Below are positions 1 to 52,366 of a stretch of DNA of 52,366 nt, in pieces. The translations under genes and the position numbers were made by a program. The DNA is from Croceicoccus mobilis (lineage in GTDB: Bacteria > Pseudomonadota > Alphaproteobacteria > Sphingomonadales > Sphingomonadaceae): assembly GCF_001661965.1 (NCBI RefSeq), contig NZ_LYWZ01000031.1, forward strand, positions 1 through 52,366, written 5' to 3'. A model generated the notes under the pieces. That model was not told the origin of the DNA. It was given only the letters and a program-made list of their open reading frames with translations, and did not search any database. How positions within the stretch are numbered: position 1 is the stretch's first letter; each line of letters opens with the position of its first letter.

Positions 1-1
1 G

Positions 2-691
2 GTATATTACATCCTGCGCCGGGACGGTTGGTGCGTGAACTTGAAGAAGGTCTACCGGCTTTACAGGGAGTTGGGCCTGCAGCTGCGGAACAAGACGCCG
101 AAGCGACGGGTCAAGGCCAAGCTGCGCGAGGATCGCGCACCGGCGGTCCGACCGAACGATGTGTGGGCGATGGACTTTGTTCACGACCAACTGGCGACTG
201 GGCGTAAGCTTCGAATCCTGACCGTGGTCGATACGTTCTCCCGGCTATCGCCGGTGATCGATCCCCGGTTCCGCTACCGGGGTGAGGACGTGGTCGCCAC
301 GCTGGATCGCGCCTACCGGACGATCGGCTATCCGAAGACGATCAGGGTCGACAATGGCAGCGAACTTATCTCGCGGGACATGGATCTGTGGGCTTACCAG
401 CGCGGTGTGATCCTGGACTTCTCCCGCCCAGGCAAGCCCACAGACAATGCGTTCATCGAAGCGTTCAACAGCAAGCTGCGCAGCGAATGCCTGAACGCCC
501 ACTGGTTCCTGTCGCTGCAAGATGCTTGCGAAAAGCTGGAGGCTTGGCGTAGACACTACAACGAGGATCGACCGCACAGCGCGATCGGGAATATCCCCCC
601 GATCATGCTTGCAAACTCAGACGGTGAGACCAGCCCACCGAACCTGAGCAAGGCCGAAAACTCCAGACCTGAGCGGTCCAAGGTTGGGTAG
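2..691 (+). CDS. IS3-family transposase OrfB, 5' part outside window
   Basis: The frame is open from base 2, so the gene begins before the window; a GTG at 35 is internal. It encodes the catalytic C-terminal part of an IS3-family integrase-like transposase (rve domain). The DDE residues are visible: Asp in WAMDF, Asp in RVDNGSE, and Glu in the block PGKPTDNAFIEAFNSKLRSE. The end RPHSAIGNIPP is the usual IS3 tail. The reading frame is intact as far as it can be seen. The element lies just beyond the distal end of the Tn7-like operon and may have inserted into or beside that transposon's end. OrfA and the left inverted repeat are not in the window, and I could not define the right inverted repeat after the stop codon. 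Identification of the family is firm; the subgroup is not determined. Confidence 0.9.
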   Translation, partial: VYYILRRDGWCVNLKKVYRLYRELGLQLRNKTPKRRVKAKLREDRAPAVRPNDVWAMDFVHDQLATGRKLRILTVVDTFSRLSPVIDPRFRYRGEDVVATLDRAYRTIGYPKTIRVDNGSELISRDMDLWAYQRGVILDFSRPGKPTDNAFIEAFNSKLRSECLNAHWFLSLQDACEKLEAWRRHYNEDRPHSAIGNIPPIMLANSDGETSPPNLSKAENSRPERSKVG

Positions 692-1235
692 CAGAGCAAA
701 CCTATCAGTATCAAGCGCACCGATAAATCGGCTATCTGATCCCAATCCTGACCATACCCACTGCGCATGGCAAGCCTCATAGGCGGTCGCATGCGAGGTC
801 CCCGATGCGTTGTCACGCCAAGATCCCATCGGACTTTGCGCATGAGCTGGCACCTGAACCGCCTGGGATAGCATTACCCCCAACGCGAGCAGGGCAAAGA
901 CGCCGAGTATCCGCCGCACAGATCCTGACAGCAGGTCAGGCAGAAGTGCGCAACGCACCTCTAAGCGTTCATAAAAAATCATGGAATCGCGACCCCCTTG
1001 CGATTTTCGATTGACCGTTCCCGCGAATCAATCGACCCTGAAGCCGTCCCACATTTCCAAAACGCGCAAGTTTATTTACCCAATCACGACTTGTCTTATT
1101 TTCGACGCAATCCTTAATGCCACAAACACTATCTTTATTACAGGATCACCATGCCAAACGCCGCGCAATGGTTTCAATTGCAGAACGGATCTCTATAAGG
1201 ATCGACCAACAGCCAAAGCGGTCCTTGCAGCAGCA
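692..1235. other. Gene-poor stretch between IS3 and the Tn7-like operon
   Basis: No convincing gene is seen in these ~540 bases. A minus-strand frame (617-982) has a signal-peptide-like stretch (FALLALGVMLSQAV, then AHAQSPMGSW) and could be the start of a secreted-protein gene truncated by the IS, but it has no recognisable continuation. The distal end of the Tn7-like transposon should lie here or further left. I found no TGT-starting terminal repeat that matches the other side. Confidence 0.4.
1007..1035. repeat. Perfect 8-bp inverted repeat with 13-nt spacer
   Basis: TCGATTGA at 1007-1014 is repeated as TCAATCGA at 1028-1035. The symmetry is exact. It lies ~200 bp beyond the last gene of the Tn7-like operon, so it could be part of the transposon end, an operator or a weak transcript-end hairpin. 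No T-tract follows in either direction. Confidence 0.5.
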
Positions 1236-1547
1236 TCAAACATAAACCCCCGCCGCGATAGCACTGACCATATCGATGACGAATTCCAGTCCCTTGTCGC
1301 TCTCCTCGGCTTTTTGCAGCGGCGTCTGGCCGAGAAGCCAAGGGTGACGATAATTCATGAAGTATATCGTCGAAACAAAGTCGCCCGCATAAAGCTGCTC
1401 GGAAGCGTATAAGGCCGCAGTCGTCGAACGCTCTCCCGTCGCCCCGACAAGGTGCATGCCCTTCAAAAGCAGGGCAGAAGCCTCATCCTCGCGTCCGGAC
1501 TTAACCAGTTCAACCAGATTTGTTTCGCTGTGATTATTCGTGCTCAC
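1236..1547 (-). CDS. Small protein with MbcA/ParS/Xre toxin-binding-like (DUF2384) C-terminus
   Basis: Encodes 103 aa. The C-terminal half resembles the MbcA/ParS/Xre antitoxin toxin-binding domain: residues HPWLLGQTPLQKAEESDKG, then a helix and a G-V-Y-V end match the family pattern W-L..P...L-G.TPL..A...G...V...L..I..GV. The usual HTH part is absent. The start is a GTG that overlaps the tniQ stop (GTGA), with GGGAGC upstream, so the gene is translationally coupled to the transposition operon. No RES-type or other toxin gene is next to it. It might be a stripped antitoxin domain reused as a regulator or target-immunity factor of the transposon; this is inference. The domain call is by eye and moderate in certainty. 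Confidence 0.6.
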   Translation of the reverse strand: MSTNNHSETNLVELVKSGREDEASALLLKGMHLVGATGERSTTAALYASEQLYAGDFVSTIYFMNYRHPWLLGQTPLQKAEESDKGLEFVIDMVSAIAAGVYV

Positions 1548-2791
1548 ACTGACTGCTCCCTGCTTTGATTGAAGCTGTTGGTCAGGCTCAGACGATGCTC
1601 GATCGCTTTGACCGTCATGGGATCGACCCTCATCTTCCGCGCCTTGGCTCTAAGGCTCATTCCCGCAGCGATATCCGAACCTAAAAAGCGTCTCGCTGCC
1701 GGTCCGCATTCTCGCAGTCGGACGCACCCGATGCTGCCGTCGATTTGCCGCGTCCGGCTGTACGAATAGCCGCAATCGCAGCTGAAATGACCATGAAGCT
1801 TGCCCTTGTCTCGGACAGTTCTAAGTCGCGTCACCACTCGCTCACCGAAATGCTCCGCGAGAGGGTTCTCGCATCGATATGGCGGCCTTCCGAAGGGTCG
1901 CTCCTGCGGAGGGAGCGCTGCTAGAGCTTGCCCGATAAGCAAATGCTGCGCAGGTGGCGCGAGCCTGCGCTGATTACGAAAGAAATCGACGAGAGCAGAT
2001 TTGGAGAGAAGGTCAGAAGGGCACTGAAAACCGCCATTGCTGGTCCAGAACTTTCGTATGCGGTCATGGACGGCGTTTGCCCGGACTTGGCTATTACCAC
2101 GGATGAGGCCGGTATCGTTTAAAATATGGCGATAATGGCTGTGCCAGCCAGGTGGCGATTTGGCCCGTGGTGGGTTTACGAGCAATTCGGCGCTCAGTCG
2201 GGCGAATAAGGCCTGCGCATCCGTCGGCTTCGAGGCTGTCTCCAGGCGCATGCCTTTTTGATGCACTCTTGGAAACACAAGCGAGTGCCGGTTAGCAGTC
2301 GTAACAGGAAACGCGCCTTCCAGCCACGATCCATGCCGATGACAAACTTCGACACCGGGAAGCTGGTGCGAACGGCACCACCAGACCTCGCCAAATTCCC
2401 CTTCCATCTCGGCGAGGCACTGCGGGCAAAATCGCAGTCGGTCCGGCAGGCTTATCGGAAAGGTTGCGAGACCAAGTACGAGATGCAGTGAACTGCCAAT
2501 TTCATGCATTTCCGTCCTCGCACGATCACGCACAGCCTCTGACGCAAACGCCGTGTGGTAGTTGAAAGTGGTCGTCCGATCGATCAGCTGGTCTACAGCT
2601 GTGCGGCCGAGCTTCAGGTGCTCTCCTAATGCCGACAAGCCGCAAGGAAGATGCGACAGGGCGACGTAATGACGACCACCCGTCAGCATGCGCGAGAACG
2701 CCGAATAGGTCGGACGTCCCAGATAAAGATGCAGCCGCACCAGAAGACTGTAGAACGTCTCATCGGGATAGGGTTTGGGTAGCCAGCTCAT
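1544..2791 (-). CDS. tniQ: TniQ/TnsD-family target-selection protein
   Basis: Encodes 415 aa from an ATG that overlaps the tnsC2 stop (ATGA). It is the only target selector for both tnsABC sets. The N-terminus (WLPKPYPDETFYSLLVRL) is the classic TniQ start. A zinc-finger pattern C122-x2-C125 ... C150-x2-H153 follows, and a second Cys-rich part near residue 340 (C-D-C-G-Y-S-Y-S-R) is a feature of TnsD-like proteins. The C-terminal residues 375-410 look like a helix-turn-helix segment (LRAKARKMRVDPMTVKAIEH). The length is between TniQ (~400) and Tn7 TnsD (508). Family knowledge: it binds an attachment site and recruits TnsC. The target site cannot be told from the sequence, and no guide-RNA system is present. 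Confidence 0.88.
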   Translation of the reverse strand: MSWLPKPYPDETFYSLLVRLHLYLGRPTYSAFSRMLTGGRHYVALSHLPCGLSALGEHLKLGRTAVDQLIDRTTTFNYHTAFASEAVRDRARTEMHEIGSSLHLVLGLATFPISLPDRLRFCPQCLAEMEGEFGEVWWCRSHQLPGVEVCHRHGSWLEGAFPVTTANRHSLVFPRVHQKGMRLETASKPTDAQALFARLSAELLVNPPRAKSPPGWHSHYRHILNDTGLIRGNSQVRANAVHDRIRKFWTSNGGFQCPSDLLSKSALVDFFRNQRRLAPPAQHLLIGQALAALPPQERPFGRPPYRCENPLAEHFGERVVTRLRTVRDKGKLHGHFSCDCGYSYSRTRQIDGSIGCVRLRECGPAARRFLGSDIAAGMSLRAKARKMRVDPMTVKAIEHRLSLTNSFNQSREQSV

Positions 2792-4371
2792 GAGGCGGCC
2801 TCCGGCCAAATTCCGGCAAGCCCCGCTTCGCTAATCGCCTCCAGTGGCGTCAGACCTTTGGTCGCAGCGATTTCGATCAGCTTGCGCAAGTCGCGATCAT
2901 TCAGGGCATCAACATCCAGCTTGGCACTTGGTCGCTTAGGCCGCTTTGCCTTGCGCAATATGTCCTTGGCCGCCGCGAAAAAGGCGAAGGGATTGTCGTC
3001 CGGGTCGAGACCCTTGTGCCGGATCTGGTCGATCAGGTTGAAGATAATGTCATCGCCTATGCCTTCGCGCTGTAGCTGGGAGATGATCATCTGCAGCCCG
3101 CCGGTCGCTTCGGCGTCGGCAGCGTGATTGAGATCGGTACTTGTAGCTGTCACCGGGATCTGGCTTGGCCCGACCAGGGCTTTCATATTCGCCCAGTAGT
3201 TTCGCTCGAAGCTGTGAAGATCTTCGAATCTCGCGAGCTTTGCCGGATCGCCTGTGTTGAGAGCTTTCACCATGGGGCGGACGGGCGCAAAATCCGTTCT
3301 TGCCACACCGCGAACGAAGTTCGGACGAATTATCTCGTCCGCCTGCGCATCCATCTCGCTGCGATAAAGCAGGCGCAATTGGACCGCGATGTAGAGCTTA
3401 ACCGCAAGATCGATGATCCCGCCCGTCTCTTCGAAAAAGATATCCACGAGCTCATCATCGAGTTCGGTCGGTTCTTGTGTCCATTGATACGTCCAAAGCC
3501 GCGTCAGGCATGATTGCCATTCGGATCCTCGCGTAAGCGGCTTCCAGATCGCACATGCCGGCCCGACAGAACGCCGGGCCATACGACCGGTGCGCTGGAT
3601 GTGCGCCAGTATCGAAAGAGTCCCGACAAATAGCACTGGGATGCCGAGCTGGTTGGTAAGCTGGGTGAGAAAGCTCATCATCTGGTGCTCTTCACCAGCG
3701 ACCCGTCCGATGTGCTGGATCTCGTCAATGACAAGCAGACCCAGTCCGTGGAAATTCGCGGCCAGAGCCATCTGGTGCATCAGCGCGTCTTCCCCGGCGC
3801 GTCGATGCATGAAGAGCGCTGTGTAGTCGGATTTGCCAACAAGCCGGCTGAGTTCATCGAAGAACTGAAAGCACAGGCTGCGGATCGAGCCCTTGTCGGG
3901 GCATTCCAGCTTTAGCCAGGAAACCTGCGCGGGAAGTCCGGGTAGCTCGATCAGCTGCTCATAGCTACGGAGCGCCTGCTCCACGGTCTGCGTTTTGCCC
4001 ATGCCCGGAGCGCCGATCAGAAATCCGCAGCCGGCTCCACCTTCACAGCCAACAGGACGAGATGCCGGGGCCCGTAAGATATTCGATCGGGCCAGCCTCC
4101 GCTGGCGCGCTTCGAATTTCCATGCGGCAGGATCGCGCCCCTCATAGCCTGCCCGCATCAACATATCGATCCCTTCCGCCATGCGCACATGGCGCGCGGT
4201 CGGAACGAAGAGCTGGCGAAGCCGCAAAACGGCATAGCGCCGCTGCACATGCGGCAGTGCCCTTTCCGCATCCGCATGATGGGGGAACGAGGCAAGGTCG
4301 CGGGCGATCTGCTGCATGCCCCTCAAGGGCGGCAGGCCCTGCTGGTAGAGATTGCCTGCAACCTCAGACAT
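2788..4371 (-). CDS. tnsC: TnsC-like AAA+ transposition regulator, module 2
   Basis: Encodes 527 aa. It is the ATP-dependent matchmaker between the transposase and the target selector. Walker A GAPGMGKT is at about 120-127 and Walker B LLVIDEIQH at about 212-220 with both acidic residues, so it should hydrolyse ATP. The TLTNQLGIPVLFVGT segment is the typical sensor-1 region. The C-terminal ~150 residues are basic and helical, as expected for contact with TnsA/TnsB. The start ATG at 4371 overlaps the tnsB2 stop (TGATG), with GGGGAG upstream. The overlap with tniQ downstream shows one operon. It differs strongly in sequence from the other TnsC at 7.6-9.2 kb, so the pair is not a recent duplication. 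Confidence 0.92.
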   Translation of the reverse strand: MSEVAGNLYQQGLPPLRGMQQIARDLASFPHHADAERALPHVQRRYAVLRLRQLFVPTARHVRMAEGIDMLMRAGYEGRDPAAWKFEARQRRLARSNILRAPASRPVGCEGGAGCGFLIGAPGMGKTQTVEQALRSYEQLIELPGLPAQVSWLKLECPDKGSIRSLCFQFFDELSRLVGKSDYTALFMHRRAGEDALMHQMALAANFHGLGLLVIDEIQHIGRVAGEEHQMMSFLTQLTNQLGIPVLFVGTLSILAHIQRTGRMARRSVGPACAIWKPLTRGSEWQSCLTRLWTYQWTQEPTELDDELVDIFFEETGGIIDLAVKLYIAVQLRLLYRSEMDAQADEIIRPNFVRGVARTDFAPVRPMVKALNTGDPAKLARFEDLHSFERNYWANMKALVGPSQIPVTATSTDLNHAADAEATGGLQMIISQLQREGIGDDIIFNLIDQIRHKGLDPDDNPFAFFAAAKDILRKAKRPKRPSAKLDVDALNDRDLRKLIEIAATKGLTPLEAISEAGLAGIWPEAAS

Positions 4372-6464
4372 CAAAACCGCAGCTCCCCGTCACCAAGATG
4401 GTCGAAGCGGCTTGCTGGGTCTGCGCGGCTGATATTGCCCAGTTCTTCGCCAAGTTTCCCGGCAAGCTCTACACGCGCTTCGACCCTACGATGATCTCGC
4501 TCGAACTGGCGCTTCTCCCGTGCATCGGCCAGATTACATGGTCGCAAGCTCTCTATGCGTTTCGCGCGGGCTTCTGCACCAATGACCTCCAGGGAATTCC
4601 GCAAGTCCGCATGAGCGAGTGTTTGCTGGGCGTCCCTGGATGCTGCCTCGACGCGCTTTGCGCGGCGCATGACATCGAATTCTTCGAAAGACCAACCTGA
4701 GTAGCGACTATCGCGCGGCGTCAAATGCAGCGGCACAGGCAGATCTTCGCCCTGAAGATGCAGCCAGACCGTGTCCATCAGCCATGGGTGCAAACTCAGC
4801 TCCACCGATGTTGAGCCAGCAGACAGGTTCACCCCGTCAAACCAGCCTTCACGCTCGAGCCGCTCATTGGTGTAAAATACGCCTTTGCAGCTAACGCCTT
4901 GCGCGGTGATCCGGCCGCTAATTGTCGGTAGCAATGCCACCGCCAATTCGCCCGGATCGAACCGTCTGAGCGCAATACGACCGCGCTTCATGCACCAGGT
5001 CCACATCGCGATCGGACTTGGCGGTACGCCATCCACGATCATGGCATTCGATTGCCGGAATGCGGGGCGCTCCACGCCATTCAAATAGATGATGCAGTGA
5101 ATGAGAACCTTCGTCAGCGCGTCGAGATCGAGAATGGCATCGCGCCGCGGATCCGGCTCCCCGCGCTCACCCGATGTCTTGTCCCGTGCGCCATCCACGA
5201 ATTTGCGCAGCGCGCTGTTGATCAGATGAAAACGCTGCTCGCAGATGCCTTTCAGATCGGCGCGATAGGGCGCGGTATTCTCGATGATCAGCCCAGATTT
5301 GCGGACGAAGTCACTAGCGAGATGCCCACGCCCCTCGCCTCGGTCGAAGAGAATGCGCAGTGGCATCGATCCACCGCAGGGCCATTCAGCCTCGTCGATC
5401 TCGATTCCATGCTCAGCGCAAAAGTCGACCTTGTCCTGTACGCAATTGAGGAGTGCTGCGCCCGCCGCCTGCCAGGATGCATTTTCAAGACTGACCGAGA
5501 AGCCCACGATCATGCCGGTCAATTCGTCGACGACGATATAGAGCGTTGGTGTCCCCAGAAACTGCCAGCAGTCCTTGCGCGAGACAAGGTGCACGTCGAG
5601 CTTGGTCGCGTCGATCACGAACCGCCAGCCGATGTTCTCATTATCCGCCGCCGCATAGGACAGGCGCGGCCTTGTACGCATTTCGTGGCGAACCTCACCA
5701 AAGCGGGCTTTGTCATCGCTCACCGCCCGGTTCTGTTTTTGATACCAGTAACGGAATTGCCGTTCCGTCGGCAGAACCGGGTTCTCGTCTACGAGATAAG
5801 TAAAAGGCTGACCTGTTTCCTCATCGATCTCGCATCTCGTGGCGAGTTGGTCCTTGATGAGGCGGAAGGTTTCGCTGAGCGAGATATGTCTGTTCGCACG
5901 ATAGTACCGATTCGTGCATCGCTCGAATGCGGCGATCATCTCGTCGGTCAGAACGGGGGCGCGTACGAGCCCGTCAATGGGCAAGCGCCCCATGGGACCT
6001 GTTCGCGGTTTTGGCTGGCCGGGCGCTCCGCAATTCTGAAAATTTGGCATCAGTGCTGCCAGCGACATCCCGCCGTGCCAGAACCGGTGGAGGCTCGATT
6101 TGATAGTCTTGGGGCACAGCCCTGACTGCTCCGCTGCCATTGCGATCATGGCTCGCCGCGTCCGCTCGTCGAATATGGCCGGGACACGAACAAACATCGG
6201 TTGCAGCAAGGCGAGACGATCGTGCGCGCGCTGCGTTTGCTTTTCCGTGGCGCAGGCAGGGTGGGTTCGGTTGAAAGGCGATGGATCCTCAAAGCGGATC
6301 ACATTCCGCTCCAAGGCGCTGCTGAAATCGGCGAAATCTTCGATCCTGATGATGATCTTCGGCGATGTCAGATCAAACAGATAGACCTGCTCGTTGGCGA
6401 TGCCGACGATGCGATGCAGCTCCTTGCGCCGATACCGAACAACATCGCGGATGAGGAACGTCAT
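4371..6464 (-). CDS. tnsB: TnsB-like DDE transposase, module 2
   Basis: Encodes 697 aa, close to Tn7 TnsB (702). It cuts and joins the 3' ends. The catalytic triad is visible: D285 (FVIDATKLD), D374 (ILFDRGEG) and E409 (LKGICEQRF). The spacing of 89 and 35 residues is almost that of Tn7 TnsB. The N-terminal ~270 residues carry the DNA-binding helical domains and the C-terminus has a Mu-type beta-barrel region followed by a charged tail that normally contacts TnsC. The start overlaps the tnsA2 stop (ATGA). A wide antisense open frame exists across it but is a codon-bias shadow. Confidence 0.93.
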   Translation of the reverse strand: MTFLIRDVVRYRRKELHRIVGIANEQVYLFDLTSPKIIIRIEDFADFSSALERNVIRFEDPSPFNRTHPACATEKQTQRAHDRLALLQPMFVRVPAIFDERTRRAMIAMAAEQSGLCPKTIKSSLHRFWHGGMSLAALMPNFQNCGAPGQPKPRTGPMGRLPIDGLVRAPVLTDEMIAAFERCTNRYYRANRHISLSETFRLIKDQLATRCEIDEETGQPFTYLVDENPVLPTERQFRYWYQKQNRAVSDDKARFGEVRHEMRTRPRLSYAAADNENIGWRFVIDATKLDVHLVSRKDCWQFLGTPTLYIVVDELTGMIVGFSVSLENASWQAAGAALLNCVQDKVDFCAEHGIEIDEAEWPCGGSMPLRILFDRGEGRGHLASDFVRKSGLIIENTAPYRADLKGICEQRFHLINSALRKFVDGARDKTSGERGEPDPRRDAILDLDALTKVLIHCIIYLNGVERPAFRQSNAMIVDGVPPSPIAMWTWCMKRGRIALRRFDPGELAVALLPTISGRITAQGVSCKGVFYTNERLEREGWFDGVNLSAGSTSVELSLHPWLMDTVWLHLQGEDLPVPLHLTPRDSRYSGWSFEEFDVMRRAKRVEAASRDAQQTLAHADLRNSLEVIGAEARAKRIESLRPCNLADAREKRQFERDHRRVEARVELAGKLGEELGNISRADPASRFDHLGDGELRF

Positions 6465-7246
6465 GCTTCGCCCCCGAATTCAAAATCACTTGCCCGCAGG
6501 TCAGGTGTGAAGGGCTGTGACATATCGAAGGCGAGCAGGCGCAGGCTACAGAGGTGCCGGATGCAGGCGACGAAGTCCTTCTCGGGAAGCTTGCCGTCTG
6601 CTTCAGATTTCTTCGCGAGGTGGGAGATCGGCCAATCGCTGCCTTTGGCTAGCGCCTTGGCCGTCCACTCCAAAGCTTGGCTCCAAAAGGCTTCGCCTTG
6701 ATCGGGGTCGAGCGCCTGCCCGCTTAGCAGCAGCCGAATATTGGCAGCGCGTACGCGATCAAGATTGCGATCCGTCACTATGCGCCATTCGACGCCCTCA
6801 TCTTCCCAATAGCGTCGCTCGATCTCGAGCTTGGAGACCATTTGCTTGAGTGCAGAGGGCGTGCAGCCATTTTTGAGCGCAAAAGCTGCAGAAGGTTTGA
6901 CGGCCCGCGCCTGACGGCTCGTTTGGCCATCGACTTCCATTTCGAAATAAAAATCCGTCGACATGATGGCAGGCCTGCCCCCGACCGGCAGTCGTGGATG
7001 TCTGATGCCGAGCTTTTCTGCGATTGCCTCCGTCCGCTCGAGCTGAAGATCGACCTGTGACCGGATGACGGTCACGTCCGGCCCCCATTCCAGTTCGGCC
7101 TCCAGCCTTGTCTCCAGGTCGCTGAGCTGGTGGAGGATGACACCATCTCGCAGGACCCGCGTCGATCGTCCGCGCGAGGGCACATTATGCACCTTGATCC
7201 GGCTTTGAGCAGGCTTCGCCGACCGCCTGACAGTACGGGCCATCAT
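6461..7246 (-). CDS. tnsA: TnsA-like endonuclease, module 2
   Basis: Encodes 261 aa (Tn7 TnsA is 273). It makes the 5' cuts that turn transposition into cut-and-paste. Candidate active-site residues: Glu in LETRLEAELEW, Asp in MSTDFYFEME and Lys in ARAVKPS, followed by the family block KLEIERRYWEDEGVEWRIVTDR. Residues from about 150 form the winged-helix C-terminal half. Two adjacent ATG codons (7246 and 7243) follow GGAGAGGA, so the start is supported. It is the first gene of the second module, and the 140 bases upstream should hold a promoter. The protein differs clearly from the other TnsA at 11.4-12.3 kb. Confidence 0.9.
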   Translation of the reverse strand: MMARTVRRSAKPAQSRIKVHNVPSRGRSTRVLRDGVILHQLSDLETRLEAELEWGPDVTVIRSQVDLQLERTEAIAEKLGIRHPRLPVGGRPAIMSTDFYFEMEVDGQTSRQARAVKPSAAFALKNGCTPSALKQMVSKLEIERRYWEDEGVEWRIVTDRNLDRVRAANIRLLLSGQALDPDQGEAFWSQALEWTAKALAKGSDWPISHLAKKSEADGKLPEKDFVACIRHLCSLRLLAFDMSQPFTPDLRASDFEFGGEA

Positions 7247-7385
7247 TCCTCTCCAGCGATGCTTCTAGACTTGCCGGGAATGATGCTCCTGCAGTAATCG
7301 TGGAGTCAAGCCTATGACATTATTGTATTTTCAGGATGGCAAAACCGATTAAATCCGTTCCTGCAAACAGATGGAGAGCATTCTG

Positions 7386-7586
7386 ATGCGCGCAAGATTT
7401 TGCTTGGGATTCAGCGAGCAGATCGATCTGGAGATCGATGCGCCCAACCTACAATTCCTGTCCTCAAACTGGCTGATGGGCCGTAAACCCATCATTGGTC
7501 ATCTCTGTCAGCCTGACGAAGACGGCATCTGCCGCGAGGTCCTGATCCATCCTTACAAGGTGAATTGCATCATCTCGCTGGACTGA
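7386..7586 (+). CDS. Small unrecognised protein between the two tnsABC modules
   Basis: Encodes 66 aa from an ATG with GGAGAG 7 bases upstream; an in-frame ATG at 7371 overlaps that site and is less likely. It runs divergently from tnsA2 and convergently towards tnsC1. No helix-turn-helix, membrane helix or signal peptide is seen; two Cys (FCLGF and GICREV) and a closing Cys-Ile-Ile are present. I do not recognise it. Its place suggests either a regulator of the second module or minimal cargo; neither is shown by the sequence. Confidence 0.5.
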   Translation: MRARFCLGFSEQIDLEIDAPNLQFLSSNWLMGRKPIIGHLCQPDEDGICREVLIHPYKVNCIISLD

Positions 7587-7610
7587 GTCGCTATCGCGCT
7601 GGATTGGCTG

Positions 7611-9233
7611 TCATGGCCTGTTGACGGTTGCCTCTCGCCATTTTTTTAGAACCGGCACCGGACTGTAACCTGCCTTCAAGAGGCTTTTCTGCACGTCACA
7701 GCCCTTCCTCAAGACGTGGCGGAGATCTGCCTTTTCCAGCGCCTGGTGCCGCGCCTGGCTAATCGCTTCGCGCTCCTTGTTTCTCTGCCTCTTTTCGGCG
7801 GCGAGACGCTGATTAATCAGGCTGAAATAGCGCTTGGGCTTATGAAACGTCTCGATGTTACCATCAGTGGCTTTCAACTCATCGAGCGATGCAGCGATGT
7901 GGGCTTGTACCGCATGGTCATCACAGCCCGCCTCTTCGCACAGGAGTCTGGCCGCGATTTGCATGGCAAGTCGACGACGTTCATAATCTTCCTTCGTCTC
8001 AGCGTTTCCCGCGTCATGCCGCAGAATTTCCAGTTCCTGCTTGCGAACCTCGGTTCGCTGTTCCTCCTGCAGTTTCGCCAATTCCTGCTCGCGCAGTTTC
8101 CGGCTGTATTCCGAAAGATCGACGTCGAGCGGGCCAAAATGCCTGAGTGCCCGAAGCAGCAAAGGATCTTGGGTCGCAAGGGCAGCCAGCACATGTCGGA
8201 CCGCGTAGAATTCCTGCTCGGCGGTCTTTTCGATCAGCGGAATGATCGCAGCATCTTCAGATATGCTGTTATGCGGCCGGAGTTTTTCGACAAGCGCACC
8301 TAACAGCTTGGCAAGAAACCTCGGTATGCCTTGGGTCTGAACATAAAGAGTGTTGATTACGCCCGTTGAGCATGCAGTTTCCAAATGCGGGATTTGATAC
8401 GCCCAAAACGCGCTCGCAAAGCTGGTCCAATCCTCGCCCGGCTCGATTGGCCCGAGGAACTGCTTGGTATCGCCAAGCAGAGCCTTGGTGATCTGCTCAT
8501 TGCCTATCACGACATCGTAAGCGGCCGCCGTTCCGACCAGTAATACCGGCACGCCAGCCTCAGCTGACAATTGGCACAGAAAGTCGAGTATTCTACGCCG
8601 ATGGTCGATCGGTAGCTGGTCCATGAACTCGACGTGATCGATGATCAGCATGCCGAGCGCGTGGCCAAGGCACGCGGTAATGATGTGACCAGGGACCAGC
8701 TCGCGGGCCATATTCCCGCCCATGACGATATTGCAAAGCGAGGATATGCCAAGACAGTGGTCCAATCCCTGCAAAATGCCGCGATACAAATCCTCGTTGC
8801 TGCTCAAACGCTCAGCATTGATAAGGACAGCCCCTGCCGCAGCAGCATGCGGTCGCCGTTGCTCAATGATCGAGGTTATTCGCTGCACGATCTGGGTTTT
8901 TCCCGTGCCAGAGCTACCGAAAAAACAGCTGATGTCCGGTGCCAAGGGACCAAGCGCCTTGGGCAAAAGCAGCGAGTGCGCAGCGGCTTTCGCGTTATGA
9001 GCGTTCCTGATCTCTGCAGGATGAAGGTCGGCCTCGGCGAAATCGCGCTCGGCCCATTTACGATAAACGCGCTCCAAAATCCATTTAGCGATGTCGATCT
9101 GCTGCGGAAAGGGCGAGAAATATTGGCCGTCCGATGCGGCTTCTTCGAGGCCTCCCCTTCGCAGAGCCGTTGATAGCCTTTGACCATCTTCGATGAGCGC
9201 CGAGAGGTCCTGCCCGCACCGATCATAAATCAT
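7611..9233 (-). CDS. tnsC: TnsC-like AAA+ regulator, module 1, with altered Walker B
   Basis: Encodes 540 aa. Walker A GSSGTGKT is at 106-113. The Walker B segment reads MLIIDHVEF at about 195-203, so the catalytic Glu that normally follows D199 is His200. The protein probably still binds ATP but may hydrolyse it poorly; that is inference from AAA+ knowledge. The segment AEAGVPVLLVGT is the sensor-1 region. A long charged coiled-coil-like stretch (about 385-440, rich in Glu, Arg, Gln) follows, more extended than in the module 2 TnsC. The ATG overlaps the tnsB1 stop (ATGA). The gene ends 365 bases before tnsA2. Confidence 0.9.
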   Translation of the reverse strand: MIYDRCGQDLSALIEDGQRLSTALRRGGLEEAASDGQYFSPFPQQIDIAKWILERVYRKWAERDFAEADLHPAEIRNAHNAKAAAHSLLLPKALGPLAPDISCFFGSSGTGKTQIVQRITSIIEQRRPHAAAAGAVLINAERLSSNEDLYRGILQGLDHCLGISSLCNIVMGGNMARELVPGHIITACLGHALGMLIIDHVEFMDQLPIDHRRRILDFLCQLSAEAGVPVLLVGTAAAYDVVIGNEQITKALLGDTKQFLGPIEPGEDWTSFASAFWAYQIPHLETACSTGVINTLYVQTQGIPRFLAKLLGALVEKLRPHNSISEDAAIIPLIEKTAEQEFYAVRHVLAALATQDPLLLRALRHFGPLDVDLSEYSRKLREQELAKLQEEQRTEVRKQELEILRHDAGNAETKEDYERRRLAMQIAARLLCEEAGCDDHAVQAHIAASLDELKATDGNIETFHKPKRYFSLINQRLAAEKRQRNKEREAISQARHQALEKADLRHVLRKGCDVQKSLLKAGYSPVPVLKKWREATVNRP

Positions 9234-11371
9234 GATTTTACCTTTGCACTTGAAAGGTGGCGTTCCGCCTCGAGATTGACCGCTTTCTCCTTTTGCTTGG
9301 TCTTATCGGTGTCGCGAAGCGACGCTGGAGACAATTTGCCTCCCGTCGCCTCAATGGCTTGGTCACCGATATCCTCGATATTCCTTCGGGTGAGATACCA
9401 GGCGTACGAGCCAGCAGCAGAATTTGATCGCCCCGCCTCGGCCACCCGCTTCGATAGAGTATCAGCCTCTTTAAATGTCATGTTCGCAAAGGCCTTGCAG
9501 GCCGGGCTCAGCCGACATTCCTCATATGTACCATCCGACTGATGCAGCCAGATTTTATTGGTGTCCTTGTGGTCGTAAGACAGTTTTACCGATTTGGCGG
9601 CTGTATTCTCCCAAACCCGGCCCTGAATATGCGCATCGCTGATGAAGAGCATTTTCATGAAACTGATGCCGTCCTTCGTCGAGGTCGCATTGCCAGTTTT
9701 CAGAACAGCCATTTTTAGCATCTCGAGATCGGTCGCGCGCAATTCGGTTCGACCGGTCTCTAGTGCCCAGTTCCAGATGTCCTTCGGAATGGCATCTATC
9801 CCTGCTTTGATCATGTCCGAATTGGGGTGGTAGCCTGCCAGGAAATTGTTGTTATTGAGATAGATGACTGCTCGCACGACCGCGGCTGTCAATTCCTTCA
9901 ATGTCAGCTTCGCCTCACGCCTTGCATCGCTGTCGCCTTTCTCGGAATGGGTTGCATTGAACATACCCGGTACGACGTCCCGCAGGACGGCATGCACCAT
10001 GTCGAAACGCTTCTCGACATTGCCCTTCATGTCGCCGCGATATGGCGCGGTGTTTTCAATCGTGACGCCAGTGCGCACGATGAAATTTTCCGGCTCGTAG
10101 TTTTCGAGCTCGCCGCGGTCAGCGATGATACGCGCTGGCAGCGTATCGCGTACCGGCCAATCGCCATGCTCGATTTCGATATCAAAACGACGGCAATACT
10201 CGACCTTGTCCTCGGCGATGTTGCGGATGGCAATGCCGGCCTCACGCCAAGAGGCGCTTTCAAGGGTCAGGTGCATTCCTACGATCATCTTCGAATAAAC
10301 GTCGACGACAAGATAGAGAGTAGGACGGCCGACATACGCGCGGCGATTGGTTTCAGAAACGCAGCCGACATCGATAGTCGTGGCATCGATCTCAAATCGG
10401 CTGCCAATACCGATCAGATTGTCAAGCGTCGTACCCAGCCTCGAACGTGAGTCCTTCTTCACTTTGGTCGCTCCCTCTCTTGCGATGCGGTCTTCGAAGC
10501 GTCGAGCCTGCTTCTCGTACCAGTACTGATATTGGCGGAACGTTGGCAGCGGGATGGACTGTCGGTCGGCGCGTGTACGTGCGACCAGTCCGCCGCCGCT
10601 TTCGTCGACAGCGAATTGCGTCTGCAGATACCCCTGGATTGTCCGGAACGTTCGCGACAACGAGCCGCGCTTTGCCTTCCGGTAATACTTGTCGGTCGCC
10701 CATTTGAAGACCGCTTCCACATCGTCGTTCATGGGCATGTGGGGGTTGCCGCCCCCTATCTCACGTTTGCGACCGAGCGGCTTAGTTCGTCGAGCCTTGC
10801 CGTTACCCGGAGATCCGCAAGCCTCGAATTTCGGTATGAGCGCATCGGGCGACATCCCGTTGCGCCAATAAAGTTCCAGGTATGATTTGATCGATTTGGC
10901 GCAGGGCACTTTGTTCTTGCGCTCAGGATCGCCACTACAGACTTCGAGCTCAGCCCGATGCTTCGAGATCATTCGTGCGCGGGTCAGCCGATCGAAGACA
11001 TCGGGAACCGTCGTAATCAAGGGCCTGATCAATTCGTAGCGCATGTCGCGGCGCTGTATCTGGACTGGCGTAAGGCTGCTCCCATTCGCGATTCTGACAA
11101 AATCGTCTTCGCGTACCCGCTCGATCTGACGGCGCCCCTCCCAGTCATCGAGTGTCGCCTGGCTCACCAGGTAGAAGTCGCCCCCTTTGCTCGCCAGATC
11201 GAAGACGACGGCATATTTGTGCTCGGTGTAAACGACCCGAAATATCCGATCTTTGGCCAGCGCTTCTCCTTCCAGATTTGGCAGGAAGTTCAGATGGCCG
11301 GGCCCCTTATCGCTTCGGACACGCGCACGCCGCGCCTTTTTCAGACGAAAAATCTCTTTAATGTAGAACAT
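9230..11371 (-). CDS. tnsB: TnsB-like DDE transposase, module 1
   Basis: Encodes 713 aa. The DDE triad is D329 (RFEIDATTID), D418 (RIIADRGELE) and E453 (MKGNVEKRF), again spaced 89 and 35 residues, so the enzyme looks active. The N-terminal part differs from the other TnsB and includes a basic segment (KKARRARVRSDKG) at 11-23. The C-terminus is long and charged. It begins one base after the tnsA1 stop and overlaps tnsC1, so translation is coupled. Two TnsB proteins this different would be expected to recognise different end sequences or to act as a heteromer; the ends could not be identified here. Confidence 0.93.
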   Translation of the reverse strand: MFYIKEIFRLKKARRARVRSDKGPGHLNFLPNLEGEALAKDRIFRVVYTEHKYAVVFDLASKGGDFYLVSQATLDDWEGRRQIERVREDDFVRIANGSSLTPVQIQRRDMRYELIRPLITTVPDVFDRLTRARMISKHRAELEVCSGDPERKNKVPCAKSIKSYLELYWRNGMSPDALIPKFEACGSPGNGKARRTKPLGRKREIGGGNPHMPMNDDVEAVFKWATDKYYRKAKRGSLSRTFRTIQGYLQTQFAVDESGGGLVARTRADRQSIPLPTFRQYQYWYEKQARRFEDRIAREGATKVKKDSRSRLGTTLDNLIGIGSRFEIDATTIDVGCVSETNRRAYVGRPTLYLVVDVYSKMIVGMHLTLESASWREAGIAIRNIAEDKVEYCRRFDIEIEHGDWPVRDTLPARIIADRGELENYEPENFIVRTGVTIENTAPYRGDMKGNVEKRFDMVHAVLRDVVPGMFNATHSEKGDSDARREAKLTLKELTAAVVRAVIYLNNNNFLAGYHPNSDMIKAGIDAIPKDIWNWALETGRTELRATDLEMLKMAVLKTGNATSTKDGISFMKMLFISDAHIQGRVWENTAAKSVKLSYDHKDTNKIWLHQSDGTYEECRLSPACKAFANMTFKEADTLSKRVAEAGRSNSAAGSYAWYLTRRNIEDIGDQAIEATGGKLSPASLRDTDKTKQKEKAVNLEAERHLSSAKVKS

Positions 11372-11372
11372 G

Positions 11373-12254
11373 TCACGCGCTCTCGAGGCTTGGGACCGAA
11401 ACTACCTTCAACGCGCTCAGGAGAACCGAAGGTTCGAACTTCACGTCGAGGTCGAACTCAATCGATCGATCGGCAATGAGTTGCCGCACAGCTTCGACCA
11501 GGTCCGCCGCCGTCAGATCGTGAGCCGGCGAACCTGTGGCATGAGCGAGATCTTCAAGCTTGTCCGTCCGGCGTGCAACGGCCAGATATTCAGCCAGAAA
11601 CGCGAGGAAAGCCTTCTTATCGAAGTTTTCCAAAGCCTTCTTCGGAGCGAGAAGGAAGTGCTCGATATTGGCCTTACGCGTTTGGCTCAGATCATGATCA
11701 GTAACCAAGCTCCAGTTGATTCCTTGACCTTTCCAATAGCGCCGTTCGATCTCAAGCTTGTCGATCGTACGGTATTCGCCCGTCCTGCTTGTCTCCGACT
11801 TTTCCGGATCAACTACTAACTCTTTGACTGGTTTGACCGCGAAAGCATGAACCTCTGCCCGCCCATCGGCAGATATCCAACGCGCCACGAAATCCGTGGT
11901 GAGCACGCTCGGCGAGCCGTCTTTGCTGTGCACCGGATGACTGATCCCGAGATGTCTCGCGATCTCGACCGTATGATCAACATTCTTTTCTTCGAAGTCA
12001 GCCAGCGCAACCTGATCATAGATATCGTGCGCTCCGGCCCACTGCAGTTCACGCAGAAACGCCGTTTCATTATTCGACATGGATTGGACGATCCGCCCGT
12101 TGTGCGGGATTCTGGATGCGAGGCCCAGTGACGAGAAATCGTGAATGGTAATATAGGGCTCGTAATCAGATTTCAGATAATTGCCCTGCCCCTTGGCCAA
12201 CCTGTCTTTGGCCTGCCGGGCGTTCTGAATCCGTTTGCGTTTTGGTGAAGGCAT
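11373..12254 (-). CDS. tnsA: TnsA-like endonuclease, module 1
   Basis: Encodes 293 aa from the ATG at 12254 (start of MPSPKRKR); an upstream TTG at 12275 would add seven residues. Candidate catalytic residues are Glu in NNETAFLREL, Asp in LTTDFVARW and Lys in AFAVKPV. The hallmark TnsA block KLEIERRYWKGQGINWSLVTD follows. The protein is longer than the module 2 TnsA because of an insert between the Lys and this block (about 25 residues, DPEKSETSRTGEY). It is the promoter-proximal gene of the whole ~11-kb minus-strand transposition region. Confidence 0.9.
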   Translation of the reverse strand: MPSPKRKRIQNARQAKDRLAKGQGNYLKSDYEPYITIHDFSSLGLASRIPHNGRIVQSMSNNETAFLRELQWAGAHDIYDQVALADFEEKNVDHTVEIARHLGISHPVHSKDGSPSVLTTDFVARWISADGRAEVHAFAVKPVKELVVDPEKSETSRTGEYRTIDKLEIERRYWKGQGINWSLVTDHDLSQTRKANIEHFLLAPKKALENFDKKAFLAFLAEYLAVARRTDKLEDLAHATGSPAHDLTAADLVEAVRQLIADRSIEFDLDVKFEPSVLLSALKVVSVPSLESA

Positions 12255-12275
12255 AGCGACCCACGATGCTTTCAA

Positions 12276-12495
12276 TAATTCTGCGACGTGGTCGGCTTAA
12301 CGGGCCGATTGCTAAGATTTTCTAAAAAGCGCTATCGCGTTATATCTATAAGCTACAACATGTTATGGCCTATCCGCTTCACTAACAGAGTGCGCATTAC
12401 AGCAGCACCACCTAGCTTTCGTTACACAGAATGATAGGCTGACGATCGGCTGCCCTCAGCCATAGTCGGGCAGTTTGCGCGGCATGAGAGGACCG
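12276..12495. other. Intergenic, expected tnsA-proximal transposon end
   Basis: These AT-richer 220 bases separate tnsA1 from the next gene. By analogy with Tn7 the tnsA-proximal end with several TnsB sites should be here. Short CTATC-containing motifs occur near 12340, 12369 and (reverse) 12432, but I could not define a terminal ACA/TGT pair with a 5-bp target duplication. Confidence 0.35.
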
Positions 12496-12687
12496 ATGAC
12501 AAGCCAACTTGATGATCTGGCGAAAGCGTTTTCCGAGCCGAGTGCTGAGGAGATCGCGTTCCATGAGGACCGCCGCAGAAGAGGTCTCGGCGTAGGACTA
12601 AACGAGCAAGGCGAGCTCGTTTACCAGCGAGATATCAATGCCAAGTCGAACTCAAAATCTGAGTCTAGCGGCAAATCGCGAGACTGA
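12496..12687 (+). CDS. Small hydrophilic hypothetical protein
   Basis: Encodes 63 aa from the ATG preceded by GAGAGG. The sequence is charged, with a Ser/Lys-rich tail and no membrane segment. I do not recognise the family. It sits just outside the Tn7-like operon, divergent from tnsA1. An alternative in-frame start is the ATG at 12484. Confidence 0.5.
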   Translation: MTSQLDDLAKAFSEPSAEEIAFHEDRRRRGLGVGLNEQGELVYQRDINAKSNSKSESSGKSRD

Positions 12688-12703
12688 GTGCCGTACGCCC
12701 ATC

Positions 12704-12716
12704 GGGGGGGGGGGGG
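12704..12716. repeat. Run of 13 G residues
   Basis: A homopolymer of 13 guanines (followed by CCCG) lies between two genes. Runs of this length are rare in bacterial chromosomes, prone to slippage and to sequencing error, and could phase-vary a promoter. No gene frame crosses it. Confidence 0.9.
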
Positions 12717-12794
12717 CCCGAACATTTGATGACCGGAACTGGCCGGAAGGAGACCGTCCGGTTTTGGCAGTCCCAGGTCGGAAAGCTGACGTGC

Positions 12795-13142
12795 CTACTT
12801 TTCGAGCACAGTCCACTCCAACCCGAGTTTGCCGAGGTATTTCCGCAGGCGATCTGAATCATTGGTAGATGCGCGCTGTTCGCGTGAGACCGCAAAGAGG
12901 CTGCGTCCTGCGTCAGAAAGGCTGGCGGAGCGTCGACACACCTCAACCGGATATTCCAGCCGTGCCCAGTCGAATGGGTCAATCTCCCCCACTCGCTCAT
13001 TGCTGAGCAAGTCAGTCAACCCGCCGCTCTCTGCCTTGTCACCTGACCAGAGACGGGCAAGGCGGTCCGTTTCGAAATCTACCGCCTACCGGTCAATCCT
13101 GCCGGTCATGCGCAGGGGCTTCGACGGTCTCGCTGTTTTGGC
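12795..13142 (-). pseudogene. rtcR: 3' remnant of rtcR (RNA-repair regulator)
   Basis: The minus strand matches the C-terminal ~95 residues of RtcR, the sigma-54 activator of the rtcBA RNA-ligase/cyclase operon: FDWARLEYPVEVCRRSASLS, AGRSLFAVSRE and NDSDRLRKYLGKLGLEW are close to the E. coli end. Further upstream TGRIDR and AVDFETDRLARLW align too, but an in-frame TAG (plus-strand 13086-13088) separates them. The AAA+ and CARF-like parts are missing, and no rtcA or rtcB is in the window. It is therefore a decayed remnant. Confidence 0.8.
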
Positions 13143-13178
13143 GCAAGAACAGCCAAAGTGCGCTACAAAAACAACCGA

Positions 13179-13271
13179 TTAGGGCTTCCGCCTTAACGCC
13201 CAAATCAAGCTCGCCAACGCAGATACGAGCAACGCCAAGGCAACCGTCATTGCGGGATCAACTACGAACAT
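13179..13271 (-). CDS. 30-residue single-pass membrane peptide
   Basis: ATG preceded by a perfect GGAGG six bases upstream. The peptide has a hydrophobic segment (AMTVALALLVSALASLIWAL) and ends in RRKP, an N-out/C-in type arrangement with basic C-terminus. The strong ribosome site and membrane pattern argue for a real gene; no function can be assigned. Confidence 0.5.
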   Translation of the reverse strand: MFVVDPAMTVALALLVSALASLIWALRRKP

Positions 13272-13336
13272 GCAATGCCTCCGAATCAAAACGAGGCAGT
13301 CTATGGTCACTAATTGTTCCGTGTAGGACAGCCTTT

Positions 13337-13522
13337 TCAGGCGTCAGGGTTCAAAGCGAAATACCGCTCAGCAATTTGCCGCCAAAGATTTGCACCTCCT
13401 TCGTCACTCTCCTGCTCGAACTTGAGGATGCGACCCTCAATGAACTCGGCTGCATCCGGTCCGTGTATCTGTTCGATCTGCAGGGCGACCGCCCAGAGCT
13501 CTTTATCGCGAGTAAGCGTCAC
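13337..13522 (-). CDS. DUF6961-like small protein
   Basis: Encodes 61 aa from a GTG (MTLTRDKELWAVALQIE); an in-frame TTG at 13534 adds four residues. The pattern TLTRD-E-LW-A..hE..HG.DA..FI..RI resembles a small protein family common in sphingomonads (DUF6961 as I recall it). Its start lies inside the end of the upstream membrane-peptide gene, so the two are translationally coupled. Function unknown. Confidence 0.6.
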   Translation of the reverse strand: MTLTRDKELWAVALQIEQIHGPDAAEFIEGRILKFEQESDEGGANLWRQIAERYFALNPDA

Positions 13523-13652
13523 TGGCCCAGCCAAATATCACTGAAGCAAACGACACAATCAGCAGGACACTTACGATGACCGCCTCGACTTCAACCTTCA
13601 AGGCATCCTTGCTGTTTTGTTCTCGTTCTTCGTCAGTCAACCACTCGCGCAT
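13503..13652 (-). CDS. 49-residue single-pass membrane protein
   Basis: ATG follows AGGGTG at good spacing. The first half is charged (REWLTDEEREQNSKD) and the second is a membrane helix (VEAVIVSVLLIVSFASVIFG), ending with SDAYSR. Its last 20 bases overlap the start of the DUF6961-like gene in another frame, typical for a coupled pair. Unknown function. Confidence 0.55.
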   Translation of the reverse strand: MREWLTDEEREQNSKDALKVEVEAVIVSVLLIVSFASVIFGWASDAYSR

Positions 13653-13878
13653 ATGATCACCCTAGTTCGGAGGTCTGCGGACGGCAATCTAGCTTGATAA
13701 ATTTGGCTTCGCCAGAAGCGCGACTGAGCCGCCCCCGCAACAGTCGCCTTCACGTGGCTCGCGCAAGTTTAGTCTGCAGGGTTTCATCGCCTCTCGATCG
13801 CTTAAAGAGAACTTGTCAGGCACCATCTAAGAAATTTTTAACTTGGCAGAACGAAGCTTCCACCGAGGGGGGCCGATC

Positions 13879-14364
13879 ATGATCGTTGCCAAGGTTTTTA
13901 CCGAAGACAATTTTGGCAATTCCCGATCAAGGCCACGCCGCAGTGTTCGCGTAGCGGTTCAGGCTCTTTCAAATGCTGGCGAACCTGCAGTTATTCGGAA
14001 CCTGTCGCAAAGCGGTTTGCTGCTAGAAACACGCGCATCGTTAAAGGTTGGAGATACATTTGAGGTCGATCTTCCAATTGCGGGCGATTGCTCAGCGGAA
14101 ATCGTATGGTCTGAAGTGAACCGGCACGGATGCCGCTTCTTAATACCCATATCCTCTGCAGCGGTCAGCGCAGCCCAACTAATCTCTCCCTACGACGCAG
14201 AAGATACGATTTTCGAAGAGCCCGGTGGGGCCATGGAGGATTTCTTTGATGAAACCGTGTCGAGGCCTTCCAACAAGGTCTGGCATGCGGCGAACTTCGC
14301 TCTTTTCATGCTGTTGTTGGCAACGGTGCTATTCGTCGTCGGCATGATGAAAGCAGCGATGTAA
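13879..14364 (+). CDS. PilZ-domain protein with C-terminal membrane anchor
   Basis: Encodes 161 aa from the ATG behind GAGGGGGG. The PilZ fold is indicated by RPRRSVRV at about 15-22 (the RxxxR c-di-GMP motif), NLSQSGLLLE at about 41-50 (the D/NxSxxG motif) and a following beta-barrel with a G-C-R-F strand. Residues about 137-158 form a hydrophobic helix, so the domain is probably held at the inner membrane. It lies near a second PilZ protein and a GGDEF protein, suggesting a local c-di-GMP input and output set. Confidence 0.85.
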   Translation: MIVAKVFTEDNFGNSRSRPRRSVRVAVQALSNAGEPAVIRNLSQSGLLLETRASLKVGDTFEVDLPIAGDCSAEIVWSEVNRHGCRFLIPISSAAVSAAQLISPYDAEDTIFEEPGGAMEDFFDETVSRPSNKVWHAANFALFMLLLATVLFVVGMMKAAM

Positions 14365-14548
14365 GCCGCGATCCACCTCAAGGAGCAGCGAGATCGCTGA
14401 CTTGGCTGCGGCCATAACGCCGGGTGGCTTTGTGATACATTCTTGTGAACGGCCATGAGATTACTTTGACGGACAACAAGTTCTCCAGTTAATCAAAAAA
14501 TTAGGATTCGTTCGATATGCAGCGCGGATCGTAACTGGGGGAAATAAC

Positions 14549-15385
14549 TTGAGAAAATTTGCTACGTCTGCGCTTGCAGGCGCTCTGCTGATCTGCAGTG
14601 GCACCGCTATCGCTGAGCCATTGTCTGCAGAGGACATAGTGATGCTTTCGAGGATGGGCTTGGGCGATGATGCAATCATTGCAAAAATTGAGAGCGAGAA
14701 AACTGTCTTCGATCTGACGACAGACCAGATGATTGAGCTAAAAAGCAAAGGCGTTTCATCGAACGTGATTGCCTCCATGCTCAGCACCGGCGCCAATGCC
14801 ACGCCCCAATACTCGATGGATTCGCCTGACCCGAACGTTCCGCACCCAGCCGGCGTTTATCTACTAACCGGCTCAGGAGCAGATGCTCGCATGCAGAGAA
14901 TGAATGCCACAGTTTCTAGCCAAGCAAAGACTGGCGGTATCTTCGGTTATGCTCTTACTGGCGGGCTCGCATCCGCGAGCGTCAAAGTGGCAATCCAGGA
15001 TGAAACCTCTCCTGTGCAAGCCACCACCAAGCCGGTGTTTTACTTTTTCTTCGACCAAGCGAGAGATCAAGCTGCATCAAACGCTTGGGCTAGCGGCGCT
15101 AATACGTCGGTTCAATCGCCTGCAGAGTTCACACTCGTCGAACTGGATAAGAAAAAGGGCCGTCGCGAGGCTAGGGTTGGCAGCATGAATATCGCCGGAG
15201 CAAAATCGGGCGTGATGGATAAGGATCGAATATCTTTCCATTACGAGATGGTGCGTCCGGGGGTTTACGAGGTTAAGGCCGACAGCGTGATGGAGCCTGG
15301 TGAATATGGCTTCATCTTTTCGCTAGGCGGTGGCGGGACTGCTGGCGCAATGACGGCTCGGATTTTTGATTTTTCGGTGAGGTAG
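14549..15385 (+). CDS. Secreted/periplasmic hypothetical protein
   Basis: Encodes 278 aa from a TTG that follows GGGGG at seven bases. A signal peptide is clear (RKFATSALAGALLICSGTAIA, cut after Ala near residue 22). The next part, LSAEDIVMLSRMGLGDDAII and a following helix ending VSSNVIASML, resembles the short SHOCT-like helical repeats found in many envelope proteins. The C-terminal ~180 residues are predicted beta-rich with a Gly-rich end and are not recognised. Function unknown; an envelope location is inferred. Confidence 0.75.
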   Translation: MRKFATSALAGALLICSGTAIAEPLSAEDIVMLSRMGLGDDAIIAKIESEKTVFDLTTDQMIELKSKGVSSNVIASMLSTGANATPQYSMDSPDPNVPHPAGVYLLTGSGADARMQRMNATVSSQAKTGGIFGYALTGGLASASVKVAIQDETSPVQATTKPVFYFFFDQARDQAASNAWASGANTSVQSPAEFTLVELDKKKGRREARVGSMNIAGAKSGVMDKDRISFHYEMVRPGVYEVKADSVMEPGEYGFIFSLGGGGTAGAMTARIFDFSVR

Positions 15386-15425
15386 TAGTCGCGCCCGGCA
15401 TCAGGATTTATGAAAACGTAGCAAA

Positions 15426-15459
15426 CCTCTGGAGCGCGCTTTATCGAGCCCTCCAGAGG
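15426..15459. terminator. 9-bp perfect stem downstream of the secreted-protein gene
   Basis: CCTCTGGAG at 15426-15434 pairs with CTCCAGAGG at 15451-15459 across 16 bases. It lies 40 bases after the stop of the preceding plus-strand gene and could end its transcript, but there is no T-tract. Confidence 0.35.
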
Positions 15460-15516
15460 TCGGTATGTCCATCGATCCTAACAGCGCATTTCATTGACCC
15501 GAAGACCAGCAAAGCT

Positions 15517-15690
15517 GACGTGACCCCCAGCTTTCCCCCAGCTGGGATTAGAGCCGGGCGGTTGTTTTGCGCATGAGCGCGGTTGAAGCAATGGGCTGCG
15601 TAGCGAAGCAGGCCATTGCTTATCCAGTTTGGCGGCGAATGCCGCCGGGGTTGCGTAGGCGAGGATTGCCCCCGTCAGGGCCCGTGGCTG
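15517..15690 (-). pseudogene. Remnant of an IS3-family transposase 3' end
   Basis: The minus strand encodes the typical IS3 tail in two frames: YATPAAFAAKLDKQWPASLR, then, after a frame change, TQPIASTALMRKTTARL ending at the TAA (15548-15550). A short repeat GCTACGC at the junction suggests a deletion between direct repeats. The following bases (to about 15517, TGACCCCCAGC type) look like the terminal repeat of the lost element. The rest of the IS is absent. Confidence 0.7.
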
Positions 15691-15774
15691 CGAACCGCTG
15701 TCGCCGTGATGCGACTGGTTGAAGAGGTCGCGGATTCCCCGGTTCTCAAACATGCGGGTGAAGGACGGATCCTC

Positions 15775-16272
15775 TCAAGGCTTAAGCGCAGACCCTATTG
15801 CCGCCATCGGCTTCGAAATTGCATCGAAAGCATAGTAAGCTGTTGTCGCTATGATCGCTGCCCCTCCGAGGGTCAGAGAGGTTCTTTCGAAAACCTGCCC
15901 TACCCACCGCCAATCATCAGGGCTTTGGATAATTCGGGCTTGGCAATTCTCAGGTCTGGTCGAATAATTCCGGCGATCGTTCGCCGTACCGTTTGCTTTG
16001 CCTTCGATCACGGCATCGAAGTCAATTTCGTCAGATAGCATCACGCCGAAACGGTTGCCGTTCCTCCAGACCACTCGGCCTATAAGAATCTGTTCGAAGC
16101 GCCTGATTTCTATGTAGTGCCCCCGATCAGGAGGGTCGGCGGATTCGGCCATGAGCCCTTTTTTTGAGATGTCTCGAATGCTGAGATCGATCCAATCATA
16201 ATCGGCTCGCATTCGACCACTAAGGCGGACTTTCTTGCGCGGCGACCGCTTGCGCAACCCAATTGATACCAT
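15775..16272 (-). CDS. PilZ-domain protein with C-terminal membrane segment
   Basis: Encodes 165 aa from the ATG at 16272; the frame extends further upstream but that part lies toward the duplicated arm and is unlikely to be coding. PilZ features: RKRSPRKKVRLSGRM at about 8-22 (basic c-di-GMP contact), then IDLSIRDISKKGLMAES at about 28-44 and a barrel ending in GNRFGVML. Residues about 137-155 (SLTLGGAAIIATTAYYAF) form a membrane helix. It is a second PilZ output protein beside the one at 13.9 kb; the two share only the domain plan. Confidence 0.75.
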   Translation of the reverse strand: MVSIGLRKRSPRKKVRLSGRMRADYDWIDLSIRDISKKGLMAESADPPDRGHYIEIRRFEQILIGRVVWRNGNRFGVMLSDEIDFDAVIEGKANGTANDRRNYSTRPENCQARIIQSPDDWRWVGQVFERTSLTLGGAAIIATTAYYAFDAISKPMAAIGSALKP

Positions 16273-16370
16273 GTGCAATCCGCTAATGAATGGCGACCAT
16301 TCACGGTTATGCTGCAGATGCGTTAAAAAATTGGAATAGTGTGCTTTTGATAGCAGTGGGGTCAAAGGCG

Positions 16371-16897
16371 TCAGCATAAATTGGCTGACCTGAACATTCG
16401 GGGTGTCCAAGCCAGCCAATCCTAGGTGCCGCAGTGTAAAGCGGCACAACCGGGGCACCCGGTAAGACCGCTTCTGCCAGAAGCTTCCTAATCTTTGCTT
16501 TAGCGCCCTCGCTTCAACCGACCGAGAACTGGCGGCTTAATTCATCTGCCAGTGAGTCCCAACGGCTCGCTGCCTTGAGATGCTTGTCCTTAATGTGAGG
16601 CATGGTGGCGCGTGAGGCGGCGTATCGTTCATCGGCTGCGTTCTGCCGATAACCGGATGCGTAACTCATTGTAATCAGACCCTTCAAATGACGTCTATTC
16701 TTCTGGGCCTAAACCTTCAGGAAAGGGTTTCTGGGTATGGATACTGAATGTCTGAAGAGCATCGTTACCATTCCCCTACCGTCCGCTCGATCATGGAGGC
16801 GGAGCCAGAACGGGAAGGTCAGCGATCTTCAAGATCGGCTTCCAAGAAAGCCAGTGTCGGAACCGCTGCATTTTTCGGACTGCTGCTGATCGTGAAC
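16371..16897 (+). repeat. Arm A of a ~530-bp inverted repeat
   Basis: This segment is repeated in opposite orientation at 32663-33189, at roughly 85-90% identity by eye. It contains the small divergent gene pair at 16514 and 16748. The two arms enclose ~15.8 kb with the diguanylate cyclase, the putative nuclease trio and the trehalose/sucrose island. Identity ends abruptly at GTGAAC (16897). Confidence 0.85.
16514..16669 (-). CDS. 51-aa hypothetical protein, copy A
   Basis: Begins MSYASGYRQNAADERYAASR and continues with a basic, helical part (PHIKDKHLKAASRW) to SRQFSVG. AAGGGT lies upstream of the ATG. It is nearly identical to the gene at 32890-33045. Conservation of the frame between the diverged copies (changes mostly silent) supports that it is coding. 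No known domain. Confidence 0.65.
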   Translation of the reverse strand: MSYASGYRQNAADERYAASRATMPHIKDKHLKAASRWDSLADELSRQFSVG

Positions 16898-16969
16898 GGG
16901 CACTTGCTGGAAAATGCCGAAGGCGATGCGGCTCTGATCACAGCTGCGCAGGCGGACTTATTAGCCTGA
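16748..16969 (+). CDS. Small membrane protein, copy A with replaced C-terminus
   Basis: Shares MSEEHRYHSPTVRSIMEAEP with the copy at 32630-32812, then a membrane helix FFGLLLIVN. At that point the repeat ends and the C-terminus becomes GHLLENAEGDAALIT instead of LALAWSIIAP. The helix is therefore cut short and this copy is probably a broken or chimeric version. Divergent from the 51-aa gene, as in copy B. Confidence 0.55.
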   Translation: MSEEHRYHSPTVRSIMEAEPEREGQRSSRSASKKASVGTAAFFGLLLIVNGHLLENAEGDAALITAAQADLLA

Positions 16970-17028
16970 AGTTTGGATCTGAATTGCAGGCAGCATTAGC
17001 GAAAAATTAGCTATGCCACCGCTAATAA

Positions 17029-18033
17029 ATGTTCATGATACATGGAACGATGAACGAGCGGCGCAGCGCCAAATCCCCGGCGATACAGCTTGGAAAACCG
17101 TTCTTCATGAAGATTCCAAAATCGGTTGCCGCGTCGATCTTGACCGGGTTTGCGCTCGTCACGATTTTCGCGAGCGGATTGCAACCTGATATCGGCTTCG
17201 GCGCTTTCTTCCTGCTAATATGCGCGTTCGGCGCATGGTTTGTTGGTAATAGATTTGCCGCTCTGCTCGGAACATTCATCGCGCTCACTCAGGTCTTTTT
17301 CAGTGAAGCTATAAACCTCAATCATGGGCCTTTTCTGATGGCCTTGAAGTTCTGTAGCGCTCTTGCAGTTGTACTGATGTTAGGCGTGGCTAGGGCCGCG
17401 CTTGAGATCGAATGGCATTTTGCCCGAATTGATCCATTAACTGGCGCATATAACCGGAAGGCATTTTTTGAGGCGGTGGAGAAGCAGAAGGGCGTGGATG
17501 AGTTGTCCCTTCTAATTTTTGCCGACGTGGACGGACTGAAGCAGCGTAATGATAAGCTAGGTCACGAGGCGGGCGATCTTGCCTTGTCGCGCTTTTCCAC
17601 GAGAGTCAGAAACGCAATTCGGTCGGATGATATATTCGCTCGGGTCGGTGGTGATGAATTTGTGATCTTCATGCGGGTACGCGATTTGGCAGCGGCTAAC
17701 ATCGTGGCTTCAAGGCTTGATGCGACTTTGAACGAGAGCATCTCCACCGAGAAGGCCGAGCTGAAATGCAGCCTTGGTGTGCTGATCCTGCCGTGTGGAA
17801 CGAGTTCGATCGATATGGAACTCAAGCAGGCAGATTCGTTGATGTATCATGCGAAGCGAGACTGCTCGGGTTTGCTGATGGCCTTTGCTGTTCCAAGCGA
17901 TCCCACGACGCTTGTACCTTTCGCTCCAACTCATAATGACTCAGGACAGTTGCGTGTCCCGATCCGGTCTAAAGATCGATCTGCCGATATCGAAGCGCGC
18001 AGCGGTGAGGCCCAAAATCCTCTTGCTGCTTGA
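17029..18033 (+). CDS. Membrane-bound diguanylate cyclase (GGDEF)
   Basis: Encodes up to 334 aa and makes c-di-GMP from two GTP. The N-terminal part has about three to four membrane helices (from IPKSVAASILTGFALVTIF to ALAVVLMLGVARAAL). The GGDEF domain begins at RIDPLTGAYNRKAFF (about 135) and has the motif GGDEF at 207-211, the metal-binding Asp in FADVDGLK, and an inhibitory I-site RSDD five residues before GGDEF. It therefore looks active and product-inhibited. The start is uncertain: ATG at 17029, 17050 or 17107 are possible. Two PilZ proteins lie just upstream. No EAL partner is in the window. Confidence 0.9.
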   Translation: MFMIHGTMNERRSAKSPAIQLGKPFFMKIPKSVAASILTGFALVTIFASGLQPDIGFGAFFLLICAFGAWFVGNRFAALLGTFIALTQVFFSEAINLNHGPFLMALKFCSALAVVLMLGVARAALEIEWHFARIDPLTGAYNRKAFFEAVEKQKGVDELSLLIFADVDGLKQRNDKLGHEAGDLALSRFSTRVRNAIRSDDIFARVGGDEFVIFMRVRDLAAANIVASRLDATLNESISTEKAELKCSLGVLILPCGTSSIDMELKQADSLMYHAKRDCSGLLMAFAVPSDPTTLVPFAPTHNDSGQLRVPIRSKDRSADIEARSGEAQNPLAA

Positions 18034-18207
18034 GAGCATGGGGTCACGTCATTCGGGCTGCAAACTGTGGAAGCGGACGTTGGAACGGGCCACCAAGATG
18101 GTCAGTAGCCGCCGACATTGCGGTCGTTCAGCCGTTCAGAAAAGCTCCCTGAGACTTGCCCTTCATTCATCAAGCGCGCGGCGGAGCGGTCGACCGGCTT
18201 CGAAGTC

Positions 18208-18743
18208 CTAATCGTTGACCTTAGGGCTAACCGTCGAATGTCTTCTTACGAGATCTGCCGTCGATCCGGCATTCTCCGGCAAAGCAGCCAGAACATGGGC
18301 GTGAACCTCGCCGAGATTTATGAGGGTCACGATTTCAGGGGCCTCCTTCAGAGCCTTCTGCAGGAGATCCATCTGATCGGGTTCGTAGATGATGTGATCG
18401 CCGTAGGGCGGCCAGATCGCCATCACCCTATGAACGGGCTTCTCGTCGTACGCAAAAGCTGATCATCGGTCGTGTCTGGAGACGACCGCGTTTGCCGTTT
18501 CGAAGGTGAAGCCCGCATCAATGAGCAGTTTGGCGATCCGAAACAGGCAAAGGTCGGGCACGCTGAAGCGCTTCCACTTCACGCGTGGAAGCGGGTCGTC
18601 TTGGGTGTCGGCGCCCGGCTTGTGGAAGCCGGGAAGCATCCCGACGTGACCGCCGAAACCCGCTTCAGGTAGGACCGCAGCACTTCATAGCCGACGCCGA
18701 CGATCTCGGCTGCTCGGGCGGTGGTAACTGTCGGGTGCGTCAT
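18208..18743 (-). pseudogene. Decayed MerR-like helix-turn-helix protein
   Basis: Starts with ATG and reads THPTVTTARAAEIVGVGYEV with the HTH-like LRSYLKR. A one-base deletion near 18658-18662 shifts the frame; the next frame continues GFGGHVGMLPGFHKPG, then a helical part (VPDLCLFRIAKLLIDAGF). An in-frame TGA at 18463-18465 then interrupts it before SAFAYDEKPVH and MAIWPPYGDHIIYEPDQ. Joined, it would be ~175 aa with an N-terminal DNA-binding segment. Two lesions make a pseudogene very likely. Confidence 0.65.
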
Positions 18744-18816
18744 CACTGGCTACTATAATCGGGGTTATCAGAACCGAAAATGGGAAGCGACAGGATCGGT
18801 GTCATTGGGACCGAAT

Positions 18817-19503
18817 TTATAGATCAGGAGTATCCGATTCCGCGATCAAGGCGTCGGCCAACTCGGATAGCCAGGGAGAGACGTCCTCAATGCACACGGC
18901 ATCAGCGTGGGCCGCATAATAGTCGCCGACCGTTCGATAGGCGTCGCCGAAGCGATCCGAGAAGATTTGCTGAAGCTTGTCATTCCGGCTGAGGACGCTG
19001 GCGAGCGCGCGACCGCCGCGAAGGAACTTCAACGCATGGCCCGTGCCGAGCAGATAGAGGTGCTTCCGCTTCGGTGTCGGATCGAGCGCCAACAGCAGGT
19101 AATCCTTGAAGACACCGTTCTGTCGGATCGACTCGGCGCCGCCGCGCCAGCGGATGAACTTGAACTCAGCGACCCGCTGATTGGTCTCTAAGTCGAAAGC
19201 GCGCCCCGTGTTTCCGGCCCCGAGCGAGACATACTCGACGCGTTCACCGGGCTCGAGGAGGTGTGGCAGGCATAATAGAATCCCCAATGCATGGATGGTG
19301 ACATTGATCTGGCCCGCTTGGCGCTTCAATTCCGCTGCGGCCTCTAACACCTCGCGGCCAGCGCCGGCCTCTTCTAAGAACCCGGCGCATTGGTCGACCG
19401 TCACGCCCTGAACGGCAGCTTCGAGTCGTGAAAGCGTTGCGGTCAGGTCGCAACCAGTGAAACCGGCAAGCAGAAGTGACCCGCGCTCAAATCGCTCCTC
19501 CAA
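18817..19503 (-). CDS. Unrecognised protein, possible PD-(D/E)xK-like fold
   Basis: Encodes 228 aa. Residues 101-116 read RAFDLETNQRVAEFKF, i.e. an Asp (104), then Glu-x-Lys (113, 115) followed by a helix, which weakly matches a PD-(D/E)xK nuclease core. It overlaps the end of the upstream gene by 17 bases, so the two form an operon. The N-terminal half is helical with no membrane part. I do not recognise the family. Context (beside a clearer PD-(D/E)xK gene) suggests a nuclease or defence role; this is inference. Confidence 0.6.
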   Translation of the reverse strand: MEERFERGSLLLAGFTGCDLTATLSRLEAAVQGVTVDQCAGFLEEAGAGREVLEAAAELKRQAGQINVTIHALGILLCLPHLLEPGERVEYVSLGAGNTGRAFDLETNQRVAEFKFIRWRGGAESIRQNGVFKDYLLLALDPTPKRKHLYLLGTGHALKFLRGGRALASVLSRNDKLQQIFSDRFGDAYRTVGDYYAAHADAVCIEDVSPWLSELADALIAESDTPDL

Positions 19504-19999
19504 GGACCTGGGCCATCCAATCCGTCAGTTCGGCATTCACCTGCGCGTCGACATAGACGTCGCAACGCGGCGTCGTGCCGGCCTTCACATCCACGACAAG
19601 GTGCAGTCCGACCGCATAGGCGTAAGCGCCGGCCTGCTCGGTCAGGCCCTGCAACTTCCAGATGTCGCCGTCGAAGTCCTTGTTGGTGACTTTCTTGACC
19701 TCCACCACCAGCAGGTTCTCTCTCTTTCCAACGCGGTGGACGATGAGATCGGGGACGATCGCGTCCTTGCCGATCAGTTCGTCATCGGTGAGGCCGTATC
19801 GAAGCCGCTTGATGACCGTCTCGCGCCGGCTCCACTCCAGATCGATGGACCAACCGGGATACCTTCCGTCTAGGAGTCGCCCGAGCCGAGCTACAATGGC
19901 GCGCTCGGCGGGATCGGCGTAGGCAAGTTCGGCATCGCGCAGCAGCTCGCGAACAGCTTCGGCAAAGACGGCCAGCGTCTGTTTGAGCTCATCGACCAT
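19487..19999 (-). CDS. Putative PD-(D/E)xK nuclease
   Basis: Encodes 170 aa from the ATG at 19999; longer starts (20014, 20089) overlap the divergent gene. The core is well formed: P83-D84 (VPDLIVHR), 15 residues, then E100-V-K102 (LLVVEVKK), followed by a helix with Lys/Gln (IWKLQGLTEQAGAYAYA) as in restriction and repair nucleases. N-terminal helices precede it. It is the first gene of a two-gene minus-strand operon and is divergent from a Cys/His protein gene at 20088. It could be a restriction-like or anti-phage nuclease; the exact family is not recognised. Confidence 0.7.
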   Translation of the reverse strand: MVDELKQTLAVFAEAVRELLRDAELAYADPAERAIVARLGRLLDGRYPGWSIDLEWSRRETVIKRLRYGLTDDELIGKDAIVPDLIVHRVGKRENLLVVEVKKVTNKDFDGDIWKLQGLTEQAGAYAYAVGLHLVVDVKAGTTPRCDVYVDAQVNAELTDWMAQVLGGAI

Positions 20000-20087
20000 G
20001 CGCCAAGCTATCATAGACGGCGCATCGACAATATATGATCGGCGAAGTCGCGGCGGCGGTCTTGCCAGTCGCGGTGGGAGATCGCTC

Positions 20088-21122
20088 ATGCTGGAAGAAC
20101 AACGCGACGTAGTGATTCACTGGCCCGACGAATTTGATGAGGCGAAGCGGGCCGAGCTCCGCGGCGTGGTGTTGGCATACAACGACGCGCTGACGGAACT
20201 TGAGGCAGGCCCGGCCGCCGTTTTCGCGTCCGACGGCGAGCGCAACGGCGTCTTTCATGGCTTCCTGAAGCTTTGGGACAAGGCTTGGTCCAAGCCAGGC
20301 CCGTGCATGCACATGGGCTGCACCAGCACGAGCATTCCGCGTTCACACACGATCTCGCTCGGCACTTCTATTCGCCTGATCGCGGAGAAGGGCCACGTTC
20401 TGACGCCGCGATACGGCGAGGACGGGATCGACCTGATCGACATCGGCGTGCGAGATGCGTCGACGTTCCCGGGCTTCTGCGATGCTCACGAGCAACTGTT
20501 CTCCGGCTTCGAAAGCCAGAAGGCGATGACGCAGGCCGATCATTTCCGCCTGCAGATCTTTCGGACGATCTGCCGCGAGATCCACTCGAAGCGCCACCAA
20601 CGGCAGAAAGCGGAGGCGATGCTAGCGGAGTATTGGCGCCGACGTGACGCCTACATTCTCCAGAAGATCAACGCGGCGGCTGGCGGGCCGCAGGCTTTCG
20701 ATGTCTCGGGCTTGAAGTTCGAGAACGACGAAATGGAGACGAAGCTGGTCAACCACCTCGCCGGCATTCAGGCGGACTTGCCGGAACTGGAAGGCCTCTA
20801 CGCCAGCGTCCTCGACGAGATTCAGAATGGCGGCGACAAAGCCGCGATGACGGTCATCAATTTCGATTTTCAGCTGCCCGTTTGCCTGTCCGGTTTCGGC
20901 GTTCTGAACTACCGGGAAACCGCGGCTGGCCCGGTGCAGCGGGCCATGTGCATGTTGGCCATCCTGCCCGAGGAAGGATGTACAAAGCTGTTGCTGGCCG
21001 CGGCGAAAGAGCATGAGCGCGCAATCGGCCTGCATGCGTCGGATCGCAGAGATCTTACCTTCGGATGGCTCATCGCTTTGGATAGGGGCCGTCGGTCCTC
21101 TACGCATTCGATATCCCGCTAA
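20088..21122 (+). CDS. Unrecognised 344-aa protein with N-terminal Cys/His cluster
   Basis: The ATG at 20088 follows GGGAG. At residues 73-88 it reads CMHMGCTSTSIPRSHT: C73-x4-C78 and S-H87, a pattern I associate with unannotated proteins near restriction systems and which could bind zinc. The middle (about 150-250) is helical and charged, and residues about 270-330 are mixed alpha/beta (VINFDFQLPVCLSGFG). No transmembrane part. Divergent from the putative nuclease pair, sharing a promoter region of under 90 bases. Probably the third part of one locus. Confidence 0.65.
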   Translation: MLEEQRDVVIHWPDEFDEAKRAELRGVVLAYNDALTELEAGPAAVFASDGERNGVFHGFLKLWDKAWSKPGPCMHMGCTSTSIPRSHTISLGTSIRLIAEKGHVLTPRYGEDGIDLIDIGVRDASTFPGFCDAHEQLFSGFESQKAMTQADHFRLQIFRTICREIHSKRHQRQKAEAMLAEYWRRRDAYILQKINAAAGGPQAFDVSGLKFENDEMETKLVNHLAGIQADLPELEGLYASVLDEIQNGGDKAAMTVINFDFQLPVCLSGFGVLNYRETAAGPVQRAMCMLAILPEEGCTKLLLAAAKEHERAIGLHASDRRDLTFGWLIALDRGRRSSTHSISR

Positions 21123-21208
21123 TCTACAGCGCCATTATGAATTCGACGGTGCGATACACCCCAGTATCGTTAGTCATTTCAACAGCTAAGAGCTGAAGGT
21201 TAGCAATC

Positions 21209-22615
21209 GTGTCTCGATGAATCGTTGTTTCTAACCGTGTAGCCGATCTCGACCAGCCCGGCGGCGCAAGCTCCGGTGGGCTGGCTATGGCCATGGGTAA
21301 CGCCCTGAAAGAAAGCGGTGGCATTTGGCTGGGCTGGAGCGGTCAATCGGCCGAGGAAGATGGCGCCCCGCAGTTTTCTAAAGTCGGAAATATCACGCTC
21401 GCACGGATCGACCTGTCGCGTCAGAACGTCGAGGAATATTACAATGGCTATGCCAATCGCACGCTTTGGCCGCTGTTTCATCACCGTATCGACCTCACCG
21501 CCTACGAACAGTCGTTTCGGGACGCTTATCTCGACGTAAACCGCAGCTTTGCGCGTGCTATTCGTTCACTCGTCGAACCTGGCGATGTGATCTGGGTACA
21601 GGACTATCACCTGATACCGCTTGGGCGAGAATTGAGAGCGCTGGGCGTCAAGAACCGCATCGGTTTCTTCCTCCATATCCCTTGGCCAGCGCGCGAACTT
21701 TTTGTCACTCTCCCTCAGCACGAAGATCTTGTCTGGTCGCTATTCGGCTATGATCTGGTCGGCTTTCAGTCCAATAAGGACCTTGCCGCCTTTACCGATT
21801 ACGTCGCGACCGAACTTAATGTTGAGCCGTCGGGAAATGGACTGATCGATCATTTCGGTCGCAGGCTTCGCGCCCGCGCCTATCCTATAAGCATCAATCC
21901 TGCAGAAATGGTGGAACTGGGTGAAAGCGAGGCGGCTGCGCGAATTGAAGCTACACTTCGCGGACGAGCAATCGGGCAGAAGATCATACTCGGCGTGGAC
22001 CGGATCGATTATTCCAAGGGCCTGCCGCAGAAATTCGCGGCTTTTGAACGCTTTCTCGAGCGATTCCCGGAGCGTCACGGCACGGTCAACCTATTGCAGA
22101 TCGGGCAACCGAGCCGCGGATTGGTCGAAGAATATCGCAACCTTGGCGATGAACTTGCGGCAGAGGCAGGCCGGATCAACGGGCGGCATGGAATGCTCGA
22201 CTGGACGCCGCTGAGCTATCATACGCAGTCCTATGGACGCGATGCGCTGACCGGGATCTACCGGGCCGCAGATGCGTGCATCGTAACAAGTCTGCGCGAC
22301 GGAATGAACCTTGTCGCCAAGGAATTCGTTGCTGCCCAAGCAGCTGACGATCCGGGCGTTCTGATCCTTTCACGCTTTACCGGCGCAGCCGAGCAACTTT
22401 GCGAAGCGTTGCTCATCAATCCCTATGACAAGGAGCAATGCGCTGAAGTTTTCGGCGAAGCCCTGGACATGCCGCGCGAGGAGCGTGTGGCCCGATGGAA
22501 GGAGTTAAAAGCCCATATCGAAGAAAATAGCCTAACCGATTGGCAGCAACGCTTTACCCACGACTTACGCGCTACGGAAAACGAAGCTGCGAGAAATAGT
22601 GCCTTTGCGTTCTAG
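21209..22615 (+). CDS. otsA: Trehalose-6-phosphate synthase, interrupted by TGA at codon 4
   Basis: GT20 enzyme making trehalose-6-phosphate from UDP-glucose and glucose-6-phosphate. Homologous sequence starts at a GTG (21209) with GAAGG nine bases upstream: M-S-R-stop-IVVSNRVADLDQPGG, then SSGGLAMAMGNALK. The TGA at 21218-21220 stands where OtsA proteins have Leu. From there the frame is open for 465 codons. Motifs: QDYHLIPLGRELR, FFLHIPWPARE, GVDRIDYSKGLPQK, SLRDGMNLVAKEF, SRFTGAAEQL. The next ATG (21281/21287) would lose the SNR and GGL substrate-binding motifs, so that product would be inactive. A nonsense mutation, readthrough or a sequencing error are the options. No otsB is adjacent. 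Confidence 0.9.
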
Positions 22616-23367
22616 GCGACGCTTTCGGAAATGCGTCGCAACATGTGACGGCCCAAGGGCGGATCAGAAGCGTTTTTGGTATCAGCTTCATAGCCGAAGC
22701 ATTTTTGATGGCCAGCATTGACGACAGCGCCTTCATAAGCCTTGTTGCCGTTACGGATCGCAACCTGGCTTTCGCACATTGGTAGATCGAGAAAGGCGAA
22801 TATCCGCCGCCTCTGCTCCAACGGATCGGCGACCAGATCTTCGTAGCGCACGATTAGCCAGCAATGGATATTAGCCAGATCTTCTTCGACCTGACGGTGC
22901 GCTTCGTTCCAGTGGTCTATGATGGCCGAATCTCCGACATCACTCCACTTGCGCATGGCCGCCGCCACGAATTCAGGGCGGCGCAGGACTACGATGAACT
23001 GCGATAAGGGGAACAGCGATTGATACAGCCGCATACGGGTCAGATTGACGGGTGATTTCTCGACCCTCCAAGGCTTCGACGGGTCAAACCAGTGCGACCA
23101 ATCCGCCTCCAGCCTTTGGCGCGTTGCCAGAGTATCGAACGGTGAGCCTTCAACGAAATGTTGCGCCGGGTCGGTGGCGAAATGCACCGGAACTCCATGA
23201 CGCGCCGTATGAGGAATAGCACCCTGCAGATACGCGCCTTCGTTTTCAGGAACGGGCGCGTTTTCGATCCCGGAAATATCGGGATGTTCCTGCAGCAGGC
23301 GCGCCACAAGACTGGTTCCGGACCGGTGCAGGCCGCCAACGAAGACATAGCGGTGAGGCAGGCTCAT
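22612..23367 (-). CDS. Sulfotransferase-family protein
   Basis: Encodes 251 aa; transfers sulfate from PAPS to an unknown, probably carbohydrate, acceptor. The 5'-phosphosulfate loop is FVGGLHRSGTS at about 8-18. The PAPS 3'-phosphate region is around residues 105-125 (SQFIVVLRRPEFVAAAMRKW) and a RYEDLVADP block follows at about 158, all typical. The ATG overlaps the stop of the upstream glycosyltransferase gene (ATGA). The 3' end overlaps the otsA end by four bases, tail to tail. The partner is likely the product of the adjacent glycosyltransferase. Confidence 0.85.
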   Translation of the reverse strand: MSLPHRYVFVGGLHRSGTSLVARLLQEHPDISGIENAPVPENEGAYLQGAIPHTARHGVPVHFATDPAQHFVEGSPFDTLATRQRLEADWSHWFDPSKPWRVEKSPVNLTRMRLYQSLFPLSQFIVVLRRPEFVAAAMRKWSDVGDSAIIDHWNEAHRQVEEDLANIHCWLIVRYEDLVADPLEQRRRIFAFLDLPMCESQVAIRNGNKAYEGAVVNAGHQKCFGYEADTKNASDPPLGRHMLRRISESVA

Positions 23368-24461
23368 GCGGCGCGGGCACCATCGGCAGCGCGAAAGGCA
23401 GAGGCTGCACTGATGGCGCGGCAATATTCGCGCACATAGCCCTCGACCATGGTTTGCGTGCAGAAAAACTTCAGAGCGCGCGCGCGTGCATGTCCGTGGT
23501 CCAAGCTGGGCGGATCGGCCATGGCGCGGGCCAAGGCATCGACATCACCCGGAGCGATCAATGCACCGCAATCGCCGACGACTTCCGCCATGGCCCCGCG
23601 TTCAAAGGCGATGACCGGGATGTCGCAGGCAAGTGCCTCTGCCGCCACAAGCCCGAAAGGCTCCTCCCACATCGGCGTTACGCATAGCGCCCGCGCCCGT
23701 GCCACGATGTCACGCAATTCGCCGCCCTGACGATGGCCCAGATAGCGTATATTCTTGCCAAGCAGCGGAGCGACCTCTTGTTCGAAATAGATCTCGTTCT
23801 CGATCGATCCGACCAGATCCAGCTTTACGCCTGCCTGCATTGCTGCCCGTACAGCCTGGGCTGTACCCTTATTCGGCGTGATCCGACCGGTCCAGACGAG
23901 AGCTCCATCGCCGCGCCCCACTTGAGGCCGCCAGAAATCGCAGTCGATCCCATTATGAACGACCGCCATGTTCGAAGGACATTCGTCGAACCAGAGCGGC
24001 AACTGCGATTGCGACGTGACCGTCTGGCGTACATGACCGACGCCAACGGCTTTGTGCACTGCTTCACGCATCTTGCCAAACGGGGGAACATGCTGAGACG
24101 TAACCAGTGGCACGCCCTCAACTACCGCGGTCGTGATAAGTTCGGGATATAGTGAGTTATTGTGCACGGCATCGAAGCTACGTGCCCTGATATGGTCCCA
24201 GGCCTTTTCGAAAGCATGGCGTTGATAGGCGTCGAGCCGCTCGGTTCCGCGCCATTGCGCCCATGGCAGCACATCCTCATAAGGAGCGTCGCAGATTGGA
24301 ACGATCTCGCAATCGGCGCGACTGCCTTCGGGCGCGAAAAGCACCGGTTCGTGCCCTGCGGACAGCAGCCCGTCGCATAGCGAAGCGCAATGCGCTTCCA
24401 TCCCGCCCATGAAAGGCGGCGCTATGGCATGCCGGATATGGCTGATGACCGCGATCTTCAT
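23364..24461 (-). CDS. GT4-family glycosyltransferase
   Basis: Encodes 365 aa with a GT-B fold. N-terminal acceptor domain: PPFMGGMEAHCASLCDGL (Gly-rich loop near 15-33). C-terminal nucleotide-sugar domain: VWTGRITPNKGTAQAVRA (about 187) and the E-x7-E motif in MWEEPFGLVAAEALACDIPVI (about 272). Overlaps the genes on both sides by four bases, so it belongs to a tightly coupled minus-strand operon running from 26.57 to 22.6 kb. Sugar donor and acceptor cannot be told from the sequence. Confidence 0.88.
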   Translation of the reverse strand: MKIAVISHIRHAIAPPFMGGMEAHCASLCDGLLSAGHEPVLFAPEGSRADCEIVPICDAPYEDVLPWAQWRGTERLDAYQRHAFEKAWDHIRARSFDAVHNNSLYPELITTAVVEGVPLVTSQHVPPFGKMREAVHKAVGVGHVRQTVTSQSQLPLWFDECPSNMAVVHNGIDCDFWRPQVGRGDGALVWTGRITPNKGTAQAVRAAMQAGVKLDLVGSIENEIYFEQEVAPLLGKNIRYLGHRQGGELRDIVARARALCVTPMWEEPFGLVAAEALACDIPVIAFERGAMAEVVGDCGALIAPGDVDALARAMADPPSLDHGHARARALKFFCTQTMVEGYVREYCRAISAASAFRAADGARAA

Positions 24462-25012
24462 TGGGTTATGACCTCGCGATCACGGCTGTCGAAATTGTCG
24501 ATGGCGGCCATGGCATCAGTTCCCGGCCCGCGCTCTTCCTTTGAGATGACAGAGAAGGACGCATCGTTCTCCAGCGTCACCCACGCCACCTTGTCCAGAT
24601 CCGTGATGCCAGCCTTCCTGACGGCGGCCAGAACTTCGCGCCGCGATATGCGCTCGCGTTTCATCGCCTCGTCGATGAAGCGCCCCTCGTCGATGAGCAT
24701 TGTCGGGGTTGCCTTGACCGCGTTCGACACGAGGTCGGACCGGCGCACCAGAGCGGTCAGCGCATATTGCATCGCCAACAGCAGGCCGATGGCAAAACCG
24801 CCTTCGGCGAGCGTTATATTCTTCAAAATAATGGTCGATGCCGCGATGGAGCCAAGCGCAACCGTCACGATCCAGTCGAAATTGTTCATTTGCGAAGTGG
24901 AGCGTTTGCCAGATACGCGAATGAACAGGATGATGAGGAGATAGAGCACCGGCGCGGTAATCGCGATCCGGATCAGCGGCTCCCAGTTTTCCGGAAAGAG
25001 GATTGGCTTCAT
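24458..25012 (-). CDS. DUF421 (YetF-type) membrane protein
   Basis: Encodes 184 aa. Three N-terminal membrane helices (about 13-100) include the family signature RVSGKRSTSQMNNFDW. A cytoplasmic DUF421 domain follows: LIDEGRFIDEAMKRERISRR, then a short beta region ending FSVISKEE. The family is common in stress and spore-related contexts, but its biochemical role is not known. It overlaps the GT4 gene downstream by four bases. Confidence 0.9.
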   Translation of the reverse strand: MKPILFPENWEPLIRIAITAPVLYLLIILFIRVSGKRSTSQMNNFDWIVTVALGSIAASTIILKNITLAEGGFAIGLLLAMQYALTALVRRSDLVSNAVKATPTMLIDEGRFIDEAMKRERISRREVLAAVRKAGITDLDKVAWVTLENDASFSVISKEERGPGTDAMAAIDNFDSRDREVITQ

Positions 25013-25027
25013 CGCTGGGTCATGCGC

Positions 25028-25228
25028 CTATTGCGGGCCGGCATCGGAAATCGCGGCATTGCCTGATTTGAGGTCTTTTGCGGGATAATCTTCTGGCGAT
25101 ACCGCGTCCTGTTTGCGCATTTCATTATAGAGCTGACTATTGCGTGACGGATTGTCGCTGGCAGGAATGTCGGCGGGGTCCTTGTCGGGCTTTCCTTCGC
25201 TCTTCTCGGTCGGCTTCTTGTCGGTCAT
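25028..25228 (-). CDS. Small hydrophilic hypothetical protein
   Basis: Encodes 66 aa from the ATG behind AAAGGGAA; the longer frame from 25273 lacks such a site. It is highly charged and Pro-rich (KKPTEKSEGKPDKDPADIP) and probably disordered, like many small stress-induced proteins. It sits between DUF1989 and DUF421 genes in the same direction. Confidence 0.6.
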   Translation of the reverse strand: MTDKKPTEKSEGKPDKDPADIPASDNPSRNSQLYNEMRKQDAVSPEDYPAKDLKSGNAAISDAGPQ

Positions 25229-25285
25229 GGTCAGTTCCCTTTCGTTACGCGGGGCGGCGGTCTTAATTGGCAACGCGGGGGTCTC

Positions 25286-25870
25286 TCACTCGATCCTGTA
25301 ATCGATCGGTTTGAAGCTACCCCCGTTGCTGGCATAGGCAGAGCAGGCGGTCAGCCCGATGATCAGATCCTCCTCGGCTCGAAGCGAGATACTGTCCCCC
25401 GCCTTACTGGGCGGCGGCTCGACACTGATCGCGCCGTCAGCTGCGACTGGCACGTTCATGAAACAGTTGAAGGCGACCGGTATGTCGTCTTCCACCACGC
25501 CCCACGGCGCCAATGCCTCGGCCAGATTGCCGAAGCAGCCACGGTGGACAGGCTTGTCCGGATAGAAATGGCGGAACGTCGCCTTGCTGCATGGGGTCAG
25601 CAGGAAATCATGGCAGCCGACGCTATCGGCGGTGATGGTGAGCAAGCGCCGCGAGCGGTTCGACCACAAGGTATTGCCGGTCGTCAGCCTCAGCGTCTCC
25701 TCATAATCGAACGTGCGCCCGTTCGAGATAACTTCGCGCACATCCTTCGCAGCAAAGGCGAGAAGGTCAGCGACCTGGCAGCCATCGGGATCGATGACGG
25801 TCAGAGTCTGGCCCTTAGAAAGGCCGAAAGCTACGCCAGAGCGCGGGGCGATGCGAACCGGATTGCTCAT
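25286..25870 (-). CDS. DUF1989 (urea-carboxylase-associated) family protein
   Basis: Encodes 194 aa. Recognised by QVADLLAFAAKD, SNGRTFDYEETLRLTTGNTLWSNRSR, the Cys-rich HDFLLTPCSK and NCFMNVPV segments, and the end DLIIGLTACSAYASNGG. Family members occur beside urea carboxylase or act on amino and nitrogen compounds; no urea genes are here. The four-base overlap with the YcgG-type gene upstream is a frequent pairing and suggests a joint reaction, not yet defined. Confidence 0.88.
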   Translation of the reverse strand: MSNPVRIAPRSGVAFGLSKGQTLTVIDPDGCQVADLLAFAAKDVREVISNGRTFDYEETLRLTTGNTLWSNRSRRLLTITADSVGCHDFLLTPCSKATFRHFYPDKPVHRGCFGNLAEALAPWGVVEDDIPVAFNCFMNVPVAADGAISVEPPPSKAGDSISLRAEEDLIIGLTACSAYASNGGSFKPIDYRIE

Positions 25871-26571
25871 GCATCGCCCCCTGCGGCTCGCCCTGTAGCG
25901 CGCTTATCGCGGAACGGGCATTCCCACTCGCCCTTGATCAGGCGACCCGAATATTGCTGCGCCTCGCTTGCCTCGCCGTGGCGAGCCAGCATCGGATTGG
26001 TCGAACCGGCCAGCTCGACATCGCGTGAGAGGATTGTTTCGCGAATTTTTTCATAGCGTTGCTGTTCGCGCAGCTTTTCGAACTGGTCGTGGAGGTTGAA
26101 AACCATCACCGGCCGGTCAAAACGGCGCGCAGGTCGGCTGGCGCGCGGATGCATGCCTACGACAAAAAACGCTTCCCCGCCAAAGCTCAGCGAAAAATGG
26201 GGATCGTCGGGATCGGAGCTGACACGCTCGTCATAAGGCTGCTCCAGCCAGGCATCCTTGTCGGCCAGAGACTGGATACGCTCCCACATGCGCGCCTCGA
26301 ACTGCGTTTCGTCCAGTTCTTCGTCTTCAGCAAAGACAAAGGCTAGTGAACGGAACAGGCCCGGATCGTCCTGATACGCATAGGACCATTCAAGCAGCTT
26401 GCGATGCATGCGCACATCGTCCCACGCGCTGGTAATCGTGCGGCAGACGACGATATTGAGCGTACCTTTCGACAATGCACTTTTCGCGCCGACGCATGGA
26501 AAGGACTTGTCGCGAATAAAATCGCTGAATCTTTCGGCCCATTCGGTACCGAAATCCGGATCGCTGTTCAT
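25867..26571 (-). CDS. YqcI/YcgG family (FPC/CPF motif) protein
   Basis: Encodes 234 aa. The namesake motifs are visible: FPC at about 23-25 (SFPCVGAKSAL) and CPF near the C-terminus (EWECPFRDKR). The ATG at 26571 follows GGAAGGTG. The middle has a His-rich stretch (VVGMHPRASRPARR). These proteins resemble heme-oxygenase-like or cysteine-containing enzymes of unknown role. First gene of the minus-strand operon; the ~170 bases to the divergent sucrose-synthesis operon must hold both promoters. Confidence 0.88.
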   Translation of the reverse strand: MNSDPDFGTEWAERFSDFIRDKSFPCVGAKSALSKGTLNIVVCRTITSAWDDVRMHRKLLEWSYAYQDDPGLFRSLAFVFAEDEELDETQFEARMWERIQSLADKDAWLEQPYDERVSSDPDDPHFSLSFGGEAFFVVGMHPRASRPARRFDRPVMVFNLHDQFEKLREQQRYEKIRETILSRDVELAGSTNPMLARHGEASEAQQYSGRLIKGEWECPFRDKRATGRAAGGDA

Positions 26572-26742
26572 CGGGCACCTTCCCCCGCGCAAATGGTTAA
26601 TGGTCGCGCGCTTGGCATTCCAACCGATAGGCGGAAGATTGTTTCCAGACCGATGAAATTATCACAGCTTAATAAATATTAGCTTTGGAACAAATCATTA
26701 ATCCCAGATTTAATCCGCATCGGTAAACTGGGAGATCGCAAC

Positions 26743-28875
26743 TTGCACATCATGGCCATTGCATTGGGCGGCTGCCTGCGCGCGCCGCCGGTTGAATATG
26801 GCATTACCGAGGATACGGGCGGCCATATCACCTATGTCCTCGGTGCAATGGAGGCTTTGGCCCGGCGCGAGGATGTATCCCATGCCGAAATCGTGACTCG
26901 GCTTATCGAGGATCGGCAGCTGGGCCCCTCCTATGCGAAAGCGCGCGAGCGAACCCAAAGCGGCGTGACCATCACTCGCATTGACAGCGGAAACCGCGCC
27001 TATCTGTCGAAAGAAGCGCTGGCGAGCGACTTGCCAGCTTTCAAAACGGCGTTTCTCGCCGAACTGCGGAGGCGCAAAGTGCGCCCCGATATCATTCACG
27101 CCCATTTTGCCGATGCCGCTGAGATCGCACGCGCCGCGCGGGACGAATTCGGTATTCCATTCATCTACACCGCGCATTCGCTGGGCCTCGACAAGGGCGA
27201 TAGCGACCGACCAGAACACAGGGAACGCATTGCAGCCGAAAGCCGGGCGATGGCTACTGCGGACGCGATTATCGCTTCGTCGCGTGATGAATGCGAACGC
27301 CAGATCCCCGCCTATTCAGCCGCGAAACCGGGCCGGATCCATCGTGTTGTTCCCGGCGCCGGCCATGCCCCCGCTAGCGATGCCGAGACCGATGGCGCCC
27401 GGGAGCTTATCACGCCTTTTTTGCGTTATCTGGAACGCCCTATCGTCCTTGCCATAGCTCGCGCCGTCCATAAGAAGAACCTTGTCACCTTGGTTGAAGC
27501 CTTCGCCGGATGCCCCGGTTTGCGCGACAAGGCCAATCTGGTTGTCGTCGCCGGTCTACGCCGTTCTGTCGCACAGGGAGAGCGTGAGCAGCAGGAAGTC
27601 ATGGCCGGGATTGTAGATGCCATTGACCGTCACGATCTGCACGGATCGGTGGCATGGCCCCGCCGTCATTCACAGGCCGATATTGCAGGGCTCTACGCTC
27701 TTGCCAGGAAAGGCGGCGGTGTCTTCGTCAATCCAGCGCGCATCGAACCCTACGGCCTCACGCTGGTCGAAGCGGCCGCACATGGCGTACCGGTGGTTGC
27801 CACCCGTCAGGGAGGCCCGGTCGATATCGTTGCCGAGCTGGAGCATGGCTTGCTGGTCGATCCCCACGATACCGACGACATCGGACGAGCCATCATGCGC
27901 CTGCTCGACGACCGGGACCTTTGGCAAAAATGCTCGTGGGCAGGTTTTGAAAACGCCTCGACGATGGACTGGAATGCCTACGCACGCGATTTCCTGGCTA
28001 TCGCGCAGGATATCACGGCGACGCGGCGCCCAAGCTTGCCAGAACGGATGAGGGGTGTGAAATCGCCCGCGCTTGAGCGACCAACTGGGGTCGAAACGCT
28101 CATTCTGAGCGATATCGACAATACGCTGACTGGATGCCCATGTGGCGCCGGGGCGCTGCGCCGCTGGCTGCGACCGCAGCAGCAGATTGCCTTTGGCATC
28201 GCGACCGGACGATCCCTGCACGAGGCCATGCGGATCTTGCGGCAGTGGGAGTTTGAAACGCCCGAGGTGCTTATCACCGATGTCGGGTCGGGCGTCTGGT
28301 GGCGCGGCCAGCACGGGCTGGACCGTGACGAGGCCTATGACCGCCATATCGCGGCAGGCTGGACGCCGCAGCGTGTTCTTCGCCAGCTGCGTGGGATGGC
28401 CGGGTTAAGCCTGCAGCGCGAAATCGACCAATCGCCATTCAAGCTATCCTTCACCGTTTCCGGGCCGGACGTCGCGCGAGCCGTAAGAGAAAAACTGGCG
28501 AAGCATGGCCTCGCGGCGAAGGTTGTTTTCAGCCATGGCGACATGCTCGACATTCTGCCTATCCGTGCTGGAAAGGCTGGTGCGATGAAACATGTAGCCC
28601 GCGTGCTGGGCCTGCCTTTGCAGCAGGTGATCGCCATCGGCGACAGCGGAAACGATCTCGACATGCTGACCGAATGCCCCAATGCCGTTCTGGTCGGCAA
28701 CCACGATGCCGAACTCAGTGCGCTGGCTACGAGCGGGGGCGCATATGTTGCCCGCAGCCACCATGCCGGCGGAGCATTGGAAGGCATCTTGCATTCGCTT
28801 TCCGCCGCCCGCCCGTCCCGGCCTGCGGACGACCCGCCAATATCGGTCGATAGCAATGTAAGGACCGCAGCGTGA
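26743..28875 (+). CDS. Sucrose-phosphate synthase / sucrose-phosphatase fusion
   Basis: Encodes 710 aa. The first ~430 residues are a GT4 sucrose-phosphate synthase: GITEDTGGHITYVLGAMEAL (about 20-40), HAHFADAAEIA, YTAHSLGLDKG, ARAVHKKNLVTLVEAF and RIEPYGLTLVEAAAHGVPVV. From about 450 a HAD phosphatase of the S6PP type follows: LSDIDNTLTG with the DxD nucleophile, ATGRS, and IAIGDSGNDLDML. One protein could thus make sucrose from UDP-glucose and fructose-6-phosphate. The start is TTG with GGGAG eight bases upstream; the ATG three codons later is too far. Heads a three-gene operon with four-base overlaps. Confidence 0.88.
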   Translation: MHIMAIALGGCLRAPPVEYGITEDTGGHITYVLGAMEALARREDVSHAEIVTRLIEDRQLGPSYAKARERTQSGVTITRIDSGNRAYLSKEALASDLPAFKTAFLAELRRRKVRPDIIHAHFADAAEIARAARDEFGIPFIYTAHSLGLDKGDSDRPEHRERIAAESRAMATADAIIASSRDECERQIPAYSAAKPGRIHRVVPGAGHAPASDAETDGARELITPFLRYLERPIVLAIARAVHKKNLVTLVEAFAGCPGLRDKANLVVVAGLRRSVAQGEREQQEVMAGIVDAIDRHDLHGSVAWPRRHSQADIAGLYALARKGGGVFVNPARIEPYGLTLVEAAAHGVPVVATRQGGPVDIVAELEHGLLVDPHDTDDIGRAIMRLLDDRDLWQKCSWAGFENASTMDWNAYARDFLAIAQDITATRRPSLPERMRGVKSPALERPTGVETLILSDIDNTLTGCPCGAGALRRWLRPQQQIAFGIATGRSLHEAMRILRQWEFETPEVLITDVGSGVWWRGQHGLDRDEAYDRHIAAGWTPQRVLRQLRGMAGLSLQREIDQSPFKLSFTVSGPDVARAVREKLAKHGLAAKVVFSHGDMLDILPIRAGKAGAMKHVARVLGLPLQQVIAIGDSGNDLDMLTECPNAVLVGNHDAELSALATSGGAYVARSHHAGGALEGILHSLSAARPSRPADDPPISVDSNVRTAA

Positions 28876-30029
28876 ACGGCGGTTCAAGGAGCGGAGGCCC
28901 AATCGGCATTTTCGTCCATCACCAAGGGCGCGGCCATGCCAACCGGGCAGCAGCCATCGCCAATGCGCTTGAAGGCAAGAGAGAGGTCAGGCTCTTCACC
29001 GCCCGAACCGACATATTCCCGCCCCTTGGCGACCATGTAGCAATAGACGCTATCCCCTCACTTTTCGAACCGACCGGATTGGAGCCGCCGCGCCTTTCGG
29101 CTGTCGCCACTCCAGACACATTGCATTGTGCCCCGTTGGGATGGCCCGGTATTCGTAAAGCGGTGGCGACCTTAACCGAATGGTTCGATGCCGCATCGCC
29201 AGCTTTGTTTGTCACCGATGTTTCGGCAGAGCTTGGTCAGCTCGCGCGCATCGCATCTGTCCCGCATGTGGCTGTATTGCAGCACGGTGACCGGTCCGAT
29301 CCGGGTCACATGGCCAGCTATGACGCTGCGGTCGGGTTACTTGCCCCCTATGACCGCGCGCTGGAGCAGGACGACAGGCCGGAACATTTACGGGCAAAGA
29401 CCCATTATGCGCCAGGTGTCGGCGTAGGAGCCGGCTCGACCATCTCGCGCGAAGATGCGCGAATTGCCCTTGGTATCGCGCGGGAAGTCGATCTCGTGCT
29501 TGTACTGGCGGGCGGCGGAGGACAGGGCACGCCCACCGCGCCGCTGACCATCGGCGCACGGGCAGAGCCGGGCAGCCGCTGGATCGTCATCGGCGAGACT
29601 TTCAGCGAATGGCACGAAACGCCGCCTGGCAATCTCGAGCTGAAGGGCTGGGTCGATAATGCCGCGCTCTGGATTGCGGCGGCGGATCGCATCGTGTCGA
29701 GCTGCGGCAATACCACGGTGCACCAGATCGCGGCGGCCGGAAGGCCGTGGATCGTAATCCCCGAATGGCGCTATTTCGGCGAACAATACGCAAAGGCGGA
29801 AGCGTTAGGGCGTGCCGGTGTGTGCGCCACGCAGCCTGTCTGGCCGGCGCAGGCGGCGGATTGGGCACGGCTGTGGAGAGAGGCGCATAACATCGATCCA
29901 GAGAACCAACGCGCCCTGGTCGATCCCGGCGCAGCCGCTGGCGCTGCGCAATGGCTCGACGATCTGGCAACCCGACTGTGGGCCGGATCCGGCATCGTCA
30001 CTTCAGAGGACAAGGCACTCGTTTCGTGA
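28872..30029 (+). CDS. MurG/GT28-like glycosyltransferase
   Basis: Encodes 385 aa from a GTG overlapping the preceding stop (GTGA). The N-terminus FVHHQGRGHANRAAAIANAL (about 14-33) is the Gly/His loop of GT28-like transferases, and the C-terminal domain has LAGGGGQGTPTA (about 217) and AADRIVSSCGNTTVHQIAAA (about 278), the nucleotide-sugar site. Soluble, no signal. It may use the sucrose-pathway product or another acceptor; substrate unknown. Confidence 0.75.
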   Translation: MNGGSRSGGPIGIFVHHQGRGHANRAAAIANALEGKREVRLFTARTDIFPPLGDHVAIDAIPSLFEPTGLEPPRLSAVATPDTLHCAPLGWPGIRKAVATLTEWFDAASPALFVTDVSAELGQLARIASVPHVAVLQHGDRSDPGHMASYDAAVGLLAPYDRALEQDDRPEHLRAKTHYAPGVGVGAGSTISREDARIALGIAREVDLVLVLAGGGGQGTPTAPLTIGARAEPGSRWIVIGETFSEWHETPPGNLELKGWVDNAALWIAAADRIVSSCGNTTVHQIAAAGRPWIVIPEWRYFGEQYAKAEALGRAGVCATQPVWPAQAADWARLWREAHNIDPENQRALVDPGAAAGAAQWLDDLATRLWAGSGIVTSEDKALVS

Positions 30030-30934
30030 ACCATATTTCCGTTTGCACATTGGCCCATGGGCGTGCCGATCACCTTGCTAATCTCGTACGCGGGCTGGCG
30101 GCCAGCCACTGGCCTGTCGACGAGCTGGTCATCTCTGTCCTGCAGGATGAGGATTACGACCTGCCACCTGCTCCGTTTCCGATCCGCCAGCTGCGTCTTT
30201 CGGAGACGATGCTGTGCCTTGCCCGCGCACGCAATCTGGCGGCGCTGGCTGCGACAGGTAGCTTGCTCGTCTTCCTCGATGTGGATTGCATCCCGCATCC
30301 TTCCCTGCTGGGCGATTACGCTGCTGCATCACGCGTCCACAGCGGCGTGTTGATGGGAGAAGTCGGCTATCTGCCCAAGGGCGCTACCGACACCGGTATC
30401 GACTTTACGCAATTTGAAACCCTTGCCGTACGACATGCCGACAGGCCAGGACCTCCCCTTGGCTTTTCACAAAGCTGCCGCGACTACCGCTGCTTCTGGT
30501 CGCTGAATTTTGCCATGTCAGCCGCGGATTTCGCGAAAAGCGGCGGGTTTGATGAAGGCTATAGCGGCTATGGCGGGGAAGACACCGATTTCGGACGGGT
30601 TTGCACCCATGCAGGATTGGATATGTGGTGGGTGAAAGGTGCGAAAGCCTATCACCAGTATCACCCTCACCACATGCCGCCTGTCCATCACATCGACAGC
30701 GTGATCGCCAACGCGGAATATTTCCGCGGCAAATGGGGTGAGCCGACCATGCAGCACTGGCTGCGGGCGTTTCGCTTGATGGGCTTGGCCGAACCGGGAC
30801 CAAACGGCTGGCAACGCATCCGTGATGTTCAGGCCGATGACCTGGATCTGACAAGACAGCAAGCCGATCAGCCATATGCCAGTTCAAGTGCTGTCCTGAC
30901 GCTTCTCGAAAGCAGGGAGCTGAGCAGAACCTAG
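30026..30934 (+). CDS. GT2-like (GT-A fold) glycosyltransferase with galactosyltransferase-type C-terminus
   Basis: Encodes 302 aa from a GTG overlapping the preceding stop. N-terminal GT-A fold: ISVCTLAHGRADHLANLVRG; metal-binding DxD-type motif VFLDVDCIPHP at about 90. The C-terminal GGFDEGYSGYGGEDTDFG (about 180-197) is the ED motif of polypeptide-galactosaminyl/galactosyltransferase C-domains. His-rich segment YHQYHPHHMPPVHH near 215. Third gene of the operon. Acceptor unknown. Confidence 0.85.
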   Translation: MNHISVCTLAHGRADHLANLVRGLAASHWPVDELVISVLQDEDYDLPPAPFPIRQLRLSETMLCLARARNLAALAATGSLLVFLDVDCIPHPSLLGDYAAASRVHSGVLMGEVGYLPKGATDTGIDFTQFETLAVRHADRPGPPLGFSQSCRDYRCFWSLNFAMSAADFAKSGGFDEGYSGYGGEDTDFGRVCTHAGLDMWWVKGAKAYHQYHPHHMPPVHHIDSVIANAEYFRGKWGEPTMQHWLRAFRLMGLAEPGPNGWQRIRDVQADDLDLTRQQADQPYASSSAVLTLLESRELSRT

Positions 30935-31395
30935 CTTCTCGGCCTTAAGCCGAACCTCCAGATGATCGAAAAAATCGAGCTGTGATCCGAAGATCCGACC
31001 GCGACGTTTCCGCTTTTCAAGTTGCTCTGGCGTTTACCTACACGATATAGAGTCGCTGCAAACGGCAGTCTCACCATCGTGTGAGCGCAGTCCTTTTGCG
31101 ACCCTTTGCCGACGAGTGGCCAAGTCCTGTGCCGAACTCGCCCGACAAGGTGTTGAAAACGGCATCCATGGTGGCCGATGACGCAGCCCATTTGGCGTCG
31201 TTGCTTCGGCAATCACCGTATCCAGGCCATTGATCGAGCGAATCAAGAGACGGTTCGCACGGGTCCATAGGTTTTTCGGAACCCAAACAGTCTGAAAGCA
31301 TCATCTTTATATGAGATGGCGCGAAAGATGCTGCCGTCGCTGATTGCTGCGGCCTAGCCTGAATGGAGCATCCGCCATCGGCTTCAAAGGAGGAG
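30935..31395. other. 460-bp intergenic stretch
   Basis: No gene with a convincing start or composition is visible on either strand. Minus-strand frames here have no recognisable domains. It should hold the promoter of the PRC-barrel gene. Confidence 0.5.
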
Positions 31396-31821
31396 ATGAT
31401 GGCCAATACAGCCGACCGACTCATGGATGAAATTCAAAGTCCTACCGCGAACGAAGGTGTGAAGAGAAAAGCCCGCGATGAAGGGCATAATCTGATTGCT
31501 TCCGACCGCGTAGAAGGAACAGCGGTCTATCGCCCAAATGGCGACAAGATCGGCAAGGTCCACCACATGATGATCGGCAAGCGCAGCGGGCTTGTCGAAT
31601 ATGTCATCATGAACTTCGGTGGCTTTCTCGGTTTGGGGGAGGAACACCGACCGATCCCATGGGACGCCTTGGACTATGACCCAAAGCTGGGCGGATATGT
31701 CGTGTCTGCCGTAGATGATGTCTTACAGAACAGCCCGCTGTACACTGAGGAGAACGAACCAGATTGGGATCGAGAGTATGGAACCTATGTGTTCGGCTAT
31801 TGGGGCGTTCCATATATGTAG
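31396..31821 (+). CDS. PRC-barrel domain protein
   Basis: Encodes 141 aa; two adjacent ATG codons follow AGGAGG. The PRC-barrel starts at about residue 40: GTAVYRPNGDKIGKVHHMMIG, then a beta strand pair with VEYVIMNFGGFLGLGEEHRPIPWD. The N-terminal ~35 residues are charged. In alphaproteobacteria such proteins are small cytoplasmic stress or surface-adapted proteins; specific role unknown. It stands alone. Confidence 0.88.
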   Translation: MMANTADRLMDEIQSPTANEGVKRKARDEGHNLIASDRVEGTAVYRPNGDKIGKVHHMMIGKRSGLVEYVIMNFGGFLGLGEEHRPIPWDALDYDPKLGGYVVSAVDDVLQNSPLYTEENEPDWDREYGTYVFGYWGVPYM

Positions 31822-31995
31822 GTCGAAGCCTTCGATATATGAGTGCTAGGCACTTAACATCGCCGTATGAATTGGCTGGCCTAGGCAGTCCCACCGCTCT
31901 GGTCAGCCAACTTTGCCCCAGTTTCGAGACATCAGGTTCCTTTGCCATGAAAAGCAGTCATGACGAAGAGGTTCAAACGATAGGAGAAGCGGTTC

Positions 31996-32202
31996 TCACC
32001 CGTTCAGTTTCCACACCCCGGTTCCCCCTACATCTCGATCAATGGTGCAGAGCAGCGACACTCCGTCCCAAAGTTCAGCATGCTGCGCGCTTTTGTTCGT
32101 GCTCAACAAATTGAGCGCACCGGCGGCATCCTGGCTTTCGAACTGGATAACGCGTTCTGCGTTGCCGCCCGTACCGGCAATTTTGAGAGTGTATGTGTGC
32201 AT
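31996..32202 (-). CDS. Small protein of a local paralogous family (member 1)
   Basis: Encodes 68 aa beginning MHTYTLKIAGTGG with GAGGGG upstream. Its pattern (two beta strands, a helix FESQDAAGALNLL, two more strands HAELWDGVSLLCTI) matches the four other small proteins at 32367, 33181, 34854 and 35150. Function unknown. Confidence 0.55.
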   Translation of the reverse strand: MHTYTLKIAGTGGNAERVIQFESQDAAGALNLLSTNKSAQHAELWDGVSLLCTIDRDVGGTGVWKLNG

Positions 32203-32366
32203 AGGTCGGATCCCCTCGACCAGAAAAAGGGCGATGTCAGACCAGAAGGGACCGACTCGGCGTCCAAGAACCGATGCACTTACTGATACAGCATTGATGC
32301 CACTGACGCAGTGTCAAAGGTTATAAGCAGCGTCGCTAGATTTTCCAAATCTGCGAGCGTGCAAAC

Positions 32367-32540
32367 CTATGACGCCAATCCTTTTTCTGCGATGGGCTTA
32401 TTCCCCTCCCACAGCCATGCCCAGCGACCGAAGCTTTCGCGGTCCATCCGCTCCTTCGCTCTTTCTACATTGGCAGCTTGGAAGGTTAGATGCTTTGTTG
32501 CCCCCATGCCGTCCGACATCTTCAACCGATAGGAATGCAA
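32367..32540 (-). CDS. Small protein of a local paralogous family (member 2)
   Basis: Encodes 57 aa from a TTG (HSYRLKMSDGMG); an ATG eight codons in (32519) is an alternative. The helix FQAANVERAKERM and the strand WAWLWEGNKPI place it with the neighbouring small proteins, most like the one at 31996. Start choice rests on the shared (H-x-Y-x-L-K) beginning. Confidence 0.5.
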   Translation of the reverse strand: MHSYRLKMSDGMGATKHLTFQAANVERAKERMDRESFGRWAWLWEGNKPIAEKGLAS

Positions 32541-32629
32541 ACTGTTGCTCTCACTATGGAATTTCAGAGCGAACGCCTGTCTGCCTATTTGTTTCCCGGA
32601 ACCCTTCAGGCGGCCATCATCCGCTGCGT

Positions 32630-32812
32630 TCAAGGCGCGATGATCGACCAGGCTAAGGCCAAGTTCACGATCAGCAGCAGCCCGAAAAATGCAGCGGCCC
32701 CGATACTGGTTTTCTTCGAAGGCCTTCTTGTCACTCGCTGACCTTCCCGTTCTGGCTCCGCCTCCATGATCGAGCGGACGGTAGGGGAATGGTAACGATG
32801 CTCTTCAGACAT
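32630..32812 (-). CDS. Small membrane protein, copy B (intact)
   Basis: Encodes 60 aa: a basic N-terminal half (SEEHRYHSPTVRSIMEAEP, TRRPSKKT) and one membrane helix (AAFFGLLLIVNLALAWSII). It is the counterpart of the gene at 16748, whose C-terminus is replaced. Divergent from the 51-aa gene copy B. Function unknown. Confidence 0.6.
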   Translation of the reverse strand: MSEEHRYHSPTVRSIMEAEPEREGQRVTRRPSKKTSIGAAAFFGLLLIVNLALAWSIIAP

Positions 32813-33189
32813 TCAGTATCCATGCCTAGAAACCCTTTCCTGAAGGTTTAGGGCCGAAAGAATTGGCGTTATTCGAAGGGTCGATTTCAATGAGTTACGC
32901 ATCCGGCTATCGGCAGAACGCAGCCGATGAACGATACGCCGCCTCACGCGCCACCATGCCTCACATTAAGGACAAGCATCTCAAGGCGGCTAGTCGTTGG
33001 GACGCGCTGGCAGACGAACTGAGCCGCCAATTCTCGGTCGGTTGAAACGCGGGCGCTAAAGCAAAGATTAGGAAGCTTCTGACAGAAGCGGTTTTACCGG
33101 GTGCCCCGGTTGTGCCGCATCACACTTCGGCACCTAAGGATTGGCTGGCTTGAGCAGTTCGAATGTTCAGGTCAGCCAGTTCATGCTGG
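32663..33189 (-). repeat. Arm B of the ~530-bp inverted repeat
   Basis: Reverse-complement match of 16371-16897, covering both small divergent genes. The B copy keeps the complete 3' end of the small membrane protein, so B is likely the original location and A the derived one. Confidence 0.85.
32890..33045 (+). CDS. 51-aa hypothetical protein, copy B
   Basis: Same protein as at 16514-16669 with only about one residue changed (WDALADEL versus WDSLADEL) although the DNA differs at several third codon positions. That pattern argues for selection on the protein. The frame upstream of the ATG at 32890 is not conserved. No known domain. Confidence 0.65.
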   Translation: MSYASGYRQNAADERYAASRATMPHIKDKHLKAASRWDALADELSRQFSVG

Positions 33190-33369
33190 CTGCGTGTGCG
33201 CGCCACGCTTGAGCACTACGTCTCCACGCTCGCTTAAAATCTCGACGCATTCGAAGTGCCCGAAATTGACGGTGTCCCTCGCGATCAGTTGGGCTTCCGC
33301 CAATGAGCCCGTCCAGGCTGCATCAACGACGGGCTTATCATCGCGATAAAAAATGACCCGATAGGTCAT
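33181..33369 (-). CDS. Small protein of a local paralogous family (member 3)
   Basis: Encodes 62 aa starting MTYRVIFYRDDKPV behind GGGAGAAG. The helix SLAEAQLIARDTV and strand ECVEILSERGDVVL align well with the protein at 34854 (SLVEAQIQARMSI, HVDLINASGSVIL). The candidate LexA box at 33484 lies ~115 bases upstream of it. Function unknown. Confidence 0.65.
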   Translation of the reverse strand: MTYRVIFYRDDKPVVDAAWTGSLAEAQLIARDTVNFGHFECVEILSERGDVVLKRGAHTQPA

Positions 33370-33483
33370 GGTGGCTTCTCCCGCTGGCTCGGTCACATTT
33401 ATAGACCAATCTCCTTTGTAATGCCGATCCGTAGATTTCCTACTGCCCTGCGGGCAACCCGCCTTACCGCAATAGCAAAATTT

Positions 33484-33498
33484 GTTCCTGTTTTGTTC
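33484..33498. promoter_or_regulatory. Candidate LexA (SOS) box GTTC-N7-GTTC
   Basis: GTTC at 33484-33487 and GTTC at 33495-33498 with seven bases between. This direct repeat is the alphaproteobacterial LexA consensus. It could control the minus-strand small gene at 33369 or a lost gene on plus. Confidence 0.5.
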
Positions 33499-33540
33499 TA
33501 ACGTATCATCGGTCGAATCAAGTTAAACACGATCACCGAT

Positions 33541-33720
33541 TTGTCTCGCCACGGCTATGATGTGAAAGTGACTGGCGAGGCCTGCGGGAACACTGGCATG
33601 ATCCGCCGAATTATCTCTAGGATCATTGTCCATCCCGCCCGGATCGAACTCGTGATCCAACCTGCAGGGCTTCTCGAGATGCTGGGGCTTGATGTCGATG
33701 GCCACATGCCTACTGTCATT
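33541..33720 (+). pseudogene. Possible remnant of a serine recombinase C-terminus
   Basis: The plus frame reads VTGEACGNTGMIRRIISRII and VHPARIELVIQPAGLLEML, which resembles the C-terminal DNA-binding part of large serine recombinases (helix, then beta strand with R-x-x-x-R-I-x-L). No start, catalytic domain or clear continuation is seen; the frame further on is not recognisable. Low certainty. The rest up to 34260 holds no gene I can support. Confidence 0.3.
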
Positions 33721-34267
33721 ACACATAAGGCAGCGGCCGGCCTGGCCCGGACAGGTCTTGCGGTCCAGTTGGTGCAGCATAACGGACTGGCCGCCAAGGG
33801 GAATCGGCGCGTACAGTCCCATTGCGACATGCTCACAATCTCGTGGGTGCGCCCAAAGCCCCTCGTTTCGCGCCAGTTGCAAATACAACTAATTGGGCGA
33901 CAAATGACGAAAGCTGCGTTTATCGCAATTTTTCCGAATGCGCTCCCTGCCGTGAAGAACCGATCAGGGCCGTCAGCCATGTTCTCCGGATGCGTATCGG
34001 CCAATTGTGTACCTCCTCGATTGCCAGAATGTGAGAAGGCACATCTGATCAATAGGCAGAACGGCGGCATGTTCGGTCCTCTTTGCGGACAGATCGTCGG
34101 CTTTCCTGACCAACAGTCCAAGAGACAGCACGCCCACGACAGATCGCTTTCTCGCGATTTGCCGGAATACTTCGAAACGTATCTTTTCGCCGCTCGTTGG
34201 AGTCATGTGGCTTCCGTCCTGACAAAAAGCTTCGAGGACGAAGCTGACAAGGAGAGAGGGAATGGAA

Positions 34268-34682
34268 ATGCGACATCTCAAGACAGTAGCGCATGTAGCG
34301 GGCCTGGCTGGTATCGCGTCGGTCACAAGCGGCATATTCATCGGCAACGGCTGACCCCGATCCGGGGGGCGAGGCAAGACTCGCCTCTATGCTGGAGGGT
34401 CGGATCGCCGGGGAGCCCAAGAGCTGTATCCCGGCGTCTTTGAACGATCGCATGAAGATCATTGATCGAACCGCCATCGTGTACGACGCTGGCAGAACGA
34501 TTTACGTCGCTCGTCCCGAGAACCCGCAATCGCTTGATAATGACGATATTCTCGTGATCAACAAATATGGCGGCCAGATCTGCAAACAGGACATCATTCA
34601 CACGGTCGATCGCTCTCTCGGCTTCACGACCGGCGTGGTGTTCTTGGGAGATTTCGTACCCTACACCCGCCAGGGCGACTGA
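34268..34682 (+). pseudogene. Frameshifted secreted protein (DUF6491-like)
   Basis: ATG at 34268 follows GGAGAGAGGG and starts a signal peptide (MRHLKTVAHVAGLAGIASV), which stops at TGA 34352. One base out of frame the mature part continues: ADPDPGGEARLASMLEGR, GEPKSCIP, a central DRTAIVYDAGRTIYVARPE and the end VVFLGDFVPYTR, like small secreted sphingomonad proteins (DUF6491 as I recall it). A one-base indel between about 34283 and 34350 explains this. An internal start at 34389 would lack a signal peptide. Confidence 0.6.
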
Positions 34683-34853
34683 ACTGGGCAATTGCGGTGA
34701 GGCACATGACATGCGCCGCCTTTGTCGAAACAGGCCACGACCAGTGCGTGCTCTTTTCCACCTGGACAGACCGCACCGATCTGTTGCCGGGCGCGGAGTG
34801 AACAATCGTGAACAGCTGACAGGCGTATTCGTAAGATAGGAGAGGAGAAGGTC

Positions 34854-35030
34854 ATGCGCTACAGGGTTATGTGTTACGACGCGCAGTGCCGATTAACCGA
34901 ACGAGTTTTGTCAGGCTCGCTTGTGGAAGCACAGATACAGGCAAGGATGAGCATCGGCGACGACCGGTTCGATCATGTCGATCTGATCAACGCAAGCGGC
35001 AGCGTTATATTGATGCATCGCAGGCACTGA
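34854..35030 (+). CDS. Small protein of a local paralogous family (member 4)
   Basis: Encodes 58 aa from an ATG behind GGAGAGGAGAAGG, a very strong ribosome site. It reads MRYRVMCYDAQCRLTER, SLVEAQIQARMSI, HVDLINASGSVILMHRRH. The clearest relative is the gene at 33181. Function unknown. Confidence 0.65.
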   Translation: MRYRVMCYDAQCRLTERVLSGSLVEAQIQARMSIGDDRFDHVDLINASGSVILMHRRH

Positions 35031-35149
35031 CAGCGTGAACAATTCACCGCAGAGGTCCGATTTCATGGCGGCTTTCCAACCTAGGTTAAGGTCATCTGCC
35101 AACTGCCGCGCCAAGTGCCGACGATCATCAACTGGCACTGGGCCGATAC

Positions 35150-35341
35150 GTGTATACCGTTATTTTTCGGATGGAATTTCATCAGTATATCGTGAACGCG
35201 AAGACATTGGACGAAGCCAAGGGCATCGCGCTCGACGGCCTCAGGATCGGCCGTTTCCACAAGGCGCAGATCCTCAACGAGGAGGGCGTGTTGAAACTGG
35301 AATTTTCGGGCAGGAGAGCATCGAGACTTCCGAAGGTTTGA
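35150..35341 (+). CDS. Small protein of a local paralogous family (member 5)
   Basis: Encodes 63 aa from GTG (YTVIFRMEFHQYIV), chosen because the first strand matches the relatives; the ATG at 35171 is an alternative. Helix TLDEAKGIALDGL, then strands HKAQILNEEGVLKLEF. It ends 22 bases before the Crp-type regulator and may be cotranscribed. Confidence 0.55.
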   Translation: MYTVIFRMEFHQYIVNAKTLDEAKGIALDGLRIGRFHKAQILNEEGVLKLEFSGRRASRLPKV

Positions 35342-35363
35342 AAGATTACCAGTGGAAACGAGC

Positions 35364-36116
35364 ATGACAATGACCATCGACCATGCGCTGGGTCGCAAGC
35401 TTGAGCGCTTCGCTCGTCTTTCCGAAGAAGATCACAGGGCGCTGCGGCGTTTGCGCGAAGCCCCCTTGCGCGAGGTGGAGCCGCGCGCCGATCTTATCGC
35501 CGAGGGTGACGAACCTGCGGTCGTGCGACTGTCTGAATCGGGCTGGGCCTGCCGTTACAAGCATCTGCCCAATGGTCGGCGGCAGATCGTCGGGCTATTC
35601 GTCCCCGGCGATTTCTGCGATCTGAACGTATATATATTGCGGCACCTCGATCATTCGATCGGAGCGATTTCGAAAGTACGATATTACGCCTTGCCCCCGC
35701 ACATGATCGAGGAACTCGTTCACGATCGTCCGCGCATCGGCAAGGCATTACTCTGGAACGAGCTGGTGCAGGCGTCGATCCAGCGCGAATGGCTCCTTAC
35801 CCTTGGCCAGCGCAATGCACGCGAACGCCTGGCCAACCTGTTCGTGGAGATGTTCCACAGGGTGCGTTCAATCGGGCTGGCCGGCGACGGAAAATTCGAA
35901 TTTCCCCTCACCCAGACCGACCTCGCCGATACCACCGGCATGACGCCTGTTCACACCAACCGCACGATCCAGGAATTGAGACAGGAAGGCCTGATCGACA
36001 TGGATCGGCGCCATCTGGGAATCTGCGATCTTGCGGCACTGTCGCGTCTTGCAATGTTCAATGCCGGCTATCTACATCTCGACCGTGAAGGCGAAACGCT
36101 CGACGCTGCGAATTGA
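35364..36116 (+). CDS. Crp/Fnr-family transcription regulator
   Basis: Encodes 250 aa from the ATG at 35364 (a GTG at 35352 is possible). N-terminal cyclic-nucleotide-binding fold (about 20-130: LIAEGDEPAVVRLSESG, RQIVGLFVPGDFCDL), a dimer helix, and the C-terminal HTH_CRP (FPLTQTDLADTTGMTPVHTNRTIQELRQEGLI). The Cys residues needed for an Fnr-type iron-sulfur cluster are absent, so it is of the general alphaproteobacterial Crp type, ligand unknown. The five small proteins and the PRC-barrel gene nearby are possible targets. Confidence 0.9.
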   Translation: MTMTIDHALGRKLERFARLSEEDHRALRRLREAPLREVEPRADLIAEGDEPAVVRLSESGWACRYKHLPNGRRQIVGLFVPGDFCDLNVYILRHLDHSIGAISKVRYYALPPHMIEELVHDRPRIGKALLWNELVQASIQREWLLTLGQRNARERLANLFVEMFHRVRSIGLAGDGKFEFPLTQTDLADTTGMTPVHTNRTIQELRQEGLIDMDRRHLGICDLAALSRLAMFNAGYLHLDREGETLDAAN

Positions 36117-36447
36117 TGGCAAGCGGGCCAACCAAGCAACGTTTTGTCCGACAATTCTCCCTTTTCGACCTAGGCAATTTTATGTCTGCTTCCGGGAGAC
36201 CGACTGGGGAGCCCTGATGACCGAAACCGGGCGCAAAGCTGCCATCAGTTGACAGCGAGCAGCAGCTCTCTGTTTCAAACTTGGCGACGTAACCGCAGTT
36301 TTATGTGCCGGTATCGGCAGGTCGAAAATCAAAGACTTCAGACAGTTATTGCGATCGTATCGCAAAACGGGATTAATCAAAAACCGCAGAAGTCCGCCAA
36401 AAATCCCGACTTTTGATGGAAAGTCTTTTTTGTCAAAAACGGCGAAC

Positions 36448-36484
36448 TGGAAAGACTTTATTGTATTTGGAAAGACTTTATTGT
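36448..36484. repeat. Two 17-bp direct repeats, 20-bp period
   Basis: TGGAAAGACTTTATTGT occurs at 36448-36464 and 36468-36484; a weaker version (TGGAAAGTCTTTTTT) starts near 36418. A further repeat of CTCACAACA follows (36485 and 36496). They lie just beyond the 3' end of glmS in an AT-rich gap of ~400 bases without a gene. They may be binding sites or replication-slippage repeats. Confidence 0.8.
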
Positions 36485-36526
36485 CTCACAACAGTCTCAC
36501 AACAAGAAAAAGCCGAGTTTAGCGGA

Positions 36527-38350
36527 TCACTCCACGGTAACGCTCTTGGCAAGGTTCCTGGGCTGATCGACATCCGTACCCTTGGCGCAGGCCACGTGAT
36601 AGGCCAGCAGTTGCACCGGAACGGCATAGACCAGCGGTGCGATCAGCGGATGCACCTTGGGCATCTCGATCGTCGCCATGCAACCCTCGCCCGCTTCGGC
36701 AATTCCCTCGGCGTCGCTGATAAGCACGATCTTGCCGCCGCGCGCACGAACCTCCTGCATGTTGGAGACGGTCTTTTCGAACAAGGGGCCTGACGGGGCC
36801 AGCACCACAACTGGGACGTGATCGTCGATCAATGCGATGGGGCCGTGCTTCATCTCGCCGCTGGCATAGCCTTCGGCGTGAATATAGCTGATCTCTTTCA
36901 GCTTGAGCGCGCCTTCCATCGCCAGCGGATAATCCGGTCCGCGTCCCAGATAGAGCACGTCGCGCGCCGGTGCGATCAGATGCGCCATCTGCGCGATGTC
37001 ATCGTCGTGGTCGAGTGCTGCGTTAAGGCACGCCGGAGCCTCCAGCAAATGATCGACGATCGCGCGCTCTTCGTCTTTTGACAGGCGGCCCTTCTTAACC
37101 GCGAAATGCGCGGCCAAGGCCGCCAGAACGGCAAGCTGGCAGGTAAACGCCTTGGTCGAGGCGACGCCGATTTCAGGGCCTGCATGGGTGGGGAGCAGCA
37201 GGTCAGCTTCGCGCGCCATGGAGCTGGTGGGCACGTTCACGACCACCGCGATGGTCTGCCCCGCTTCCTTGCAATGGCGCAGCGCGGCAAGCGTGTCCGC
37301 CGTTTCGCCCGATTGCGAGATGAAGAGCGCCAAACCGCCCGGCTCCAGCACCGGGTCGCGGTAGCGGAATTCGGATGCCACATCGATGTCGACAGGCACG
37401 CGGGCGAACATCTCGAACCAGTATTTCGCGACCATGCCGGCATAGAAGCTGGTGCCGCAGGCGACGATGGTGACGCGGTTGATGCTGGTGATGTCGAAAT
37501 CGATCTGCGGCAGGGCGACCGTGCGTTCAAGCTGGCGGACATAGCTGCGCAGGGTTTGCGCCACGACCGTCGGCTGCTCGAAGATCTCCTTCTGCATGAA
37601 GTGGCGGTAATTGCCCTTTTCGATCGCCGCCGCGCTTGCGCCCGATTTGGTGACGGCGCGTTCGACTTCATTGCCATCGACATCGAAGATCGTCGCGCCC
37701 TCACGGGTGATGATCACCCAGTCGCCTTCCTCAAGGTATGAGATATCCTGCGTCAGCGGGGCGAGCGCCAGCGCGTCGGACCCGAGATAGGTTTCGCCCT
37801 CCCCGTAACCCACGACCAGCGGCGACCCCAGCCGCGCGCCGATCAGCATGTCCGGGTCCTGCCGGAACGCGATGGCCAGCGCGAAGGCGCCGCGCAGGCG
37901 CGGCAGCACGGTGCGCACAGCCTCTGCGGGTGACTTGCCTTCTTCGATATGGCGGGAAAGCATCTGCACGACGACCTCGGTATCGGTCTCGCTCTCGAAC
38001 TTGCGGCCCAGCGCGAGGAGTTCATCGCGCAAGGGCTTGAAGTTCTCGATGATGCCATTGTGCACCAGAGCGACTTCGCCGGTGGCGTGGGGGTGCGCGT
38101 TCTGTTCGGTCGGCGCGCCATGGGTGGCCCAGCGGGTATGCGCGATGCCGACTTCGCCCGGCGCGGGATGCTCGGCCACTTCGCGGGTCAGGTTCGCCAG
38201 CTTGCCCTCCGCCCGGCGGCGGACCAGCTGTCCGCCCGACAATGTGCAGATCCCGGCGCTGTCATAGCCCCTGTATTCCATGCGCTTGAGGCCATCGACC
38301 AGCCGATCCGCCACAGGCTCGCGTCCGACGATCCCGATTATACCGCACAT
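36527..38350 (-). CDS. glmS: Glutamine-fructose-6-phosphate aminotransferase
   Basis: Encodes 607 aa, usual length. Makes glucosamine-6-phosphate for cell-wall and lipid A precursors. N-terminal glutaminase starts MCGIIGIVG with the Cys nucleophile; GIAHTRWATHG binds glutamine. Two SIS isomerase domains follow (VACGTSFYAGMVAKYW, ISQSGETADTL). C-terminus ends KSVTVE as in the family. It follows glmU and a 106-aa gene in one minus-strand cluster. No glmS ribozyme is seen. Confidence 0.98.
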   Translation of the reverse strand: MCGIIGIVGREPVADRLVDGLKRMEYRGYDSAGICTLSGGQLVRRRAEGKLANLTREVAEHPAPGEVGIAHTRWATHGAPTEQNAHPHATGEVALVHNGIIENFKPLRDELLALGRKFESETDTEVVVQMLSRHIEEGKSPAEAVRTVLPRLRGAFALAIAFRQDPDMLIGARLGSPLVVGYGEGETYLGSDALALAPLTQDISYLEEGDWVIITREGATIFDVDGNEVERAVTKSGASAAAIEKGNYRHFMQKEIFEQPTVVAQTLRSYVRQLERTVALPQIDFDITSINRVTIVACGTSFYAGMVAKYWFEMFARVPVDIDVASEFRYRDPVLEPGGLALFISQSGETADTLAALRHCKEAGQTIAVVVNVPTSSMAREADLLLPTHAGPEIGVASTKAFTCQLAVLAALAAHFAVKKGRLSKDEERAIVDHLLEAPACLNAALDHDDDIAQMAHLIAPARDVLYLGRGPDYPLAMEGALKLKEISYIHAEGYASGEMKHGPIALIDDHVPVVVLAPSGPLFEKTVSNMQEVRARGGKIVLISDAEGIAEAGEGCMATIEMPKVHPLIAPLVYAVPVQLLAYHVACAKGTDVDQPRNLAKSVTVE

Positions 38351-38376
38351 AGTATTCTATTCCCTCCGCCCGCGGT

Positions 38377-38697
38377 TCAGTGCGGGAATTTGGTATCGAC
38401 GAAATGGCGCGTGAATTCGCGCGGGTCGGGCGGCGTGCCGCCATTGGCTTCCATGAACTTCATCGCGCCCTTGTCCCACACTTCGCGGATCGCGCCCTGC
38501 ATGCCTGCAGGGAAGTTCATGCGCTGCTCGACAATGCTCTTCCAGCTGCCCTGCAGCCCATAGGCCTTGTGCAGTTGCGGCTCTATCGCGGTCAGCGCCT
38601 TTTCGGCATCTTCGTGCATACAGCCGGTGGCCGACAGCACATAGCTGTCGAGCAGGCGCAGGAAGGGTTTGCCCTTGTAGCGCGGATCTTCGCTCAC
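38377..38697 (-). CDS. Conserved hypothetical protein between glmU and glmS
   Basis: Encodes 106 aa; the ATG overlaps the glmU stop and glmS begins 26 bases after its end, so the three are probably one operon. Soluble and helical (RLLDSYVLSATGCMHEDAEK). No known domain recognised; I believe the placement is common in sphingomonads. Confidence 0.75.
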   Translation of the reverse strand: MSEDPRYKGKPFLRLLDSYVLSATGCMHEDAEKALTAIEPQLHKAYGLQGSWKSIVEQRMNFPAGMQGAIREVWDKGAMKFMEANGGTPPDPREFTRHFVDTKFPH

Positions 38698-40058
38698 TTG
38701 CCTGCCTTCCGCTTCTTCATCGTGTCGTGGAAACGATCGGCCCAGCCGGGCTTCACGAACTGTTCTCCGCGGACCAGCCGCAATTCGCCATCCGAAACAT
38801 CGCGCGTGACCGCGCTGCCGGCTGCAACAATGGCATCGGCCCCGATCTTCACCGGCGCGATCAGCGAGGAATTGGAGCCGATAAAGGCCCGCTCCCCGAT
38901 CACGGTCTGGTGTTTGAAATAGCCGTCATAATTGCAGGTGATGGTGCCCGCGCCGATATTCGCGCCCGCGCCGACCGTGGCATCGCCCAGATAGGTGAGG
39001 TGATTTGCCTTGGCACCTTCGCCCAGCGTGGCTTTCTTCATCTCGACGAAATTGCCGACCTTGGCGTTCTTCTCCATCACCGCGCCAGGTCGCAGGCGGG
39101 CATAGGGGCCGACTTCGCAGCCTTCGCCCACGCTTGCCCCTTCCAGATGGCTGAAGGCGCGGATGGTCGCGCCAGTCGCGACTTCCACACCGGGGCCAAA
39201 AACGACATTGGGTTCGATCACCACGTCCTCGGCCAGCTTCGTGTCCCAGCTGAAGAACACGGTTTCGGGCGCGCGCAGCGTGACGCCCGCGTCCATCGCC
39301 TCGGCGCGCTTGAACTGCTGCCACTGGCTTTCCGCATCGGCAAGCTCGGCGCGGGAATTGATGCCCGTGACCTCGGCCTGGTCCGCGGTTTCGACCACGG
39401 CGCATGGCTGGCCATCGGCGGTCGACAGATTGACGATGTCGGGCAGGTAATATTCGCCCTGCGCATTATCGTTGCCAACCCGGTCCAGCAGCGCGAACAG
39501 CACATCGGCACGCACCGCCATCACACCCGAATTGCACAGGTTGCAGGCGCGCTCTTCCTCGCTCGCGTCCTTGTGCTCAACCATCTTGGCGATGGTGCCA
39601 TTGTCGTCGGCGATGATGCGGCCATAGCTTCGCGTGTCGTCGGGGCGGAAACCCAGCACCACGGCAGCGGGATTATCGCTTTCATGGAGCCGTTCACGCA
39701 TGGCGCGCATGGTGGCGGATCGCAGGAACGGAACGTCGCCGTAAAGGATCAGCACCTCGCCATGAAACCCGCTCAGCGCCTCACGCGCCTGCAGCACGGC
39801 GTGGCCGGTGCCCAGCTGCTTGTCCTGCAGCGCGAATTCGGCGCGTGATGCCAGCGCCTCTTCCACCTGTTCGCGCAGATCGCCAGTGATGACAATCATG
39901 CGGGCGGGTTCCAGCTCCTGCGCCGAAGCGACGAGATGTTCGATCATCGGCCTGCCGCCGATGGGGTGCAGCACCTTGTGCAGCGCGCTTTTCATGCGGG
40001 TGCCCTTGCCTGCGGCAAGAACGATAACGGCAAGCTGGGAATCTGGGGTCTGGGTCAA
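38694..40058 (-). CDS. glmU: Bifunctional GlmU uridyltransferase/acetyltransferase
   Basis: Encodes 454 aa from a TTG (TQTPDSQLAVIVLAAGKGTRM); the frame upstream to 40820 is a shadow of the gph gene. Makes UDP-N-acetylglucosamine. N-terminal pyrophosphorylase: LAAGKGTRMKS, LYGDVPFL, GVMAVRADVL. C-terminal left-handed beta-helix with hexapeptide repeats and NFVEMKKATLGEGAKANHL. GGGACG precedes the start. It fits the family length of ~450. Confidence 0.96.
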   Translation of the reverse strand: MTQTPDSQLAVIVLAAGKGTRMKSALHKVLHPIGGRPMIEHLVASAQELEPARMIVITGDLREQVEEALASRAEFALQDKQLGTGHAVLQAREALSGFHGEVLILYGDVPFLRSATMRAMRERLHESDNPAAVVLGFRPDDTRSYGRIIADDNGTIAKMVEHKDASEEERACNLCNSGVMAVRADVLFALLDRVGNDNAQGEYYLPDIVNLSTADGQPCAVVETADQAEVTGINSRAELADAESQWQQFKRAEAMDAGVTLRAPETVFFSWDTKLAEDVVIEPNVVFGPGVEVATGATIRAFSHLEGASVGEGCEVGPYARLRPGAVMEKNAKVGNFVEMKKATLGEGAKANHLTYLGDATVGAGANIGAGTITCNYDGYFKHQTVIGERAFIGSNSSLIAPVKIGADAIVAAGSAVTRDVSDGELRLVRGEQFVKPGWADRFHDTMKKRKAGK

Positions 40059-40154
40059 GGTCGTCCCGTCTGTTGTGTCTTTGGCGGTATATGCTGACCG
40101 GCTTGCCAGCAAATTGTTGCGGTTTCCATATGTGGCGGGCATGCGCTCACAGCA

Positions 40155-40856
40155 ATGACTGAACGCACTAACCCTGAAATTCGTTTCCCGCTGCGCTTTC
40201 GCGCCATCGGCTTCGACCTCGATGGCACGCTGCTGGATACCGCGCCCGATATCGCGGCGGCCCTGAACCATGCCTTGCAGGTCGGGGGCCGGCCGCCCCT
40301 GCCCTATGACGGAGTGCGCGGCCTGATCGGCGGCGGGGCGAAAAAGTTGCTGGCCCGGGCCTTGGCTGGCAGCGCTGGCGAAAGGGTCGACCCTGAACTG
40401 CTCGAACCGCTCTATGCCGAACTGCTGGCGCATTACCGTGCCAATATATCGGTCAACACGCGCGCGTTTGACGGGATGGAGCGCGCGCTCGACCGGCTGG
40501 CGGGCGAAGGCATCGCGCTGGGCGTTGCGACCAACAAGCTGGAGGGCCTTGCCCGCCACCTGCTGGAGGAGATGGGGCTGGCGGACCGTTTTGCCGTCAT
40601 CGTCGGCGGCGACACGCTGGGGACCGAGCGGGCCAAGCCGAAACCCGACATGCTGCATCACCTCGTCGAAAAATGCGGCGGCGGCCCCGCGGCATTCGTC
40701 GGCGACAGCGCCTTTGACATCAACGCGGCCAAGGCGGCGGGCATGCCCAGCATCGCGGTCAGCTTCGGCTATCCCGGCATGGCGGTTGAGGATCTGGGCG
40801 CGGACCGGCTGATCGACCATTACGACGCGCTGATCCCGGCACTGGCGGAATTGTAA
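40155..40856 (+). CDS. gph: HAD-family phosphoglycolate phosphatase
   Basis: Encodes 233 aa. HAD motif I FDLDGTLLDTAPD at about 20-32, motif II VATNKLEGL, and motif IV FVGDSAFDINAAKAAGM with the metal-binding Asp residues. The four-helix cap follows motif I as in Gph. Divergent from glmU with ~96 bases between. Removes 2-phosphoglycolate formed in DNA repair; the exact substrate is by family inference. Confidence 0.9.
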   Translation: MTERTNPEIRFPLRFRAIGFDLDGTLLDTAPDIAAALNHALQVGGRPPLPYDGVRGLIGGGAKKLLARALAGSAGERVDPELLEPLYAELLAHYRANISVNTRAFDGMERALDRLAGEGIALGVATNKLEGLARHLLEEMGLADRFAVIVGGDTLGTERAKPKPDMLHHLVEKCGGGPAAFVGDSAFDINAAKAAGMPSIAVSFGYPGMAVEDLGADRLIDHYDALIPALAEL

Positions 40857-40928
40857 ATCCCTCGCTAGGCTGCATTTTCATGGCGAGGGACATCGGTTCG
40901 GGGGAACCGACGCCGGAACGGGGGCAGC

Positions 40929-41987
40929 ATGTATAGCGAAGACGATCTCAATTCGGCGGTCGCCGCCGGGGCGTTGAGCCGGGAGGCGGCGCAGGGACTG
41001 CGCGATCACGTGGCGCATCTGCGCGGCATGCCGCGTGGGAGCGAGGAGAATTTCCGCCTCCTCAACAGCTTCAACGACATCTTCGTCACCATCGCAGCCG
41101 TGTTGCTGCTGGTCGCCGTGGGCAGCATCGGCAATGCCGTCTATCTGCCGCTTGCCGCCGTGGCGGTGGGCGCGCTGTCATGGGCGCTGAGCGAATATTT
41201 CGCGCTCAAACGCCGCATGGCCCTCCCCTCCATCGTGCTCGCCATCGCTTTTATCGGGTCCTGCGCGCTGCTGCTTCCGCTGATCGGGGCAGAGCTGGTT
41301 TCAGGCGATAACCGCGACTGGTTCCTGATCCCGGCGGGGCCGATTGCGGCCATCGCCGCCTTTGCCCATTGGCGGCGCTTTCGCGTTCCCATCACGATTG
41401 CCGCCGGCACGGCTGCCTTGGTCGGCATGGCGGTCGCCAGCCTGCTTTCGGTGATAGAGGTCGTGCTGGGCCCGCTGGCCGCAACCTCGGTCCCGCCGGT
41501 GGTACTTGTCTGCGGCATCTGCGTCTTTGCCTTTGCCATGTATTGGGACGCGCAGGATCCCGCCCGGCTGACGCGCCGCAGCGATGTCGCATTCTGGCTG
41601 CACCTGCTGGCTGCGCCGATGATCATCCACCCGCTGTTCTCTTTCTATGGCGTATTTTCCGCAACGGGAATGGACACCATCGGCGCAGCCGCGATCATCG
41701 CGACCTATGTAGTGATGGGATTGGTCGCGCTGGCAATCGACAGGCGCGCCCTGCTGGTCTCGGCACTCGCCTATGTGCTCTATGCGCTGGGTCAGCTGGT
41801 AGAAGCGTTCGGCGCGATCGAAGGTGGCGTTTCGATCACGACACTGGTGATCGGCTCGGCGCTGCTGATGCTCTCGACATTCTGGGCGAAACTTCGCGCC
41901 TCGCTCTTGCCTCTATTGCCTGCCGAACTTCGGGAAAAGCTGCCGCCGCTTCACGCAGAGCCGCTCCCGGCCCCGGTGGCGGCCTAG
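40929..41987 (+). CDS. Integral membrane protein, unknown function
   Basis: Encodes 352 aa. A ~50-residue soluble N-terminus (SEDDLNSAVAAGALSREAAQGLRDH) is followed by about nine to ten membrane helices (FVTIAAVLLLVAVGSIG through ALLMLSTFWAKL). The plan, DUF2157-like N-terminus plus membrane helices, is seen in several uncharacterised bacterial proteins. Its end overlaps the DUF2794 gene on minus by four bases. Confidence 0.8.
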   Translation: MYSEDDLNSAVAAGALSREAAQGLRDHVAHLRGMPRGSEENFRLLNSFNDIFVTIAAVLLLVAVGSIGNAVYLPLAAVAVGALSWALSEYFALKRRMALPSIVLAIAFIGSCALLLPLIGAELVSGDNRDWFLIPAGPIAAIAAFAHWRRFRVPITIAAGTAALVGMAVASLLSVIEVVLGPLAATSVPPVVLVCGICVFAFAMYWDAQDPARLTRRSDVAFWLHLLAAPMIIHPLFSFYGVFSATGMDTIGAAAIIATYVVMGLVALAIDRRALLVSALAYVLYALGQLVEAFGAIEGGVSITTLVIGSALLMLSTFWAKLRASLLPLLPAELREKLPPLHAEPLPAPVAA

Positions 41988-42322
41988 TCGTCGACCACTT
42001 TCAGCAAACGGCGTTCGAGGATGGAGAGAACGCCGGCCAGTTCGTGCCCGCGTTTAAGCACCTGCCCCGCTTCGCCGAACAGGGTCCACATGCCCTGTTT
42101 GCCGCGCAAGGCGGGGCGTTTTTCGATTAGCACCTGCGGACGTTCTGCCGCGCGGCGAAATGCCGAGAAACTGGCGGCATCGCGCCCGAAATCCATCGCG
42201 TAATCGCGCCACTGACCGGCAGCGACCATGCGGCCATACAGGTCTAGGATGCGGTTGAGTTCCAAGCGGTCGAAACCGATCTGGCTCGCACCCGAACGGG
42301 GAAGCGGAACGATATTGCTCAT
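41984..42322 (-). CDS. DUF2794 family protein
   Basis: Encodes 112 aa, family length. Recognised by FDRLELNRILDLYGRMVAAG, WRDYAMDFGRDAASFSAFRR and the C-terminal LERRLLKVVD. A conserved alphaproteobacterial protein of unknown function. Next to cysE. Confidence 0.92.
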   Translation of the reverse strand: MSNIVPLPRSGASQIGFDRLELNRILDLYGRMVAAGQWRDYAMDFGRDAASFSAFRRAAERPQVLIEKRPALRGKQGMWTLFGEAGQVLKRGHELAGVLSILERRLLKVVDD

Positions 42323-42359
42323 GCAGCGCCCCGGTGCAGGGGCGACCTGTCAGCCACGA

Positions 42360-43112
42360 TCATCCGTTGCCCACCTCATCGCGGCGATCTTCGCGATTGG
42401 CGATCGGTTCGGGCTCCGGCGCGGTGCGTTCGGGCATCGTCAGCGGTCCATGCCCCTCGGCGGCGCGCAGGCGGTCGATCTCCGCCTTCAATGTCGCGAT
42501 CTGCTCTTCCAGCTCGTCAACGCGCGGCATCACCGGTTCGCACGGGTCCTTGCACGGGGTGCCATAGGGCATGAACTGCCTCTGATACGTCTCCGCCGCG
42601 ACCAGCGTGGAGCGGGCCTTCTGCCCGATCATGGTCGCGCCTTCGGGCACATCCTCGATCACCACCGCCGCAGCGCCGATGCGCGCGCGCTTGCCGATGG
42701 TGACAGGGCCGATGATCTGCGCGCCCGAACCCACGATCACACCATCCAGCAAGGTCGGGTGACGCTTGCCCGGAACGCCATTGGTCGGATTGGTGCCGCC
42801 CAGTGTCACGCATTGGTAGATCGTGACATTGTCGCCGATCTCCGCCGTTTCGCCGATGACGGAAAAGCCGTGGTCGATAAAGAAGTTCTTCCCGATCTGC
42901 GCGCCGGGATGAATGTCGATGCTGGTCAGAAAGCGCGCAAAATGATTCACGAAACGCGCGGCAAAGAACAATCCGCCGCCATAAAGCCAGTGCGCGATAC
43001 GGTGCATGCCCAGTGCCAGCACACCGGGATAGAGCAGGACTTCCCAGCGCGAACGCGGCGATGGATCGCGCTCCACCACGGAATCGAGATATTCGATAAG
43101 CCGTTCAAACAT
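42360..43112 (-). CDS. cysE: Serine O-acetyltransferase (EpsC/CysE type)
   Basis: Encodes 250 aa. Acetylates serine for cysteine synthesis. The left-handed beta-helix (about 65-165) has the family motifs DIHPGAQIGKNFFIDHG with the catalytic His, YQCVTLGGT and GKRHPTLLDGVIVGSGA. The C-terminus carries a charged coiled-coil extension (VDELEEQIATLKAEIDRLR) beyond the enzyme core, as in shorter EpsC-type enzymes of alphaproteobacteria. Confidence 0.92.
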   Translation of the reverse strand: MFERLIEYLDSVVERDPSPRSRWEVLLYPGVLALGMHRIAHWLYGGGLFFAARFVNHFARFLTSIDIHPGAQIGKNFFIDHGFSVIGETAEIGDNVTIYQCVTLGGTNPTNGVPGKRHPTLLDGVIVGSGAQIIGPVTIGKRARIGAAAVVIEDVPEGATMIGQKARSTLVAAETYQRQFMPYGTPCKDPCEPVMPRVDELEEQIATLKAEIDRLRAAEGHGPLTMPERTAPEPEPIANREDRRDEVGNG

Positions 43113-43190
43113 GCCTGCATTCTCGCACTTGCAGGGCCCTGCCGCAAGCAGGGCCGGATTTCCGGTCCGGTAACCGCCGGTTCGCAGCGA

Positions 43191-43844
43191 TTACAAAAGC
43201 TCTTCCTGCTCTCCTGCCGGGCCGCCTCCCAGCACAATTTCCAGCGCTTCGCGCCAGATGGCGAGCGTTGCCGGAACCTTGCGTTCCAGCGTGATGCGGT
43301 CGATTTCGGCGACCAGTGCCTCGACCCCGGCGAAACTGCGCGGGGTGCGGGGAACCAGATAGGTGGTGGCCCCGTCCGCCAATACAAGCCCGCGCGCCTC
43401 TGCATGCGCCTCGATCAGTCCTGCCAGCATGTCATCATCGGGCGTATCGATGCGAAGATTGAGTGCAGGCCCCAGCCGCGAACGCAGATCGGGCAGGGTG
43501 ATTTTCCAGCCATCGGGCACCGGCGGCCCCACGATCAGCAGCGGGCGGCGCGTTTCCTGCGCGCGGTTCCAGCGGTGGAAGATCGCATCCTCCTGCCACC
43601 CTTGCGCATCGTCGATCACATCGCCGAGACCGCTGTTTTCGAACCAGCGCGCGATCAGCGACTTGCCTGAGCGCGGCTCTCCCCAAAGCAGGGCGGTGCG
43701 AAACGGCCAGTCCTGCGCATGGCGGCAGGCTTCGAACACGCCCTCGTTCGGTTGGCCGACAATGATGCGCATGACATCGGCCCGCTGCTTCAGCGGCAGC
43801 GGGATCTGGCCTGCAAAGGGTGATTTTCCGGCTTTTCCAGACAT
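43191..43844 (-). CDS. hda: Hda-type DnaA-homologous regulator
   Basis: Encodes 217 aa, AAA+ fold. Promotes inactivation of DnaA-ATP after replication starts. The N-terminal clamp-binding motif is visible (AGQIPLPL, about 12-19), Walker A-like GEPRSGKSLIARW at about 54-66, and the sensor region around PDLRSRLGPAL. The DnaA domain IV is absent, as expected for Hda/HdaA. Lies in the conserved order hda-DUF2066-purM. Confidence 0.9.
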   Translation of the reverse strand: MSGKAGKSPFAGQIPLPLKQRADVMRIIVGQPNEGVFEACRHAQDWPFRTALLWGEPRSGKSLIARWFENSGLGDVIDDAQGWQEDAIFHRWNRAQETRRPLLIVGPPVPDGWKITLPDLRSRLGPALNLRIDTPDDDMLAGLIEAHAEARGLVLADGATTYLVPRTPRSFAGVEALVAEIDRITLERKVPATLAIWREALEIVLGGGPAGEQEELL

Positions 43845-43874
43845 GACGGCTGCGGTCTTAGCGCGAAAACCCCG

Positions 43875-45185
43875 TTATCGGGAAATCCGCAATGCGTCGC
43901 TGCCCTGCTGCACGGTCCAGCCGCGCGCCCGCAGCGCCGCGGCCAACGTATCCAGATCACCTGCAAAGCCGACCTGCAGCACCGAAGTTCCGCCGATCGC
44001 AAGGCTGCCCACGGTCGTGCCCGAAACGCCGGGCGTGCCGTTGATCGTCTGCAGCGCATTATCCAGCGCCGCCGGATCGGGCGTCGCCACCTGCACCGTA
44101 TAGCGCGCCGCCGTCGCGGGCGGCGGGGGTGCGGTAGCGGGCTGTTCTGCCGGCGTATCGACCATCTCGGTCGTGGGGGCGGGCGTCTCCGCCTCTTCCG
44201 GAGCGAGTTCGCGGGTCAGCGCCTCGATCAGTGCGGGATCGATCGATTCCTCTTCGACATCCAGCGTATCGTCGATGCGAAGCGTGCCATCGGCCAGCGC
44301 GGCGGAATAGATCTCGTCGACCCGCTTGACCGCCTTTTCCAGCATGGCGGGCAGTTCGGCATCATTGGCCGCCGTCATCGTGAAGCTGTCGATATAGTTA
44401 TTGTCGGGGCCATGGCGCACGGTGAAGGTTCCCTTCACCGGACCGCCCGGCCATTGCCGCTCCAGCCTTGCCACCGGGATCAGCACATCGGCAGCGCCGA
44501 ATTCATCGAGGATCGTGCGCCACCAGCTGCGGCTGCGGCGCGACGCCTGCCCCGCGTTCAGCAACAGCGATTCGCCGCCCGCGCCATAGGGGCGCACGTA
44601 ATCGATCGGGCTGGCGCTGGTGCGGAACTGCGCCCAGGCGCGCTGCCAAGGAGTGCGCATTTCATACAATTGCGCGACGCCGCCCGAATAGGTGACGGGC
44701 AGCACGAGCATGGGCGCGGACCGCGTCATTTCCCCGGTCTCGCCGAACAGGGCCCCTGCCCGCGCGCGGTCAAAGATCACGCCCAGCGTCGCGACATAGC
44801 GGCGCGGGCCGATTTCCTCGCGCTCCACCGCGACGGCGGTGACAAGCTCGGCAATGCGCGAATCGGGGATCTCGGGCGCCTTGGCTCCGCCATGGGTGCG
44901 CGAATAGAGGATCTCCCACGCCTTCCTCTGCGCTTGCCGCCAGCCGTTCGATCGCGCCTCGATCGCATCGTCGCCGGTGGCGACGACGGAAATACCATCG
45001 ACCTCAAAATCGCCGGTGCTGGCGATGGGGGCAATGCCGCGATCGCCCTCCACCTGCGCCCACACGGCCCAGCCCGCCAGACCCGCGCAGGCCAGCGCGC
45101 TGCCCAGAATCACGGGGCGCAGCACTTCGGCGCGCAGCCATGCAGGGCGCGCAGCGACGGATAGAGGGGAAGAACGCACGGTCAT
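43875..45185 (-). CDS. DUF2066-type membrane-anchored protein
   Basis: Encodes 436 aa from the ATG at 45185. One N-terminal membrane helix ([19 protein letters not shown], about 22-40) then a periplasmic beta-rich part. A Pro/Thr/Glu-rich linker (about 325-365, [22 protein letters not shown]) leads to a small C-terminal domain ([18 protein letters not shown]), resembling SPOR/FlgT-type modules. Found between hda and purM in many alphaproteobacteria. Function unknown. Confidence 0.75.
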
Positions 45186-45362
45186 CGCGGATGCTTTTGG
45201 GTGCCGGTCAGTCGCGCGGCAAGGTCGGATAAGCACTCATGCCCGCTTCTTTGCCCAAATGGGCGTGGAAATCCAAGCGCGAAAGCGATAGGCGCTTTGC
45301 CTTTCACGGCTGCCCGGCGCATCGGGTGCACGACCCGCCCGGAAAAGGAATACGGATTCGCC

Positions 45363-46475
45363 ATGACCGACACCCCCGAAAACGAGACACCCAAGAGCTA
45401 CAGCTATGAGCAGGCGGGCGTTTCGATCGCGGCAGGCAATGCGCTGGTAAAGGCGATCGGCCCGCTGGCGAAATCCACCGCCCGCCCCGGCGCGACCAGT
45501 GAGCTGGGCGGTTTCGGCGGTTTCTTCGACCCCAAGGCGGCCGGATACGACGATCCGCTGCTGGTCGCGGCGAACGACGGCGTGGGGACAAAGGTCAAGC
45601 TTGCCATCGATTTCGACCGGCATGACCATATCGGCATCGACCTCGTCGCCATGTGCGTGAACGACTTGATCGTGCAGGGGGCCGAACCGCTCTTCTTCCT
45701 CGACTATTTCGCGACCGGCAAGCTGGAGAACGGCGTTGCGACCCGCGTGGTCGCCGGGATTGCGGAGGGGTGCAAGATGGCAGGCTGCGCGCTGATCGGG
45801 GGCGAGACGGCAGAGATGCCGGGCATGTATGCGGCGGGCGATTACGACCTTGCCGGGTTCTGCGTTGGCGCGGTGGAGCGCGGCGAGCAGCTGACAGGCG
45901 AGGCCGTGGCAGAGGGCGACGTGCTCCTTGGCCTTGCCAGTTCGGGCGTGCATTCCAACGGCTATTCGCTGGTGCGCCGCCTTGCCGCGGACAAGGAGTG
46001 GAAGCTTGATCGCCCCGCCCTGTTCGATCACGAACAGCTTTTGATCGACGCGCTGATCGCGCCGACGAAGATCTATGTGAAGAGCCTGCTGGAGCCGATC
46101 CGTGCCGGGCGCATTCACGCGCTGGCGCATATAACCGGCGGCGGTCTTCTCGAAAACGTGCCGCGCGTTCTGCCCGAGGGACTGCACGCCCATATCGACG
46201 CGGGCGCATGGGAACAGCCGCGCCTGATGGCCTTCCTGCAGGCGCAGGGCAATATCGAACCCGAGGAAATGGCGCGCACCTTCAACTGCGGCATCGGCAT
46301 GGTACTGGCGGTATCGCCGGATGAGGCGGTGCAGCTGGCCGTCGATCTTGAGGAAGCGGGTGAGGAAGTCACCGTGATTGGCGAAATCCGAGCTGGCACG
46401 CGCGGCTGCACGGTTTCGGGCGACGCGGGCGAATGGTCTGCGCGCGCCGACTGGAGCGCGACACACGAGGGGTGA
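45363..46475 (+). CDS. purM: Phosphoribosylformylglycinamidine cyclo-ligase
   Basis: Encodes 370 aa from the ATG at 45363. Fifth step of purine synthesis (FGAM to AIR). Motifs: [88 protein letters not shown]. The usual partner purN does not follow. Confidence 0.97.
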
Positions 46476-46597
46476 GCGGCAGCCGCCCGGCAATTAGGGC
46501 GAGCATTGCGCAGCAAGCGGAGTCCAAATTCGCCAAAAGCGGCGCTTCGGCTGGCGGACGCAAGGGCGCTAAGCCCGCAGCGATCCGTTCAACGTGA

Positions 46598-46620
46598 CAG
46601 CCGCGGCTTTGCCGTGGCTG
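46598..46620 (+). terminator. Hairpin downstream of purM
   Basis: CAGCCGCGGC, TTT loop, GCCGTGGCTG: a 10-bp stem with one G-T pair, ~120 bases after the purM stop, followed by a G/T-rich run. A likely transcript end. Confidence 0.5.
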
Positions 46621-46688
46621 CGGCGGGTTTGGGGTGTTTGGATTATGACGCTAAGGGCGGGGACATCGTGAAAAACAGACTTTGCACT

Positions 46689-47093
46689 TTAAGCCTTGCG
46701 GTTCGCCCATAGCTGGAAGCCTAGAGAGAACCCGCTAGCCAAAACAACGACCGCCATTAAATAAAGGCCCCAGTCCGTCGTAGCATGAGATAGTTGGCTC
46801 GCCATGATGACCGCCAGAAAACCGGCGACGCATAAAGTGATTGCGGGAAGAAAGTAGGCGAGGCGATCGCTGGCATACATTTCGTCCCATGCCATCGCAG
46901 GACCCTCGGAGTTGGTCGCTGTAGGAGTAAATGCCTTCAGCAAGTCTCCGCAACTTAGGCCAAGTATGAAGAGCATGAAGCCCTTGAACCATTCCTCGCC
47001 TAGAAGCTGAGACGAGAGCACATAGCCGAGTGCGATTGCCGCTATCGGCAATAGTTGCTCCAACCACTTTTTGAAACCGAATGCGTTTTTCAT
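46689..47093 (-). CDS. Orphan four-helix membrane protein
   Basis: Encodes 134 aa with about four membrane helices (LLPIAAIALGYVLSSQLLG, FMLFILGLSCGDLL, FLPAITLCVAGFLAVIM, LYLMAVVVLASGFSL). The DNA is less GC-rich than the flanking genes, which suggests acquisition. It stands alone between purM and the N-formylglutamate amidohydrolase gene. No family recognised. Confidence 0.6.
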   Translation of the reverse strand: MKNAFGFKKWLEQLLPIAAIALGYVLSSQLLGEEWFKGFMLFILGLSCGDLLKAFTPTATNSEGPAMAWDEMYASDRLAYFLPAITLCVAGFLAVIMASQLSHATTDWGLYLMAVVVLASGFSLGFQLWANRKA

Positions 47094-47165
47094 TCAGCAA
47101 TTAAAACCGGATTGCACCGTAACTGCAACGGCTCGCAGCCAAAACCCCAAAAAACCGCCGAAAAC

Positions 47166-47921
47166 CTAAACCAGCTCCCGAACCCCGCGCGCCACGCTTG
47201 CGATCATGTCGGCCCAGCGCGCCTGTCCGCCTTCGTCGCGGATCAGGTCGTTCCTCACCTCGATGGCAAGATAGGGGCGGCCATGGGCTTCGGCGTGGCG
47301 GTTCATCGTCGCGTTCAAAAGCTTGCCCGAATAGGGTTCGTTGTCGCCCACCGTCAGCCCATATTCCTGAAACAGGCGGATCGCGTGGCGGGCCGCTTCG
47401 CCCTGCTCGTTATAGAGGAGGCCGACTTCCCATGGGCGCTGCTCGTCTGGATTATCGGCCAGCTGCGGGGTAAAGCTGTGGAGCGAGACGATCAGCCCCG
47501 GCTGCGCCGCATCGAGCCATGCCGCCATCGCATCGTGATAGGGGCGATAGAAGCGCTCCAGCCGCCATTCGCGGTCTGCGCCCAGATTGCCGGGGATCAG
47601 CACGCCATCGCTGTCCTGCGGGATCAGCTTGGCGTGGTCCTCCTCGCGGTGGAGGTCGACGACGAGACGGCTGACGGCAGCGAGATGCGCGGGGATCGCG
47701 TGGCGCCGCGCCATGCGCTCGGCAATGGCGGCAACGCCGATGTCCCAGCCGATGTGGTCATTGAGCTGATCCTGCGTGACGCCCAGCGGGATGTCTTCGG
47801 GCACGAAGTTGGAGGCATGGTCGGATACCAGCACGATGCCGCCGGGAACCGGCTCACCGATCTGGCGGAAATTGGGGTCGTTCACGATTTTCAAAGCAGT
47901 TTTCCTGTCATCTGCCACCAT
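47166..47921 (-). CDS. N-formylglutamate amidohydrolase family protein
   Basis: Encodes 251 aa. The metal-site motifs VSDHASNFVPED (about 32), LVVDLHREEDH (about 87) and IVSLHSFTPQL (about 144) are typical. The reaction in characterised members is release of formate from N-formyl-L-glutamate in histidine breakdown, but this subfamily is broad and no hut genes are here. Its start overlaps the ispE end by 31 bases. Confidence 0.88.
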   Translation of the reverse strand: MVADDRKTALKIVNDPNFRQIGEPVPGGIVLVSDHASNFVPEDIPLGVTQDQLNDHIGWDIGVAAIAERMARRHAIPAHLAAVSRLVVDLHREEDHAKLIPQDSDGVLIPGNLGADREWRLERFYRPYHDAMAAWLDAAQPGLIVSLHSFTPQLADNPDEQRPWEVGLLYNEQGEAARHAIRLFQEYGLTVGDNEPYSGKLLNATMNRHAEAHGRPYLAIEVRNDLIRDEGGQARWADMIASVARGVRELV

Positions 47922-48721
47922 TCGGGGTGGCTTGCGGCGATCTCGGCAGCGGCGGCGTCGCGCTGATCCTCGCCATCATAGATTGCAAAGCACGAGGCGC
48001 CCGATCCCGACATGCGGGCAAGCCATGGGCGCGTGCCCTTGAGCGCGCCGATCACGCCCGCGATTTCGGGGACGAGCGTGCGGGCGCCCGCCTCCATGTC
48101 ATTGCGTCCGGCGACCGCCTGTTCGCGAACCGACCCCTTGGGCAAGGGGCCGCGGTCGATGCCGTTCCACGCCTTGAACACCGGGCCGGTGGAGAGCGGC
48201 TTCCGGGGATTGACCAGCAGCACCGACATGCCGGTGAGGTCGCTTTCGACCACGGTAAGGTCCGTGCCCGTGCCGGTGCCGACGCAGGTCTGCGAAATGA
48301 CGCAGGCGGGCACGTCCGCGCCCAGCTTCGCCGCCCTTTCGCGCCAGTCATCGGGCCAGCCATAAGTCTCGCAGATCAGGCGAATGAGCGCGCCCGCATC
48401 GGCGCTCCCCCCGCCCAGCCCCGCCGCGACGGGCAGGTTCTTTTCCAGCGTGACGTGCCAGCCGTCAGGACCATTGGCACCCGGGCGGGGAAACGCGTTC
48501 AGCGCGGCGGCGAGGATATTGTCCCCCACCGGCGCGCCCGCCAAAGCGCCCGCGAACTCGCCGACGACCTCGATCCGGTCCTCGGCCTGTCCGGTCTTTA
48601 CCGACAGCAGATCGCCTGCATCGACAAAGGCGAACACGGTTTCCAGATCGTGATACCCGTCCTTCCGCCTGCGGCGCAGGTGAAGGGCAAGATTGATCTT
48701 GGCATAGGCGATGGCTTTCAA
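47891..48721 (-). CDS. ispE: 4-diphosphocytidyl-2-C-methyl-D-erythritol kinase
   Basis: Encodes 276 aa, GHMP kinase of the MEP isoprenoid pathway. Starts KAIAYAKINLALHLRRRRKDG with the substrate Lys/Asn, and has the ATP loop LPVAAGLGGGSADAGA (about 92-107) and the C-terminal MSGSGASCFAIYD (about 242-254). Length is normal. Not linked here to other MEP genes. Confidence 0.96.
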   Translation of the reverse strand: MKAIAYAKINLALHLRRRRKDGYHDLETVFAFVDAGDLLSVKTGQAEDRIEVVGEFAGALAGAPVGDNILAAALNAFPRPGANGPDGWHVTLEKNLPVAAGLGGGSADAGALIRLICETYGWPDDWRERAAKLGADVPACVISQTCVGTGTGTDLTVVESDLTGMSVLLVNPRKPLSTGPVFKAWNGIDRGPLPKGSVREQAVAGRNDMEAGARTLVPEIAGVIGALKGTRPWLARMSGSGASCFAIYDGEDQRDAAAAEIAASHPEWWQMTGKLL

Positions 48722-48812
48722 GCCGTTACCTCCGTTCGCAGGGGTGTTCAGTCCCTGTCATATCGGGATTGAACGGCTTTCGTGCCACCCCCCTTGCCAG
48801 ATTACCGATAAC

Positions 48813-50612
48813 TCACGCCTCATTCGCGTCGGTCACGCGCATGGCCAGCATGGCAAGGATGAAATAGCCGATGGTGCAGGTAACTGCGGCAAAGAAGAAG
48901 CTGGACCGCATGATCACCAGCGCCTCTGCCGTGGGGGACGAAAAGCTCATCTGCACGGCAAGGCCGATCATCGACAGCAGCATGACCACCGCGCCCAGCA
49001 GCAGCCATTTGGCGATGCGGGCGGTGTGTTCGTTCGAGGGATCTTCCTCCTCGTCCTCGGCCTGCTGCTGCGCGTTTGCGTCGCGTTTACGCTCGAACTT
49101 GATCAGCGCGGCTTCGCGTTCGGCCTGGTGCGCCTCGTCCTTGGGCCAGTTGTCGCGCGCGCCCATCATCGCGGCCAGCGCGGGATAAAGCAGCAGGCTC
49201 AACGCATATTCGGGCAGGAAGATATAATAGAAGCTGATCCATTCGGTCACCACCATCGTGGCGGCAAAGGCCAGCGCCACGCCCCATGTGAGGAGGGCGG
49301 CGGGATTGAGGCTCTTATCGTGATAGCGCGACCAGTATCGGGTCAGGCCGATGCGCGGCAGCAGGTAATGTTCGGCGATCACAATCGCGCCGATGGGGCA
49401 CAAGAGGATCGCGCCATAAACGGTGAGCGGCATGACCGAGCGCGCGACGAAGGGGAAGCAGGCCGCGATCACGATCACCACGCCCACGCCCGCCGTGACC
49501 TTCTGCCGCGACATGTTCGGAATAAGCGTCGCGGCCGCCAGACCTGCGCGATAGAGGCACGCATTCGCGGTCGTCCACCCGGCGCAGATCACGACGAGAA
49601 TGCCGATATAGCCCAAGGTGCCCCATGCGACGTCGGCCGAATCCATCGCGGTCAGCGACTTGCCCACCATGATCGCCGCGCCCGCGCCCATAAGCCCCGC
49701 CGAGATCCAGCCGACATAATGGCCAAGGAACATGCCGACAGAGGAAAACACGCCGTAATATTTTTTCTTCGCAAAGCGGAAGATCGCCATGTCGATCAGG
49801 CCCAGATGCACCATCGCGCCATTCGCCCATGCAAAGGCGGCGACTTCCCAGACCGATATGCCCGGTTCGCCATCCAGCGTCGTGCCGGTCCAGATCGCCT
49901 CCCTTGCGGCGGCGAGGAACCCATCGAAATTGCCAAAGCCCGCCTCGCCTGTCACTTCAAGGGCGATGGCAGGGAGTGCCACCGCCGCTCCGCAGATGAA
50001 GCAGGTCAGCATCCATGGCGCGCAGATCGTGGCGAAATTGGCCATCGCCTCGAACCCGCGCGATGCGACCGCGACCACCACCGCGCCGAGCACCAGCGTG
50101 GCCACGATGAACAGCACCGATGTCGGATACCACGCCAGCTGCACCGGCAACCCCAGCGCGAACCGCAGCGCATAGGACGACACGGTGATCATCGCGGCGG
50201 CCAGCGAACCGTAGAACAGCAGGATCGCGAGATTGTAGATCTTGGTGAAGACCGGCCCCGCGATCTGTTCGAGATAGGTGAAGAGCGAACGACGCGTCTT
50301 CACCGCGATCGGGGTGGTGACGATAGTCCAGCTGAGCACCGCCATGAAATTGCCGATCAACAGGCCGACCAGCAGGTTCATCGTGTCGACACCCATGGTG
50401 ACAAAGGTCACGCCGATGACGAATTCGGTGGCAGCGATATGTTCGCCCCCGAACAGCCCCGCGAAATAGCGCCATTCGCGAACGTGCCGGGCCGCAGGCG
50501 GAATCGCGCCTGCCAGATGACGCTTATGCGGGGGCTGCCCGCTATGCTGGGCGGGACCGGCGCCGGGAGCGGCTGCCCCGGGCGCTATGGTGTCGGATGA
50601 TGTGGCGGTCAT
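48813..50612 (-). CDS. NCS1-like nucleobase/cation symporter family permease
   Basis: Encodes 599 aa from the ATG at 50612. About twelve membrane helices; motifs GEHIAATEFVIGVTFVTMG and MNLLVGLLIGNFMAVLSW (about 45-85) and an ALLLCPIGAIV part suit the NCS1/cytosine-permease superfamily. A charged cytoplasmic stretch (RKRDANAQQQAEDEEEDPSN) precedes two extra C-terminal helices, longer than the usual ~450-500. The substrate is not known. A long antisense frame over it is a codon-bias shadow. Confidence 0.75.
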   Translation of the reverse strand: MTATSSDTIAPGAAAPGAGPAQHSGQPPHKRHLAGAIPPAARHVREWRYFAGLFGGEHIAATEFVIGVTFVTMGVDTMNLLVGLLIGNFMAVLSWTIVTTPIAVKTRRSLFTYLEQIAGPVFTKIYNLAILLFYGSLAAAMITVSSYALRFALGLPVQLAWYPTSVLFIVATLVLGAVVVAVASRGFEAMANFATICAPWMLTCFICGAAVALPAIALEVTGEAGFGNFDGFLAAAREAIWTGTTLDGEPGISVWEVAAFAWANGAMVHLGLIDMAIFRFAKKKYYGVFSSVGMFLGHYVGWISAGLMGAGAAIMVGKSLTAMDSADVAWGTLGYIGILVVICAGWTTANACLYRAGLAAATLIPNMSRQKVTAGVGVVIVIAACFPFVARSVMPLTVYGAILLCPIGAIVIAEHYLLPRIGLTRYWSRYHDKSLNPAALLTWGVALAFAATMVVTEWISFYYIFLPEYALSLLLYPALAAMMGARDNWPKDEAHQAEREAALIKFERKRDANAQQQAEDEEEDPSNEHTARIAKWLLLGAVVMLLSMIGLAVQMSFSSPTAEALVIMRSSFFFAAVTCTIGYFILAMLAMRVTDANEA

Positions 50613-50721
50613 GAATTTCCGGGAAGCGGGGGATTTGGGGGAATGACACTTATGCAGAATTAGAAAAACGCTGCAACCGCACATACCCCAAGGGCCAGCC
50701 CCGGCTCCCGGAAGGACGCAC

Positions 50722-52366
50722 TTACATATTAGGGTAGTTCGGCCCGCCGCCGCCTTCGGGCGTGACCCAGTTGATGTTCTGCGTCGGATCCTTGATGTCG
50801 CAGGTCTTGCAGTGGACGCAGTTCTGCGCGTTGATCACGAATTTGGGCTCTGCGCCCTCTTCGTCGAGACCGGTATATTCATACACCCCCGCCGGGCAGT
50901 AACGCGCCGCAGGCCCGGCATAGACCGGCAGGTTGATCTTCAGCGGAACATCCGGGTCCTTGAGCTGAAGGTGGCAGGGCTGATCTTCCTCATGATTGGT
51001 GTTCGACAGGAACACGCTGGAAAGACGGTCGAAGCTGATCACGCCATCGGGCTTGGGATACTGGATCGGCTTGAACAGATCGGCGCGCATCGTCTGATCG
51101 CAGTCGCGGTGGTGCTTCATGGTGATCGGCAGGCCGATCTTCAGCGTGCGCATCCACATGTCCGCGCCCGCGATCACCGTGCCCAGCGCGCCGCCGAACT
51201 TGGCGACGGCGGGTTCGGCGTTCTTCACTTTCTTCAGTTCATCCGCGATCCAGCTCGAACGCAATGTCGTCTCGTAATCGACGACCTCGTCGCCCGCGCG
51301 CTGGGCGCCGATGGCCTCGGCCACGGCTTCGGCCGCGAGCATGCCCGATTTCATCGCGGTATGGCTGCCCTTGATGCGGGGCACATTGACGAAGCCCGCG
51401 CTGCATCCGATCAGCGCGCCGCCGGGGAAGGTGAGTTTCGGCACCGATTGCCAGCCGCCTTCGTTAATGACGCGCGCGCCATAGGAAACGCGCTTCCCGC
51501 CTTCGAGGATCGAGCGGATTTCAGGATGCTGCTTCCAGCGCTGGAATTCCTCGAACGGGAACAGATACGGGTTGGCGTAATCCAGCGCGACCACGAAGCC
51601 CAAGGCCACCTGCCCGTTGGCCTGGTGATAGAGGAAGCCGCCGCCCCACGCATCGTTTTCGCTAAGCGGCCAGCCCTGTGTGTGGAGAACGCGGCCCGGC
51701 ACGTGCTTGGCGGGATCGATGTCCCACAATTCCTTCATGCCAAGGCCATAGACCTGCGGTTCGCAATTCGCCTCAAGGTCGAACTTCGCCTTCAGCTGCT
51801 TGGTCAGCGACCCGCGCGCGCCTTCGGCAAACAGCGTGTATTTGCCGTGCAGTTCCATGCCGGGCTGGTAATCGGCCTTGTGGCTGCCATCGGCGGCCAC
51901 GCCCATGTCGCCGGTCGCCACGCCCTTGACCGAACCGTCATCGTTATAAAGCACCTCGGCCGCCGGGAAGCCGGGGAAGATTTCCACGCCCAACCCCTCG
52001 GCCTTTTCCGCGAGCCAGCGGCACAGGCTGCCCAGCGAACCGGTGTAATTGCCATCGTTCGACATGAAGGGCGGCATCGCCAGATGCGGCATCGCGAACT
52101 TGCCCTTGGCCGACAGCGTCCAGTGCCAGTTATCCGTCACCGGGGTCTCGGCCATCGGGCAATCGTCATCGCGCCAGTCGGGCAGCAGTTCGTCCAGCGC
52201 CTTGGGATCGACCACCGCGCCCGACAGGATATGCGCGCCGATCTCCGAACCCTTCTCAAGCACGCAGACCTCAAGATCCGCATTCACCTGCTTCAACCGG
52301 ATCGCGGCGCCCAATCCCGCAACGCCGCCACCGACGATGACGACATCATAAGGCATGGATTCGCGT
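50722..52366 (-). CDS. Electron-transfer-flavoprotein:ubiquinone oxidoreductase (start beyond window)
   Basis: At least 544 aa. Passes electrons from ETF (fatty and amino acid oxidation) to ubiquinone at the inner membrane. FAD-binding VIVGGGVAGLGAAIRLK lies at 5-21 counted from the in-frame ATG at 52356; the codons before it (R-E-S) match relatives that start a few residues earlier, so the true start may lie past the edge. The C-terminal 4Fe-4S site is CVHCKTCDIKDP with the upstream Cys in ARYCPAG. All cluster Cys residues are present. The ETF subunit genes are not in the window. Confidence 0.95.
   Translation of the reverse strand, partial: RESMPYDVVIVGGGVAGLGAAIRLKQVNADLEVCVLEKGSEIGAHILSGAVVDPKALDELLPDWRDDDCPMAETPVTDNWHWTLSAKGKFAMPHLAMPPFMSNDGNYTGSLGSLCRWLAEKAEGLGVEIFPGFPAAEVLYNDDGSVKGVATGDMGVAADGSHKADYQPGMELHGKYTLFAEGARGSLTKQLKAKFDLEANCEPQVYGLGMKELWDIDPAKHVPGRVLHTQGWPLSENDAWGGGFLYHQANGQVALGFVVALDYANPYLFPFEEFQRWKQHPEIRSILEGGKRVSYGARVINEGGWQSVPKLTFPGGALIGCSAGFVNVPRIKGSHTAMKSGMLAAEAVAEAIGAQRAGDEVVDYETTLRSSWIADELKKVKNAEPAVAKFGGALGTVIAGADMWMRTLKIGLPITMKHHRDCDQTMRADLFKPIQYPKPDGVISFDRLSSVFLSNTNHEEDQPCHLQLKDPDVPLKINLPVYAGPAARYCPAGVYEYTGLDEEGAEPKFVINAQNCVHCKTCDIKDPTQNINWVTPEGGGGPNYPNM

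Follow-up and report, generated by a model that had tools for sequence, protein, structure and literature searches.

Tn7 generates a target duplication of 5 bp, and tandem insertions of different Tn7-like elements occur at one att site. In Tn7 TnsB, the last 22 residues are essential for contact with TnsC (PMC9371665), and PMC11208146 connects a failure to hydrolyse ATP with the loss of target immunity. The dual tniQ/tnsD Tn7-like elements described in PMC10293859 resemble the locus reported here in the in situ duplication of a transposition component followed by divergence; in those elements it is the selector that is doubled, whereas here there are two copies of the whole of tnsABC and one selector. 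Among the titles and abstract openings searched, neither a doubled tnsABC nor a Tn7-type array devoid of tns genes was found, a weak negative given the thin coverage of subscription literature.

The element studied here lies partly within a 52,366-nucleotide stretch of the Croceicoccus mobilis genome (the window). It resembles Tn7 in possessing homologues of TnsA, TnsB, TnsC and TnsD, in being inserted immediately past glmS with its right end closest to that gene, in the several TnsB-type sites at each end, and in having Tn7 TnsB and Tn7 TnsC as its best solved relatives. It differs from Tn7 in carrying two tnsABC sets, in its 4-bp duplications, in the 24 kb that separate tnsA_a from the right end, and in the occurrence of like-ended tandems. 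The element is a real, unusual variant of the Tn7 family. The upstream set (set a) occupies positions 12275-7611 and the downstream set (set b) 7246-2788, with the following genes.

11373..12275, - strand: tnsA_a, 300 aa, TnsA-like N domain, E/D/K residues kept
9230..11371, - strand: tnsB_a, 713 aa, DDE intact, without the C-terminal tail present in other TnsBs
7611..9233, - strand: tnsC_a, 540 aa, Walker A kept, Walker B changed from DE to DH, ARR motif lost
7371..7586, + strand: 71-aa ORF between the modules, divergent from tnsA_b
6461..7246, - strand: tnsA_b, 261 aa
4371..6464, - strand: tnsB_b, 697 aa, DDE intact, C-terminal tail present
2788..4374, - strand: tnsC_b, 528 aa, canonical TnsC, matched by Tn7 TnsC in the PDB at 2.4e-52
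1544..2809, - strand: tniQ/tnsD, 421 aa, Pfam TnsD 2.5e-29 and TniQ 3.5e-19
1236..1547, - strand: small ORF at the end of the b operon, 103 aa, weak antitoxin-type toxin-binding domain

The initial annotation had described two tnsA-tnsB-tnsC operons in the same direction with one tniQ and a small distal gene, and all eight of these open reading frames lie where it placed them. It had also described the genes of each set as overlapping. Five adjacent pairs do so, by 4, 4, 4, 22 and 4 bp, but tnsA_a and tnsB_a lie 1 bp apart. The two sets are separated by 364 bp and are clearly diverged, as had been claimed, with identities of 32% for TnsA, 34% for TnsB and 25% for TnsC (264 columns). The DDE triad and the TnsA catalytic E, D and K are present in both sets; the TnsB_a triad (D329/D418/E453) is invariant in alignment A1 and that of TnsB_b aligns with it, which bears out the earlier statement that both triads are intact. 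TnsB_b has no Pfam match and was assigned by comparison with the other set and by alignment. A profile of both TnsB sets found Tn7 TnsB (7pik) as its best solved relative, at 7.4e-113. When TnsB_a was searched against its own genome, 10 places were found, of which the 8 apart from the two sets are partial matches with an E value of 7e-11 or weaker. Seven places on contigs C28-C32 share an equal weak TnsB score and 555-aa open frames, and are probably one repeated insertion sequence.

A profile search identified the tniQ gene at 1544-2809 as the only one in the window; it belongs to set b. The small ORF at 1236-1547 gave a weak Xre/MbcA/ParS_C match (7e-4, under the Pfam cut-off) and no tblastn match at 0.01 in G194, a genome of another genus that is considered below. 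The 71-aa ORF had no Pfam match up to 0.01, and a similar stretch lies upstream of the set b tnsA of G194.

The following features lie at the attachment site.

36527..38350, - strand: glmS, the host gene of the attachment site, sharing 83% identity with the G194 glmS over 607 aa
36494..36504, - strand: 11-bp tip TGTTGTGAGAC of the right end of an older element, 22 bp past the glmS stop
36416..36493, - strand: right end with tip TGTTGTGAGACAA and three TnsB-type sites at 36468-36486, 36448-36466 and 36417-36435

glmS is present in 14/14 genomes of the genus. Downstream of it, the sequence from 36493 reads TGTTGTGAGACAATAAAGTC... and contains three copies of the site ACAAWAAAGWCTTTCCA. An end-site search of the window returned 3 matches against 0.03 expected, all of them at this right end; across the whole window no further strong end site was found, and none lies between the sets. 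Elsewhere in the genome (G000, in which the window contig is C25), a tip search allowing up to 3 mismatches found one other place, at C22:17689 on a second contig. This match alone proves little, because the tip pattern read backwards also matched once in the genome. Inward of C22:17689 lie three sites spaced 56 and 76 bp apart, like the left ends of another genome, G119; the opposite, window end has three sites spaced 20 and 31 bp apart, like right ends. Both G000 ends thus carry three TnsB-type sites, with TGT...ACA tips.

The sequence outside the window right end is TGTTGTGAGAC and that outside the C22 left end is AGACAAAAAAGTC, and both share an exact 4-bp repeat, AGAC; the last 4 bases of the older tip (36494-36497) are the target duplication. 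When the flanks are joined with one AGAC copy removed, the resulting sequence, TGTTGTGAGACAAAAAAGTCTTTCC, is an intact right end of the same kind, 22 bp past the glmS stop. This rebuilt right end, together with the AGAC match, indicates that the two-set element was inserted as a unit, 11 bp into the right end of an older element resident at attTn7. The rebuilt target was used in place of an empty site, as no clean one was found: the post-glmS sequences of motif-less genomes share no flank with G000 or G194 by eye. C25 starts within an IS3-type gene and C22 ends, by our reading, near an IS5-like ORF; the contigs are not joined by sequence and the assignment of the left end spans both. The element comprises 36.5 kb in the window and 7.8 kb in C22 plus the gap between contigs, at least 44 kb in total. 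Its left end is only 61-63% identical to the left ends of G119 and a further genome, G178, while the right ends are 91-92% identical.

Several candidate ends were discarded. Repeats of 18-23 bp near the modules in G194 were dropped once ends had been found at glmS. A G194-type tip, TGTNGNCGGACAAT, gave 5 matches in the window against 3.65 expected, no better than chance; one of these five, carrying 2 mismatches, is the true right end. No end pair emerged when positions 1-1600, 7200-7700 and 12200-14000 and the corresponding parts of G194 were searched for repeats.

Taken together, the sequence evidence supports well a single Tn7-family element downstream of glmS with both sets within one end pair. 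The initial annotation had given the element as 1236-12275; the mobile element instead runs from 36493 leftwards beyond the contig start, to a left end at C22:17689. Separate ends and duplications around each module, in a pair peculiar to this genome, were looked for and the opposite was found. Two readings had been offered, nested elements and a heteromeric machine, and the first is disfavoured by the one set of ends, the one 4-bp duplication and the presence of the pair in a second genus.

The region between the right end and module a (12276..36415) is occupied by cargo, which includes glycosyltransferases together with the genes below.

13843-14364, + strand: PilZ protein
17029-18033, + strand: GGDEF protein
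21287-22615, + strand: trehalose-phosphate synthase-type gene
26743-28875, + strand: sucrose-phosphate synthase/phosphatase-type gene
35352-36116, + strand: Crp-type regulator

Past the left end, C22:1-17688 (loci L104 and L103) represents either the next element or the chromosome. It contains a catechol dioxygenase gene and ORFs that, by our reading, resemble beta-ketoadipate pathway genes.

The distribution of the pair was assessed in related genomes. TnsB_a matched 5 and TnsB_b 4 of the 298 genomes of the family at 1e-60, with two TnsB matches in 2/298, G000 and G194. At the same threshold the TnsB alignment matched 4/396 genomes of the order, two matches again being confined to G000 and G194. 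TnsB_b alone matched 2/296 genomes at 1e-90, and a class-level search of 385 genomes with TnsB_a at 1e-100 returned no genome but its own. A search of a plasmid collection with TnsB_a, TnsC_b and TnsC_a found nothing at 60% identity or above. The intact pair is known from only these two genomes, which limits the claim.

The initial annotation had proposed asking whether the modules co-occur in the same order elsewhere, and in G194 they do, inside one end pair at glmS. Both sets are on one strand: a' comes first and is separated by about 15.6 kb of other genes from b', which is accompanied by tniQ. The right end lies 21 bp past the glmS stop and the left end 57 kb further on a single contig; the end sites are of one type, ACTG is present on both sides, and a tip resembling the G000 right end directly follows the element. 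Between the right end and tnsA_a' is a Hachiman-like pair (HamB-type helicase, 6.6e-51; HamA-type, 7e-4). Immediately after tnsC_a', positions 16640-16700 of locus L021 resemble the 3' portion of a tRNA gene, a possible sign that a separate island was inserted between the modules. A third genome, G258, contains only a broken module a on a short contig, with tnsC cut at 133 aa and tnsB cut beside what we read as an IS110-type ORF; no set b was found there. A lone b-type TnsB is present in the 40 kb of G099 examined.

In all, 19 glmS-downstream stretches were compared (G000, G194 and 17 others; there were 20 glmS matches, and G869 was left out as its contig ends in glmS). An end motif is present at the start of 6/19 stretches (G000, G119, G178, G258, G194 and G073), as scored with end-site weights built partly from these same ends, and the right-end tips lie 21-33 bp past the glmS stop in all six genomes. 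The stretch after glmS in G871 looked end-like by eye; it contains no scoring site and was left uncounted. In G258 the right end is present, and up to the contig end there is no left end and no tns gene. Seven elements could be delimited at both the right and the left end, a single one in each of G000, G194 and G073 and a pair in each of G119 and G178. Two of the seven, those of G000 and G194, contain tns genes, each with both sets, and a tns profile search (E 0.1) found none in the other five. These tns-less elements are 17-51 kb long, are arranged in tandem at glmS and come from genomes in which TnsB had no match at 1e-60. Their loci are as follows.

G119: L075, L088-L090
G178: L076, L091, L092
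G073: L083, L095-L097, L100

Among the G119 elements, one includes a HamA/helicase pair together with an Mrr-type gene. In G178, at joined position 45358-45400 (L092), a 22-bp copy of a right-end tip directly precedes the third right end and is probably the scar of an earlier insertion.

The bases outside the ends match exactly over 4 bp in 6/7 elements, the exception being that of G073, and over 5 bp in 0/7. On re-pairing of the flanks, 2/5040 arrangements, namely the pairing observed and its equivalent, give 6 matches, with the qualification that array neighbours share a flank and re-paired flanks are not fully independent. Tandems of different Tn7-like elements resemble these arrays in placing several elements of the same orientation at glmS. 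Those of G194 and G073 fit this pattern and require no loss of immunity, because the right ends of neighbours there belong to different types (identities of 50 and 55%). The arrays of G119 and G178 differ in that neighbouring ends are 90-100% alike (right, 96-100%; left, 90-94%), and 5/7 delimited elements lack tns genes. These like-ended tandems, together with the G000 insertion inside a like end, argue against strong immunity. Recombination is an alternative and could have built the arrays of G119, G178 and G073, which are now without tns genes.

The descent of the two sets was examined with phylogenetic trees. A TnsB tree of 15 rows compared the a and b types with G006, two Azospirillum, Stenotrophomonas, Vibrio, Klebsiella, Aeromonas, Peribacillus and G702. 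The a-type sequences of the window, G258 and G194 formed one clade (98/96) and the b-type sequences of the window, G194 and G099 another (100/100), the two being sisters (100/99) apart from all other rows. Removal of the long-branched G702 left this arrangement in place (a, 96/96; b, 100/100; a+b, 100/100), and two rival placements fitted worse (p-AU 0.020 and 0.038, for groups named after the tree had been seen). On the TnsC tree a groups with a' (94/96) under a long-branch warning, and when the window a-type sequence is omitted that of G194 stands alone on a long branch. The TnsA tree places the a-type sequence of G194 with b (84/88), although a grouping of a with a' was not rejected (p-AU 0.31). 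Judged by the TnsB phylogeny, the sets are paralogues that form sister clades, and both genera have each of them. Most likely the tnsABC duplication predates both genera; TnsA and TnsC alone would not show this.

Set a is altered in two of its proteins. In a TnsC comparison of 13 rows, 2 a-type and 10 other sequences were readable throughout, the G258 fragment being too short at Walker B and ARR. Walker B reads DH or DD in 2/2 readable a-type TnsCs and DE in 10/10 others; the ARR motif is lost in the same two and kept in 10/10 others, and a separate alignment with Tn7 TnsC showed the same losses for the window protein. Walker A is kept in a-type TnsCs, including the G258 fragment. Set b thus has both Walker motifs, whereas set a has Walker A without the Walker B glutamate or ARR. 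By eye, the C-terminal tail is missing from both complete a-type TnsBs (TnsB_a and that of a') and present in b-type and other TnsBs.

We propose, at what we regard as an even chance of being right, that a single Tn7-family transposon carries here a second machine with a specialised role, perhaps that of weakening target immunity. An ancestor would have duplicated tnsABC and retained both copies inside one end pair. Module b (TnsA_b, TnsB_b, TnsC_b and TnsD) would find attTn7 in the usual way. Module a would retain its cutting and joining enzymes with altered regulation: TnsC_a should bind ATP yet hardly hydrolyse it, and TnsB_a lacks the tail that contacts TnsC. Cooperation of the sets would then consist of module a serving as a specialised partner of module b at the ends they share.

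Alternatively, module a might be a vestige, an old duplicate with decaying regulation, with module b and TnsD doing all the work. The loss of conserved motifs from TnsC_a, its long branch and weak constraint, the broken copy in G258 and the lack of a tniQ accompanying set a in either G000 or G194 would all fit decay. The comparison with G258 gave a dN/dS for tnsC_a of 0.36 (NG86) or 0.68 (YN00) over 126 codons and for tnsB_a of 0.126 (NG86) or 0.15 (YN00) over 350 codons, values that mix constrained and unconstrained time because the G258 copy is broken. The low tnsB_a value speaks against a vestige. So do the facts that two genera have full-length a ORFs retaining the DDE and TnsA residues, that both show losses of one kind, and that module a is still linked to b in both genomes. 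We consider this explanation rather unlikely.

Somewhat less probable still is that module a serves as an independent transposase for other ends, such as those of tns-less elements or of another type, without cooperating with b. Five end-bounded elements without tns genes do exist, the tip directly after the G194 element is G000-like, and TnsB_a and its a' counterpart have a common N-terminal insert that is absent from b. Nevertheless, the ends observed carry one site family per element type, no second end pair surrounds module a in the window, and the module is without a selector of its own. That two separate Tn7-like elements, tandem or nested, later lost their intervening junction is very improbable: tandem Tn7-type elements at glmS in several of these genomes and the 24 kb between the window right end and tnsA_a would accommodate it, but the same order and composition recur in two genera, a and b are sister paralogues, the 4-bp flanks at the outer ends match in both G000 and G194, and a short ORF is conserved between the modules.

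Returning to the specialised second machine, its most tentative part concerns immunity. A TnsC without its catalytic glutamate, a tail-less TnsB, the insertion within a like end and the like-ended tandems of G119 and G178 suggest, tentatively, that set a loosens immunity; it may thereby let like-ended elements stack at one site, including tns-less ones moved in trans. A more far-reaching version, which we think unlikely, is that the second, hydrolysis-impaired tnsABC joins the TnsD-guided machine and turns off immunity, and that the mixed machine would cut a 4-bp rather than a 5-bp stagger and build glmS arrays that include tns-less satellites moved in trans, turning the att site into an expandable island.

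Programmable insertion tools take the regulation of Tn7, with its immunity and strict target choice, as a model. An element found in nature whose two machines have diverged, one of them being altered in the TnsB tail and the TnsC ATPase site, would offer a direct test of the parts that confer immunity, and of whether mixed transpososomes work. The tns-less elements point to a capacity of Tn7-type systems to sustain satellites and arrays at a single safe site.
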